Source: Heliocidaris erythrogramma
Taxonomy: Eukaryota > Echinodermata > Echinoidea > Camarodonta > Echinometridae
NCBI GenBank assembly: GCA_025617745.1
Contig: CM046869.1
Span: forward strand, 18,182,994-18,246,993
Length of the DNA stretch: 64,000 nucleotides
Direction: 5' to 3'
The position numbers and the translations under genes are program-made. How positions within the stretch are numbered: position 1 is the stretch's first letter; each line of letters starts with the position of its first letter. Of this stretch, positions 1-64,000 are shown one piece after another. The notes under the pieces were generated by a model. That model had not been told where the DNA came from. It saw only the letters and a list, made by a program, of their open reading frames with translations, and ran no database searches.

Positions 1-1809
1 TAGCATACAAAAAAGAAATAACTTTTAGCTTAGACTTTCCAAATTGTTTAATTTCATATTCTGCCGTAGTCATTATTCTTGTGACCCAAATAACATAGTT
101 TATTCTTCAAGAGGGTTAGCTTCCTGAAAATGGACTGTATTTTTGTTTGTTGCCAATTTTAGGAAGAGGAATAATGATTTTGAAACATAAAATACACTTT
201 AAAACATTCCTTCTGAGTATTTTGTAGTTAATATACATGTAATACAGGCAACATCTTACTTTTAAGTGAGAGAGGCTTCAGTCCAGAGAGAGATTTTGGA
301 TTTTGGATGGTGGCCAGAGAGATAAAATAACACCAATTAAGATGTCTCTAGTGATAATGTCACTAAAATTAGATCATTGTATCATTCGAAATGTTTATCC
401 GCATAGATTTTATTAAGTAGGAAATGTTTAAATTGATGCAGCTTCTGAATGAGGTTTGCTAAAATTCAGTTAGTTTTGCATAAACTGATAATTCTGCAGA
501 GGAAAGTTACAAGTATCAAAGTTAATGTACTACATGTAGGTACCTATTCTACACCTGGGTCAAGAGAGGTAACTGTAGATAAAGTGCCTTTTGTATCCCG
601 AAGTTCCAAGTAGTAGACATCTGTTATGACTTTAAGAGAGCTTTTGTAGATCAGTTTCTATTTCTATAACTCTTTCAACTCAAGGCACTTAGCATGAACA
701 CTGGGAGAATTGCAAAAATCTTTAAAAATAGAATCATTCTTGCCAGGAAACTTCCGATCATTCATACTTGTAGATTCCCATTGATATGAAGTTTCATATC
801 TACAGTGTCCGCTGAGGGGTCATTAATCTATAATTCATATTTATCCAAATCACCCTGAAAAAAATAAAACGTGGAACATTCCCCCCTCCCTGTTTTCTCT
901 CCCCCTGTCCATCGTTCTAATTGGGCGTTTCCCCCTACGGGAAGTGAGGGGGAAGCAATCCACTATCACCTTGCGTTATGTTGGTCCAACCCTCCTACAG
1001 GGAAGGCGATTCTTATCACCACGCCGCGCTGCGTAGCCCCTGGGACGTCCAGCTATCCAGACCTAAACTTCCTGCACCAGGACAGGGTGTCCTTATATGT
1101 AGCGTGGACGGGGTGTGCCGTAACAACACAGTGCTTTGGATATTGTTGACCCATTAACGGTCATGGAATCTAGGGGACAAGTTGATTTATTATTCATCTG
1201 TTTTTTGAAGATGGGTGTTGGTCTTCGGTAGGTTTGACCCGGCCTTTGCCGTGCCAAGGTCTAAGCTGATCGACATGTCTGAAAATATTCAATTTCCATG
1301 CATGAATCCTTACCAAACATTTTGCCACCCCAAAAAAACCTTTATAATAAAAACATGAGACTGAACAAATGAAAGAAATAAATATGTGGTCAGACATGCT
1401 TCAGACTTGCTATGACAAGCACCTTTATCATGGACCACCTGTCTAAATAGATTTAAAGAAAAGCAATATCTGAAATGTGTGCCTAAGGGAGCTTGCATTC
1501 AGTGGACTGCATAAATGGGTCTGACTGGACCTTTTAACCAGGACTACACATCTGACTGAAATTCTGCTTTCAGACCCTTAGAACTTTTGACCTAAGATTT
1601 TTAACAATGGGACAGGAATTTGCCATCTCTGTTTTACTACGTATTGTAAAACCAGAAGCTTAATAGTTTGCACAAAAATTCCAATTTCAAAATTCTAAGC
1701 AGAAAAGGCAAGCATTTCTTTCACCAAATGTTGACCACAAATGGACTTTTGTTCAATTAAAATATCCTACGACACTAAGGGTAAATTTTTTTTTTTTTTG
1801 TGATTTCAG
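1..1809. other. Intron or upstream sequence before the first visible exon
   Basis: No exon with a domain I recognise was found here. The next exon opens in the last strand of a C2 domain, so earlier C2 exons must lie before the window and this stretch is read as intron. It is AT-rich with ACATGTA words, apart from the GC-rich island at 871-1149. It ends in a T-rich run and a TTTCAG acceptor at 1804-1809. Confidence 0.5.
871..1149 (+). other. GC-rich open island of unknown nature
   Basis: About 280 bp of sharply higher GC content inside AT-rich intron, with an open frame of 92 codons from an ATG at 871. The predicted peptide is rich in Pro, Thr and His and matches no family I recognise. Runs such as CCCCCTCCC and a GGGAAGTGAGGGGG motif suggest a fragment of an inserted element rather than a host exon. 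No clear splice sites frame it in phase with the neighbouring gene. Confidence 0.3.
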
Positions 1810-2433
1810 GTCATCAGCGGATGGTACCATCTTCTGAGAGGGGACGTGGGAAGAACCAAACATTTGAAGGTGACCCCGGAGAAGGGCGAGAAAGAGGAGC
1901 ACCAAACGGACAGCCGGGCCAAAGCAAAAGTCAACACCCGGAAGAGGAAAAGAGAAGATGACTCCTTGGAAAGAGAGAAGGTGGGATTGATCGAAGGAGG
2001 AGCCAAAGGTGGAGAGGGAAAGAAGGAGAGACTCCGAGGGTGGCCAACGACAGACGGGCTGAGGGAGAGAAAACGGAAGAGAAAAGAGTGGCACGGAAAC
2101 CTTAATCAGCTCCAGAACAAGGAGATAGACAACATCCACGGGGATCGTGAGATCGTTGAGAGACTCGTCGATGGGTACCAGGTTCTGGAGTTTGCCGGTG
2201 AGGCACCATCTCGGGGTGCCGATGCAAAGAAGTTGAAACCTGGGGGTGAAAAGTCGCAAGAGGGAGGAGTGTCGGACAACCGTTGGGGCACAGGAACCTG
2301 GGGAGGTGGAGAGAAAAGGGTAGGATCCGAGTCCGAGAGAGGACTAACGGTGAAGGGACAAAGCTCCAGTGACTCTGAAGCAAGCTGCATGGATCGTCCA
2401 GACTCCCTTCTCTCTTGGATAAGTCTTCACTAT
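1810..2433 (+). CDS. rgs3: RGS3-like exon: end of C2 domain plus charged linker
   Basis: The exon follows a T-rich acceptor (TTTCAG at 1804-1809) and ends at a TAT|GTAAGA donor after 2433. It has 208 codons and finishes in phase 0, as the next exon requires. The first residues read VISGWYHLLRGDVGRTKHLK, the ending of the C2 domain known from long RGS3 isoforms (GWY-LL followed by GRTKHLKV). The rest is a low-complexity, highly charged linker rich in Lys, Glu, Arg and Gly, with an NKEID...EIVERLVDGYQVLEF segment that may be helical. RGS3 is a GTPase-activating protein for Gi and Gq alpha subunits, and its C2/PDZ forms act as membrane-linked scaffolds. The C2 assignment rests on a short motif; the linker alone would not identify the gene. 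Earlier C2 exons are outside the window. Confidence 0.72.
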
Positions 2434-2935
2434 GTAAGAGTTTATTCTCAGTGTGGTATATTTATATGGTATTGGATGTCCTTGAGGGGGATATCAGAAT
2501 GTATTTTCTAAAACAAAATTATATTGCATGAGTCAAAGACTTGTAAATCAATATGTATACTGTAAAAACCAGAAACTATCGGGCAGATTTAATATTCAAG
2601 AATTTCGCGAGTGGTTCAGACTTGCGAAAATTCATGCCACAAAATTGAACTGCAACTAACATTGAATTATTGCAATTCGCGAAAGTTTCTTGCTCTGAAA
2701 ATGGTTGTCGTTTACGATTCGCAGGAGTTTCATGTCAGAAAAAATTTCTGGGTTTTTAATATTGTGATTGCAGGGCCTTGGGAGAATAGTATTGCTACTG
2801 ATACTGATGAGCCTACATGTAGTGAACAAGACATATTTTTGTTGCTGTTATTATTGTCGTTGACTAAACCATCTCAATCAATTTCCACACATATACATGT
2901 ACATTGATATATATCCGTTTGTTTATTTGTCCTAG
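2434..2935 (+). other. Intron between C2/linker exon and PDZ exon 1
   Basis: A 502 bp GT-AG intron. It contains two close copies of a GCGAAAGTTTCT / GCGAAAATTCA type word (about 2628 and 2680), a motif seen again near 33730-33795. No other structure is seen. Confidence 0.7.
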
Positions 2936-3020
2936 GTTGTGCTCAGTAAGGATAAGAATGGAAAGTATGGTTTCACGCTGCTGGATACCCTCCCTGTCCA
3001 GGTGGGGAGCGTCGAAAAAG
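2936..3020 (+). CDS. rgs3: RGS3-like exon: first half of PDZ domain
   Basis: An 85 bp exon between CCTAG (acceptor ending 2935) and AAAAG|GTATGA. It encodes VVLSKDKNGKYGFTLLDTLP and continues VQVGSVEK, ending with one base of a split Gly codon that the exon at 6176 completes. KYGFTL is the carboxylate-binding loop of a PDZ domain (the GLGF position). The pattern of basic K-D-KNG, then GFT, then PVQV, resembles the RGS3 PDZ domain, where GKDGFGFT is followed by PVRVQAV. PDZ domains bind C-terminal peptides of membrane proteins. In mouse, PDZ-RGS3 couples B-ephrins to G-protein signalling, so a comparable partner is plausible but not shown. Confidence 0.85.
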
Positions 3021-3084
3021 GTATGACTTTTACATTTTGTTTTCTTAAACCTTGTCACACGAAGATGAAATTTGTCAAGTACGG

Positions 3085-3452
3085 TTTAAACATGAAGTTG
3101 AGTTCTGGTCATGAGATTGAATTGTGAAGAAAAAAATTGTCTCAAAGCAATTGGGAAAGGTTGATTATACAGCACATAAGAATTGGTGTATGCTGTAAGG
3201 TTTTGGAATCACCAAAATTCTGCTGAGATTCACATGCACTGCACACAGAAATATGTATATGGGACTACACACAAATGTTTGGCCTGAACCTTTCAGCTGT
3301 ATCTTGTCATATTTTGAATGTGAGAGCATATGAAAAGCAGTCCTTTTCAGGGGACATATCTACTATGATAATCTTCCAAACTAACATCATAAGAATGAGA
3401 AAGCTCTCAAATTATTTTCCACCTTTCCCAGAACTCAACCTTCCCTTTAAAA
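3085..3452 (-). repeat. Dispersed repeat family B, inverted copy
   Basis: Read on the minus strand, this shares a long series of words with the copies at 25425-25765 and 31362-31810: TTGAGTTCTGG at one end, CCCATATACACATTTCTGTGTGCAGTGC-like sequence in the middle, GATTCCAAAACC, and CAATTGCTTTGAGACAATTT at the other end. The middle of this copy has lost sequence relative to the others. No coding potential is seen. Confidence 0.7.
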
Positions 3453-3527
3453 CAGTTAGTCTTTGTGGGGGTTGTACGACACATGCTCCAGCGATCTATT
3501 TCCTACAATTTCCTCCAAATTCCTGAC

Positions 3528-3670
3528 ATCAACCCTGGACCCAACACTATACCTAACGCTCCCTAACCCTCCCTAACCCTAACCCTAAATCTAACCTGAC
3601 CTGAAACTCAATTGCAACCCTAACCCTATACTGACAAAATACGTCCAGCCTGGAAGCAATGTTGAAGCAC
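3528..3670. repeat. Interspersed repeat with CTAACC-like core
   Basis: Contains CCCTGGACCCAACACTATACC, several CCCTAACCCTAACC units, then ACTGACAAAATACGTCCAGCCTGGAAGCAA. The same order (CCTGGACC-AACAC-ATACCTAAC, degenerate CTAACC units, TTTGACGAAATAAAGCCTGGAGCAA) recurs at 9636-9760 and 35880-36110, and in part on the other strand at 20325-20400 and 41218-41290. It is a dispersed repeat family and not a telomere. Confidence 0.7.
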
Positions 3671-4451
3671 CGAGTGGGGATTGCTGAGGAATCCTATACA
3701 TGTATGTTCTACTATTTACTGAGAACTGACCCTTTTTTTTTTCCTAGTGATGACTGTGTGGAACAAAACCCTTGGCCCCTCTTACCCTCTTACCTCTTGG
3801 CATTGTCTGGTCATCGGATAAACGTGCTTTAATGCTATGGGCTGCTCTATGTCTTACTCATTGAGTGTAAAGGCCTAATTTTGATATTTTGCCATATTGG
3901 GGGGGGGGGGGCATTTATAATTTTCTCGTCTGTTTTTATTTCTATGAAGTACATGTATTACTGGAATACAATACAAGAGCCATTTCTAGTTATAACTATG
4001 TATTTAGTCTGCTAACTTCAGATTTCATTTTAGTTGATACATTGAAAGTTGGCTAGAGTTAACCCGGGTAGCTGGCAAAATACATGTATTGAACATGTAT
4101 TGGATATGTTGAACATAAATTGAAAATATTGAGAGTATATTGAAATCATGGAAGAAATGAGTATCATTCACTTATAATGATGGAAAGAATTTGTATATGA
4201 CAGATGTTTGACATGTATATGAGTAATTCATTGACATTGTGAGCAATTTCATAAAATGTCAGGATTTGGGTGAATTTGGCATCTAATTGCAGGCGCAGTG
4301 TGTAATTGTAAACCAAATAGGGTATTTTGCGCATGATTGACGCTATTCATTTGATGGATTGAAGCCACTCATTTTTGATGGATCGTGTGAGGCTTAGGAT
4401 TAAGAGATTGACACATGTCAAGTCTAGTCATGCTACTTATCAACAGGTGTG

Positions 4452-4455
<4 letters not shown>

Positions 4456-4492
<37 letters not shown>

Positions 4493-4770
4493 AGGGATGG
4501 TGGAGATGAAGAGTTAGGAAGAGAGAGAGAGAGAGAGAGGGGGAAGGGTGGGGGAGATGAAGAGGTAGGAAGAGAGAGAGAGAGAGAGAGATGGGGAGGG
4601 GTGGGGGAGATGAAGAGGTAGGAAGAGAGAGAGAGAGAGAGGGGGGGGGGGAGATGAAGAGGTAGGAAGAGAGAGAGAGAGAGAGGGGGAGGGGTGGGGG
4701 AGATGAAGAGGTAGGAAGAGAGGGAGGGGGAGAGAGATGAAGAGGTAGGAAGAGAGAGAGAGAGAGAGGG
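4456..4770. repeat. Purine minisatellite of GAGATGAAGAGGTAGGAAGAG units
   Basis: About six units, each made of GAGATGAAGAGGTAGGAAGAG followed by (GA)n and a G-run, start near 4502, 4554, 4607, 4651, 4699 and 4735 with a period of 44-53 bp. Length differences come from the GA and G runs. Open frames on either strand are strings of Arg/Glu or Leu/Ser and are not genes. Confidence 0.9.
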
Positions 4771-5850
4771 GAGAGAGGTATGGTAGGTGTACACAGAGTA
4801 AAGGATGGAGATAGAGAGAAAAGGAAAGGGAGATATAGAAAGAGATCAAGTTGAAAGCAATGTTGAAAGGTAGAATAGATAACCCAGTTTGATGATGATA
4901 GCAACGGAGGGAGGACAGGACGATATGGATATAGAAGATTATGAATTTTACATCTGCCAAACGATGTCATGTTATAGAGTGATGGACAGCTGTGGGTCAA
5001 TCCTACCTAGTGATATAGGGAGAGAGAAATAGAGAGGAGAAAAAAAGGGAGATAGAAGTCCATTCATGTACTCTTTGTATCTGCAAGGTACATGTAGGCA
5101 TCAATTTGTGGTAATTTCTTTGAAAAGCAGAATATTTGATTGAACACTAAGGAGGGTAAATGAATAATTTACATGTAGTATCTTTCTGTCTTTATTTTTT
5201 TTTTCTTAGCCACTCAAAGAGTTTATGCTTTATGAACCTTTTTCTTAGCAGACCTTGTTTTTTTAGTGTTCTTTTTATCTACATTCTGCCTACCTTATAC
5301 CCTTAGCCAACAAAAGCGACAACATAATGAATAAAATTTTTCATTACACCCAATGGCCAAGAAGGTCAATTTGTAATCAGTTTGGAGTCGATTTTCCCAG
5401 TGTGACTGAAGGATTAATGTCCACTGCCGAGCCATCTCCATATGCAGTGACCAGTGCAGTTAGTCCGTGCTTGTATATATAGAAGGGAAGTTCACGTCAA
5501 AATAGATGAAAATAATTTCAGTGCCAACTACCTCCCTCTTCCTATGAGATTCCTGTGCTCCGATCTAGAAGTTTTAAAAATAGACCAGGGGACCTGGGCT
5601 TCATTTTTAACACTTTGGTATGCCTATGAAAGAGAAGGTCAAGTCCTGGGAAAGGTGCAAATTGTCGGTGAGGTTTATTTTTTTGTGATTGGTCCCCCTC
5701 AATGGCCTCGTCCAGACCACTGTTTTTGTTATATTGCAGCAAAGCTGTATCTACATGTAAGAGTGTTACAGAAGATTCCTTTGTTCCCATCAAGGAATTA
5801 GAGCTAAATTGTTTTCTTTAGGAATCCCCCCCTTGAAACTTCCTCAGTAG

Positions 5851-6131
5851 TACAGTCTAACCTGCTGTAATGACCACCTGGACAGAAATACCACCTGTCC
5901 ATATAGGCCATATGTCTATTTAGACCATATTTTTTGTTTCCCTGGAAACAGGCCTGACTGTAAACATGTGTTAGAGTGTACCTGTGTGTAAAGAAACTGT
6001 TTTCCCCCCATGAAGCAAGTGTTTCTCCTTTAAACATTTGTTAGTGGAAACCTCTATGTAAAAACCCTCTGCCAATAATGATCACGTTTTGCGTCTCCCT
6101 TGAGTGGTCTTTCTGTACAGGTTAGACTGTA
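5851..6131. mobile_element. Small inverted-repeat element, TACAGTCTAACCTG family
   Basis: A 281 bp element whose two ends are exact inverted copies of TACAGTCTAACCTG. Inside are words typical of the family: GACCACCTG, ACCACCTGTCCATATAGG and GAGTGGTCTTTCTGTACAGG. Related, more decayed copies lie at 11872-11935, 19849-20112, 23560-23730, 24917-25073 and 25254-25330. It has no coding capacity, so it is a MITE-like passenger. Its right end is 44 bp from the PDZ exon at 6176, so it occupies the branch-point region of that intron. Confidence 0.8.
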
Positions 6132-6175
6132 CAGACAGCATTCTATTGTCAGGAATTATTTTTTCTTTAATCCAG

Positions 6176-6281
6176 GGAGCCAAGCAGAGTCCTCAGGCCT
6201 GCTGAAAGGAGATTACTTCCTTGAGATCGGTGGCTACAATGTGGCAGGCATCAACAGCAGGGGGATCAAAAATGTCCTCAA
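6176..6281 (+). CDS. rgs3: RGS3-like exon: second half of PDZ domain
   Basis: A 106 bp exon between AATCCAG and CTCAA|GTAAGT. It finishes the split Gly codon and reads GSQAESSGLLKGDYFLEIGG, then YNVAGINSRGIKNVLK. AESSGLLKGDYFLEIGG is the standard PDZ core (A-x-x-aGL-x-GD-x-i-x-x-ing) and GINSRGIKNVLK is the alpha-B helix that lines the peptide groove. It leaves two bases of a Lys codon, completed by the first base at 6995. Confidence 0.88.
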
Positions 6282-6994
6282 GTAAGTCAAAGTTCTTCCA
6301 GGGAGTACTCCATCTAATGATGTTATCTCAATAAAAAGCATTAATCCTCCTTATACAACTGCCAGTCTTGAGTGATAGGCTGCATAGCCCCTTGAAGATA
6401 ATGAGTAGAAGAATATAAAGAAGAAGAAGAATTTTAAAGTTTGTATTGCATCTACATAACAATCCACAAGTTATTCTTTAAAACAAACCAACCAGTCAAA
6501 ATTCATGTAAAACAGTGTTTAACAACAAGAAAAGTCATTGATGGATATGAGACTTCATTGAAAAGCAGACAAGGAAATAGACATATTGAATTGTCTAATA
6601 GAATTTAAGTCTTAAGAGGATTTCATTTTCATTTTTTAACCCATTTCCAAAGGGTTTGAGCTTCCTCAGGTTCTGCATACATTGTGTTCAATCCTCAATG
6701 TGCCAATGGTGCAGTTCTGTACCGAATCTCACTAAAATTCCATCATACAGTATTTTGTCTGACATAGAAGGAATTAAAGCAAACTTATGTGTGTAAGATT
6801 TATCCATTCTTCGGTCTTAATTGTTTCCTTGGTCTTGATACTTTCCTCAACATCTGAATCCGTCTTGTGAAAATGCATGTACAGTGTATATACATAACAC
6901 CACAATTATTCATAGAGAGACTTATGTTTAAAGCTTTTGAACTGAACATTATTAAATTTTCCATGTATTGTACTTTTATCTTGTGTAACTGCAG
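6282..6994 (+). other. Intron between PDZ and central exon
   Basis: A 713 bp GT-AG intron, AT-rich, with a GAAGAAGAA run near 6418 and nothing else of note. Its T-rich end and CTGCAG acceptor lead into the large central exon. An open frame runs upstream through the acceptor into the intron from 6867, but the exon phase and the acceptor place the coding start at 6995. Confidence 0.75.
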
Positions 6995-9227
6995 GCAAAC
7001 GAACAATGAGATTGAAGCCTTGGTGCAGCGTCATTCTGACCCCACCACCAGACCCGCAATCCCCCCTCGGCCCTCCAAGCCGCGGCGCAAGCACCGAGAT
7101 GGGGAGAAGGAGGAAGAAATCAAGCGCAACCTGCGCAATAGAAGGCTCAAGTCAAGTGTCAAGGCCTCTGCGGCCAAAGCAACAGCCATGATGCAAAAGA
7201 GAGGGGTGGTGCTGTCAGTTCCTGCAGGATCTTCCGCGACTGTACCTTCCATCGGACTTGTCCAGAAGCGATTGAAGCGGGAACTCATCGCTACGGTCGC
7301 TAGGAGACGAGACCGGATGGTGGTGCTGAGTGAGGAGGATCAGCTATTGATGGAGGCTGTCTTTCTTGGAGCGGAGAAGAAGGATGAGGGTTCGTTAGGA
7401 GAGAGGAACGGACCTGAGGGGAGATGGTCAAGCAGTACGGAGGCAGTGACCACAGAGAGCAGAGACGATGTCTATATGCAGCCAGAGGGTGCTTCCTCAT
7501 CCTCATCCTCCAGGGAATCAATGGTCAGCTCGATACGTGATTCCTTCAGTGAGTCGCTCAGAGATTCTGCAAGGATTTCCATCAGAGATTCCATCCCTGA
7601 GGGAGCTGGTATCACCATCTCAAGTACCCAACGTGATTCTCTACGAGATTCGCTGAGGATATCCTCACTGAGGAATTCATTCCAAGAAGCAACAAGAGAA
7701 TTCCTGAAGAATCCTCCCCAGGAGAGTCCAGGAGGATCTTCAAGGAATTCTCTGCAGGAAGCGATGAGCGTGCCACCGAGAAGCAATTCTGAAGCAGCTA
7801 AAGAGTCTGATGACTCCACTAAGAAATCAACCACTGTCTATGAGAATGCATGGATCATGATGCCGAGGAAGAGCCAAAAGGAAGAGAGCACCATCTACGA
7901 GAAAGCCAACTGTTTCTGCTCAACATGTCCTTCTGTTCCACCGAGATCACCTATCAGGAAACTATCTGATGATTTCTCCCACCAAATAATTGTTCAGCCT
8001 AAACTGCCAAAGAGATGGAGTCCTGATGGTGAAGCTACATTGAATGTCAATGTACAAGATGGTGGAAATGGGTTACAAAAAATGCCTCAGAGTGGAAAGA
8101 AACTGGCCAAGTCTAGTATGTCCCTTAGTGAACTTGATGGAAGCATGAACAACTCCCTGAAGTCTTCTTTGTCAGAGAAGCAGCTGTCCAAACCACCAGT
8201 CATTTCGCAGCGTAAAGGAAGCCTACCCCATCTGCGGAATTCGAGCTCCTATGATAAGCATCTTTCAGCATCTTCCATGGCAATAGGTGAGCTGGACAGG
8301 AAAGAAAGCAGCAGCCTCTTGAAACCATCGCAGTCTGATAGGCACCTGGCAAAACCTCCTGCAGTTGCACCTCGCAAAACGAGTTTGCCCCAGCTGATAA
8401 AGTCAAGCTCTTATGACAATCAGCTAAGCTCATCAACTATGACCATTGGAGAACTGGGAGAGACTACTACAAGGAAAGACATGAAGGCCTCATTCTCTGA
8501 AAGGCAAATTTCAAGATCTCCACCAATAACGGCACGTAAAACCAGTTTGCCCCAGCTTTTCAAGTCAAACTCTTATGACAATCAGCTAAGCTCATCAACT
8601 ATGACCATTGGGGAACTGGGAGAGATTACTACAAGGAAAGACATGAAGGCCTCATTCTCTGAAAGGCAAATTGCAAGATCTCCACCAATAACGGCACGTA
8701 AAACCAGTTTGCCCCAGCTTTTCAAGTCAAATTCTTATGATGACCATCTTGCATCATCTGCTATGTCAATCGGGGAACTGAGCGGGCACAGTCCAGGAAA
8801 GATAAAGCCACGCATCGCAGAGCGGCGGCTGGCCAAAGTGGCGCCTATTAAACGAGAAACATTCAGGAGCAAGTCTGAAGACATCCTCGATGGCAACACC
8901 TTTCGTGACCCCCACTCGGCAGCGGAGGACCTCTATGCAAATCAGCACATCATGAAGAAGGGAAAGAGCCAATCCTTTGCTGCACTGTCACGCTCACTCC
9001 GCCGCGAGAAGGCGAAGGCGAAGGCCAAACCTCCAGTGCCCCCAAGACATTATGTCAATGAAAGGATTGGAGGTCGGCCTAAGGAGAATGCCAATGGAAT
9101 GAGTACCCGTAGCATCCCTGATGATTACCATGGCGACGATGATGAAGAGGACGGTAGTACCAAGATGAGATGCTCTTTTGCCCAGTTTGGTAGGATGGAG
9201 GAGGTGCTATTTGCCAAAGGACTAGAG
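6995..9227 (+). CDS. rgs3: RGS3-like central exon: Ser/Arg/Pro-rich scaffold with 54-residue tandem repeats
   Basis: A 2233 bp exon between CTGCAG and CTAGAG|GTAAAT, in phase with both neighbours (745 codons counting the split Lys). It opens QTNNEIEALVQRHSDPTTRP, the end of the PDZ domain and the exit linker. Four [IV]PPR stretches fit the SH3 ligand pattern PxxPxR: PAIPPR near the start, two VPPRS (one in PSVPPRSP), and PPVPPRH near the end. Two repeat zones are seen: an RDS-rich zone (7510-7770) and five 53-54 residue tandem units (about 8100-8790) with the core SYDxxLxSSxMxIGEL and ARKTSLPQL. The end is acidic (HGDDDEEDG). I know of no named domain here. It is probably a disordered, phosphorylatable docking region placed between PDZ and PH-like domains. 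Confidence 0.85.
7510..7770 (+). repeat. RDS-rich short protein repeat within central exon
   Basis: The codons here spell repeated SxRDS(F/L/I) units, for example SSIRDSFSESLRDSARISIR and TQRDSLRDSLRISSLRNSFQ, spaced roughly every 7-9 residues. RxxS/RDS spacing would suit basophilic kinases or a helical phospho-array, but that is only inference. Confidence 0.65.
8100..8790 (+). repeat. Tandem 162-bp coding repeats (54 residues), five units
   Basis: Matching words fall at 8244, 8406 (AGCTCCTATG / AGCTCTTATG) and again at 8401, 8563 and 8725 (AGTCAAGCTC, AGTCAAACTC, AGTCAAATTC), exactly 162 bp apart. The first unit (about 8112 against 8271) is one codon shorter. Units 3 and 4 are nearly identical at the DNA level and units 1 and 5 are diverged, the pattern expected from recent unequal exchange in the middle of the array. 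Each unit carries SYDxxL, SS(T/A)M(T/S/A)IGEL, a (S)ERQ(I/L) turn and ARKTSLPQL. Confidence 0.9.
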
Positions 9228-9857
9228 GTAAATGCATGTAAATGCATGTAAATGCATGTAACTGCATGTAACTTGGGTAAAAATAATTGCATGTAACTTG
9301 GGTAAAAATAAGTACATAAGTACCTCACATTTATCTTTCTCTGTTCACATTTTCATATCAAGTAATTATATATGCAAAGGACTCTCCATCACTTTATTCG
9401 TATGTTCAGCCAACTACACCCTATGTGATCCTGCTACAAAAGTACTGTTTACTCATGTAGAATCTTCCTGATAAAGGTTTTAAATGGTCAATATTGTAAA
9501 ATTTGAATTATTTTATTATTGTAGGCCTTCCAGTTTGAGGAAAAGCAAAATTTTGATATCTATGTATTAAAGTTACCAAAGATTCAAATGGAAAATCATG
9601 CTTTCTTGATGATTGTTAGAAAGAAAAGAAGGTTGTTGGATAAATACTATACCTAACTCTTACCCTAAACCTTAACCTAAACTGAAACCCAATTGCAGTC
9701 CTAATCCTAACCCCCACCTTTGACAAGATAAAGCCTGGAACAGTTGATGCCGGAACATATGTTGGAGTGTTGAAAAATTGAAAGAGCATCCTGACCTTTA
9801 TAATATGACATTTTCTCTCATCTTGATCTTCTCCATCTTCCTTCCTTTTCTCCATAG
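9228..9857 (+). other. Intron before PH-like exon 1, with AATGCATGTA tandem and CTAACC repeat
   Basis: A 630 bp GT-AG intron. It opens with four or five AATGCATGTA repeats and two copies of ACTTGGGTAAAAATAA (9228-9312), which begin at the splice donor itself. A second copy of the CTAACC-core dispersed repeat lies at 9636-9760. Confidence 0.75.
9636..9760. repeat. CTAACC-core dispersed repeat, copy 2
   Basis: ATACTATACCTAACTCTTACCC, degenerate CTAACC units, then TTTGACAAGATAAAGCCTGGAACAGTTGATGCCGGAACA. Same order and orientation as the copies at 3528 and 35880. Confidence 0.7.
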
Positions 9858-9941
9858 CCCTTCCCACTTGGTCCCCCTGATCGAGACCTGGTCCATGCGG
9901 GTAGACTGTTCTTCTTTAACAGGCGCAAGAAGTTCAGAGAG
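9858..9941 (+). CDS. rgs3: RGS3-like exon: start of PH-like domain
   Basis: An 84 bp, 28-codon exon between TCCATAG and AGAGAG|GTAAGT, phase 0 at both ends. It encodes PFPLGPPDRDLVHAGRLFFF followed by NRRKKFRE. LVHAGRLFF is the usual first strand of a PH domain (L-x-x-G-x-L) and the NRRKKFRE turn supplies basic residues where PH domains bind phosphoinositides. The next exon continues straight into the third strand. Confidence 0.8.
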
Positions 9942-11110
9942 GTAAGTCATCCGTGTTGTAGGTTTGGAGTCACTCCTTACACCTCTCATTAATATTTAGA
10001 GCTGTGGTAATGAGAGTTGCTTTTTAAAGGCCAAGTCCACCTCAATATCAAGTTGATTTGAATAAACAGAGTAAAATTAAACAAGCATAACAGTAAAAAT
10101 TTCACTGAAATCGGATGTAACATAAGAAAGTTTTGCATTATTTCATGAAACAGTGATATGCATAGCATGGGCGGTATGCAAATGAGTGAACCGATGATGT
10201 CACACACTCACTTTTCCTTATGTATTTTATTATATGAAATTTCAAATATTTCAATTTTTATAGATGTGATAATAAAGAATCCCTTCCTTGTATGAAAATA
10301 AGTTACAATAATGAGGATTTTACATGTTCCATATGGAGTCAAACCATGTTTTACATTATTGAAGCAAAAAAATGAAATATATGATATTTCATATAATAAA
10401 ATACATAAGGAAAAGTGAGTGCATGACATCATCGGTTCACTCATTTGCATACCACCCATGTTATGCATATCACTGTTTCATGAAATAATGCAAAATTTCA
10501 AAATGCCATAACTTTCTTATTTTACATCTGATTTCAGTGAAATTTTTACTGTTATGCTTGTTCAATTTTACTCTGTTTATTCAAATGAACTTGATATTGA
10601 GGTGGACTTGGCCTTTAATAGAAAATGCTTTAAAAGGTGTTGCTGTGTTGTGTGTAAGAGTGCCCCTCCCTTCTATTCCTGATGCAGGCGCGGGTTCAGG
10701 GGAAACACTTTATTCCTCAGATAAAAATGTAAACTGGAGGTGTAGGAGAGTCACATGCTATGCATGTTGATATCCTACACTTCTTGAACAGGGTTGAATG
10801 GAAACCTAGTCTTTAGTGTACCTGTACAACACAACAGGTAATCTTGAGTTCATCTTTGTGGTAGCCTTCATAGCCCTTTGAAGAGAAGAACTTGACTTAA
10901 GACCGAGCTTAAACCCGACCGTCCGGTTTAATATTTTTAATAGAATACCAAATTATGGTTTGTAGCTGCTGTATACATAAGTACATTTATGTAGCAGTTG
11001 CTTCCATACAGTTTCTTTCACAATGTAATCTTATGACCTAAACTCAATATAATCTACATGTATAACTGCCACCTTAAAAAGACATGGACTTATTCCCTTT
11101 CTGCTCTCAG
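9942..11110 (+). other. Intron between PH-like exons 1 and 2
   Basis: A 1169 bp GT-AG intron, half of it a 595 bp fold-back element (10024-10618). A tail of dispersed repeat family B (AGTTTCTTTCACAATGTAATC) is seen near 11010. Confidence 0.75.
10024..10618. mobile_element. 595-bp fold-back element with long inverted arms
   Basis: The ends are inverted copies beginning TTAAAGGCCAAGTCCACC. The terminal 31 bases match exactly and the arms stay near-identical for over 200 bp each, through GCATAACAGTAAAAATTTCA, TGAAACAGTGATATGCATA and GTATGCAAATGAGTGAACCG. About 130 bp separate the arms. No transposase is present. This kind of long-arm MITE is familiar to me from marine deuterostome genomes. Open frames inside it are mirror images from the two arms. 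Confidence 0.88.
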
Positions 11111-11240
11111 GTCTTGGTACTTCTCTTCAATGACGCCCTTGTGATGGCACGCTCCCAGCATCAAGATGGCCGCTTACGTGTGATCTTTCCACAACTGCTC
11201 ATCCTGAACATCAGCCTTCTCAACTTCAACTGTGAGAATG
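11111..11240 (+). CDS. rgs3: RGS3-like exon: middle of PH-like domain
   Basis: A 130 bp exon between TGCTCTCAG and GAATG|GTGGGT. It encodes VLVLLFNDALVMARSQHQDG and then RLRVIFPQLLILNISLLNFNCEN, leaving one base of a split Ala codon. VLVLLFNDALVMA is the third-strand signature of PH domains in RhoGEF and RGS3-type proteins (aLFnDlLlla). RGS3 has a PH-like segment at this place, with the equivalent strand FAYSDLLLFTK, supporting the assignment. Confidence 0.85.
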
Positions 11241-11264
11241 GTGGGTATCTGAAGGATTTCAGCC

Positions 11265-11845
11265 CGTAAATGATAATACAGAACATCTTGTTTCGTTTGC
11301 CTCACAACCTACTTGCAAAATTACAAAAATTACAGAATGCTGCTGCTCGTGTCGTGACCCTTTCCAACAAGCACAGTCACATTACACCGGTTCTCAATCA
11401 CTTCATTGGTTGCCTTTAGTAGAACGTATTGTTTTCAAGATTCTTTTGTTAATATTTCACTGTATACATGGCTCTGCTCCACAGTACAACACTGGTTTGA
11501 TCAAGCATTACATCCCCTCTAGACTTCTACGTTCTCAAAACTCTGGCTTACTTGTTATTCCCAGGCTTAACACAAAGTGGGGGGAGCAAACCTTCGCTCA
11601 TGCTGGGATTAGAAAGGGATTAGAAATAGCAGTTCTGTTGAAGTGTTCAAAAATAATCTTAAAAAGTATCTTGTTTAATTTGGCCTATAATTGATTACCA
11701 TTACCTTTCATGTCCGTACCTCTCCTATTGCACTTTTGCTTCTTTGTGATGTATTTCATCTTTTGCACAAGTTGCACCTTGAGCATTTGATCATCAAGTG
11801 GATTCGGCGACTTATAAATCTTATATATTATTATTATTATTAACT
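11265..11845 (+). mobile_element. 5-prime-truncated CR1/L2-like LINE fragment
   Basis: The sequence reads, with frame breaks, as the C-terminal tail of a non-LTR reverse transcriptase: LQKLQNAAARVVT, then SHITPVLNHF, then VERIVFKILLLIFHCIHGSA, SRLLRSQNSG and a final KSILFNLAYN. The order LQ-x-QNAAARV, HITPVL, FKILLL, and S-R-LRS is that of CR1/L2/jockey-group elements. The end carries a short 3-prime tail and a TTA/ATT microsatellite at about 11822-11842, as these elements often do. It is a dead fragment: no upstream RT core, one frame shift at about 11410. Confidence 0.8.
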
Positions 11846-11950
11846 TGTATGTGAAGATCATTCAAATGAGACCAGAAAGGAGGTCTTTTAATAGGCAGAT
11901 GGTCTTTATGTACAGGTTCCTTTAAAGGTACTTCATCCCTTTTGCATCCC

Positions 11951-12459
11951 TAATGCCCCATTTACATTTGGTCGCACGATCTTCCTGGGGTGGCATATGA
12001 CGATCGTGCGATTTTCGTACGGATTCACGCTCTCCGTAGCCTCTACGATTTTGTTTAGCGCGGAGTTATACAAATTTTTCAAAATCGTAGGATCGTAGCC
12101 TTAAAAACATCGTAGGTGGCATCGTACGATCAGCGCAGGGTGATTGTGCGGAGGCCTTGCGCTGATCATGCAGAGAGCGTACAATTTTTTTTCAACAGGG
12201 GAGCAAAAAAGCATCGTGCAGAAATCGCACGATCTCCCTACGACCTCGGTACAATCTCTGTATGATCTCCGTACAGCCTCTGTACGGCTTTGTCTTTGGC
12301 CCATCTACGATGCCCAGTACATGAAATCGCACGATGACCGTAAATAATGTAAACATAAAAATCATAGCCCGTAGCCACCTACGATGTCCCCCAAATCGCA
12401 AGGAAGATCGTAGACTAATCCATCGTACGATGACCGTAGCAAATGTAAACTAGGCATTA
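11951..12459. mobile_element. 509-bp inverted-repeat element full of ATCGTACGAT words
   Basis: Outer ends are inverted: TAATGCC-CATTTACATTTG on the left and CAAATGTAAACTAGGCATTA-like on the right. Inner parts repeat ATCGTACGAT, TCGCACGATC and CCGTACAG-type words on both strands, giving many short palindromes. CpG content is far higher than in the surrounding AT-rich intron. Short open frames inside exist on both strands because of this symmetry and are not genes. It looks like a non-autonomous DNA transposon. Confidence 0.75.
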
Positions 12460-12515
12460 GTTTTGTGAGTATGCAACAAAATAGTTATAATATAGAAGTA
12501 ATCATTTTAAGTACT

Positions 12516-12640
12516 GGGCCCTGTTTCATAAAACTTGTTATCAATACCAAGTTGCAATAATTGTTAAAAGCTACTGAAATCATTGATTTTGATTGGCTTA
12601 GAGCAAATTATTGATAAGAAGGTTTATGAAAAAGGCCCCT
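12516..12640. mobile_element. 125-bp MITE with TTTCATAAA ends
   Basis: GGGCCCTGTTTCATAAAACTT at the left and AAGGTTTATGAAAAAGGCCCC at the right are imperfect inverted copies, followed inward by TTATCAATA / TTATTGATAA. The centre has GATTGGCTTAGAGCAAATTA, related to the centre of the 138 bp MITE family (GATTGGCTGAGAGCAAATTT), so the two families share an ancestor. Confidence 0.8.
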
Positions 12641-14179
12641 GGTAGGTACTTCAATCGAATGGCAAAACATTCATCTACGTTTGCCACTCTGTACCCAACT
12701 GCAGAGAAGGGGGGGTTGGGGGGGGGGGGGGAGTGAAATTGTGATTGATTTACACATAATTTTTTAGTACTTTGTAAAAAAACAAAAGCAACAACATTAG
12801 AGAGACATTCTTATTATGTGATTGGGGACAGCTGAGAAGAGCAAGTCTTATATAAAAGCTGCCCCTACAAGAAAATTGCATGGAATTAAATTGATTAAAT
12901 ATAATAAAAAATACACTATATTGCAATTGGCATTTATTGTGGCATATATAGAAGAAAATAAACATGCAAGGGGACAGAATAGAGATGAGCAAAAGAAGTA
13001 TGATAGGAAAGAAGAAAATTAACAAATACAAATACAAGCCCGAACATTCACCTCCTAAACATTTTTGATTTTCAAATAGAGTAAATTGAAGTCTCCTTGT
13101 AAAGCATTGCAAAGATAGACGGTTTTGAATATCAAGAATAATGGATTTCTATACCATAGGGTATACATGTACAAGGAGATGTCCACAGAGGGTTGTCCTA
13201 AGTTGTGATTTGGTATTAGCCAATTACTTTCTGTTATGGAGAAAGGTGAACCATATGGACCAATAGATTTTGATTCCTTTTGTTTACTCCGTTCCATTAT
13301 GAAGAAGTGCTGTGGCTAGTTTGAGGGCAACAAAATATAATTTAAACATGCCTAACTTGGCAATCATAGTCTGAAAAGTGATTCTTAATGAAAGAGTTTA
13401 GAATTGGAGTAAAGCAATTACTTGTATACCAACTTTTGCCTTTTTTCTTCACTCTATCATCTTGAAAAGCCCATTTTTCCAGATTGAGTTTGATCATTGG
13501 ATTGACAAGTTATTCAAAGACCACTAAAGGATACTTACGGAATCTATCATCATTCTGAAACTTTCATTTCTGGCTTGACAACTAAATAGTTATCGATAAG
13601 AGAGGGCTCCATTACTCTCTATAGGTGCTATATTGATAGATTTCAGTACTTGTGTCTCTGCAGTGTTCACTCTTTAGAGAAGTGTATTTCAAAATTAACC
13701 CTAATTTTGCCCAAATAGGTTTTTATGCAATTAAAACAATTATTTATCATGAAAACAAGGAAAATTTACATTTTAAATCATTCCTGTTTGTTCTTTTTTA
13801 AGAAAGGAAAGGATGATCTTTTTCAAAAAGCCCCTATTTGCACTGCTGTATTTCAAGGTAGATTTTGTAATGAGCTTGAAAGAATGTACCCTTATTTTTT
13901 AAATTGTGGATTTTATACTACCACCCCCCTTATAATTGCTATCACAGATATTTTAGTCCAACAACCCCTTTTAATCTATCGCATTCCACAGACATGAAGT
14001 GTGGAATGACACCTTCTGTTTCATGTAGAATGTTGCAGAATAACATATTCATGGTTTTCTCAAAATGTATTTTCTCTATTCCTTAGGAGTAAATTACCCA
14101 TGGCGCTTATCCAGTAAAGTGCAATGCACCTGTAAAGGAATGGAACATCTGTCATTGGGATTCTGCTATGAAAACACCT

Positions 14180-14317
14180 GGGGAGCGTTTCATCAAATGT
14201 TTTGTCAGTGACTTTTACCGACAAATTTGCTCTCAGCCAATCAGATGCAAGGATTTCAGTAGCTTATAACAGTTGTCGGTAAAAATCACTGACAAAACAC
14301 TTGATGAAACGCTCCCC
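14180..14317. mobile_element. 138-bp MITE, copy 1
   Basis: Ends GGGGAGCGTTTCATCAA and its inverted copy TTGATGAAACGCTCCCC, arms continuing through TGTTTTGTCAGTGA and TTACCGACAA, with a centre of CAGCCAATCAGATGCAAGGA. Both sides carry CCTG, read as a 4-bp target duplication. A same-length copy in the opposite orientation lies at 21889-22026. Confidence 0.85.
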
Positions 14318-14754
14318 TGTATTGCTTGTCTAGAGAGTCTAGACAGTCTGAATTATAAATGAAGGAGAAATATAATGGTATTTGATACCACTGATGCAGC
14401 TGGACAATTAATTGACTAACTGACAAATTGGAATTATGCAGCTTCTTAAAAAGAATTATTGAAGTAATATTAAATGTTGGATGGTCTGGTATATAGAGCT
14501 ACAACGTATGAAAAAATGAAGCTGCCTCACGAAAAGATGACATACAGGTAGTTGTTGTTTAGAAGGCATAAAACTGATTTTTTTACTGACTTTTTTTCTC
14601 TGATACATTCACAGTCACTTCATGCAAGCTGTGGAAAAAATCCATATGCCACACAATCATTTTTTAAACAATGATGGCGGTGTGTATTATTGTCCGCTGG
14701 AGCAGTCACGACTACATTACTTGTATTTTTTTTTGCTCCTCTTGCCATTAACAG

Positions 14755-14918
14755 CTCGAGAGTTTCACATCACCCCCGTACTGTCTTCCGGCGGCCATGA
14801 TGCTGCCTGCCACAAGGGTTCCATAGTGTTCCGGGCTCCTTCGGTCAAGCTGAAGAGGTCGTGGCAGAGGGTCCTGACCCAGCAGGCCATGGCAGTGAAG
14901 TACACCAGTCTTGGAAAG
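14755..14918 (+). CDS. rgs3: RGS3-like exon: end of PH-like domain
   Basis: A 164 bp exon between ATTAACAG and GGAAAG|GTAGGA. It finishes the split Ala codon and encodes REFHITPVLSSGGHDAACHK followed by GSIVFRAPSVKLKRSWQRVL and TQQAMAVKYTSLGK, ending in phase 0. IVFRAPSVKLKRSWQRVL is the last strand and C-terminal helix of a PH domain, with the invariant Trp (SW). RGS3 has the same arrangement (FTLEAHSQEQKKRVCWCL). Its 3-prime end and donor are duplicated 0.28 kb downstream. Confidence 0.85.
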
Positions 14919-15050
14919 GTAGGATGATGGTGGTGATGTTGATGGTGTTGATGATGGTGCTGGTGGTGCTGGTGGTGTTAGTGATGTTGTTACTGTTGTT
15001 AGTGGTGATGAAAATGGAGATGATGGTGATGGTGATGGTGATGATGATGG

Positions 15051-15082
<32 letters not shown>

Positions 15083-15260
15083 GTGGTGGTGGTAGTATTG
15101 GTTGTGTTGTTGCTAAGTGGTGGTTTGATGGCATTAGTGATGATGACCCAACCGGCCATGCCAGTGAAGTGTATACCAGTTTCAACAGTCTCGGAAAGGT
15201 AGGATAGTGGTGGTGATGGTGATGGTGATGATGATGGTGGATGCAGTGGTAGAAATGACA
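14919..15260 (+). repeat. GATGGT microsatellite bracketed by a duplicated exon end and donor
   Basis: From 14924 to 15085 and again from 15205 to 15240 the sequence is degenerate GATGGT/GGTGAT repeat. Between them, 15144-15205 repeats the end of the PH-like exon (GACCCA-C-GGCCATG-CAGTGAAGT ... CTCGGAAAGGTAGGAT), including a second GT donor at 15199. Reading on from the true donor in the exon frame meets TGA at 14925, so the distal donor cannot extend the coding frame. Confidence 0.85.
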
Positions 15261-15804
15261 ATAAAAGTGTATAGGATAATGAGGCTGATGAGGAGAAGGA
15301 TGATGATATTGATGACTTATAACTCTTTATGCACTGAAGGTCAGAGTTTATAATGTTTAACATTACAATATAAGCATCTGTGCAGGGCTAGAAGAGCCAC
15401 ACTTTTGTGTATGTGCAGCAAAGATGCATTGCCATATGTTTCATAAATCAAATTTCTTCAGAAACCAACTTTGGAAATACGTATGGTTGATTATTATTCA
15501 CTATGCATATGCTGCGCTTTATATACATACACACGCTTTCTATACCAGCAGGCATTATGAGAGGATATTACCTTTTGTATCACATCCGTTAACTTTTCTT
15601 GTATATACATTTAAGAGGTACTTTCTTTAAAAGGGTAAATTTTCCAGCCCCTTTTTAAAAGTGATAGGAGACTATATTGTCCCTGTTATGATAACTATAT
15701 TGCCTTTGTCTTTGACTCATGCAGTATAATTATTGTCATGCGATGCACTCTCATATCCCAAACAGCCATCTTATATGGGTTCAGTACACATACATAGGGG
15801 TAAC

Positions 15805-16055
15805 CTCGCTAGTCATAAGGACCGCTATTCATAAGGACCGCTGTCCATAACGCGTGACTAAATGAATAGCGGTTTTGTATGAATAGCGGTCTTTCTAAAT
15901 AGCAAGCAAACCATAGACAAATTACCTTGCTATTCATAAGGACCTCCATTCATAAGGAACACTATTCATAACTATTCAAAAGGACCGCTATTCATGACAC
16001 GTGTTAAATGAATAATGGTTTCCTATGAAAAGCGGTCCTTATGGATAGGGAGCGG
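15805..16055. repeat. Inverted array of ATTCATAAGGACCGCT units
   Basis: CATAAGGACCGCTATTCAT recurs on the plus strand (15815, 15830, about 15935 and 15980) and as its inverted form ATGAATAGCGGT (about 15870, 15890) and AAAGCGGTCCTTATGGATA (16028). The whole is a palindromic cluster about 250 bp long, probably a decayed inverted-repeat element. Confidence 0.75.
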
Positions 16056-18579
16056 ACCAACATACATACACCAGTAACCCATAGCTGTACTTACAGTGTC
16101 TCCCTTTAGTGACATTTTTGCATTATTTTTTGATCCAGAATGCTATGAATTATACATGAGCAGGAGGAGCAAAAATGACAAATTTTTAAGTCTATGTCTA
16201 ATGCAGTATGTTGTGTTGTTCACAAATAAGAGCAATTTAAATGTAACTAGTCAGTAAAGTTTCAAAATTGGCAACACAGTGTAAAATAAATAATGACTAT
16301 TTTTGTGTACAAATTGGTGATTCTCCTGTTAAATTTTGCAATTTTCATTCTTATTGGTTTAATAATAAACATTTTTATTTTTATCAAATTATGTAGGAGT
16401 GGAAAATAAGGATAATTGTTGCCAATTTGAGGAGGGAAGACTGATTAATTTAGACCATAAGGAAGCTCTGCACTGCTGTGGGTAAACTGCATATCCTGCT
16501 TTAAAAAAAAAATCAACGTAAGGTAAATAAGGTTTTGTCTGGCATGAAATTCAATTCAGTCTGGAGGAAACGGTTTCATTTTTCATATGACCTGCTTTTT
16601 CAATGGGTCACAACTCGTGTAGATTCATAAATGTTCTCAGTCTTTATTTCATGTAGGTTCAAATCCTGGCGAGCTACATGTATTGCTTGTTAGATGTAGA
16701 AATTATTTTTTACAAATAACTCAAAATGCGTTTCAACAAGACAACAAAATTAATGCTTTCAATAGTGCAACAGAAGGAAATTTTCTATAGCATAATGTAT
16801 CGCTTAGTATGTTAAAATGTGTGAACATTAATAAAAACCTTTTGCATATATTGGATTATAATTTCTTTAAGCTGTAGAAACAGTTTTTGAAAAAAAAACC
16901 CACTTGTAATATGTTTGATAAAGACCAGAAATGCTGAAATTAAAAGGTTTACGTATTGACATGTGTGACTGAATATTAAAATTGGCCTCGCTTAATTTAG
17001 ACTATCATTTCTTTAAGACCAATGAGATATTTTCCTGGAGATGTTTTCTTTATTGATTTTGCGATTGTGCTTAAGGTGTACTAATTCTACCATGTCGTTG
17101 CCCTTTGATTGCGTTTTGTCAAGACTTGTTCCATATCTATCCACTTTCTTGCAAACTCCAGCCCGATACCCGTGGGTAATTTGCCAGAATCAATCTAGAC
17201 TCTACAGAGACTGGTTCTCCATGCATCATTCTTGACAGGTCGCACAGGGATTCAGGGGCAGATCAAAGAATTCGTAAAAAAAGGGGGGGGGGCACTATTT
17301 TGAAAAATCTCTTATAAGCATAAGAAAAAGAAACAAAACTTTCATGTATTTAAAGGAATGGCAAATGAGGTTTAAAGGGGGGGGGGACATGAACCAGTTA
17401 CGCCCCCCCCCCCCCTAGATCCATCAGTGGGTGGACTGCTAATGGTGAGTTCACATTTGAATACCGCATGCATATTTACTGCTGAAGAGGGTCGAGTCCA
17501 GACTTGATGTGACCTTGAGAGGTGGTCTCTTTAGGGTCCAGACTGGGTTGACTTTGAACTGAAAATGGATAATCTGTAATATCCCGCACTACTTGATGTG
17601 GGATGAAAAAAATATATTTCCTTGTGTACATGTATAAATGTGCTGTACGGTTTCGGATCTATAGAATGTCTGGAAAATCATTAAACAGCTTGAGAATTAA
17701 GCATGATCTTGTATGCAAATCATGGAAACAAACTTGTGCGTCAGAAAGATGTGCTCTGTTGGGTTTAAAAATGAAACATGTCTTACTTTTGGTGTGGAAT
17801 CAAGTTACATGTAGTAACAATTGCTTTGGACTTTTCCCAGACCCCCATTGTGAATGTGAAAACAGTCTTGAGTGATTGTACATGTATAAGGGAAGTGGGA
17901 CAAGAACTTTCCATTAATGTTTTCAAGACCACCGAGTATTTGTTGCTTAGCAACAGCTCTGATCATGAAAATTTGATACTTGATTACATGAATGTGAAAA
18001 AGATGTAATATCACTTGTTATTCTTGTACTGAACAATGCATGGATGTACACAATGTAGAGAAAACTAATTTAAAGGTACTTCATTGGTTTTGCAGCCCTA
18101 AATTTTGAAGTTGTGTGAGTATGTGATAAATTACAAAAGAATTATAATTGGAAAACTTGTACAGATGTGAAAAGGATTATAATTTGCTTTTAAGTAAGTA
18201 ATAACATCAATATGGTAACACTAAATTTCTTTTGACTAAAAAAAAAATCACGTAATTTTAAAAATTATTTTTTAACCACTAGTACATGTACTAGTAATTT
18301 CTGAATAGCTCCCTCTGCGACAAAAGCAAGATTTTCAATTCTTACACAGGAGTTATAGGATTTGTGAGCTTGAAATTTGATAGGCAGTATATACAGGATG
18401 TCTACTAAACCCTTGCGAAAGTTTTGCAGAATTTTATGTAAGACTGCAAAAGGGATGAAGTTCCTTTAAATGCATGATATATATTGGATAGGTTGAGGAT
18501 ATTAGGGCTACCCGTTTGCTTTATTTTATTCACTTTGGGGTAATGGTGCTTGTTCCTGTTATCAGGCGGTTACGTGTCA

Positions 18580-18925
18580 TTTTTCTGCAGGTTCGTAATA
18601 CGTTAGTCTAAGGGATCATAATTCTGAAAATGAAATAGGGTTCATTATTCTGAAAATAAAAAAAGTTCATTTTTCCGAAAGTTCGTAATTCAGAACAGTT
18701 ATGTGGGACACTTTTGCATTTTCGGCATTACGAACCCTATTTCATTTTTTTTAAAATTTTACGAACCTTCGGAATAATGAACCTATTTAACAGTATTGCA
18801 TCAAATGTTCGAAATTATGAACCCTATTTCATGTTCGGAATTATGAACCTTACTTCATTTTCGGAATTATGAATCCTCTGCTATTTGTGTTTCGGAATTA
18901 TGATCCTTCAGAAAAACGAGTACCC
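18580..18925. repeat. Array of TTCGGAATTATGAACC units
   Basis: At least eight variants of GTTCGGAATTATGAACCCTATTTCAT occur in both orientations: GTTCATTATTCTGAAAATG on the left half, ATTTTCGGAATTATGAA on the right. Spacing is 25-45 bp, with the orientation switch near 18700. Ends in an ACCCCCCCCCC run at 18921. Confidence 0.8.
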
Positions 18926-19848
18926 CCCCCCCATCAGGAAGGGCACTGGTGTTTTGCAAGGTGAATAAACTTTCAAATGCCAGGGAGCCAAATGACTAGA
19001 TGAGGAAGGTTCTTTGATAGGGTTTTGCCCTTTTCCTACGGTACTTGGATTTATCTTCTTACATTCTTTCTTAATTCTTTCCCTTCCTTCCTTTCTTTCT
19101 CTCGCTTTATATTTTGCCATTCAAGGGGAGGGGGTTCCCTCTTTGCCCCCTCCCCATCATGCCCCTTCTGATGGATTTTCAAGACAGTATATCACCTGCA
19201 CTTGAGTCTATAGCTGTTTCATTATTACTACTGCATTTAACGACATCCTGCCATTTATTAATTATGAATTTGATCATTATAAACCATTCCAATTAGGCTA
19301 TTAGAGCAGGGCATCAGCAGAGAAGTTTGATACGCTCAACCCCCCTTTGCTACCAATTCTGTAATTAATCATGTGAATAAACTTCAAGAGTCCAATTTGA
19401 GCTCAATGCTATGTTTCATTGTAAAACATATTACATAACATACATGTAACTGTATCTGAAAACATTCAGATAATTAACTAAGAACAGACAGTTATTTTGC
19501 AGAGCTACTTTTTAAATCTTCTTTGTAATTAAATGAAAGGTGTATTTTTTTTTGCTGAGGCATTAAAAAAAAAGACATGCTACCCTCTCATGCATGAATG
19601 AGGCCATAAGGGGGTAAATTACCCCAATTCCTGCCTTTCTTTTTTTTGCTGGACCATTCCAATATTGGTCCAGCTTGACCCCCAAACAAACCTCCCGTGA
19701 TTAAGAACTAAACCCGGAATCCCCTAGTGCTTGTCAAATATGACCTAAAGAAATTTGATACGTTCATATCTACTCCTGCGAGCAGTGTAATGCGGCAGTG
19801 ATAAAACCCATACTCTGATGGCAATTCCTCCAGGCTTCATTTTGTGAA

Positions 19849-20112
19849 AATACAGTTAAACCTTTATATCGTCTGTTTGGAGCCAGAAGGACGTTAACTC
19901 ATATACTTTAACACAGAGTTAACGCCCTTCTGGCTCTCAACAGATGATATAAAAAGAGTTCAAGGGAGACAGGATAAGCGGTCTATATAGGCAGTAATAG
20001 ATCTTTACACAAGTTCATTTACGTTTAATACATGTTTCGATAAGAGATGCTGTTTAAGGGAAACCAAAGATGTGGTCTTTCTATAAAGGTTTTTGCTGAA
20101 GCAGGTTTCATA
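19849..20112. mobile_element. TACAGT-family element carrying an inner 35-bp hairpin
   Basis: Left end ATACAGTTAAACCTTTATA matches the TACAGTCTAACCTG family; the right end (AAAGGTTTTTGCTGAAGCAGGTTTCATAG) is decayed. Inside, 19866-19900 and 19916-19950 form a hairpin (about 31 of 35 pairs) around GGAGCCAGAAGGACGTTAAC. GGTCTTTCTATAAAGG near 20075 is the usual internal word of the family. Confidence 0.65.
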
Positions 20113-20324
20113 GTAATCGCTATGAGAAATGGCGCTTTTTACAACACCAAATACAAAACTAGTTCCAGTAAACAAAAATGTATCTTTTCACCGGGGGTTA
20201 GGCTGTGATCAACACTAACAGGTGCCCTGTGTACATGGCCCCAAAATTCTAACTCTAGAACCCCCCCCCCCCAAAAAAAAACAATGAATAGGGGGCTTAT
20301 GCGTCCAGACATTAAGATTTTCAA

Positions 20325-20400
20325 TCCTAACCTCACGTGAAAGTTTAAGTTTATGTTTAGGTTTAGGGTTGAGGTTAGGGTTAGGGTCACGTATAATGTC
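20325..20400. repeat. GGTTAG-type repeat, inverted CTAACC-core copy
   Basis: TTTAGGTTTAGGGTTGAGG and GGTTAGGGTTAGGGTCACG give degenerate GGGTTA units, the minus-strand form of the CTAACC-core family. Only the core is preserved. Confidence 0.55.
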
Positions 20401-21499
20401 GGTGTCAGTGGGGTTGAAGTTGGGAATTTGATCGGAAGGCAATTTTCGCATGGAAGGATGCTGTAGAACCCACATAGTCTCAGGAGAGCATTAAAAACTT
20501 GAACTTTTAAGGTAGCTTAAGAGCGAAACACATTGGCGCATAAAGACGCGGGAAAGATGCAAAGAGGAAAATTACTAGTTTTGTCTGTTGCTTCTAAAAT
20601 TAGAATCAGACATATCTGAATAAAAGTTTTCATCTTATTTTGCTTAAAATTGTTTAAAGAGGTGATTACTAATTCTACATCCTAATATTTTGGTTCTGCC
20701 AATATAGAAAAAAGATATTGATTTTTAATTATTTTGTCATTTGTGTCTTTACTGCGTTTTTATGCGCCACACACCGTTTTTCTAACCTACCTTAATTCTG
20801 GTACAATTGCATTTCTATATTTCAACAGATGATATAATAAAAGTAACAATAATAATGATATGTCTTGTTTACCGAGGATATCCTCATCAGTATCAATACT
20901 TTTCTCTCGAGGACCCTACTTTATCCAAGCTTCCATGATACGGTGCTCAAGCATTCAAGGAATTTTTTCGACCAGATTTAGTACTACACCTGTGTGGAGA
21001 GTGGCAAATGTAGATGAATGTCTTGCCAAAGGACATTAGTAGGTATGCGATACAAATTCACAAACCTGGGACCATCAGAAGTTGAGGCTATGAATATATC
21101 ACAATCTTTTTGCCTATTTTTTTTGGCAAGATTCAGAAAAGCTGTATTTGACATCACATGGTAAATATTGGCCAGTTTAGACAAGTAGCTTTGTATAAAG
21201 GTTGCCTCTTTTGTAGGTGTCGAGACATAATAAAGGAAGCCTTAAAACTTTTGTGTCTCCTCAGCACAATTTATTCACAGACAAAGTGGCGCGTATCATG
21301 TTGAATGATAAAAAGTCTGTGTGTGGTTTATTTGTTTCAAGCAGAAAGGGGCTGTTTACGACGAGAGAGCGAACTTGATTGTTTTCGTGCTGTTGGGATA
21401 TCACCATACTCTTTTGAACCATTTGACCACTCTCCTCTTTCAAAGCGAAAGACATTGATCAATTCCAAAGATAGAATGGCGCTTGAGAACTCATTCGAA

Positions 21500-22660
21500 G
21501 GATGGTTTATTTTTCAGACTTACGACGGCACCAGGATTGTTGATACATTTTGATTACTCTGCAGGATTTCTGTTTACCTGTATATATATATATATCGCTT
21601 GCAAGTAGCTGATATGACGATTACTGTGTTGGTTTAGACTCCTTTAACCATGCTTTAACAGACTCTATCTATATTTTTAGACTTTCGATGGCACTAGGAT
21701 TGTTGATACATTTTGATTAATCTGCAGGATTTCTGTTTAGATATCTCTCTTGAAAGGGTTTGATATAACGATTCTCGGTTGGGTTAGACTCTTTGACCAT
21801 CGGACTGTTTATCAATTTTTTTAAGACTTTCTACTGCCATTGGCATTGTTGATACATTTTGATTAATGTGCAAGGTTTCTGTTTACCTGGGGAGCGTTTC
21901 ATCAAGCATTTTGTCAGTGATTTTTACCGACAACTGTTATAAGCTACTGAAATCCTTGCATCTGATTGGCTGAGAGCAAATTTGTCAGTAAAAATCACTG
22001 ACAAAACACTTGATGAAACGCTCTCCTGTTTATATCTCTCTCTTGGAATGTTCTGATATGACGATTACTGGGTTGGTTGACTCCTTTAACAGACTCTATC
22101 CATTTTTGAGATTTACATGTATAACTGGCGCTGGGATTTGTTGATATATTTTGATTAATATGCAAGGTATCTGTTTACCTGTTTATCTCTTTCTTTGAAC
22201 GTTTTGATATGACGATTACTGGGTTGGTTTATCCTCTTTTAAACAGACTGTTTATCAATTTTTCAGACTTTCGATGGCACTGGCTTTGTTGATACATTCT
22301 GATTAATCTGTAGAATTTCTGTTTACATGTACATGTATATATATATATATAGTATCTCTCTCTCCCTTGCAAGGAGCTGATATGACAATTACTCGGTGGA
22401 TTTAGACTCCTTTACCAGACTCTTATGTGGAAAATTAGCAGTAAATGAGTAATCCAAGATTAGAAACTGTAGATTGCAGAAGAAAAAGAAAAAGATGGAG
22501 TATTTTGTTTACCTGTTTATATATCGTTGTGCAAGGGTCTGTCTCTGATAGTTACTAGGTGGGTTTAGACTCCTTTACCAGACTCTTCCATGGAAAATTG
22601 ACTGTGAATGAATATGAAAACCAATATTAAAAGCTGTAGATTTCTAAATAGACAAAAAAA
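21500..22660 (+). repeat. Tandem array of ~150-165 bp units
   Basis: The word TGTTGATACATTTTGATTA recurs at about 21537, 21701, 21847, 22139 and 22287, and a linked word GATATGACGATTACTGGGTTGG lies about 60-90 bp further in each unit. Subtracting the MITE inserted at 21889 gives periods of about 164, 146, 150 and 148 bp. Two further partial units extend to about 22660. Each unit also carries GTTTACCTGTTTATATCTCTCTCT. The units are 80-90% alike by eye. The open frame at 21305-21553 runs into the first unit and is not counted as a gene. Confidence 0.85.
21889..22026. mobile_element. 138-bp MITE, copy 2, inserted in a tandem-repeat unit
   Basis: Same element as at 14180-14317, in the other orientation. 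Neighbouring array units carry the uninterrupted site GTTTACCTGTTTAT; here it reads GTTTACCTG, element, CCTGTTTAT. This shows directly a 4-bp CCTG target duplication and that the array is older than the insertion. Confidence 0.88.
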
Positions 22661-23559
22661 AGAGAGATGCTAATCAGGAATATGATTTGAGGGGTCATGC
22701 CGTAGCATTGCCAAATGGATAGCACTCTGTAGCAGCATTTATATGCAACTACAGTGAAACTGGTATATGATGCACCACGCGGTACCCCGGTGTAGCGTTG
22801 TACCCCGGGGTGCCACGTTGTGTAGCGCCATCTCACGTCCACTCGAGTACAACCCCAGAGTTGTGAATGCAGTGCGTGTACGTAGTCACAATGCATGTTA
22901 ACAGTGCAGTGTTATTATGCATGGTGTGCATGCACTGTACTGCTGCTCGCGCGCAAGCTGCTAGCAGCCCTCACAAGCACTGTGGCTATAGCGTTAGCTG
23001 CCGCGGCTTTAGAACTTGATTTTATTTCACTTTTTCCAAAAAAACATCACTTCCTCGTTCCTGTATTTTAGCTGTCAAACTTTCAAACTTAGACAATGGT
23101 GGAATGTAATGGATGATATGGAAATTTACTGTAAGGGAAAGGACGTAAAAGACGGAAGATTCCAAGGAAAGAGAAAGTTGAAAGAGCACAATATCGTGCA
23201 ATACAGAAGTTGGGGGACGAGCAGGCCGCTGATCTGTGTACATGGTACTTTTAGGAAGGCGAGTAACGGGGGAGACAAGGAGCAGGCTGATGGTGTTTTA
23301 TTATGACACTGCTGGCCCAATCCCTCTCTCAAATCGAAGAAATAGAAATCAATAATAGAATAATTACTCACAACAACAATGAATTTGAGAAGAATACATG
23401 ACTTACAGGATGTTTTACAAGAACATGGGACACAATTGAATGTTGAAAAAATCACACCAAAATAATTTCCCACTTTTTGGTAACCCAGGGTACAGCCCTA
23501 AAAAAAAATTAAATAATTCAAAAAATTGGCCGATTTTTATTTGGTACCCCAGGGTACCA

Positions 23560-23730
23560 TTTATGTCATCATATAAAGACCACTCAAGGGAGACAAAAGC
23601 AGTCTTTATGAGCAGGTGGTCTTTAAGTACAGGTTCCGTTAATACACATTTCAATGAGGAATACTTTCAAAGGGAAACACAAATTGTGGTCTTTATAGAC
23701 AGGTGGTCGCTAAAGCAGATTTGACTGTAT
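23560..23730. mobile_element. TACAGT-family partial copy
   Basis: Contains ATAAAGACCACTCAAGGGAG, GGTCTTTAAGTACAGG, GTGGTCTTTATAGACAGGTGG and the right end CAGATTTGACTGTA (inverted TACAGTCAAATCTG). The left end is missing. Confidence 0.7.
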
Positions 23731-24390
23731 TTCATATTGATAGCAGGAAAAGATATTAAAAAAACCAAACTATTAAAAGGCAGATTAGTTCAGCCTGTAG
23801 TACTGTTAGCGTCACTTTATTCAGTAAGACTATTACTGGATTATTGAAATGAATTTACTAGGAATATAACCCTTTGCGTCTTGGTGATTAAGTTTACAAG
23901 CATCAATGACCAGTAATAACAAAGGCGCCATAATACCAGGAGGGCGTGAGTCCAAATCCCTTCAGTTTTTGTGCTGAATGTTTATTTTGTCAATATCATA
24001 GACACCTCTTGTGGCCATCTCGGCAAATGTTAATCTATGCTGGGAAAATATTTCATTTCCTTTCCTCTGGAAATGCTGAAAACAACCCAGTACATGCAAT
24101 TAACATGTTGCCGGGAACTACGGCTGGCGAATCTGCGTGGAATGAGAGATGATGTGAAACACACCCTAAAACAGCAGTGAATATTTAGACACCAAAGCTG
24201 TTTTAGCGGATGCCTAATGAAGTTTCTGCCTTTTTAAAGGTGCTCAAGAGTTCTTGTGGTGATGAAAAGTAGAAAATCTTCACAGAATCTTATAAATATT
24301 ACAAAGAATGATAAAAAGAGACTAAAAGTGAATGTCCATTCAAATGGATATGATAGCCCTGTATATGCATGAACATGGTTTTTATTAGAA

Positions 24391-24575
24391 ACATGATAAA
24401 AGCTACTTTCGAAAAATCAACTGAAGGCAATTTCAATAGCCCTGTCTATCACCTTTAGAAGTGTGCGAACATTACTATGGCGTATTACGTAATCCGAAAC
24501 CTGACTTCTATGGGCAGTACAATAGGCCTTTGAAATTGCCCTTCAGTTTATTTTTTGAAATTAGTTTTATCATGT
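24391..24575. repeat. Fold-back hairpin with ~50-bp arms
   Basis: Left arm 24391-24443 (ACATGATAAAAGCTACTTTC ... CTGAAGGCAATTTCAATAG) pairs with right arm 24524-24575 (TTGAAATTGCCCTTCAGTTT ... TTTTATCATGT) with a few mismatches. The loop is about 80 bp. It is probably a small MITE. Confidence 0.75.
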
Positions 24576-24916
24576 TCAGAGTTGATCAGTGTATATTTGG
24601 TAATTTTTTTTTCAACTATAAAAACTTTCATATTAAGTTTGACTTGCCCAACTAGCCCCCCCCCCTAAAAGAAAAGGAATTAAAGTTGCCCTGAGATGTC
24701 AAGCAAGACAGTGTACTTGTTGCTATCTGATTTTTTGATGATTTTAAAGGACTTCAATTATAATCAGATTTTTGTCTGATGCTCATCATTTTGAGGGACA
24801 TATGTTGTTTTCCTGCCTTTGAACACTTTTGTATATGTCTATTCAAAGCACCCTCAAAGTCACCTTCTTTTTTGTGTCATTTTTTGTTTCATTTTTTTGT
24901 TTCATGCAAATAAAAA

Positions 24917-25073
24917 ACAGTGAAACCTGTGTATAAAGACCAATTTTATAAGTAGGTGGTCTTTATATGAGGGTTGCTTTGATATTATGTTCCCAGAATA
25001 TGAAATATGTGGTCTTCATAGAAAACAGATGGTCCTTCTAAATAGGTAGTTTGTGAAGCAGATTTGACTTTAC
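24917..25073. mobile_element. TACAGT-family copy with both ends
   Basis: Left end ACAGTGAAACCTGTGTATAA and right end CAGATTTGACTTTA are decayed inverted partners; the inside has AAAGACCAATTTTATAAGTA and GGTGGTCTTTATATGAGGG. Confidence 0.7.
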
Positions 25074-25253
25074 CATATCTGACCTACATGTATGAACTAA
25101 AAGTTATCCCTTTTTAATCATCTCTCATATTATTCAAGCTATATCCATCCCAAGTTTAATCAGAAACCCATGTGACTTTGAGTAATGATTGATGTCACTG
25201 GGTGACCTAATTCTAACTAATCCTACCATCTGAGGAATAATTCTCTGCATAAA

Positions 25254-25330
25254 ACAGTTAAACCTGCTTTAGCAACCACCTGTTTAGAAAGACCACCTGT
25301 CTATGATTTCAAGACAACATTTTTCTTTCT
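25254..25330. mobile_element. TACAGT-family left-end fragment
   Basis: ACAGTTAAACCTGCTTTAGC, then CCACCTGTTTAGAAAGACCA and CCTGTCTATG. The right end is lost; the sequence after 25330 belongs to another duplicated segment. Confidence 0.65.
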
Positions 25331-25339
25331 CCTGAACAG

Positions 25340-26330
25340 CTCAGCTAATTTTTTGCTTTGTGCAATTACACAACAACATTAGTGCATTGGGAACTACTCT
25401 CCACAATACATATGTTAAAAGGGAATCTTGAGTTCTGGAAAAGGTGAAAAATAATTTGTGATCTTTCTCCTTCCTTTTATGTCAGTTTGGAAGAACATCA
25501 TAGGAGAAACACCCCCCTGAAAATGATTACTCTTCAAATGCTCTTATATTCAAAATATGACTAGAAATAACTGAAATGTTCGGGTGGAGCATTCATTCCA
25601 CCTGTGAGTGTAGTCCCATATACCCATTTATGTGTGCAGTACATGTGCTTTTCAGTGAGATTAGGTCAATTTCTTATCTATTTTGATGATTCTAAGACAA
25701 TCAGTATAAAACAATTCTTACGTAGACATGGTCAACCTTTCCCAGTTGCTTTGAGACAGTTTCTTTCACAATGTAATAGCCGCTTCAGTAATGTTGCAAA
25801 TTTTATGCATACCTTTCAAACAAAGGTTGTTCTTGACAACCTGAAAGCTTGTCAGAGGCTTGCCAGACATAGCTACAAATAATGTGTGCAAACTGGATTC
25901 CAAGCATTGAGGCTCATTTATAAAAAGTACGTTCATGGAATAGCTCGTCACTAGGTGCTCAGAGAATATATGTGCATATATTCTGTTTACATTACATTTC
26001 TATTGCATGACCAGAACTCTACTTTACCTTTAATGTACCTAAATTTTGTTTAAAAACAGTTTCTGACTACAATATCAGTTGAGTGGGAATTCATTAATTC
26101 TGACTTTTATGTTAGTAGCTGACGCCACCCGTTATAAGAAGCTTTTCTAAGAAATTTTTTGTTTGTGCTCAGCTATCTTTTGTTAAGCGCTATTACACAT
26201 TAACATCGGTGCATTGAAAACTACTCTCCACAATATGTGTAAATTTAATGTTATTTAATTTTGTTTTGAAACTTGATTCTGACTACAAGTATCAGTAGAG
26301 TGGTAATTCATTAATTCCGGTTTTCACAGC
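25340..26330 (+). repeat. Region of local segmental duplication
   Basis: CATTAGTGCATTGGGAACTA and CTCTCCACAATACATATG (25376-25415) recur as GTGCATTGAAAACTACTCTC and CACAATATGTG (26210-26240). TCTGACTACAATATCAGTTG with AATTCATTAATTCTG (26063-26104) recurs at 26278-26322. Two sets of duplicated segments are interleaved around a family B copy, suggesting nested insertions and local duplication. Confidence 0.6.
25425..25765 (+). repeat. Dispersed repeat family B, plus copy
   Basis: Most complete copy: TTGAGTTCTGGAAAAGG, CCTTCCTTTTATGTCAGTTT, GGAAGAACATCATAGGAGAA, CAAATGCTCTTATATTC, CATTCATTCCACCTG, GTCCCATATACCCATTTATG, then CAACCTTTCCCAGTTGCTTT. Its usual tail (GCATGACCAGAACTC) appears about 200 bp further on at 26006, so the copy is interrupted. 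Confidence 0.75.
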
Positions 26331-26366
26331 CAATCCCCCAACCCTTAAAACGAGCTGTGACCTTTT

Positions 26367-26783
26367 ATGAACTTTACCATTAGCCTGTCTGCTGCCAGAC
26401 CGACTGTCCAAATTCATCAAAACACAATAAATTCCGGAGACAAATTTGCCTCCGCCGACTTTGTGTTAGGCCGTGGTGCTAATACCAGCGTGATTATAGT
26501 CCTAAGATGCGAGAGATGCGATATTAATAATGTCAACTCTCGCCGTGCCGGTTTGGTGATGAGCTTCACGGAAAGCGATGATGCAAGCTTGGGGTTTGAC
26601 CTTTGCCACATCCAAAGCACTTCTCCTGCATTGTTAAAAAGCAATTTTCGTGATGAAGATCGGATACTCGGCATGATCCGAGGAGAGCAAGAGAGAGATG
26701 AGAGGAAGAGGCACGTGTGTGAGTGTCATAAAACAAAGGAACTCTTTGAGGCGAAGAGGCTTTTGAAGCAGAAGCAATGCTAG
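26367..26783 (+). other. 138-codon open frame in a unique-sequence island, status unknown
   Basis: An open frame with ATG at 26367 and stop after KRLLKQKQC. It is less AT-rich than the flanks and free of the repeats catalogued here. The peptide has a basic, Glu/Lys-rich C-terminal third (EQERDERKRHVCECHKTKEL) and no domain I recognise. A second open frame overlaps on the minus strand at 26417-26674. A regulatory island or chance frame is as likely as a gene. Confidence 0.2.
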
Positions 26784-26889
26784 AGCATATCCATTTGTTG
26801 ATCTGTGTGATAGGATTGTTAAAGGTGGAATGGTGATGTTTAATTCATGTAGTTCAGTGAACAGTTTGGAATGCCTTTGGTATATCCAT

Positions 26890-27200
26890 CTTATGGGGGA
26901 GAGAGAGAGTGGATAGACTGATTGTTGAGAAAGGGAAAGAGAGAGAGAGAGAGAGGAGACTGAGAATTGGGATGACTAAGAAAGGGAGAGAAAGCAATAA
27001 AGAGAGAGAGAGAGAGAGAAAAAGGGAAAAAAGAGTGGGAAAAAGATAGAGAGAGAGGAGACAGAATTGGGGAGAGAAAATAAAAACGGGAATGCCTGAG
27101 AAAGGGAGAGAAAGAAATCAAAAGTTAGGAGAGAGAGAGAGAGAGTAAAAAAGAGAGGGAGAAAGATAGAAAGAAATAAAAAGAGAGTGGGATGGGGAAA
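26890..27200. repeat. GA-rich microsatellite block
   Basis: Interrupted (GA)n runs with GGGAAAGAGAGAG and AAAGGGAGAGAAAG units, including a loosely duplicated ACTGAGAATTGGGATGACTA / ACAGAATTGGGGAGAG segment. Minus-strand Leu/Ser/Phe frames are artefacts. Confidence 0.85.
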
Positions 27201-27884
27201 GAGTAAAAAATCAGTTGAAGACAGGTGGGAGATAGAGGGTGTGTGTCTTTCACAAAGTTTAACTTTTACTACAATCCTTTCTTTTTAAAACTGTAGAAAA
27301 ATTCATGAGGCAATAGATGCTTGCCTTTTCCATTTCTATGGGTTGAGGTAATACAAGGGTAACAAAAAAGGACCAAATAACATAATTATTTGCTCTGCAA
27401 TTAGCTATGCATGAAGAAAATTCAAGAGGTAATTTTAATTCAACTTGTAAAAATACCCCACAATATGCCTGATGCTGTGTGTTTGTGAAAGATTTTTCTG
27501 AGAATCTACACAATATATTTTGTGAACAAATCAGGATGAAATAAACCTGATATCTGAGGCATGCTATTTCTCCTTTCTATCAATTTTATTTCATTTCTAA
27601 TCAGTGACATTGCTTTTTAGTAGAGTACCTCTAAATCTATTTTTATTACATTTTGTGTTCCACGCAAAAAACCTGTCTGAAATTATCACATTGATGTCCG
27701 GATTTGTAGACTAATCAAAGTGCATCCTGGCCATTGACAAGCAGAGAGCAGTGAGATGGTAATTCTAAGCTAAGTTTCCATTGCCTGTAGCAATATCTTC
27801 TAGAATGCACCATTTTAAATCAAAAGATCTTCGTATTCTCTGATTTCTTAATATTCTTGGAAACTTAAGCTCTCTTCACCCTAG

Positions 27885-28080
27885 GTAAATGGAAAAAATA
27901 TTTGGGTAATGTTGATTGTAATTCTACAATCTGCATTTGAGGTACAAAGGTTTTTTGTTCATTGATAAGAACTAGCATAACCCAAGCCTTTACATAAATG
28001 GATAAAAAGTATTCAGGTATCATTGATTGTAATTCTGCATTTGAGGTACAAAGATAAGAAGTAGCATCCTCCAGGCTAAT
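27885..28080 (+). repeat. Two-copy tandem duplication
   Basis: GATTGTAATTCTACAATCTG with CATTTGAGGTACAAAGG (27911-27950) recurs as GATTGTAATTCTGCATTTGA with GGTACAAAG (28024-28052). Both are preceded by AAATGGA-AAAA-TATT. The period is about 110 bp. Confidence 0.7.
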
Positions 28081-28919
28081 ACTTAAGGATTATTTTTGAA
28101 AAACTTCTTTAAAACAACAAAAATGATCGCTCACCCACCCTCCCCCAAAATGCATCACAATGGTAAATTTATTATTCCAGGAAATATAAACAGCAAGTAA
28201 CCAGGAAAAAAGCTCACTCATGATTAAAAATAACATTTTAGAAGATATCAAGATTGATATCTCTACCCAATAGTATAAATATTTCTTTGTAATACACCAG
28301 ATTGCATTTCATAGTTCTCTTTTTTGCTTTATGGAAACACGTAGGCAGATGACATATTTTCCACTCCTTCAATTCTCTGCTTTGAGCCGTCATTACCTCA
28401 TAGGCAAAATCAACAAATTGCTTTCAGAGAGCAAAGCCTCGCATTAGGTGAATTGCGATATTCTTTTAATCTCGTTATTACTGTCCAAGAAAAATGGGAT
28501 TGTATCTGTGTATTTGATTCAGAAGAAAAGGTCACCTTCATAGTGAACTTCCCTTTTATTTTGAAGAGATGGATGTTTCAAGGTAGATGTATCTTGAGAA
28601 GAAATTTAATGTTTATTTACCATCTTAATTACCAATTTACTGAAAGCATGTAAGGTTTGTAATTGATTTCATTATGTAAACATACCTGGTACTTTCTTCA
28701 TGTTAAAATTATGATAGCAACATCAATTTACTGGATGAGTTTATGATAGAATAGTTTGTATTGGAGCCAAAGTGGCCAATTTAAGGGGAAAATATATGTA
28801 TTGAAGAATAAGACATACAAGAAGATTATATAAGTTGATGAATTAAAAAAGTACTGGTAGAGTGTGTTAAGAGAGGAGACTTTTATGTCCTTTCTTTGAT
28901 GAAATTGGGATTTCTTTGA

Positions 28920-29215
28920 TGACCTCTCTGTCTCTCTCTCTGTCTCTCTCTGTCTCCTCCCCCTCTCTCCTCCCTTTCTCTCCTCATCTCTCTCTCTCTT
29001 ATCTCTCTCTCCCCTACCCCCTCTCTAAGTCTCTTAGATTATTTACTCTTATCTTTACTCTCCTTCTCCTCTGGTCTGTCTCCCCGTGATCTCTCTCACA
29101 TGGTTTCTTTATACTGAAAGCACAAGTATTTCACCCCCACCACCCTTCCACTACCTCCTTTTCCTCATCTACCCCCCCCCCCTCCCTTCCCCTCCCCTCC
29201 CTTCCCCTCCAGTCC
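28920..29215. repeat. TC-rich and C-rich low-complexity block
   Basis: (TC)n with CTGTCTCTCTC units (28925-29035), then CCACCACCC, a C-run at 29172 and CCCTTCCCCTCCCCTCCC (to about 29213). This long polypyrimidine tract abuts a repeat-free stretch at about 29220-29620. Confidence 0.85.
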
Positions 29216-29654
29216 AGCTTGTCTGCTTCAAACACTGAGGTCTGCATGCTCGCTTTATCCTGACGCTTCACTCTGCGCAAATTAAAACCGCCACAAGGAG
29301 TTTGGGGTATTTATTTTGAGCCCTCCCGAAGGCATAAGACGGGTAATAAAAAGCCACACTAAGAAGCCAACAAAAAAGGGATATCCATAGACGTATTATC
29401 TCCAGGATATTAAGCGGTCATAAGGAGACGAAGTAGAAGTAGAAAAGGGATGACACGGCTGAGCATGGCTTATGTAATTAGGGATCTTGTATCGCAATTA
29501 AGAGGCTAAATAGTCAGACTAGCTACTGAATTCTGTAATGAAATCGCGACTAGAGTCTGACCCTGTTATTACATGTGCATGTCATCTGTTTAGAGCTCTA
29601 AGGGGTGCTATCTCAACATTGAGGGGTATGAGTTTAAGATAAAGTTTTGTAATG

Positions 29655-29870
29655 GTCTTGTCATTACAATGTTAAAGAAACTGCTGAGAAGTTATTGGAA
29701 AGGGTTGATGAAGTGGTACATACGAGTTGGTGTGTACTCTGAAGGTTTTGGAATCATCAAAATGATTAACATGCACCGCAAACAGAAATAGGTATGTGGG
29801 ACTCTGCACACATGTGTAAGTTATTTGTAACCTTTACAGGAACTCAACCTTCTCTTTAAATTATGCGATT
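29655..29870 (-). repeat. Dispersed repeat family B, inverted partial copy
   Basis: GGAAAGGGTTGATGAAGTGG, GTGTGTACTCTGAAGGTTTT, GGAATCATCAAAATGATT, GCACCGCAAACAGAAATAGG and AACTCAACCTTCTCTTTAAA match the inverted consensus. The middle is deleted, as in the copy at 3085-3452. Confidence 0.75.
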
Positions 29871-29885
29871 CTGGAAGTAAAACCC

Positions 29886-30061
29886 AGGGGCGGATACAGG
29901 ATTTTCAGAAGGGGGCGCATTTCAAAAGGGGGGGGGCGCACACTGAGGAACCCTCCATTCGACAAAGCCAAACGGCCATCTAGGGGGTCCGGGGGCATAC
30001 TTTGTCAGACAAAACGTGGGGAGCACGCCCCTTGCGCCATCCCCCCTGGATCCGCGCCTGA
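29886..30061. mobile_element. ~175-bp MITE inserted in the first of two tandem units
   Basis: Left end CAGGGGCGGATACAGGATTT and right end ATCCCCCCTGGATCCGCGCCTG are imperfect inverted copies. The second tandem unit (30245-30265) shows the uninterrupted site TTCTGG, AAAAATAAAACCTGGTAGG. In the first unit AAAACC is split from AAACCTGG by the element, so AAACC was probably duplicated. A related sequence with the same ends and G/C runs lies at about 17250-17430. Confidence 0.75.
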
Positions 30062-30062
30062 A

Positions 30063-30445
30063 ACCTGGTATCGATACACCCACGGTCATCATTTAGAAGA
30101 AGAAGGCAGAGGAGAGATGCACTTTGCCTTAGGTTTTGCGGAAAGGGGAAGAAAAAGAATGGGGCATTAGGAAGGATGTACTTAATGAGTATTGCAAAAA
30201 CTAGAGAATGTGGAAAAATCCTTTTTATCATCTGTTGAATTACATTCTGGAAAAATAAAACCTGGTAGGATACACCCTACAGTCATCACTTAGAAGAAGT
30301 AGGCGAAGGAGAGATGCACTTTGCCCAAGATTTTGCAGCAAGGGGAAGAAAAAAAATGGGGCATTAAGAAGGATGTACTTGATTAGTATTGCAAATAAAC
30401 CAAGAGTGTGGGAAAACCCCTTTCTTTCTCATCTATTGAATTACA
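30063..30445 (+). repeat. Two-copy tandem duplication, ~197-bp period
   Basis: ACCTGGTATCGATACACCCA (30063) and ACCTGGTAGGATACACCCTA (30260) start two units that share GAGAGATGCACTTTGCC, AAGGGGAAGAAAAA, ATGGGGCATTA, GAAGGATGTACTT and GAATTACAT. Divergence is roughly 12-15% by eye. Confidence 0.88.
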
Positions 30446-31361
30446 TGTTTGATTATATGATGAACAAAAAATCACATTCGTTTGCCCTTTGGGTTATGTT
30501 GTATGGAATATAGTTCTGCCCTTATTTTTTTTTCTCTCTTTTTTTCTTCTTTTTTGCTTTTAATATCATTTCAGTGGTTTGCAATGCTGATTCGTAATCA
30601 TGTTCCCACTGCCATTTTGTTGTTACAATATTTATAATTAGAATGCATTAGAAGTAAAATTTATATGATTTAATATGAAAATATTAGCAAATATACAGCA
30701 ACAATTTAATTTTAGATTTGATCTAAGTCATTGACCATTGTGTTTTGCGCCCCCCATCCCTCTGACCACCCTGTACCTTTAAAAGTTTAATCATCTATTC
30801 TTTTGTGTCAACTGAGATCATATAAATCTGACAAAATGCTTTGTGGGGTCTACCAAACAAGAGGCCTTACTAGAAGAACAAGGTCATTGCAAACTGGAAA
30901 AGAAAGAAGGATGAATGAGAGGAAAAGAAAAGGATGAAGAAAATGAAGGAAAGGAGAATAAACACAGAGAATGCAAGGACAAAACAAAATGTAAAACGGT
31001 CATAATCAATGGAGAATCGTTCACATGTCCCAAGCTATACCCCATGCCTTTTTCTTTATGAATGTACCATCTTATCGATACTCTTGTTTCTTTTTCTTGT
31101 CCATGCCCTGAAGCGTCAGCTAACATTTAGCTGGCATTTTGCTCGTATTGATTTTCTCTTTGCATTCAGATAGATAATTGAATGGCTGTGAACTCTGGAG
31201 CCCCCCTACAGTGCTTGTTGTAGTCCGTGTTGGCGGAAATTGGTTCTAGTTCCCTTTGTTCCGTTTTCCAATCTGTTTATTCGCTCAGGATTTCTCTGTG
31301 TTTGCTGAATTTTGTTGTGTGCCCAGCTGAAGGGCGATAGCAGGGACATTCCAGTAAAGAG

Positions 31362-31810
31362 TGAATTTTAAGAGCAGGTTGAGTTCTGACAAAGCTTAAA
31401 ATTAATTTGTGAGCTTTCTCATTCTTTTTATGTCTATTTGGAAGAATATCTTAGAAGAAATATCCCCTCGAAAGGATTGGTCTCCAAATGCCCTCATACT
31501 CGAAATGTGACAAGAAATAGCTGAAAAGTGTGGACCAAACTTTTCATGCCACATGTTTTTTTGTTTTTTTTATTTGTTTTTATTTCATGCCACATGTTGG
31601 TTTTAGTCCCATATACACATTCCTGTGTGCAGTGCATGTGACTTTCAGCAAGATGGGGCCAATTTCTCATCATTTTGATGATTCCCAAAATCTCACAGTA
31701 TACACCAATTCCTATGAACTATACATAATCAACCTTTCCCAATTGCTTCCTGGTAGTTTTCTTGTATACTGAATCGCAGGAACAGAACTCAACTTTATTT
31801 TTAATCCTTG
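31362..31810 (+). repeat. Dispersed repeat family B, plus copy
   Basis: GAGTTCTGACAAAGC, TTTGTGAGCTTTCTCATTC, TTTATGTCTATTTGGAAGA, CCTCATACTCGAAATGTG, CCATATACACATTCCTGTGT and CAACCTTTCCCAATTGCTT appear in the order of the copy at 25425. A TTTTTTGTTTTTATTTCATG stretch duplicated around CATGCCACATG (31546-31597) is peculiar to this copy. Confidence 0.75.
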
Positions 31811-32739
31811 GTAAAATGTTTTCACATCTACCCAAGATAGGTACGTTTTTTTAAAAATAATATGAAATGAGAATGTTCAATTTTGTAAACTAAATGTGAA
31901 GGATTAAAGCTCAGTATTCCCAGTGTTCATTGCAGGAAGGAACCCATGATATTTTGTCTTGATAGTTGACGAGTATACAAATAATACAGCCCTGGAAAAA
32001 ATTATTAGACCAAGCTTCTGTAATAAGGGTACTGTAATATGCATACAAAATTATAAAAATGATATGTCTTTGTATTTCATTGAATGAATACCAAATTCCA
32101 GCAATTATACCTTGCTTTTATGATATTTAATTTCCTTCTTACCACAAAAATAACACTAACCATTCTTGGTCTAATAATTTTTTCCATGGCTGTATATATC
32201 ATATCAAAAAATTGTTGGCAAGGATCCTTGTACTTTGATAAGTCACTCTCATTCCAAAAAAGTTAGATCTAGATGATTAAATGGCTTTTCTATTTCTAGG
32301 AAATGCTAATGACTAGTCAATAGCACTTTCTAAACCGCTATATGCGTAAAAGAATGAATGCCTGGTCATATCTCTACTCTCAGCCAATCATGTGATGAGG
32401 ATCTACATGTAGGTCATTATTTTATACTATTGACAAGTTTTACAACTCATCCTATACTATCCTATACTCATGCCTATACATGTACAATACATCTACGATG
32501 TGCCAAATGTTGCTGTGTTTCACCTCTTAGATATTGATGAAATAGGCATCACATGATCTGAAGATGGAAAGTTAGTAAACCTTGAAAATAACCATTAGCC
32601 ATATGTTAACAACCCCTACTCTATGACATACAGCAGCCAGTTCTCATCACTCCCCATGCTTTGTATATATTGATTGATTGCTTCTAGTGCTAATGAAGCA
32701 CACCTTCTACTATCTTCCTCCCATTAAATATTGATTAGA

Positions 32740-33070
32740 AGGTAGATTATTACTGTCACTACAAAGTTCTTACTCATCTTCAACCAAGGGAATGTTCACA
32801 CCAGCTGAACATCCAAGGTGACTGAATGACTGCATCTGCATAGTTATACTCATGTTCAACTAGAGCAGTGTTCACATTTGATGAACTTTCAATAAAGCTT
32901 GATTCTCTGTGGGAGTTGTTACTGAGGCAGGGTTTACACCAGGTTAACTTAAAATAAGGTTTGATTCTGTACTGGAGTTGTTACTTTCACTACGGGGTCA
33001 TAACTCATGTACAATGAGAGGTATGTTCACACCCGCGGAACCTTTCCGGAGCATCGATTCCTTCTTGGAG
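32740..33070 (+). repeat. Degenerate ~100-bp tandem repeats
   Basis: Words GTTCACACC, TTCATTGAACC-like and GATTCTGT(A)CTGGAGTTGTTACT recur at 32792/32869/33028 and 32895/32962/33057. Three or four strongly diverged units are seen. The array runs directly into the next one. Confidence 0.55.
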
Positions 33071-33169
33071 CTATTTACATTACACTGGTTTTAAATAATA
33101 TATTCACCATGTGGACTACAAAATTCATTTCTGGAACTGTCATTGTGGGCTGTGATTATACATGTATAT

Positions 33170-33720
33170 TCATTAAAAGGTGAAGAGGTGACAAAAGTCA
33201 TTAATGCAGTAATTAGCAAAATGATCTTACACTAATGGTTATTATGGGGTATGATAAAATATTCATTATATGTAAGCGGTAACAAAGTCATTACAGAGAG
33301 TAATTAGCAAAAAATTATCATATACCGTACACATCTGTGATTGTGATATATGATAACGCACTCATATTTTAATGTGATGGCAGAGTCATTAAAGACAGTA
33401 ATTAGCACGTTGCATTTTTGCAACTTTCAGTTTTTGTGTGATATTCATTTTATGGAAAAGGTGACAAAATCCATTAAAGGCAGTAAATTAGCCAAATGAT
33501 CGTATCCAATACATCTTTGCGACTATTATTTTTGGGTATGATAAAATATTCATTACATGTATATGTAAGTTGTGACAAAAGTCATTAAAGGCAGTAATTA
33601 GCAAAATATAATACACTATGCTTTTGTTCAACCGTTATTGAGGGGAATGATAATAATATTGATCATGTGTGATTATATGTAAGTACGTGGACTGAAGAAA
33701 AAAAGTCATTTAAGAGAGTC
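33170..33720 (+). repeat. Tandem array of ~95-110 bp units
   Basis: GTGACAAAAGTCATTAAAGG with CAGTAATTAGCAAAA recurs near 33190, 33280, 33378, 33462, 33572 and 33690. Each is linked to GGTATGATAAAATATTCATT. Six units differ by small indels. Confidence 0.85.
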
Positions 33721-34017
33721 ATTTAAGAATTTGCAAAAGTTTCTTGCTACGAAATTGGCTGTCATTAACAGTTTGCGAAAGTTTCTGGTTTTACAGCATG
33801 TCCAGGCCACGTACCTATGGCATTAATTGTCCCATATATGTAAATGTCTGTATTGCCAATTTTCAGGGTAAGTGGGGTTTCAGCATATTTTTCTCTTTTT
33901 TTACATTTGAGCAGGCCTAAACTTTACAATATTTGATTTTGATTTTACATGACAACAATTTATTATGATTTTGAAATATGCTTTCTTGAAGGTTTACAGC
34001 AAATACTCAAAATTGGC

Positions 34018-34664
34018 TTTAAAGGGAAATTAACCTCAGCGTATGAATTAGCTTATTTTGAATGGTGTAGTATATGCCTCTTATTTGATACATACAAGAA
34101 TCATGTAAAAACATAGGATATAGATATAAATCACTATTTTCCAGCCAAGTTATCGTCTGCTAGCAATAATAAGGGGGCTGCCATTACTTTATGTGTACAC
34201 GAAAATATTTTTCATCCCAAGTAAAATTTCCTTCATCGTTAACTTGTAATTGATTTTTAGAGGACAAATATATATTAGATATAGTCACATATTCTGAAAT
34301 GTAAGTTTAGTTTTATATATTTTTTAAAAGGTCTTAATTTATTCATAAAAAATATACTTTCTGTACGTGGAGACGGAGAATTGACGTCAAGGACGGAGAC
34401 AATCGTAACAATACCAAAACAAAGCGAGGAATCTGCATTACAGGATGGCTATTAGAACTCATGGGTCGTCAATTATCTAGGCCCATGGCCAATAACAATC
34501 GTAATACAATCAGAACAAAGCGACGTATCTGTTGTAAAGGTAGGCTATTATCAATGCATATGGTACCTAATGATCCGTGTCATGCACAAAATGGCAGCCT
34601 CCATGGAAAGACGTAGCAGACGATTCCGCATCTAGAATATCACGTGGGGTTAATTGTCCTTTAA
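34018..34664. mobile_element. 647-bp inverted-repeat element
   Basis: Left end TTTAAAGGGAAATTAACCTCA and right end TGGGGTTAATTGTCCTTTAAA are inverted copies (17 of 21 positions). The inside has a duplicated CAATCGTAACAATACCAAAA / CAATCGTAATACAATCAGAA segment followed by CAAAGCGA (34400-34430 and 34496-34526). No coding frame. Confidence 0.7.
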
Positions 34665-35879
34665 ACATATCCTCATACCGGGGGAGATAACAAGTAAGGG
34701 TACTTCTACAAATATCATAAGGAAACACATATTGATATGTTTGTTTTTGCATGATAAGAATTCATACAAAGAAACAAAATGACACAGGTATTAATGATTG
34801 ATGTACACTACCGAAGTAAAGGTACTTCTGAAAATATCATGGAAAGGAAACTGATATAATTAATTTTATTATGATAAGAATGCTAAAAGGAAAATGGCTC
34901 TATCTATGATTGATCTTCACGACATAAGGTCAGTGTGAGAAGATAAGGTGAGTCTTAGTCAGGCTATGTTTATACATATCTTGAGAGCTGTACATAGCCT
35001 CATAGGTATTCCCCGAAGTATCAACATAGAATTACAGAGAAGATTAATAGAGGCCCAGTGGGGCTACATTGACTGATGTAATGATCATTCTATATACAAG
35101 AAGACAAATTAAAGGTATACTCTAACAGATTTTTAGTTTTATTCATCAATGAAGGAAATAAGAATTGTACTATTTTTGTGAAGTTGTCTCTATTGGGTGA
35201 TCCTGTGCCATGTTTCTTGTACCACATTTGTCTTTTATCCCATATATTTCATAAAAAAATGGAGAATCTCCCAATATGACCATTGAATAGTGGTTCTTCC
35301 TGGTATTGCTACCTTTATTCACTGTTATATCAGATTTTTCATTTGTTAATGAAATATGTGGATAAAGGTCATGTGTCGTATGGGGCACATTGAATGAAAC
35401 TGAATGGACAGGCTGAATCTCTAGATAATGTATTGCAATTTAATTAGCTAATCCAATTTATCAAATACATGTATGTACAGCAGGGCATCATTTTTGTAAA
35501 TAAATTATTCATTAAACCACATTTTGACTTCCAAGCTTTCAGGGATTGCTATGAAAGGAGCAGACACATCATAAAGAAACATATTTCTTCACAGTATTTT
35601 TCTTCACATAAATCATTTATTTCAGAAAGGATGTGGCTGTGTTTTCTGCAGTAAAGTTCAGCTGATTGCTCTGCAAACAAATAACAAATAACAAACAAAA
35701 CAAAAAGAAATGTGAAAACACATTTTTTTTTCTCCTTGAAACTAAAGTTCTTCTTCCCAGAAAGTTCCTTGATATGTTTTGGGCATAGTGTCATGTTCTT
35801 GGCACAATTTGGAGGCGGTGTACCAGATGCTCCGGTGATATTTATCACAACAGCTTTGTACTCCAACTGAATACATCAT

Positions 35880-36110
35880 GTACTAAACTTTAACCCTGGA
35901 CCAAACACCATACCTAACTCTAACCCTTAACCTAACCTAACCTAAAACCCTACTGCAAAGCTAACCCTAAGCCTATATCTTTGACGAAATAAAGCCTGGA
36001 GCAATTGTAACCCTACTGCAAACCTAACCCTAAGCCTATATCTTTGACGAAATAAAGCCCGGAGCAATTGTCGCCGGAGCACCTAAACCTAACCTTAAAC
36101 CCTATTTCAA
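35880..36110. repeat. CTAACC-core dispersed repeat, tandem copy
   Basis: CCCTGGACCAAACACCATACC, then CTAACC units, then AACCCTAAGCCTATATCTTT and GACGAAATAAAGCCTGGAGC. The segment CCTACTGCAAACCTAACCCT through GAGCAATTGT occurs twice in tandem (period about 79 bp, at about 35949 and 36011). It ends CGCCGGAGCACC. Confidence 0.8.
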
Positions 36111-37019
36111 CCCCAACCCTAACCTATATATTTGACTTTAAAAAAAAACGGGGTCAGGAGTTGGTCTAGCGCATAATGTCTAAATTCATCTCCCTGCATT
36201 CGCCTACAAACTGACTCTGATCAATTCTCAGTCACGTCTTTTAAATTACGTTAAAGGTCGGTTCATATAAGATTGATAGACCTCTGCAAAAACCCAATTA
36301 ACAACAACAGCAACCGGAGAAAATGTTGCGGGAGCAAATATTGGGAGCACCGGTTTACTTTGTCACGTGTGAACAAGGGTAAACCGGTGCTCCAACATTT
36401 ACCTTGTCTTATGTGAACAAGGCCTAATGAAGATGAAATTGAGATGGAGCCCCATTTCTTCTCGAATGCCAAATTATGTGAGATTGGAAGTTATATTGTG
36501 TTTGACGAAATTAATGCATGATTGTCATTTTTGTCAAGCACGTTTACCAACTTTGATAATATTTGATTGCAGGATACATGCAGTTGAGATATGATTCATT
36601 ATTTGCACTCGTGTTCATGAATTTTGAACCATTTCAAACTGTCAATCGTCAGTCTCCCGTACAGTGTAGTAGGAACTGGGTACTTATCACCTCTCAAATT
36701 CGGATTCTTTACTATTCACCCAGTGGCCTACAATGTTCAGCTTTCATAACTCCCTCATTCACTTCACAGTTCTCGATTCTATATGATATTATTTGACAGT
36801 TGAAAGCTTGTTCTTTTTAAACAGTAAAATAGATTCATGTTATATATCATTTTGAGCTCTGTATCAAGATACACAAAGTGAAAAAGAGAACCTTTATTTT
36901 TAAAAAATTGTCGCAATAAATAGATTTGTGATACATGTACCAGCCTGTATAATTGCTGGCAGCATAAGGTTTAACACTTAATGTTGGTCTAATCAGAAGC
37001 AGAAGAATATTGAGGGGTA

Positions 37020-37520
37020 ACTGTGCTGGTCATATACATGTAGTCACCAAAATGTATCCTTAAAGTGAATTCACAGTTAACCATATGAACACAGTGTGGT
37101 AACAGTGTGGACGAAACATTTTTCATTGTGTTGGGGTCCTTATTGTGTGAGTCATAGAGTAATCACACAGCCATCATAATATAAAACGATTGTAAGAACG
37201 TAGTCACCACAGTGTGTACGTACAGTGAATGCACAGTTGAATAAATTAATGCAGTGTGGTGACAGTGTGGACACAACATTTTCACCATGTGGTTATCATC
37301 AGCAGTGAATCTTAGAGTAAATACACAGATAACATGGGGTGAAAGGTTTGTAAGAACAAATTCAACCCGTTTTGTTCATACAGTGAATGATCAGTCAACC
37401 ATATATGCACACAGTGTGGTAGCAGTGTGGACACAACATTTTCACTGTGGAGATCCTCATGTGAAATATTGAGTAATGACACAGTCATCATGGAGTGAAA
37501 GGAGTTCCATCATGTGAATG
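37020..37520 (+). repeat. Tandem array of ~160-165 bp units rich in CACAGTGTGG
   Basis: Units start near 37030, 37198 and 37360. Each has GTCACCA / AACCCG, a TACAGTGAATG(C)ACAGT word, ATGCACACAGTGTGGTAGCA, GTGTGGACACAACATTTTCA and GAGTAATGACACAGTCATCA. CACAGTGTGG also occurs once more at 37659 outside the array. Three units with roughly 80% identity. Confidence 0.85.
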
Positions 37521-39599
37521 AATACCTTTACTGTGGTGACATAATGAAAAATACAGTCATAAAGTGGATTGCACACAACATTGTATGTTCGCACAGTTTT
37601 ACACAATGTTCCCACACAGAATAAATTTGACACAGCGGAGGAGAAAACATAGTTTGCCACAGTGTGGTTACATAATTCCACTTAATGTAAACAATTGTTT
37701 GTGATACCACTTTTACCAATTGCACCCATAAAATGTATGGAAATATATGGTTTGATATTGAAAGGGATAATTATGGAAAGCATCAATCGGTATCATGATT
37801 ATATTCCTTGGTCACCTGTTCAACATATAACTGTCTTTTAGCGAGAGTTCGAAAGGAATGTTGATATGGCTAAAAGCAATAATTATATTCTTTTTCAAAA
37901 GTAAGACAGATTAGTATCCCTCATCATGCATTAATCCCCTCCAGATAATGAATGGACTTGTCCATTCATGCACTGAAAGTGTACACTAGGCTTGACTGCT
38001 AGGTCGCTCCACCCGCTCAAGGGGGATGCACAAGTGATGCCAGGGGAGAAGGTTATTGATGTCTCTCTATTAAAGTCTCACCCTCCAAGAGAAGCCTGGC
38101 TTTTTTTTAGCTCCCAGTCACCCAACTCTGCCAGAAACATAAGAGAAAAAGTCACTTCTACTTGATAATGCTCATATTTCTCTCTCAGTATCTCTCTCTC
38201 TCTCTTCCTCTTCCCCCATCTGCAGTCCGTGACGAGAAGGGATGAGTATAGTGAGAGAAAGTGAGTGGGAGAAGCCAGATTAGTTCAACCGGCCACTCTT
38301 GTTTCGCTCCTTTCTTCGTTATTGCACCAGTGTGGGGAAGCTATCAATAGCACGATGCCCTTTTAATGTAGCGAGTTCACGTTTTTCGGGCAAGCGATAC
38401 CCGGTTGTCATAAAGAAGTCAATACGTTATTAGCCAAACTCTGGTGGTGGAGCCTGCGCCAACCAGGTGTCCGTGATTTAGGGTTTGCAGGGAGGAGGGG
38501 AATCAGGGAAATCGCTCTATTGTGGCAATCGGTACCTCGTATTAGGACTGTTAAGGGGGTGTACAACCGATTTCTCCAACCAAGACTTAATGGAACATTA
38601 ACTTGGTGCATGTGCCAGTGATGGTAGGTCATTAGGAGAACAATCTTTGAAAGATGATATCATGTGAGATTAAAATGAGATTTATCTACTTGGTGGTGAA
38701 GTGGTTGAATTTCTCCTTTCAATTTCTTTCAGTGGTCTTTAACTTCATTCAGATGAGATATTGGTATGATTGAAAGTCTTTGGAAGCAAAGACCTACAAT
38801 TTTTTATTCCACACAGCATTGGAGGATATTTATAGCACGTATGACAGGATTATTTCTAAGCACTGGATTTATGGTATAATGCAGCTGAGGCAGTTTTCAA
38901 GGTGTTCTTGTTGCTATTGTCCGTGGAATTAGTGGAAATGTCTTTATCCAGGATATCATGATAGATAAGGAGCAGTGGGATCAATATTTTCTTGTTCAGA
39001 GTGAGCTTTTGTGGATGTGCTGTTTTAAAAGTGAGATTACCCCCAATTAAACCATCTTCATATATTTTTCTTTCTTTACTGGTGAAGATTCAAGCTTTAC
39101 AGAGTGAAATAGCTCTCTGCCTCCATATTCTTTTATAGCTGATTCTCAAGAAGCATCTCATGGTGGGAAGGCTCTGTGTGTATTTAAATGAACTCCGGTC
39201 AATTTTTTGTATTTATATTCAGAAGGAAGCAAGCTGCAACTCTCAAATCAGTGCTTTAGGAAGTCTGAAGGGAAAGCTGATGTTTCTCATTGACGAAGGA
39301 ATCTACTACTACAACCTTCCAGGAAATGTTCCATGTGCTAAGCCACAGATTGTGATTTCATTCCTTAAAGATTGGAGGAATTTTGAGTATCACCTGAGCT
39401 CCGCAATTCTAGATTTCTTCATCAACCGGTTAAGAGCCTTTCGGTATCTTTGGGACAGGGTGAAGGATGTTTTTCAATATCGTATTCCAATGTCTGCAAA
39501 GAGAGAACGGTATTCCTTGTAGATGGATAGCTATTGGCAATTTAACAAGCTCAAAAATGAGGAGAAAGAAAAGGAAAAAAAAAGGAACAAGGATAGGAT

Positions 39600-40317
39600 G
39601 AAATGCAAGGAAGAGAGAGAGAGAGTGAGAGAGAAATGAAAAGAGGCAGAGACAGAGAGAGAGAGAAAGGAAAAGTGAAAGAGAGAAAGGAAAAGAGGAA
39701 GAGAGAAAGAAAAAAGAGGAAGAGAGACATGGAGAGAGAAGTGGCGAAACATATGGAGAGAGACTAAAAAAGAGATGGAGACTGAGAGAGAGAGACAGAG
39801 AGAGAGGGGGGGGGGGGGGAAGGGGGAGACAGAGACAGAAAATGGAAGTGGATATAGGGGGAGAAGGAACAGATAGGATTACCAGAAGAAAAAAAAGAAG
39901 ATGAATAGTATAAGAGAAAGAAGATAGAATAATATGCAGAAGGAGAAAATATAGAAGAGTTAGGAGGGGGGAGGAGGAGAAACAAGGATCAAATGGAGAG
40001 GAGGAAGAGAAGAGGAAAGTGGTAATGTGCATGTGCAGAAAGATCCTGAGAAGATCTAGTTTTCTGATGGAAAGTGTAAGAGAGATAGAGAGAGAGATTC
40101 ATATACAAAATATAAAGAAATGAAAATGAGAAAGAGAAAGAAAGAGAAAGGGAGAGAAGGAGAGGAATAGAAATAATATCAAGTCTTAGCATGTGAAAGT
40201 ATGATAATGCACAGAAGAATTCTGAAAAAATGTAGTCTTCTAATGGAAAGTTTGAGAGATAGAGAGAAAGAGATTCAGAGAGAAGAAAAGAATGGGAAAG
40301 AGGAAGGAGGAGAGATT

Positions 40318-40349
<32 letters not shown>

Positions 40350-40370
40350 AAGAAAGCGAATATCAAGTCC
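39600..40370. repeat. GA-rich block with an inner duplication
   Basis: Interrupted (GA)n, GAAAGGAAAAG and a run of 13 G at about 39807. The segment CAGAAAGATCCTGAGAAGAT ... TTTTCTGATGGAAAGTGT (40036-40078) recurs diverged at 40210-40255 as CAGAAGAATTCTGAAAAAAT ... CTTCTAATGGAAAGTTT. Long minus-strand frames are Leu/Ser/Phe strings and are not genes. Confidence 0.85.
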
Positions 40371-41217
40371 TTAGCTCGATGATTCTGGTAACGCTGTCAT
40401 CATGTGTTGTTACGACCCTAAAATGCAATCTACTGAGCTGCTATGAAATGTTGCCATTGTCTTGCAAAAATAATGGTCTCCCATCGTGGAGTATTGATGA
40501 CTTCATGTTAGGTTATGTCTCTAAGGATGGCCCCATTCAAACAAGCGGTGAACAGCCTAAAAAAAAAAAACCGAGGGGGGGGGGGGGCTTTAAGCGTACT
40601 GCTCTTCATATTTCTATATCTTATAACAGCGAAAATAAGTAAGCGTAAATCCCTTTGTTGCGTCATACGTTCCAACTTGCCTTTCATTTAATACACAAAA
40701 TAAAACGAGGCTTTATACAGCTGCATATGTGAACGAGCCATAAGGTTGGCCCCATTCAAACTCCTCCATCAGTGACAGTTTAGTAGGCTTGTTCTCACTT
40801 GCTTGCAATTCCAGAAAACTTTGAGATAGAAAAAAAGTGCTCCCATCATGGAGTACCAGTGGCTTTGTGTCATATTGGTGATCCGACATTTTTTCCAGCC
40901 ACATCTGCTGCAGGCTTCAATTTGTCAAAGGTGAATTGTTAGGGTTAAGGTTCAAGTTTATTTGTGCTGCTCACTTTGAGAGTGTGGACATTTTGAAAGG
41001 ATCCGGGGAAACTCGGCATTACGCTAGGAATATTCCGACTCTGCACAAAATCAAGTTACCCAAGAGAGCTGAATTTATTATCTCCTCAAACATCTAATCT
41101 GAAAACAATTATTTTGGGGAAAACATCAATTCATCCGGGAAGTAATTATGGATGCGTCCCTCGTTTATCACCACTCATGAATTAAGTGCCTACTTGTTGT
41201 GTCATTAGCAATCATAT

Positions 41218-41290
41218 GTGGGTTAGAATTAGGTTTTAGGTTTGGTTTAGGTTAGGAGTTATCGTGGGGTATAGTATTTAGTCCCGAGTT
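41218..41290. repeat. CTAACC-core repeat, inverted fragment
   Basis: GTTAGAATTAGGTTTTAGGT, TTGGTTTAGGTTAGGAGTTA and GGGGTATAGTATTTAGTCCC are the minus-strand form of CCTAACTCCTAACCTAAACC and the flanking TACTATACCCC word of the family. Confidence 0.6.
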
Positions 41291-42125
41291 TAAGTAAATG
41301 CTTTAGTTAGTGCTCGAAATTGACCATGTAGCAATTTTTCGCCAGAGTACGTGCAATACATGCATCGGGTTATCTCTAAGGAAAGTCCCATTCTCGCTTC
41401 TCCCTCATTGACATCGGAGTAGGTCTGTTCTCACTGGCTTGCTATTTCAGAAACTGAATGAGATACCATTAGATACAAGCTCAAAGCAAGGAGTTATCAC
41501 AGAACAAATGTATCAATGGTTTGAAAGAATTTGAATTTGAAAATTAAACCCAACCTTCCACCCAACATGAATCATTCAATTTTGATAAAGTTAGAAAATA
41601 TTTCATTTAATACGACCATGTAAGGAATCATGAATAGATCAATGTCACATTTTAGAATTGAAGATATTTTTTATTTCATTGTGGTATAAAATCTAACCCA
41701 ATATACTCTTTATTAATGTAAATAATCAAATTCTTTATGTTCAAGCGAGGAAGAACCTAAAAAGATTCGAAAGTTTGTTTTTTTTCCAATACTTGTGAAG
41801 TCAATACCTGATATGCAAATAAAGATCTGATTCATTTCTAAAGTCAAGAACTTTCACTGTTGATAATGAACTTCAGAATATAAGGTTTTACTTAAGTTAA
41901 GTGTCTACTTTTCTGGAATTTCTGGAAGAAATCCCTATACTTTTCCTCTGGGCAGTGTCTATTTCGTGAGTGGGCTCTGTTTATTTGAATGATCTAAACA
42001 ACTGCCTCGCATTGTAAACAATAAAAAAGGAAGCCATTAATATCCTCCTCGTTTGGGGGAAATTGGATGCCATCTTATAGGCATCTATCACCCTGATAGA
42101 TAATGGGGAGAATAGGAGTGAAAGG

Positions 42126-42364
42126 TTAAATGCATCCATTAAAGGGAAAGTACCTGTTTTTACACTCAGCTTTGATTGTTTGGTTGAATAAACATCAAAA
42201 TTAATGTGTACAGGTTTAAATAGAACTCACAAACTATTATGACTGTTAAATGCATCCATTAAAGGGAAAAGTACACAGCTTTTATTCTTCAACTTTGATT
42301 GGCTGAATAAATACCAAAATCGATGTGTACAGGTTTAAATAAAACTCGCAATCTCTTATGACTG
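42126..42364 (+). repeat. Two-copy tandem duplication, 120-bp period
   Basis: TTAAATGCATCCATTAAAGG starts both units (42126, 42246). Both share GTGTACAGGTTTAAAT, AACTC-CAA and TTATGACT. About 88% alike by eye. Confidence 0.88.
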
Positions 42365-42887
42365 TATATTTTTTAAATGACATATTAGACCTGAGCATTT
42401 TTTCAAACTTTATTATATTCTAACACACATATTTCATACACCCCAAATGAGAGTTTTGGGTAACATCTTCAGCAAATCAAAATGAGATTCATTCATGGTG
42501 AAGAAATTTTTGTTGCTGTATTATGGGATAAGTCAGATGCTGGAAAGCAAAACACATGCTATATCAAGATATTTGTTGATTTTCTGCTGCTTCTTTTTTT
42601 GTTACTCTCATTCTCTCTACCCTGAGATAATTCACCTTTGAATTTCATTCACGCATTTAAGACCTTTTCCATGATTATGAAGCAATTTTTGTGCATTTTA
42701 TATCATCACTTTGGTAATATCAGCTGTAAGAAAGTTATGAAGGAAACTTATTTATCATTTCACATTGATATTTTACTTCTCTTTCATCCATCTTCGTAAT
42801 AAAACTTTTCTTGTGTGTCTCTGTTTTTGTTGCTTTCCCTTTTTCTCCTGGTCTTTCTTTATCCTCACCCCTTTCTCTTTATTTAGA

Positions 42888-43338
42888 GAAACAATGAAAA
42901 TCACTAGACAAATTGGCAACCCAGTCATTGGTTTGTGATGTCAAAGGTACATGTACACAACTTTTGTTTATATTCATAATACAAATTCTCAAATTTTGTC
43001 CAAGAATATGAGTTTTCGCATAACTAGAACCAAATTACATATATATGTTTTTGCGTGTAGAAACCTTTACAAAATATTTCAAGAACTTCAAGAACTTATT
43101 CGTATTTTTTCAAAATATTGCTTTCCATAATCATTCATTTTTTTATGTATATTGTATAAAATCTTCATATTTTCATGATTTTTACAGAAAATTATATACT
43201 CTGTATTTGTGTATACATGAAAAAACATATTACTATAAATGTAAGTTGGTTCAAGTCATGATGAAATCATATATTTGGACAACAAATTAAAATTTGTATG
43301 ACGAATATGCCAATTTGTCTAGTGATTTTCATTGTTTC
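42888..43338. mobile_element. Fold-back element with exact 31-bp arms
   Basis: GAAACAATGAAAATCACTAG (continuing ACAAATTGGCA) at 42888-42918 is repeated exactly in inverted form at 43308-43338. The 389 bp between are AT-rich with no coding frame. Confidence 0.75.
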
Positions 43339-43732
43339 CCCAGTTTTTCATGCAACTAAAAAATTCATAACTTGCTTATTAGTCGTTCGTTTTTCCTCAA
43401 ACTTTTTTTTGATCTGTTGGTCTGATTTTTGTGCTTCTATCAAAACCAAGAAAAAAAAACAAATGGCTCCTCATTTCTCTATGTTTTCAGAAACTAAAAC
43501 ATGATTTGACTACGAGTAATAATAATTACGAGTTTTAGAGCAACTGTTATTCTGGAATTTGATGTTTAGCTCATTTCATTTGGTTGCTTCTAGGGCGAGA
43601 TTTCACAGTTTAGCTGAGACTCTTCAGCAGCGGTTTTACGTAAACAAATTGTTTATTTTATGCAAATTAGGCAGGACGGAGTGAAAGCTTTCGGGTGGCT
43701 AATTGTAGTGTAGGCCGCGATTGTACCCACCT

Positions 43733-44145
43733 GTTCAGACTGCCTTAATTCATTTTATGGCTATACAAAAATTGTGCAGCTATACGATACAAAGAAACAT
43801 TGTACATGTATAATGAAACGTATAGCGAAACACATGTTTGAGCAGCTTTTCAAACTAAAACTCAATAAAGAATCAGCATCCACTTGTAGTCTGAACGTAT
43901 CGTACAAGAATCGTATAACTGGGCGCGGCTTATTGTGGTGCGCACATGATGTGACCGATCAGCTGCCATATTGTCGCTGTCCATCGCTGTCCATGATGCA
44001 ACCTGATACAAGACATATGGTGTCAGCTGACTTCCCCAAAACCTGTGTCTTTATACAGTATAGTCTGTACACCCCTTTCGCTAATCACGATTCTTTATAC
44101 GTTTCTTTATACGAGTCTCGTATAACTTTCCTGTAGTCTGAACTG
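43733..44145. mobile_element. Candidate inverted-repeat element with GTTCAGACT ends
   Basis: GTTCAGACTGCCTTAA at the left and GTAGTCTGAAC at the right are short inverted partners. GGCTATAC near the left and GGCTATACC just beyond the right end repeat directly. Inside, CGTATAAC, ACGAGTCTCGTATAAC and ACGTTTCTTTATACG give short palindromes. The 120-codon frame at 43774-44136 lies within and has no domain. Confidence 0.5.
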
Positions 44146-45914
44146 GCTATACCTGTCTGTCTCCTGCCCCTCTCCAGTATCTGTTATTCTCACTGAACAT
44201 ACACTCATCATGATTTTGTTTTTCTATCTCCATCTCAACACTTTCTTTTTCCCTTCCTTCACCATTTTCCATTCAAATTCCTTCTCTTACTCTTTCCTTT
44301 CCTCGCCCTTTCCCACCAGTTGGATAAGAATGCATAATCCATCAACTTAGATGTAAGGAAGTTTTGCAAATTAGAGGTGACAGAATCACTATTGTAATGA
44401 ATACTTGTTGGTCAACTCCAGCTTCACATCCAGCTTTACATCCATAATAAACATTTCATGTATGGTGATGATTGATTGCTGATGGATTTATGATTGCAGG
44501 CAAGGTCTGGCATAAGTTTTCATCACTCACATCAATGTCCTTTACAACCAGAGCTCAATGTACAATTATTGTGTGTAGATTTTATATTGACTATACATCA
44601 GTATGTCTGTTACATATAGCTTCTGAAAATATATGTTGAAATATCAATCCAAAAGGGGATGTAGGCAACAGATTTTTAGTGCCAGGTGGAATTTGAAGAA
44701 AAGTAACATTTTTTTTTTCTTTCTGTCATACGATTTCAATATTGGGATAAATTTGATGTAAAAGATATGAATTTTGGACTCTTGAGTGGTTGGCTCTAGT
44801 GCCAAATTGCAGCAATAGTATGAAATTTCTGTGAAAATAAATTTATTTATCCGTGCATTTATGGTTATTTATACTGCAGTAATAATGTACGTCTTGTTAT
44901 CATTCAAAATGAACATTAGATTTCTCCTCACGAATGATATTGATCAAAAGGGATAAGGCATGAGGGCAATGTTAGCTAGAGGATCAGTCGAAATTTTCAA
45001 CATGATTAGTTGATTTACACCAAAAATTAGTTCATTACCGAGCAGCTGTACATTTAAAACGTTTCTTATTACGTTTGTAGTGACTTGCCACAGGGTCTGA
45101 ACGCCTCCATACGCGACAGAGAATGGAGGAGTTCTGCACAAACTTTTGTCATTTGTCCGAAAACAGCTGCGCAATTTGCAAATCAATGCATGCCTCATTT
45201 AACCCTCTAGAAATGCAGCACTATTGACTTGCATTCAGTGCAGGTCTGTGCTCACGGGCAAGCCATGCTGATATCCTGTTGCACGAAAAGAGTGGTGTAC
45301 AACCTCCTTTTTGCACATATTCATGGATGTTTTGTGTCCGCTAACCCGTGAAAGACAAAATTACTCTTTTGATCAATAATAACTGCAATTTCAGACTTGT
45401 ATTGTACAGGGGTGCCACATTTCAGACAAAAGTAGGAATTCCTACTTTTTCAACATATTTTCTAGCCATAGAAAACCACTTTTTATGTACACAAGGGCCC
45501 ATTCTAGACGATTTTTCCTACTTTTTTTATCAATTCTAAGTGGCATCCCAGATTGTATTGAAGTTCAGTTGTACAGTTAAAGGGCATAATTATCTTTGGG
45601 AGTATTTCACATAATTATTTTTAGGAATAAATGCCAGAAACTCTGTTACAGGTGCAACAAATAAGCAGTCTAGATATAGTGTCAGGGTTGAAAAGAGGAA
45701 TTTTGTTAGTGTAAGATATTGATTTCTGAGCATTTATTGCCCAGGCATGTGTCGTGGAACTGCTATAATGTAGCAGTCCCCATCCAAGCTTAGTCTTGTA
45801 TAAAATATATTTGGACAAAGAAAAGAGTGCCTATTTGTCTTCAATTCAAAACATGGTTTGTTTATCTTGTGCAAAACTGTTAAGCCCCTATCACATAGGA
45901 GCGTATATAATGAG

Positions 45915-46055
45915 AGAGAGAGAGAGAGAGAGAAAGTGCTAAATTATGCCTAGCTTACTTAATTTTTCTTCTAAAATTTGGCAAAGTCCAGATACGACTA
46001 AATTCTTGGCCAAAATCTGTTTCTTAACCGCTCCCCCCCCCCCCCCCCCCCGCCC
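45915..46055. repeat. GA run and long C run
   Basis: (GA)11 at about 45912-45933 and a run of about 18 C at 46034-46051. Just after it (46140-46205) lies the tail word of family B (GACCTTTCCCAATAGTTTCT ... GCATGACCAGAAT). Confidence 0.75.
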
Positions 46056-47724
46056 TGTCTGAGCGACTTTTGAAGGGCTGGCGAGCAGAAACAAATATGA
46101 ATCTCCCTGCAAGCAGTTTCCACTCATCACTTCCTCACAAGTTTTGCCTCTCTGACCTTTCCCAATAGTTTCTTCCACGATGCAATCGCATGACCAGAAT
46201 ACCACTTTTAATCTTTATGTTTATCATGAATGTTGAAAAGAGAAAAGAAAAATTATATAACAATTTTAATAATGATAATAGTATGCAGTTCTTTTATAGC
46301 ACATATCACAAGTCACTTTGTATGTCTCTTCATGCTTTAATGAAAGAAGAAGGAGAGAGAGAGAGAAAAAATGGTTTAAAATACCAGTAGGCATAATTTA
46401 AGTTATAAAAAGATATGTTTTTAAGATATCCTTAAATTGTTCTAAAAGTGGGTACTTATTTTATGTAATTTGGAAGTTTATTCCAGAGTTCTGGTATGGC
46501 ATGCTGGAAAGACGTTTGAGTCCATATCCTTTTGCGGAATATTTACTTGGAATTAAGAGATCTTTACCATCGGAATGAAGAGTGTATGTCATGAAATCTT
46601 TTCATATTCGTACTTGTAAGGCTTGAAAAAGGCCTCTACCTTCCAAAGCCATGGCTTTACTGAAAGGAATTCTAGATTGATTTAGGAATTCTACTACACT
46701 TTGTGATAGAGATATCCCAGTTCCAAGAATATCGATGTTGCGAAAAATAAAGACAAGATTTTAAGTGTTCCATGAGAGCCCCAAGGCACTACTGTGACCA
46801 TCCGCTTTGCCTTACCTTAGTCTAATGCACAGACCCTTGGCTAGATTTCTAGCTGTAAATTTGTAATGTAACAGAACAAATTACAACACATATGGGTTTT
46901 CTAGTTATTTTAAATGCTCAAAAAGAATTATTTAAGACAAAATATCACCTTTACATTTGGTGCATTATTTTTGTCCTTTTCAAAAAATGCTATTAAATTT
47001 TGTATGTCAGGATTATTCTGAATAAAAGTCATTTTAGTATTCTTGCTAGTGGGGTTCGATTTTGTATATATTTTCTTTGGTACATTCGTGCTATCCTTTG
47101 ATTTGCACTGAGTGAAAGTGTTGGAAATTTGGAGTTTTCATATTTGTATAGTATCTGGGGTGTTTGGGTATGGAAGGTTAGCAAAACAATGGTTGTAATA
47201 CAGCTTTGATATAAGGTTATGACAACTTAATTCACTTAGAGGAAATCAATTCAAATACCAGTTCTATAAACAATCATGAATTTTAAATTGTGCAGATATC
47301 TGACTTGACCAGAGAAATATTTGGGATGAGATATTAATGTGCTAATAAGTCTTTCTTTGTAGACTATCTCTACAAGGACATAGAAAGGTCATAAGAATAA
47401 GGTTTCCTGTGACAAACTTGAAGCCAACAGCTAGGTTCATATCTATATTAGACCCCCCCCCCCAAAAAAAAACAAAAAAACAGATAAAGTAAAAAAAATA
47501 AAAAACAGCATTCAGAGTGTCTAGATTTCTAAATCTGTCATTGTTTGGAAAATGATTCTTGCAGGAACCCTGGATACTTATTCTAGGTTTGCATGTTATT
47601 AAAAGTAAGTAGGAATGCATAACTAATACAAAGGAAAAGAAAAAGAAAGATTGACAGAGGAAGAATAAGAAATAAGGAATATGAAACAGTGCAGAGTGCT
47701 GAGGAAGAATTAAAGAGAGAGAGT

Positions 47725-47880
47725 GGAGTTCTAGTAAAGGTCAAAAGTAATGTGTGAGCTTTCTCATCCCTTTTATTTTTAGGTCGAAGAATATCGTAGT
47801 GGTAATAACACATTGGATTGCTCTTGAAATGCCCCAATTTTAGAAATATGACAAGACTGCTTCATTTTGCAGATATAACA
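47725..47880 (+). repeat. Dispersed repeat family B, left-end fragment
   Basis: GTGGAGTTCTAGTAAAGGTC, GTGTGAGCTTTCTCATCCCT, TTTATTTTTAGGTCGAAGAA and AAATGCCCCAATTTTAGAAA match the first half of the family. Confidence 0.65.
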
Positions 47881-49484
47881 TGATGGCAAATGCTTTCAAG
47901 GAAGCAACTTAGTAGCAGTTTTAATACCTATTGCATTGCCTGTAGAATTTATGTTCATATAATGCATTATGTCACTGGACAAAGGTATATTGAAATTCCC
48001 CTTGGGTGATTTCAATACCCTATTATTCTACCTATAGAAATTATGTTCAGATTATGTGATATGTCATTGTAATGGTTGCTGAAGGTGATGGACAAGGACT
48101 ATTGAAATTCTCTTTGTGTAGATTTCTTTTCTTAAGTCTCTGCGATCACTTATGTGTATTTATGCATCAATAGTAAACCAAGAAATCGGCCGAGGTCAGG
48201 GGAGCCAGATTCAAATGGTCAATGACACTTCACTTCACGCTCCCTCTGCGGTCTGGAATATTCTGACCACCATGTCAAGGTTTCATGCTTGACCAGGAAG
48301 ATGGCATGTATACAGACACTTGTTCCAGCTAGAAAAGGGCAATCTTGTGGAATATGGTTTGGTTCCTGATTCTGATTTCAGCTGTCGTACCATTTTTGAC
48401 CCCTTCTTTTTTTTGACGGAAAGAAATAGGCAGTAGGTAATGATTCATAATCAGAATGCTGAGTAATTTTGACTTTATACAAGTACCGGTATTAGGCTGT
48501 GCTGTATTCTCTCAGCTCCACTTCCTTATATTTTTATTTCCTGGGAAGTTTGGAAATGACATTGTGGAAATATCACCCATAAAATAATTCCAAGATGATT
48601 TTGATGAAAGTAGTTCATCTCTAGGCCTTTATTTCCCTGAATTTTAACAGTAGTCTGGTAGGATCATATTCTACTTCAGACTTGATGCCAGAACTGGTTG
48701 CAGCTGGAGCTACATGTAGTGATCAAAATTCTTATGGTCTGGACTCTAGATTAATATAATTAACTTCAGTCCTTGGTTATAATTGAGTAAAAAAAGGAAA
48801 TACTTGTCGATTCTATGAACAAGAGATTGAACTCGGGTCGAGTTGGAGTGTTTTCACATCTGCCCCAGATAGTTTGGACACGTGCATGGTCAACAAGCAG
48901 ATGTTTGGCCGGTCACTGTCATGGGGGTCATTGACCATTGGTCACCTGTGTTTAGGGTCATTCATTCAGAACTGATTGGTATGGTCTATGGTTGCTCTCT
49001 CCAAAAAAAAAACCAGGATGCACACAGGAGTGTTTAGCAATTTTGTGCCTGAAATCTCTAAAAAGAAGAATAGAAAACTGGGGGAAAAAACAAATTAATA
49101 AATCAAATAAAAACATTTTTCTAATGGCTGCCAAGAAATCTTCCTTATGAGGCCCATAAATAAAATCTAAAGAAAAGAGCTTATATAGACAAAATAAATT
49201 AATTTTTCACTGATTCATAATATAGTTTAATATTTATAGCATGGATAATTTCTAATCAGACTGTTATTTGTTTCTTTCAATTATCTTCGAAACGGGATAA
49301 TTGGCTGGAACGAACAGGCCCTAAGAAGAATAAAAACAGAAACCCACAAAAAGAGTGACAATAACATGAAGCAGCTGGATATGGATCTGCTCCGGTGGTC
49401 ATCTGACTCTCAATGCCACGGCCAAGTTCAGTTCATGTGTCATTGGATATGTCTAGAGATTTGTGTGGCACTTGGAGAAAGATC

Positions 49485-49650
49485 AAAGTAGACCTTTGTT
49501 AAAGAGAAAAAAATGAGCCTTCTCATTCCTTTTATTCCCTTGTGGAAGTATAACATAGTATAGCAATGCCACATGAAAAAAAAAAGATTTCTCTTAAATA
49601 CCCTGATATTCCTAATATCATTTGAAATAGTTAAAATTTTGGAGGCAGGG
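49485..49650 (+). repeat. Dispersed repeat family B, left-end fragment
   Basis: GAGCCTTCTCATTCCTTTTA, CCCTTGTGGAAGTATAACAT, AAATACCCTGATATTCCTAA and ATTTGAAATAGTTAAAA follow the family order. Confidence 0.6.
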
Positions 49651-50879
49651 TTGACACAATTTAGATCACTTTTACTTAAATCGCGTTGATATTTAAAAAA
49701 AAAAGATATGCTTCAGAAGCTTAGTTAATTTTGTTAGTGCGACAAAAAAAAAATCACATAAAAATCGTTTTTTATTTTTGGCTTAAAAATTCATTCAAGT
49801 GGGAGTTCCTGTATCTGAAATAAAGTGTGATATTAGATCTACCACAATAATCTGTTTCTTTTTTTATATGAGCAACATTTAGGGCTTTATTTTCCAAAAA
49901 AAAAATCAATTTAAATCAAATAAATCGCTACATAAATCAAATATATCTGATTTTTTTTCCAGCCCTGCTAAGAGGAGCAAGATCAAGAGGGGAAAAAATG
50001 TGCTGAGAGGGAGAATTGGAGGAAAGAGGAAACTAGGGAAGAGAAAATAAAATAAGTGGAAAGAGAAAAAAGGCAGGGCCAGAAAAGAAGGGATAGGAGT
50101 GAAGACAAAAAGAAGAGTAGGAAGAGTGAGGATGGATATAGGAAAATGAGAGACAATATTGCGAGAAAGTGGAGGCAAAACAAAAGAAAAGAAAAATGAA
50201 GGGATAATGGACAGTTTAAAATTTTTAAGTTACATTGCACAAGAATTCTTGCTATGCTTTCAAGGAGTGAAGCTGGGCCTTCCCTTTAAGAAATTGGGTA
50301 GTTTAGATGATCCCTAGGCTATGGTAATGCACATGTTAGCTATATCTGTGCAGAGGGTCAGAGACATTGAAAGCCTCGTTCATACATAATGCATTAAACC
50401 AGCTGTAAAACAACCCCAGCAAAATCACAAAATTTTATTTGTAAATGAAATGCAGATAGTGGTGAAAAAACAACAAATGCCCTAAGTGTACTTAAATATA
50501 CACAAGACACAAAAATGTGAAGTGCACTTTTTTTTTAGGTGGTATACTACAGTGTCATGTGTATGCAAGACTTTAAAATCAGAGAGCCTAAGATGATTCA
50601 TACTGGTGACTCTCCATTTCTATATAGAATGGTTTTTATTTTTCTGCTGCATTGTATAGAGAGGTGGTCTACGGTGTCATGTGTGAGCAAGGCTTAAAAT
50701 GGCAGGCAGCATGAGATGATAAAGGCGAGAGTTAGATAAAATCATGTGTGAACAATGCTTTAAAAGGCAGGCAGCATGAGATGATAAAGGAGAGAGAAAG
50801 ATAAAGGTTGGTGACTGTCTGCCGACATTACGCCAATTAGTCTTGCTCAGTGGATACGGGGTGTTTAAATCGTTTGCAT

Positions 50880-51540
50880 GGTTACTCAAACAGATGGCTT
50901 TCAGCGAAGAGGAATCTATTCCTGGTGGTTGGGAGAGGGCGAGAGATTTACAGAAGTAGAGAGTAAGAGAAAGCGATATCGTGAGAAAAGAGGGGGAGAG
51001 AGAGAGAGAGACAGACAGACAGATAGAAAAAGAGAGGGGGGAGGGGAGAGAGAGAGAGAGAAAGTTGAAACGCTACAAGATAAAGTGTTTATAGGAGACA
51101 GAAATTGCAAAAAACAAGAAAACCAAAACCATATAAAGGAACAGAGCATAAAGAGAAAGGGAAATAGAGAAATAATAAGAGATAGAAAGACAGAGAGGGA
51201 GATTGAATGAGGGGAAAGGTAAAAAGGGGAAAGAGAAATATGGAAAAGGGTGAGAGGTAAGAGAGGGAAAGCAAGATAGAGAAAGAGAGGGAAAGATAGA
51301 GAGGTTGAGAGAGGGAAAAATACAGAGGTTGAGAGAGAGAAAGAGAGGGAGAGAAAGTTCAAGAAAGAGGGGGAGAAAAAAAATCAAAGAAAGAGAGGAA
51401 GCAAAAAAAGTGGAAGAGAGGTAGATTTAAAGTCTTAGAAAGAGAGAGAGAGAGGATAAGCGGAGAATGGAAAATTAAAAATGTAGAGAGGGCGAAACCA
51501 CTGCCATCAATACTGAGGAGAGAGAGAGAGATTAGAGTAT
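50880..51540. repeat. GA-rich block
   Basis: Interrupted GAGAGAGA, GACAGACAGACAGATAG, GAAAGAGAGGGAAAG and GAGGTTGAGAGAGGGAAA units. Open frames of 60-150 codons on both strands are compositional artefacts. Confidence 0.85.
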
Positions 51541-53189
51541 GAGGACGTAGCACATAATGGAGGACTCCACTTCTATTGATAATGACAAGGAGAGGATGAT
51601 AATGATACCGGTATACGTCAGACGGTGGCCTGCAACATAATTAGTGTCACCGAGTACTCCTCCCTTGTTAAGTTATGACGTGATAGTGGAAGTATAATCG
51701 TGGTCCACGTGTGTCGCCTGATTCGTCGTTAGTTGAGCGAGCCTGGTCGACCAGCAGACAGGATAGCTTGTTTACTCTTTTACACTCTCTTACCCTGCTT
51801 GAAGATTGAGGGGCTGCCCTGTACTCCCTCGGCTCCACGAAGCTCCAGCTTGGTTGGGGCAGGGCAGGTGAAGTCATTTAAGGCTTCCTTTAATCGCGAC
51901 TTTGTTCTTTGTGATCTAAGCAGGAGGCTGATTAGCTACGCTTGAAGCCGACACTGCGAGGGGTGGTCCTGGAGTGATTTACCGACGACTCGCAAGGCGT
52001 AAGAGAGGCTTCACGCCACAGCAATGGTAGTCACGATCCGGGGGTGTGCAAATCATTAGTGTCCATTAACAGCCTTAATTTAGCTGTCGCTGGTGCGTAG
52101 CCTCCCCACTCAAATGTTTGGTTATATGTACACGATACAATTTTCGGCTGGATCAATGTTTGCAAAGCATGAAAAATAAACCTCTCATTTGTGCTGCACC
52201 CACTTTTTGATAAAGTTACTGCTGCATAATGAAATTCTAGTATTGTCTTCTGAGGTTGTGCCGTCATCATCTATATCTTAACACTCTGTCTGGCAACATC
52301 ATTTAGTGCTAGTTTACTTTTTTTTCCTTGAAATTTTATGAGATGCAGTAATTGCTATTATCTTTCGGCTTGTAGGACCCTCTTTCTGACTTTTATTAAC
52401 TGCTGTATTACTTTGTCATTGTTGGTGGATGGAATCCTTTTTGAAATGAAACATGAAATTATGTGGATGAATACTGGAATAGGTGAACCAGGGCACTTCA
52501 TTTTTCAACAACAGTATCTTGTGTATTTGAAAGAACATACCTTCTCCATGAAATTTCCATCTTATGTTGATTGCCTAACTTGCTTGGATGGAATATCTAT
52601 GGTTTTTGCATGACGCTATTTTCATCTATGAGGAAATTAAATATCTGCACTGTGAGTGTAAATCATTTTCTCTTAATTCATTTGTTGATCAAACGGCTAA
52701 TTGTCAAGAACTTCTGCATAATTGTGATGTGGAAAAAAATCTCTCAAAATAATGCTGTTAGAAGGAACACCTGTCAGGGTGATTGCCACCAGAAGTCACA
52801 TGTTAACCCAGTAAATGTGAGATGATCTTTGCGGTATCCTGATTGCCTTTTAAAACCTTCTGCAAGATTAAACCTTTGCTGGATCTTTTATTGTTATATC
52901 TACAGGGAAATTGTCTACTCAGTGCTGAAGTTTCAGAGTGTGCTCATCTTTTTTGTGACACTAAGTAGCAGAAGCTGGAATACAAAATACATGCGTGCTA
53001 AAGGGAATGTGATGGCTCCTTGGTAGAGCAGTGGTCTCTCTGATTTGAAACCAAGTCGTTGTGCTAATGCCCTTCGATGAGGCACTCCTCCTCTATTACC
53101 AGGTCCCTTGGATTCAAAGGTATTGGTCTGTTGGTTCCTTATCTTTCTTGGCTCACTGATGACATCAAATCTATAGCAAATCAATTATG

Positions 53190-53590
53190 CTTGAGGAATT
53201 CTTATTGTCTGTTCTATTTGTCGACAAGCATACACTTGCTTTTTTAGCAGTCAGGTAAAATAAAATTACAATCATCAAATCATTATCATACCGGAGGAAT
53301 CCTTATTGTCTGTTTTGTTTGTTTGGATGCAGATCTGTCTTCATGAATCTGTTGACATCTGAGAGACAGCAAAGAAATGACAAAGTCAGCCATTTGCAGG
53401 CTGGTGTTTAGTCAAATCAGTCACTGTATGAGGTGAAATAAATCGTTATATAATCATCATCCTACTGCTTGTTGCTTGTTTTGTTTGTTTGGACACAGAC
53501 ATTCCCCCAGGTATCTGTTGACATTTGGGAGACAGCAAAGATATTTCAAAGTCAGCCGTTTGCAGGTTGTTGTTCATTTAAACAGATGGC
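53190..53590 (+). repeat. Diverged tandem duplication just left of the DIRS element
   Basis: TTATTGTCTGTTTTGTTTGT with TTGGATGCAGATC ... GAATCTGTTGACATCTGAGA ... AAAGTCAGCCATTTGCAGG (53308-53401) recurs as CTTGTTTTGTTTGTTTGGAC ... TATCTGTTGACATTTGGGAG ... AAAGTCAGCCGTTTGCAGG (53474-53567). A shorter third piece (GGAATTCTTATTGTCTGTTC) lies at about 53196. Confidence 0.7.
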
Positions 53591-53777
53591 GTTGCCTAAT
53601 CAACGGGACTTTATGACCTGCTGGTATCCACGGAGACGATTGCTCTTTGGATCACGTCAGCTGGACATTGACTTTCCTACCATTGAAAGGAGGAAAACAT
53701 GGTTTTCTGAACAATAGTATGCTCGGACTCATTTAAATGCACACTCCCCCTTCTGTTCAGATGAGGGGAACTATACG

Positions 53778-53946
53778 ATTTACTGCAATAAATCATATAT
53801 ACCCACCTATTATGCCTGTAGTCTTGACTACGGGACCCCTTCGAGAATTATCTCACATGTGTCACAAAATTGTGCGCACCCCCCGTAATCCTATTGTCCC
53901 CTTTGCCACTCACGCGCGTCAGTACGCTACGGCCATCTTCCTCTTT
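53778..53946 (+). repeat. DIRS left inverted terminal repeat
   Basis: Bases 53796-53946 are the exact inverted copy of 59762-59912. The outer 18 bp (ATTTACTGCAATAAATCA) resemble but do not equal the right end, which is longer by about 23 bp. This inequality, with the right terminal repeat longer, is also described for the Dictyostelium DIRS-1 element. The open frame here that begins MPVVLTTGPLRELSH also appears on the minus strand at the other end; it is repeat sequence and not a gene. Confidence 0.95.
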
Positions 53947-54039
53947 CTTGCTCGCCCCCGACGAGTTAGGACGTATTGTCACAGCGCTCCTGAAATCAGG
54001 TCGTATAGTATCTTTTTGGTGCGCTTTTTCACATAGTTA

Positions 54040-54363
54040 AAGCACTTTTAGGTACCTATATTCGTTTAGATTATAGTACTTTGTGTTTTATTAGTCACTC
54101 TTGCCGATTGCAAGGGATTTTTTGATTCCCTTTCTTGGCATTTTTGTTTCTCTTTTACGGTCAGCCCCACGTAGATATTTCTGTGTTTGCGGGTGTTTCC
54201 GTTTGTCACCGAGCCTTCGGGTTCGGTGTTTGTTCTTACGGTTTGGCTGTTAAAATTTCTGTTGTGCGTATCTCCCAAATAAACTTTAGTTTAGTTTCTG
54301 CATTCAGTTGAAGTATCTCTTAATTTGAAAAGTATACTTTATTGTCTGTTTTATTGCAGAGGT
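54040..54363 (+). promoter_or_regulatory. DIRS 5-prime leader ending in a splice-acceptor-like site
   Basis: Between the left terminal repeat and ORF1 lies about 400 bp without a long frame. It ends with GTCTGTTTTATTGCAG directly before AGGTATG, with the ORF1 start codon at 54364. The T-rich tract plus CAG looks like a 3-prime splice site, and introns have been reported in some DIRS elements. No donor was settled. A promoter is expected in the terminal repeat but I see no firm core motif. Confidence 0.4.
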
Positions 54364-56625
54364 ATGAATTCGGAAGAAGAAGCAGCTGGGTCGAGGAGAC
54401 CTGCTTCTTCCGAAGAGTTGTCTAGCAAGACGACTCGGCCTTCCAGAACTCCCCCGAGTACAGCGGTACGCGGGGGAGGGAGGAGGGCCAAAGGTAAGTT
54501 GCCTAGTGGTGTTTCCTTGCAGAGTTTGCCAGTCTCGGAGCTTGCGGCTTCGGGACGGGTGGCGTTAACTGAATCGGGATTGTCAACTCCGAAGCCTGTG
54601 GTTTCGGGGTGGGTGGCGTCAGATTCTAGTGGTTTGGATATCTGGAGAGAATCCAATCCCCCGGTCGCGGAGACCAGAGGGGGGGCTGTTGTTTCCCGTA
54701 CGGTAGCGTTCACTCGCTCTGATCCGTTAGGGGAGACGCGCCCCACTACTGCAGGGCAACCCACAGGCTTAGTCCATGTTGGTCTGGGTCCTCAAACCCT
54801 AGCCCCCGGCAAACGCCATATGGGGGAACGAGTACTTTCTGGGCTGTCTCAGTTGCCAGCTGATGGGAATGCTCGAGCTAACAATTATGGACGCTCTTCG
54901 GAGCAACAGGTGTTTTCACCTGAGTGCGTGACTACTAGTGCTCCCCTATTGCCGCTTTCGAGCGGTCCAATAGCGGGTTCGCACGTCGTTAGTAGTCATC
55001 GGGCACATACTGAGTTTTCTCGGTCTGTCCACGCACTGGGAGCTTTTAGCTCTCAACCCATGGCTTCGGCATCTTCTTGCCTAGCTAATATGGGTGTTTT
55101 GGATGATTCTCAAGGCTCACGCCATGAGCGCTCCAATCCCTTTACGGGAAGTGAACGTCCCTCCGCGGAGGGATCGGTTCGTGTTTCCGAAGTGGCTTCG
55201 GAGATCCGAATGAATCCGATCAAGCGTTCTAACAAAAGGGTTTCGGCTACGACTCTTGTCGAGCCAGCCAAGAAAAAGGCCAAGAAGAAGGCGAAAAGAG
55301 GCAAGGCTTTGCCGACCTCTCGCCCGTCTGGTCTGGCTGACCCAGCTAGCTCCTCTCAAACTGACATGTTCAGTGTGATGCGGGCTTTTGCTCAGAGTCA
55401 TGGTTGGGCCTTTGTACCGGCTTCCTCAACCCTGACTTCTGTCCCTATTCAGGGATCTCGCTTTGAGGCTGATCAACCCTTTGTGATTGATTCCTCTTTG
55501 TCTGAGACTGATTCGCATGTGCATCCTATTCCCGCGGCCCTTGGGGCTCCGCCGGGCGAGGAGACTGTTGGTGAACCATGCGAGGAACTGCCTGCGGAGG
55601 CCTTTGTTAACGTTCCTTTGTCTCATTCCACTCGAGTGGAACCAGATTTTGATGCGTCCTCTCAAGCCTCGGTCCCCGAATCGCTTGGGCAGGCGGAGTC
55701 TCAATCGCTCAATCTCTGTGGAGTGGAAGCGATTGCTTTGTTATCCAAATATCGCCCTGAAGTTCAGTCAACCCGCGCGCAGGGTTCGACTTCGCATTGG
55801 AATTTCAATCAGCATGCCTCCCCCGAGGGTATTGTTCTCGAGGAGGCTTTCAAGCTGGAGTATGACCGCATTGAGGCTGCCGTGTTGGTTAAGCGTTCAA
55901 ATGCGGTCAGGGGTAGGGCTTTTGCCTTTTGTTCTCAGGACCAAGACAGCTTTTTCAAGGCTAAGGTTCTTTCTCCTGAGATTTTGGAGGTCGGTCGTCG
56001 CTTGCGGGCGACTAATCCGCTTACCTCCGCTGCTTTCAAGGCGGAGGATAAGGTTTGGTCGAATGTTGAAAACCACATTAGATCTGGGATGCGTTTGACG
56101 GCCTTTCAAGGGCTTCTCTCCGACCTTAGGTCCAGGGCGGAGGAGTTGAATGTTACCGATGGTGACAAGCTGATTATTGACGACTTGCTGCATACTCTCT
56201 TTTGTCTGCAGTGGTCGCAGCTTTCCACGGCAGCTGCTTCGGCTACGTTCCGTCGCAGGACCTCGGCTCTCTCAGCACTGGGTGTTAGAGAGTCGGGCAT
56301 TGCTCAACTTCTCCGAGATGTTCCGTCTCGGGGTCCTTCGCTTTTTGGCGGTAAATTCGCTACGGTGTTTCAAAGAGAGATCGATGCGCGGAAGCAGATC
56401 TCGGATATGACTAAGCAGTTTCACACTAGCTCTAAGCCAACGCGGGCCCCTGTTCGGCGTAAACCTGCTGGTCCTGTTGTGGGCCAACGCAGTCGTGTGT
56501 CTAGGGTCCCGCCTCCTGAACCTCAGCCAGCTCCGTCTCGTGGGAGAGGGAGTCGTGGCAGGGGTTTTTCGAGAGGTTCTCGTGGAAAGGCGATGGCTTC
56601 TCAGAAGGCCAAGCCTGGCTTTTGA
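54364..56625 (+). CDS. DIRS ORF1, Gag-like protein
   Basis: 753 residues if started at the ATG at 54364 (MNSEEEAAGSRRP); an in-frame ATG 39 bp upstream lies before the acceptor-like site and is less likely. It is Ser/Pro-rich in the first half, with a lysine-rich nuclear-signal-like stretch (AKKKAKKKAKRGK, near residue 300). The second half has a conserved-looking helical region (about residues 455-660) and ends in an Arg/Gly tail (SRGRGSRGRGFSRGSRGK) of the sort that binds RNA. DIRS ORF1 proteins are taken as Gag equivalents that package RNA; no zinc knuckle is seen. The stop TGA overlaps ORF2 by 149 bp and is discussed as a possible +1 shift site. Confidence 0.88.
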   Translation: MNSEEEAAGSRRPASSEELSSKTTRPSRTPPSTAVRGGGRRAKGKLPSGVSLQSLPVSELAASGRVALTESGLSTPKPVVSGWVASDSSGLDIWRESNPPVAETRGGAVVSRTVAFTRSDPLGETRPTTAGQPTGLVHVGLGPQTLAPGKRHMGERVLSGLSQLPADGNARANNYGRSSEQQVFSPECVTTSAPLLPLSSGPIAGSHVVSSHRAHTEFSRSVHALGAFSSQPMASASSCLANMGVLDDSQGSRHERSNPFTGSERPSAEGSVRVSEVASEIRMNPIKRSNKRVSATTLVEPAKKKAKKKAKRGKALPTSRPSGLADPASSSQTDMFSVMRAFAQSHGWAFVPASSTLTSVPIQGSRFEADQPFVIDSSLSETDSHVHPIPAALGAPPGEETVGEPCEELPAEAFVNVPLSHSTRVEPDFDASSQASVPESLGQAESQSLNLCGVEAIALLSKYRPEVQSTRAQGSTSHWNFNQHASPEGIVLEEAFKLEYDRIEAAVLVKRSNAVRGRAFAFCSQDQDSFFKAKVLSPEILEVGRRLRATNPLTSAAFKAEDKVWSNVENHIRSGMRLTAFQGLLSDLRSRAEELNVTDGDKLIIDDLLHTLFCLQWSQLSTAAASATFRRRTSALSALGVRESGIAQLLRDVPSRGPSLFGGKFATVFQREIDARKQISDMTKQFHTSSKPTRAPVRRKPAGPVVGQRSRVSRVPPPEPQPAPSRGRGSRGRGFSRGSRGKAMASQKAKPGF

Positions 56626-58576
56626 CGTGCTTCCCCGAGCGCTGGTTCAACCGATTGTGGTAGGTGGCCGACTTCGTGCGTTTCTCCCCGCTTGGGAGGC
56701 CATCTCCGGGGACGGGTTTGTTCTCTCCGTCGTGCGAGACGGATTCTTCATAGAACTTTGCGCCTCGCTCCCCGGAGGGGCTATAAGAATTCGGTCACCT
56801 CCCATGTCTGCCCTGTCTCGGTCTCATGCTTTGAAGGAGATCGAGTCTCTTTTGGAAAAGAGGGCTATAGAAAGGGTAAGAGACAGGCCGTCTCTCTCCC
56901 TTTCTCCAATTTTTGTTATTCCCAAGCGCTCGGGAAAACTTCGTTTGATACTGAACCTAAAGAGGATAAACAAATTTATTCCTCCGGTTCATTTTCGTAT
57001 GGAGACTCTTGCCTCCATTCTTCCGTTGATCAAAAGGGAAGACTACGCGGTCTCGATAGATCTCAAGGACGCGTACTTCCACATTCCCATTCATCGCGCA
57101 TCTCGCGATCTTCTGGGGTTCTCCTTCCTCTCGGAGACTTACCGGTTTCGGGCTCTTCCCTTTGGGCTGCGCCCGGCCCCTCGGGTTTTTACTCGAGTTG
57201 TAGCGGTGCTAGCGGCCTTTCTGAGGCGTCGCGGCCTGCGGTTGTTTTGTTACCTGGACGATTGGCTTCTCCTTGCGGAGTCGCGCGATCGTTTGTTGGA
57301 CGAGACTCGTTTGTTGGTCTCTCTTACTCAAGACTTAGGTTTCCTAATAAATTGGGAAAAGTCAGAGTTAGTCCCCACTCGCAACCCAGTTTTTCTGGGG
57401 GCGGTGTTGGACATAAGGAATCAGTTAGCTCGACCCAGTCGAGACAGGATTCTCACCATTGTCTCTGCGGCTCGCAAACTCTTGCTGGCCAGAAGAGTCT
57501 CGGCCAGACAGTGGCTTCAGTTCCTAGGTTATCTGGCCAGTCTAGTCGATGTTTTAGAGGACTGCCGGCTCCTCATGAGACCCTTTCAGAGACATCTCCT
57601 CAGGTTCTTCAAACCGGGAAAAGACTCTCTTTCGGTCTGGGTTCCAGTTCCAGTAGAGATCAAGTCTCTTCTCGCTTGTTGGACGAGCGAGGTGTTTCTC
57701 GCGCGAGGCAGGTCCTTCTCTGTCCCTCTTCCGTCGATATCGGTTTCGACGGACGCCTCTCGGTTGGGGTGGGGAGGACACTGCAACGGCAGCACGGTTG
57801 CGGGGGATTGGTCTCATCTTGGGACTCTTCCTCACATCAATGTCCTGGAGTTTATGGCAGTTCTGCTGACCTTGCTCCATTTCAGAAGTCGACTGCTCAG
57901 TCGTTCAGTTCTGATTCTCACGGACAATGTTACCGTGGCGGCATATATCAATCGGCAGGGAGGCACTCGTTCGGTTGCCCTGAATGCCCTAGCAGCTCAG
58001 CTGTGGAGGTGGTGTCGTCGCATGGCAATCACACCTGTGGCCTCTTTCATCCCAGGTCGGGAAAACCTTATTGCGGATTTTCTGTCCCGGGGCAGGTATC
58101 TTCCTTCGGAATGGATGCTCCATCCGGAGGTATTTTGCCGCATTTGCACTTGCCTAGGTCCACTGGAAGTGGATCTATTTGCGTCAGTGCTAAATCACCA
58201 GCTGCCGAAGTATTGCTCCCGTGTTCGCGATCAGGGAGCATGGGCTCTCGATGCTTTCTCCCTCAGCTGGGAGAACCTTCAGGGATTCGCCTTTCCTCCC
58301 TTCCAACTGATTCCGCGTGTCTTGCGGAAAATCAGGGAAGATCGGGCGAGGGTGCTTGTGATAGCTCCCTTTTGGCCCAGGAGGAATTGGTTTCCGGAGC
58401 TTATGAGCCTTCTACGGGCTCAACCGTTAGTTCTCCCGTTAAGAGCGGATCTGGTGTTACAGCCCCTATCGGGGATTCTTCACCACAATCCGGAGTCTCT
58501 TCATTTGACTGCTTGGCCCCTGTCAGGGAATCTGCAAGACAGTCGGGTCTCTCTGATAGAGCCGCGGACTTTTTAA
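56477..58576 (+). CDS. DIRS ORF2: reverse transcriptase, RNase H and methyltransferase-like domain
   Basis: Open from at least 56477, but recognisable sequence starts at about 56624 just past the ORF1 stop (FDVLPRALVQ). From 56477, the RT spans about residues 100-400: PIFVIPKRSGKLRLILNLKR, motif A SIDLKDAYFHI (about 191), LPFGL and the catalytic YLDD box (about 259-262). RNase H follows with STDASRLGWGG (about 424), the Glu in NVLEFMAVL, LTDNVTVAAYIN (about 480) and ENLIADFLSR (about 530). The last 150 residues have VDLFASVLNHQLPKYCS, DAFSLSW, FPPFQLIPRVLRKI and LVIAPFWPRRNWFPE, the DIRS domain described as related to N6-adenine methyltransferases; its activity is not shown. All RT catalytic aspartates are present. 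It copies the element RNA into DNA. The stop is TAA in TAATG, shared with the recombinase start. Confidence 0.93.
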   Translation: MWANAVVCLGSRLLNLSQLRLVGEGVVAGVFREVLVERRWLLRRPSLAFDVLPRALVQPIVVGGRLRAFLPAWEAISGDGFVLSVVRDGFFIELCASLPGGAIRIRSPPMSALSRSHALKEIESLLEKRAIERVRDRPSLSLSPIFVIPKRSGKLRLILNLKRINKFIPPVHFRMETLASILPLIKREDYAVSIDLKDAYFHIPIHRASRDLLGFSFLSETYRFRALPFGLRPAPRVFTRVVAVLAAFLRRRGLRLFCYLDDWLLLAESRDRLLDETRLLVSLTQDLGFLINWEKSELVPTRNPVFLGAVLDIRNQLARPSRDRILTIVSAARKLLLARRVSARQWLQFLGYLASLVDVLEDCRLLMRPFQRHLLRFFKPGKDSLSVWVPVPVEIKSLLACWTSEVFLARGRSFSVPLPSISVSTDASRLGWGGHCNGSTVAGDWSHLGTLPHINVLEFMAVLLTLLHFRSRLLSRSVLILTDNVTVAAYINRQGGTRSVALNALAAQLWRWCRRMAITPVASFIPGRENLIADFLSRGRYLPSEWMLHPEVFCRICTCLGPLEVDLFASVLNHQLPKYCSRVRDQGAWALDAFSLSWENLQGFAFPPFQLIPRVLRKIREDRARVLVIAPFWPRRNWFPELMSLLRAQPLVLPLRADLVLQPLSGILHHNPESLHLTAWPLSGNLQDSRVSLIEPRTF

Positions 58577-59550
58577 TGTCCAGTCGTAGACTTTCTACTA
58601 GGGAAATTTACAATTCCCGTCTCTCGGTCTTTTTCCTTTGGTGTAAAGAGAGAAATCAAACCCCTTCTAAGGCTCCTATTGGTTCAATTGCGGATTTCTT
58701 AATCTCGTTATTTGACAAAGGGAGATCTATTTCTACTATCCGAGGCTACCGTTCGGCGATCGGGGCCATTCATTCGGGTTTTTCGGATGGTTCGGGGATT
58801 TCCAATTCCCCGCTGCTAAGCGGTTTGATTCGTTCGTTCTTTCTGAAACGACCTTCGTTTTCTAGGTTAGTGCCGTCTTGGAGTCTGCCTAAGGTCCTGG
58901 AGGCCTTGGCGAAACCTCCTTTTGAACCGTTAGGTGAAGCTTCGCTTCATCATCTTACGGTTAAGACGCTCTTTTTGGTAGCTATTGCCTCTGGGCAGAG
59001 GCGCAGTACTCTTCACGCTCTCTGTCTTACTCCTGGTCACGTTCGCTGGGAGAGAAAAGGTGTTAGATTGATTCCTAGGGCTTCTTTTGTCGCCAAGAAT
59101 CAGACAGCTACCTCCGGTCCTGTTGAGATTTTTCTTTGTCCGCTTTCTGACTTTTCTTCGGTGCGTGAGGACAAAGTTTGGTGTCCTGTTAGGGCTCTCA
59201 AATGGTATATTGATAAGACTAAGTCTTTTCGTAAGGATGATCAGTTGTTCTTGATCACTAGAGAGCCTTTTTCTCCTGCCTCTCTTGATTCCATTTCTAG
59301 ATGGATCGTTGAGGCTATTAGGGCCGCTGGCACAGAGGCTCTTTTATCCGACAGTAAGCCTCGTGCTCATGATACTCGTAGTGTCAGCACTTCTTGGGCT
59401 CTGTTTCAAGGTGTGGCGCTTGTTGATATTTTGAAGGCTGCTTATTGGCGTTCGCCCAATTCCTTCATTTCTTGCTACCTTAGGGATATTCCCGCAGGTG
59501 AAGCTTTGTTTGCGTCAGCCACCTTGAAGGCCGCTGTGTCTTCTTTGTAG
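58576..59550 (+). CDS. DIRS tyrosine recombinase (integrase)
   Basis: 324 residues from an ATG at 58576 that shares its A with the ORF2 stop. The N-terminal SAM-like DNA-binding domain reads SSRRLSTREIYNSRLSVFFL and SISTIRGYRSAIGAIHSGF. The catalytic part has the first Arg in SGQRRSTLHAL (about 58999), the second-box HDTR (His 59368, Arg 59377) and the nucleophile Tyr in SFISCYLRDI (59476), with a Trp just upstream (AYWRSPNS) at the usual H/W position. It should insert the circular element DNA by strand exchange, explaining the missing target duplication. The same frame stays open upstream to 56692 across most of ORF2; that part looks like the shadow of the RT frame. Intact by eye. Confidence 0.92.
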   Translation: MSSRRLSTREIYNSRLSVFFLWCKERNQTPSKAPIGSIADFLISLFDKGRSISTIRGYRSAIGAIHSGFSDGSGISNSPLLSGLIRSFFLKRPSFSRLVPSWSLPKVLEALAKPPFEPLGEASLHHLTVKTLFLVAIASGQRRSTLHALCLTPGHVRWERKGVRLIPRASFVAKNQTATSGPVEIFLCPLSDFSSVREDKVWCPVRALKWYIDKTKSFRKDDQLFLITREPFSPASLDSISRWIVEAIRAAGTEALLSDSKPRAHDTRSVSTSWALFQGVALVDILKAAYWRSPNSFISCYLRDIPAGEALFASATLKAAVSSL

Positions 59551-59607
59551 TAATCCTATTTCCTTTGCTGGAAACATGCCTCCCGGTTTTTGAGTTTGCG
59601 CTGGTCT

Positions 59608-59702
59608 GGCATAATAGGTGGGTATATATGATTTATTGCAGTAAATTTGTAAAATCAACACTGATTTTCTTATTTACTATATAAATCTATATACCCACCT
59701 AT
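59608..59702. repeat. DIRS internal complementary region (ICR)
   Basis: Bases 59608-59646 are the inverted copy of the left end (53778-53816), and 59647-59702 are the inverted copy of the right end (59898-59953). The join GCAGTAAAT|TTGTAAAATC therefore spells the ligated outer ends. In the accepted DIRS model this region templates completion of both ends and brings them together for circle formation. Confidence 0.95.
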
Positions 59703-59761
59703 GACCCTCCCTCCTTCCCCGCTCCTTGCAAGCAACATGTTTCTTCTTGGGGTTGCTCGCA

Positions 59762-59953
59762 AAAGAGGAAGATGGCCGTAGCGTACTGACGCGCGTGAGT
59801 GGCAAAGGGGACAATAGGATTACGGGGGGTGCGCACAATTTTGTGACACATGTGAGATAATTCTCGAAGGGGTCCCGTAGTCAAGACTACAGGCATAATA
59901 GGTGGGTATATAGATTTATATAGTAAATAAGAAAATCAGTGTTGATTTTACAA
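59762..59953 (-). repeat. DIRS right inverted terminal repeat
   Basis: Inverted partner of 53796-53946 across 59762-59912, plus a 41 bp outer extension (59913-59953) with no full counterpart on the left end but present in the ICR. Confidence 0.95.
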
Positions 59954-60549
59954 TTTTGTACAATGATTCTATGGCCATACCATAGTTAAACAGTAGATTT
60001 TTGTTGAATTTCATGTAATGATGTAGTCAAAAGGAGGTCTTGGCATTCTTATCTAGAGAACTCACTAAAGAATTTTAAGAATCAAAAACTCATTAAAGAA
60101 TTCAGATTCGAAGGACACTTACCTTTAAATGTTTGAAATGAAGCTCGAAAGCTGTTGATTAATGTGCCTTGATGGTATGGCTTCTTCATGCTTTTTTTTC
60201 TTGTATCTTATGGTAAAAAAGAAGCCATTGGAACATAATGAATTGCTAAGCATAGAAGCTCGGAATTTGTAAGCAAATTATTATAATCCGAAACTGTTCT
60301 GTACGTAATTGTTCCCTGTCTATCAACTAGAAGTTCTGAGAAGATAATGAGTATTCACTGTTTCGTGTAATATTCCTGTCTGTACATATTTATTCCATGT
60401 CCATCAACTCAAAGTTCTGAGAAGATATTGACAATTCATTCAGAGTCTGCTTCCAGTGGTAAAAAGAGAAAAAGAAAGAAAAAAACGAGACGCTAGAAAT
60501 CATGGTCTTTTTGGGTTGTTATAACAGCCATTCTCTGCTTCTGTTTCAG

Positions 60550-60694
60550 GGAAAGTACCATGCAGGAAACCTTTGAATTTCGTGGTTTCTCATCTTTGGG
60601 CTAGACGATAATCCAGATCATATACCAGCATGCTTTCAAAGAACAGTTCGAAATATTTTGATTTTATGTTTTCATGAGCAACTGATATAATCCT
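60550..60694 (+). other. Possible 5-prime part of the next exon, or isoform leader
   Basis: A strong acceptor (TTCTCTGCTTCTGTTTCAG, ending 60549) precedes sequence with stops in the frame of the following ORF at 60602 and 60683. Entered in phase 0 from the PH-like exon it would read GKYHAGNL and stop. So either this is the untranslated start of an exon whose coding begins at an ATG (60695, 60731 or 60824), or the long isoform uses a later acceptor. No decision is possible from sequence. Confidence 0.45.
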
Positions 60695-62194
60695 ATGAGA
60701 GCGAGCTGCTTCCCTTGTGACATAACTTTGATGAGATTCCTGGAAAACAAAAACAAAGAAGATTTGACCGATGCGGTTTTCACTGTTGTCCATAAAGCAC
60801 ATGTTAGGCTAGTGAAATTCAGGATGGATAACCCAAGTAACCCAAGTAACCCAAGTGATAATAAACTTCTTGGTGAGGGCAGTGTGGTGCCTGAAGCTAG
60901 TGGACCAATGGAAATTCTAAAAGTGCAAACCTGTGAAGGCCTGTACCGGAAGGGGAATGATTGTGAGAGCACAGCTGAGGATCATGATTCCTGCTCGGAC
61001 ACAGGTGGTTTCCAAGTAGAGACCAGTGCAATAAGGTCTGTAGCAGGGGAGCTAGAGAAGGGCTTGGTAAAGACATCAAGCTGTTCATGCTGCAGTCAGG
61101 GGGTCAGTAGCTGTTGTGTCTCCACCTGTTGCAGTCTAGAGGCCTTCTGCCAAAAACTTGTGGAACGCATTGTGATTCAAGCAATAATGGATTATAAGGG
61201 ACAGTGTGGTAATGAAAATGACAAAGGCATTACCGACACCCAACTGAAAGAGAACACTGTTATATGCCCCGTGTTTGATGGCTCAAGAAGTTTTAAAACT
61301 GAGGCTGACAATAGAGAAAACAATACATCTGTCGGACATCATAAAGTGAGTTCAGAGGTAGTCTATTTAGAACAACTACAACCTCTTAGTGATCCTGACA
61401 GGACAATAGATCAACAGGTGTGGCATTCTGAACACTCTGTAACAAGCAAAGACCAGTCACTGGATAAGAATAAGAATTGTTGCAAACTAAACATAGACAA
61501 GGCTCAAACAGCAGGACCAGATGGTTCTGGTGTAATAGTACAAGAAAGGCCGAAGCAAGAAAGTTGTGAAGTGGCAATGATGGACTATACAGAAGCTCAA
61601 AGTATATCTGAGGAATTACCTGATGGAACAATGTGTGTGATAATCGACCATAATGTGGGTGAGACTGATACAGATACTCCAGGAAAATCCTTAAGTCCTG
61701 TGAAAGCTGAAGAAGTACCTGACCAAGACCTTGTTCCACAAGACCAAGGGGCTATAAGCAGTATTACATGCATGGGCACAACTGACGGTGATCACCACCC
61801 GGAAACAATTCATGCAATATGGGTACCAGAGGCTAAAGTAGAGTATATTAGCGTAAGTTCTGATGGCATCTCAACTTGTAGAGATGAACAGTATTCCTCT
61901 TTAGACATAGAGACTGGTCCAGAATTTCCTTTCCAGGTCGCGCAGGACAGGAAACTCCATCTTAATAAAGAGCCTGAGACTTGTAAGACTTCCGATGACT
62001 TGGTCAATGTGCATGCCCCTGTCCCATTGGTGAGACCGGAGGATTTATTTGACAAGGATTTAAGTGTGGATATACCAGATATTGGGCATGATGAAACGGG
62101 AGAAGACTGTGTTGGTGATAACCTTCTTGGAGATATCAGTGGAATATTACACAGAGAACCCCACCCAGAATCAGAGCCAAAGGTCAACACAATG
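60695..62194 (+). CDS. Large acidic coding exon with Cys cluster and AKAP-like helix, probably RGS3 locus
   Basis: 500 codons open from ATG 60695 to an excellent ATG|GTAAGA donor after 62194, phase 0; the frame runs on only 24 codons beyond. The true start is uncertain: MRASCFPCDITLMRFLENKN is not an obvious N-terminus and ATG 60824 (MDNPSNPSNPSDN, in a CAGGATGG context) is also possible. The protein is acidic and rich in Ser, Asp and Glu. A Cys cluster (SSCSCCSQGVSSCCVSTCC, about residues 129-147) runs into FCQKLVERIVIQAIMDYKGQ (about 151-170), matching the amphipathic L-x(3)-IV-x(2)-AI helix that docks PKA RII subunits in A-kinase anchoring proteins. Long RGS3 isoforms have a large acidic linker between PH-like and RGS parts, and shorter isoforms start inside it, so this placement is likely but unproven. 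A separate AKAP-type gene is the alternative. Confidence 0.6.
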
Positions 62195-64000
62195 GTAAGA
62201 AGTGAAATGTGTTGTCAGTTTCTTTGGAGTGTAATCTGGATTTCTGTTTAATCTTGATAAAAGTTATTGTGCCTCAAAAATTTCATGGCTATATTGTGCG
62301 CAATCTGATAGTGTCCATATTTGTGCTTGTACCTCATCTGTGCCTATGGCAAGTCCAGCATTAATGTTGCTAAAGGGTCATTATCATGTCTCAAAAACGT
62401 TTTAGCCTTAATAAGCGAATCTGATGGTGTCAATATTTGTGGTGTGAAATGTGTCTGTTACAATGGCATGATATAGTAAGGGTGAAGCAGCTGAAAGAAG
62501 AAATATTCTGGTACAACTACATTCAAACCAGAAGCCATATACTAGTATTTAACATTCATATAATATTCATTCTCCGCTTTAATCATACAGTATTATATAT
62601 TTGTACTGTGTACCACGTTGTTACGAATGGCATGTCCAGCATAGGGTGATACAGGCGTGAGAGTGAACATTTTACTACACTTACATTCAAACCAAACTTC
62701 ATGTATATTTAATATCCATACAACATTCATTTGTCCAGTTTTCAGCAGATTCATACAGTATTCTGTTTGGACATACTTGTGAGAATAAACGTTATACTAC
62801 AATTATGTTCAAACCGTCCTCCATATATACATTCATACAATATTCATTCTCCAATTTTCAGCAGAATAAAATACAGTATTAATTTGTACTTCCCTGAATC
62901 TTTGATAGATAAATTTTTTTTTTTCAAGCTGTTCATGAAAAACACAGTCATGCGTTGGACATCCATGAACATGGGAGGGGGTGGGGGGTGGGGGGGGGGG
63001 GGTGTTATACTTAACTCTGTACTGGCTTTTGGGAAAAACCCTGGAGTGCCACATTGTTTGGTGGATATGATACATATACACTGTACAAGTGCCAAATTTA
63101 GTTTTGGCAGTCTCCGATTCGTTGCTTTAGTAGACCAAAGCCTCTAAAGAATTAATATTCAAGAAATTCAACCAGGATTCCCCACTTCTTGCACCAAGCC
63201 CCCTATTCCCCCTATTTCTGCATTTATTCAGAAAGAAACTTTTTGGGTACATGTCTTCCGGACATCTGTATTGTGTTGAGCCATGAAGATAAACTTGATA
63301 CTACATTCACGTCTTCTTAAAGTAGAACGTTAATGATTTTAAATATTGGCTTAATACTTATTATTGCATAGATGGCATAAATTAAACAAGGTTATCCAAA
63401 TTCAACGCTTGGAAACATTTGAAGTAATGATTATTATCAATTATAAAACGGTAAAATACAGCCCCCGATATAGCAGCTGAAGAGCTCCTCGAACGCTGCT
63501 GAGATATGTGACGACACACCCTGGACCAGTCCTGTCTAAGCAGACGATGTCCCATAACATCTTACACATTTTTCAGAGCCTATTTTGTCATCTCCTCTTC
63601 ACTTATTTCTCTTCCTTCACTAGCGTCAGTCTTAATGTTAGTCTGTTGCCTCACTCTTAACTTCGTGTATGGTATTATTTTGATGAAAAATGCAGCGTTA
63701 AAAAAATAAAGGAATCAGTCACTTGTAAACAAAATAAGACGCCATTGTATTTTCAGCTGCTTGCACCGGGGCATGTTCGGCGTTTCAAGAGGGAACGAAT
63801 ACCATCCTGCTATTATTCGGAGGGCTTTTCAATTTGAAAGTGGGGTTTATTTCATTGATCATTGACCCTTCTCCTATGTATTTACAATCAAACGGTTTTA
63901 GCTATCAGAATCAGTTTCACTTTCCCTTTATAATGGTGTGAAATAAGGTCATGTTTAAATACACCAAACTCTTTATAATTTGATAAATAATTGCATTGCA
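62195..64000 (+). other. Intron after the acidic exon, to the window end
   Basis: AT-rich, no recognisable exon. Two diverged units of about 140 bp at about 62260-62440 share TGATAGTGTCCATATTTGTG / TGATGGTGTCAATATTTGTG and AATCTGAT. Another pair near 62500-62640 and 62670-62890 shares TACA-TTCAAACC, CATACAATATTCATTCTCC and ATACAGTATT. A G-run lies at 62974-63002. The remainder shows nothing further. Confidence 0.5.

Follow-up and report, generated by a model that had tools for sequence, protein, structure and literature searches.

In its short forms, AKAP7 (AKAP18) combines an RI/RII-binding helix with lipidated cysteines, and it is the described system nearest to the locus considered here. 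The published RII consensus is LxxxAxxIVxxAIxxA, and AKAP18, which binds RII at 16 nM, is described as unique in having additional leucines, at positions 8 and 18 of its helix, according to the available part of PMC3682517. Binding to the PKA regulatory (R) subunits requires five helical turns, a glutamate at helix position 6 suffices to block it, and AKAP helices arise sporadically, as stated in the accessible portion of PMC12203939. In the available part of PMC3508976, the RII domain of AKAP7 is traced back as far as lamprey, and the AKAP7-like genes of sea urchin are described as lacking it.

PKA anchoring has also been described in proteins with RGS domains. D-AKAP2 (AKAP10) and fly Pkaap each contain two RGS domains together with a PKA-binding domain, and these RGS domains are reported as binding Rab4/Rab11 (PMC4920182, in the part available). 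The joining of RGS domains to PKA anchoring in a single protein, which the earlier note did not know from vertebrate RGS3, was thus already published. Schematic drawings show vertebrate RGS3 with a C2 domain, a PDZ domain and an RGS box, and the A/RZ RGS proteins use a cysteine string near the N terminus for membrane localisation (from the accessible sections of PMC10623796). Among the titles listed for RGS3 with A-kinase anchoring and PDZ, none was on point.

Here, we compare these systems with an exon of the sea urchin Heliocidaris erythrogramma, which lies in a 64,000-nucleotide stretch of contig CM046869.1 (the window) and encodes a candidate PKA-docking helix behind a cysteine cluster. 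Judged from the sequence, this segment may represent a docking motif of the AKAP7 type, with a neighboring cysteine cluster that is possibly palmitoylated, a tentative reading that we regard as possible rather than probable. Coordinates are listed in Table 1, and residues in the exon are counted from the Met at 60695.

Table 1. Features of the helix-encoding exon (window coordinates)
Feature	Position	Strand	Remarks
Open frame of exon	60686..62194	+	Runs to phase 0 donor; start ATG 60695, 60731 or 60824
Best nearby splice acceptor AG	60548..60549	+	Exon would begin 60550
Cysteine cluster C-x-CC-x6-CC-x3-CC	61082..61132	+	Seven Cys, Cys130-Cys146; helix follows directly
Candidate PKA R-subunit docking helix SLEAFCQKLVERIVIQAIMDYKGQ	61133..61204	+	S147-Q170, 24 residues; motif and score controls
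Splice donor GTAAGA	62195..62200	+	ACAATG/GTAAGA, consensus, phase 0; frame closes 18 codons later

The exon and the upstream PDZ gene

The exon lies in a 521-codon open frame on the + strand (60686-62251 including the stop), which ranks fifth in length among the forward frames of the window; of the four longer ones, three belong to a retroelement and one is a long exon in the upstream gene. Of the possible starts, ATG 60824 has the best context, with A at -3 and G at +4, and those at 60695 and 60731 are weaker. A perfect 9-nt tandem repeat of 3.1 copies (TAACCCAAG, 60829-60856) encodes NPSNPSNPS just after ATG 60824, and a 60-nt direct repeat is found just upstream of the exon (60298-60438) in two copies, 83% alike and 81 nt apart. 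The best nearby acceptor (CTTCTGTTTCAG/GG) has a pyrimidine-rich tract with C at -3 and ranks among the best 1% of the window's AG sites on a simple score of pyrimidine content. Most AG sites inside the frame follow poor pyrimidine tracts. At 60798 the pyrimidine fraction, 0.75, is similar to that at the acceptors of the upstream gene, but position -3 is A.

Because in-frame stops lie between the 60550 acceptor and the opening of the frame at 60686, the sequence favors the start of a separate protein, and the exon is more likely to open a coding sequence, behind a 5' untranslated stretch, than to be internal to the PDZ-PH protein. The internal acceptor 60798 may join the exon to the upstream gene. 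When codons were scored by the usage of the long upstream exon (6996-9227), the true frame obtained -21, compared with -214 and -346 for the other frames, a difference that is largely due to the stops which the other two contain; the true frame's own score is negative under this usage. Synonymous codon use of the exon correlates with that of exon 6995-9227 at 0.33 and with that of the retroelement frame at -0.21, and exon 6995-9227 and the retroelement frame correlate at 0.10. GC3 is 0.38 in this exon versus 0.50 in exon 6995-9227. The codon data, both correlation and GC3, are compatible with the exon lying inside or outside the PDZ gene. An Rfam search of the region gave no match, and a bacterial promoter scan and a repeat search within the exon region were uninformative on the helix question. 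We infer that the exon is expressed.

The upstream exons are on the same strand. When joined, those at 2936-3020, 6176-6281 and 6995-9227 encode a PDZ domain (PF00595, E=2e-6, above the cut-off), and exon 9858-9941 with the exon from 11111 encodes a PH-like fragment that stays below threshold (PH_16, 21.2 bits versus a cut-off of 22.8). Together, the PDZ and PH-like exons extend over 2936-11231 (end approximate), and the 2.2-kb exon 6995-9227 contains near-repeats of the type ARKTSLPQLFKSNSYD. A 140-codon forward frame at 26361-26780 with a charged C-terminal part (RDEDRILGMIRGEQERDERKRH...) may be a further exon; it had no Pfam match. The retroelement at 53796-59912 ends less than 1 kb upstream of the helix exon. 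It contains a reverse transcriptase frame (PF00078, E=3.7e-21), an overlapping long frame with no Pfam match in the part searched, and 151-nt inverted terminal repeats (53796-53946 and 59762-59912) that are 100% complementary, and the identity of these arms suggests a recent insertion. We take its organization to recall that of DIRS elements.

RGS3 has a PH-like part and a short form that starts in a linker exon. The earlier note took the present exon for the linker of an RGS3-like C2-PDZ-PH-RGS protein, which would place PKA anchoring in one chain with PDZ, PH and RGS. This proposal is in line with the PDZ domain and PH-like fragment upstream on the same strand, with the domains drawn for vertebrate RGS3 and with the in-frame acceptor 60798. 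However, queries with RGS3 sequences matched weakly: the two PDZ exons gave E=0.079 (exon 1) and E=16 (exon 2), the best match of the PH query (E=0.99) fell away from the PH exons, and the downstream RGS domain on which the earlier note called gave no RGS box match better than E=1.7 within the 64-kb window, the scope of that search. Compared to solved chains, the PDZ domain is closest to syntenin-1 (E=4e-11), with RGS12 at E=0.004; RGS3 is not among the best 60 of 96 solved PDZ matches, a library that may lack the RGS3 PDZ. Pfam found no C2 in ten forward ORFs before 2936, a search that could miss small exons or pre-window sequence, and gave there a single sub-threshold MRJP match (E=0.044). 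Furthermore, the frame is not continuous with the upstream exons through the best acceptor, where it runs into stops, and about 50 kb with the retroelement separate the exon from the PDZ-PH exons (the PDZ and PH fragment lie some 50-58 kb upstream). The assignment to an RGS3 linker, in frame with such a protein, is thus unlikely; the RGS3 identity of the upstream gene is unproven, and the link of the exon to that gene is still less supported by the sequence. A bolder variant holds that a short isoform of an RGS3 locus starts in the exon and continues to an RGS box outside the window; the cysteine string, with an AKAP7-like helix of independent origin, would then join PKA and the G-protein off-switch on one membrane-bound protein; we consider this very improbable.

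The candidate helix and its likeness to AKAP7

The frame 60686+3k reads ...TSSCSCCSQGVSSCCVSTCCSLEAFCQKLVERIVIQAIMDYKGQ... as far as 61204, and the helix core, L148-Y167, occupies 61136-61195. The L-x3-IV-x2-AI spacing reported in the earlier note is present in this translation, with letters and place correct. Its likening of the helix to the AKAP-IS-type pattern holds in part: strict LxxxAxxIVxxAIxxA has no match anywhere in the exon, as the helix has Cys152 at an alanine position, but the pattern matches once C or S is accepted there. With this one exception the motif fits, and the relaxed consensus has a single match in 500 residues (LEAFCQKLVERIVIQA). At least one such match occurred in 1.3% of 20,000 exon shuffles, and 555 other ORFs of the window (40,358 residues) contain 10, or 0.13 per 521 residues. 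A second RII pattern fits the helix only in a version that accepts C, and its stricter version matches residues 109-121 instead; 6-7% of shuffles match this pattern. Four of the five RII-type patterns were matched by 0.9-7% of shuffles. An AKAP7-style pattern, LV[ED]xx[IVL]xxA[IVL] (0.09% of shuffles), was devised after the helix had been seen and is excluded as evidence. The nine contact-face positions, L148, C152, L155, V156, I159, V160, A163, I164 and Y167, are all L, C, V, I, A or Y and none is charged, a 9/9 core that was reached in 470 of 20,000 exon shuffles and 98 of 20,000 local shuffles. Collectively, the motif is real and appears moderately unlikely to have arisen by chance.

Among nine AKAP helices, a resemblance beyond that of shuffles is limited to AKAP7 and, at a weak level, AKAP-IS (104 of 4,000 shuffles), while the D-AKAP2, Ht31, AKAP5 and AKAP1 helices match best elsewhere in the exon. 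Against the AKAP7 helix, the sequence of which was confirmed against PDB 4zp3, the candidate has an ungapped BLOSUM62 score of 34, with 7 of 24 residues identical. This similarity exceeds that of nearly all shuffles: a score of 34 was reached by 1 of 4,000 exon shuffles (2 of 5,000 in a separate script), by 0 of 4,000 shuffles of the local 60 residues alone, by 36 of 20,000 permutations of the 24-mer that preserve the hydrophobic and polar classes, and by none of 555 other window ORFs of at least 45 codons, the best of which scored 27. When the best of the nine helices was taken, the same z was reached by 11 of 4,000 shuffles; AKAP7 had been picked as the closest helix, a choice that the nine-helix control covers for the helices tried. 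On a PSSM built from six AKAP helices the candidate scored 9.5, less than any of the six in leave-one-out scoring (11.9-32.0); 71 of 3,000 shuffles and 2 of the 555 other ORFs did at least as well as the candidate.

The candidate resembles AKAP7/AKAP18 in the spacing of contact residues over 20 positions and, in the register that we infer, in placing hydrophobic residues, F151 and I161, at the two unusual off-face sites of AKAP18 (positions 8 and 18). It differs in that homology was undetected: BLASTP of the exon against AKAP7 gave nothing at E up to 100, Pfam at E up to 10 found no family for the exon or for its 34-aa and 71-aa fragments, and phmmer of the helix against PDB returned nothing. 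Motifs this short can escape all three kinds of search. Matches to ribosomal protein S4 (14 sequences, best E 0.56) were put down to chance. In addition, the cysteine cluster is internal here, no Gly2 for myristoylation follows any of the three candidate starts, and the RII domain of AKAP7 is reported from vertebrates only (in the part of PMC3508976 available). Since sea urchin AKAP7-like genes are described there as devoid of this domain, homology is unlikely, and a working helix at this site would therefore represent convergence.

The amphipathic character of the helix is less clear. Its hydrophobic moment is 0.13-0.20, depending on the ends chosen, and rearranging its 18 letters gave at least equal amphipathicity in 15,910 of 20,000 permutations. 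The moment is low because F151, I161 and M165 sit off the contact face. The objection is not fatal, as the AKAP7 helix itself has off-face leucines and a moment of just 0.24 in the same computation. The highest moments in the exon (0.42-0.47) belong to 18-mers that start at 140-143, towards the cysteines, and to a separate site at 110-130. AF2 without alignment predicted, for the whole exon, a longest helix at 140-171, which includes part of the cysteine cluster (mean pLDDT 31, very low confidence) and, for a 57-residue fragment, a single long helix that lies behind the cluster (148-171; mean pLDDT 59, low to moderate confidence). These models lend weak support to a lone helix at the site. The likeness to an AKAP helix seen in the earlier note thus survived the chance tests moderately, with AKAP7/AKAP18 as its nearest relative in pattern, and is weakened by the low moment.

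The cysteine cluster and competing readings of the segment

The CSCC, CC and CC groups that the earlier note placed ahead of the helix are present as stated, and an eighth cysteine, Cys152, lies inside the helix. Eight cysteines in 23 residues (Cys130-Cys152) were reached by 2 of 20,000 shuffles. The cluster is a putative targeting element for an AKAP-type complex. If the segment works as an AKAP7-like docking motif, the exon would be the first coding exon and encode an acidic, probably disordered N-terminal region, in which L148-Y167 would fold as a helix of about five turns and dock, in the register used by AKAP7/AKAP18, on the dimerisation/docking (D/D) domain of PKA regulatory subunits. 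The cysteines ahead of it would be palmitoylated and hold the segment at the membrane. The resulting layout would be a "lipid anchor plus RII helix," as in the short AKAP7 forms.

A chance likeness to RII helices is about as probable as this docking reading. In that case the helix would be hydrophobic, perhaps lying on the membrane, and would serve the cysteine cluster as a platform for palmitoylation, comparable to the cysteine string in RGS17/19/20, with which the segment shares dense cysteines in an N-terminal region (as described for the family in the accessible part of PMC10623796). The 18-mers of highest hydrophobicity in the exon fall within residues 130-157, in part an effect of a scale that treats Cys as hydrophobic, and the low moment with three hydrophobic residues off the face suits a membrane-lying helix, as the frequency of RII-type patterns in shuffles and the 10 relaxed matches in other ORFs suit a fortuitous resemblance. 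We regard this combination as a serious possibility, short of being the probable one. It has to account for an AKAP7 score that is hard to obtain by chance even when the hydrophobic and polar classes are kept, and for a helix with a net charge near neutral (-1 to 0) and without a basic patch. Such a patch is a feature of the membrane helices of RGS4-type proteins. Unlike RGS17/19/20, no RGS box match accompanies the cysteines within the window, and the order and density of the cysteines presumably differ between those proteins and this cluster.

Two other readings appear much less likely than PKA docking. The helix could have a docking partner other than PKA within the docking/dimerisation family, such as SPA17, ROPN1L or a relative of these, in the manner of the "D/D domain interacting proteins." Interactors of this kind are known and are similar to AKAP helices (PMC12203939, in the part available), and D/D proteins are widespread in metazoans (PMC8339350, likewise in part); however, no ciliary or sperm gene was recognized in the window, and five turns suit PKA R subunits, whereas DPY-30-like partners need four, according to the former source. 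We judge this quite unlikely. The cysteines could also bind metal, with the helix as a structural part of a small folded unit, for which eight cysteines within 23 residues would be suitable; the C-x-CC-x6-CC-x3-CC spacing has no CxxC pair, neither the exon nor its two fragments gave a Pfam family, and AF2 without alignment produced no confident fold, which leaves this the least likely of the readings considered.

Compared to D-AKAP2, no RGS domain is seen with the present helix. At present, the segment is a testable candidate rather than a discovery. If the helix binds PKA, it would add another anchoring protein, with a helix that converged on the AKAP7 solution, in keeping with the sporadic origin of such helices (as described in the part of PMC12203939 available). 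If it were also joined to an RGS box, it would provide a second design, besides D-AKAP2, that couples the cAMP kinase to an RGS protein.
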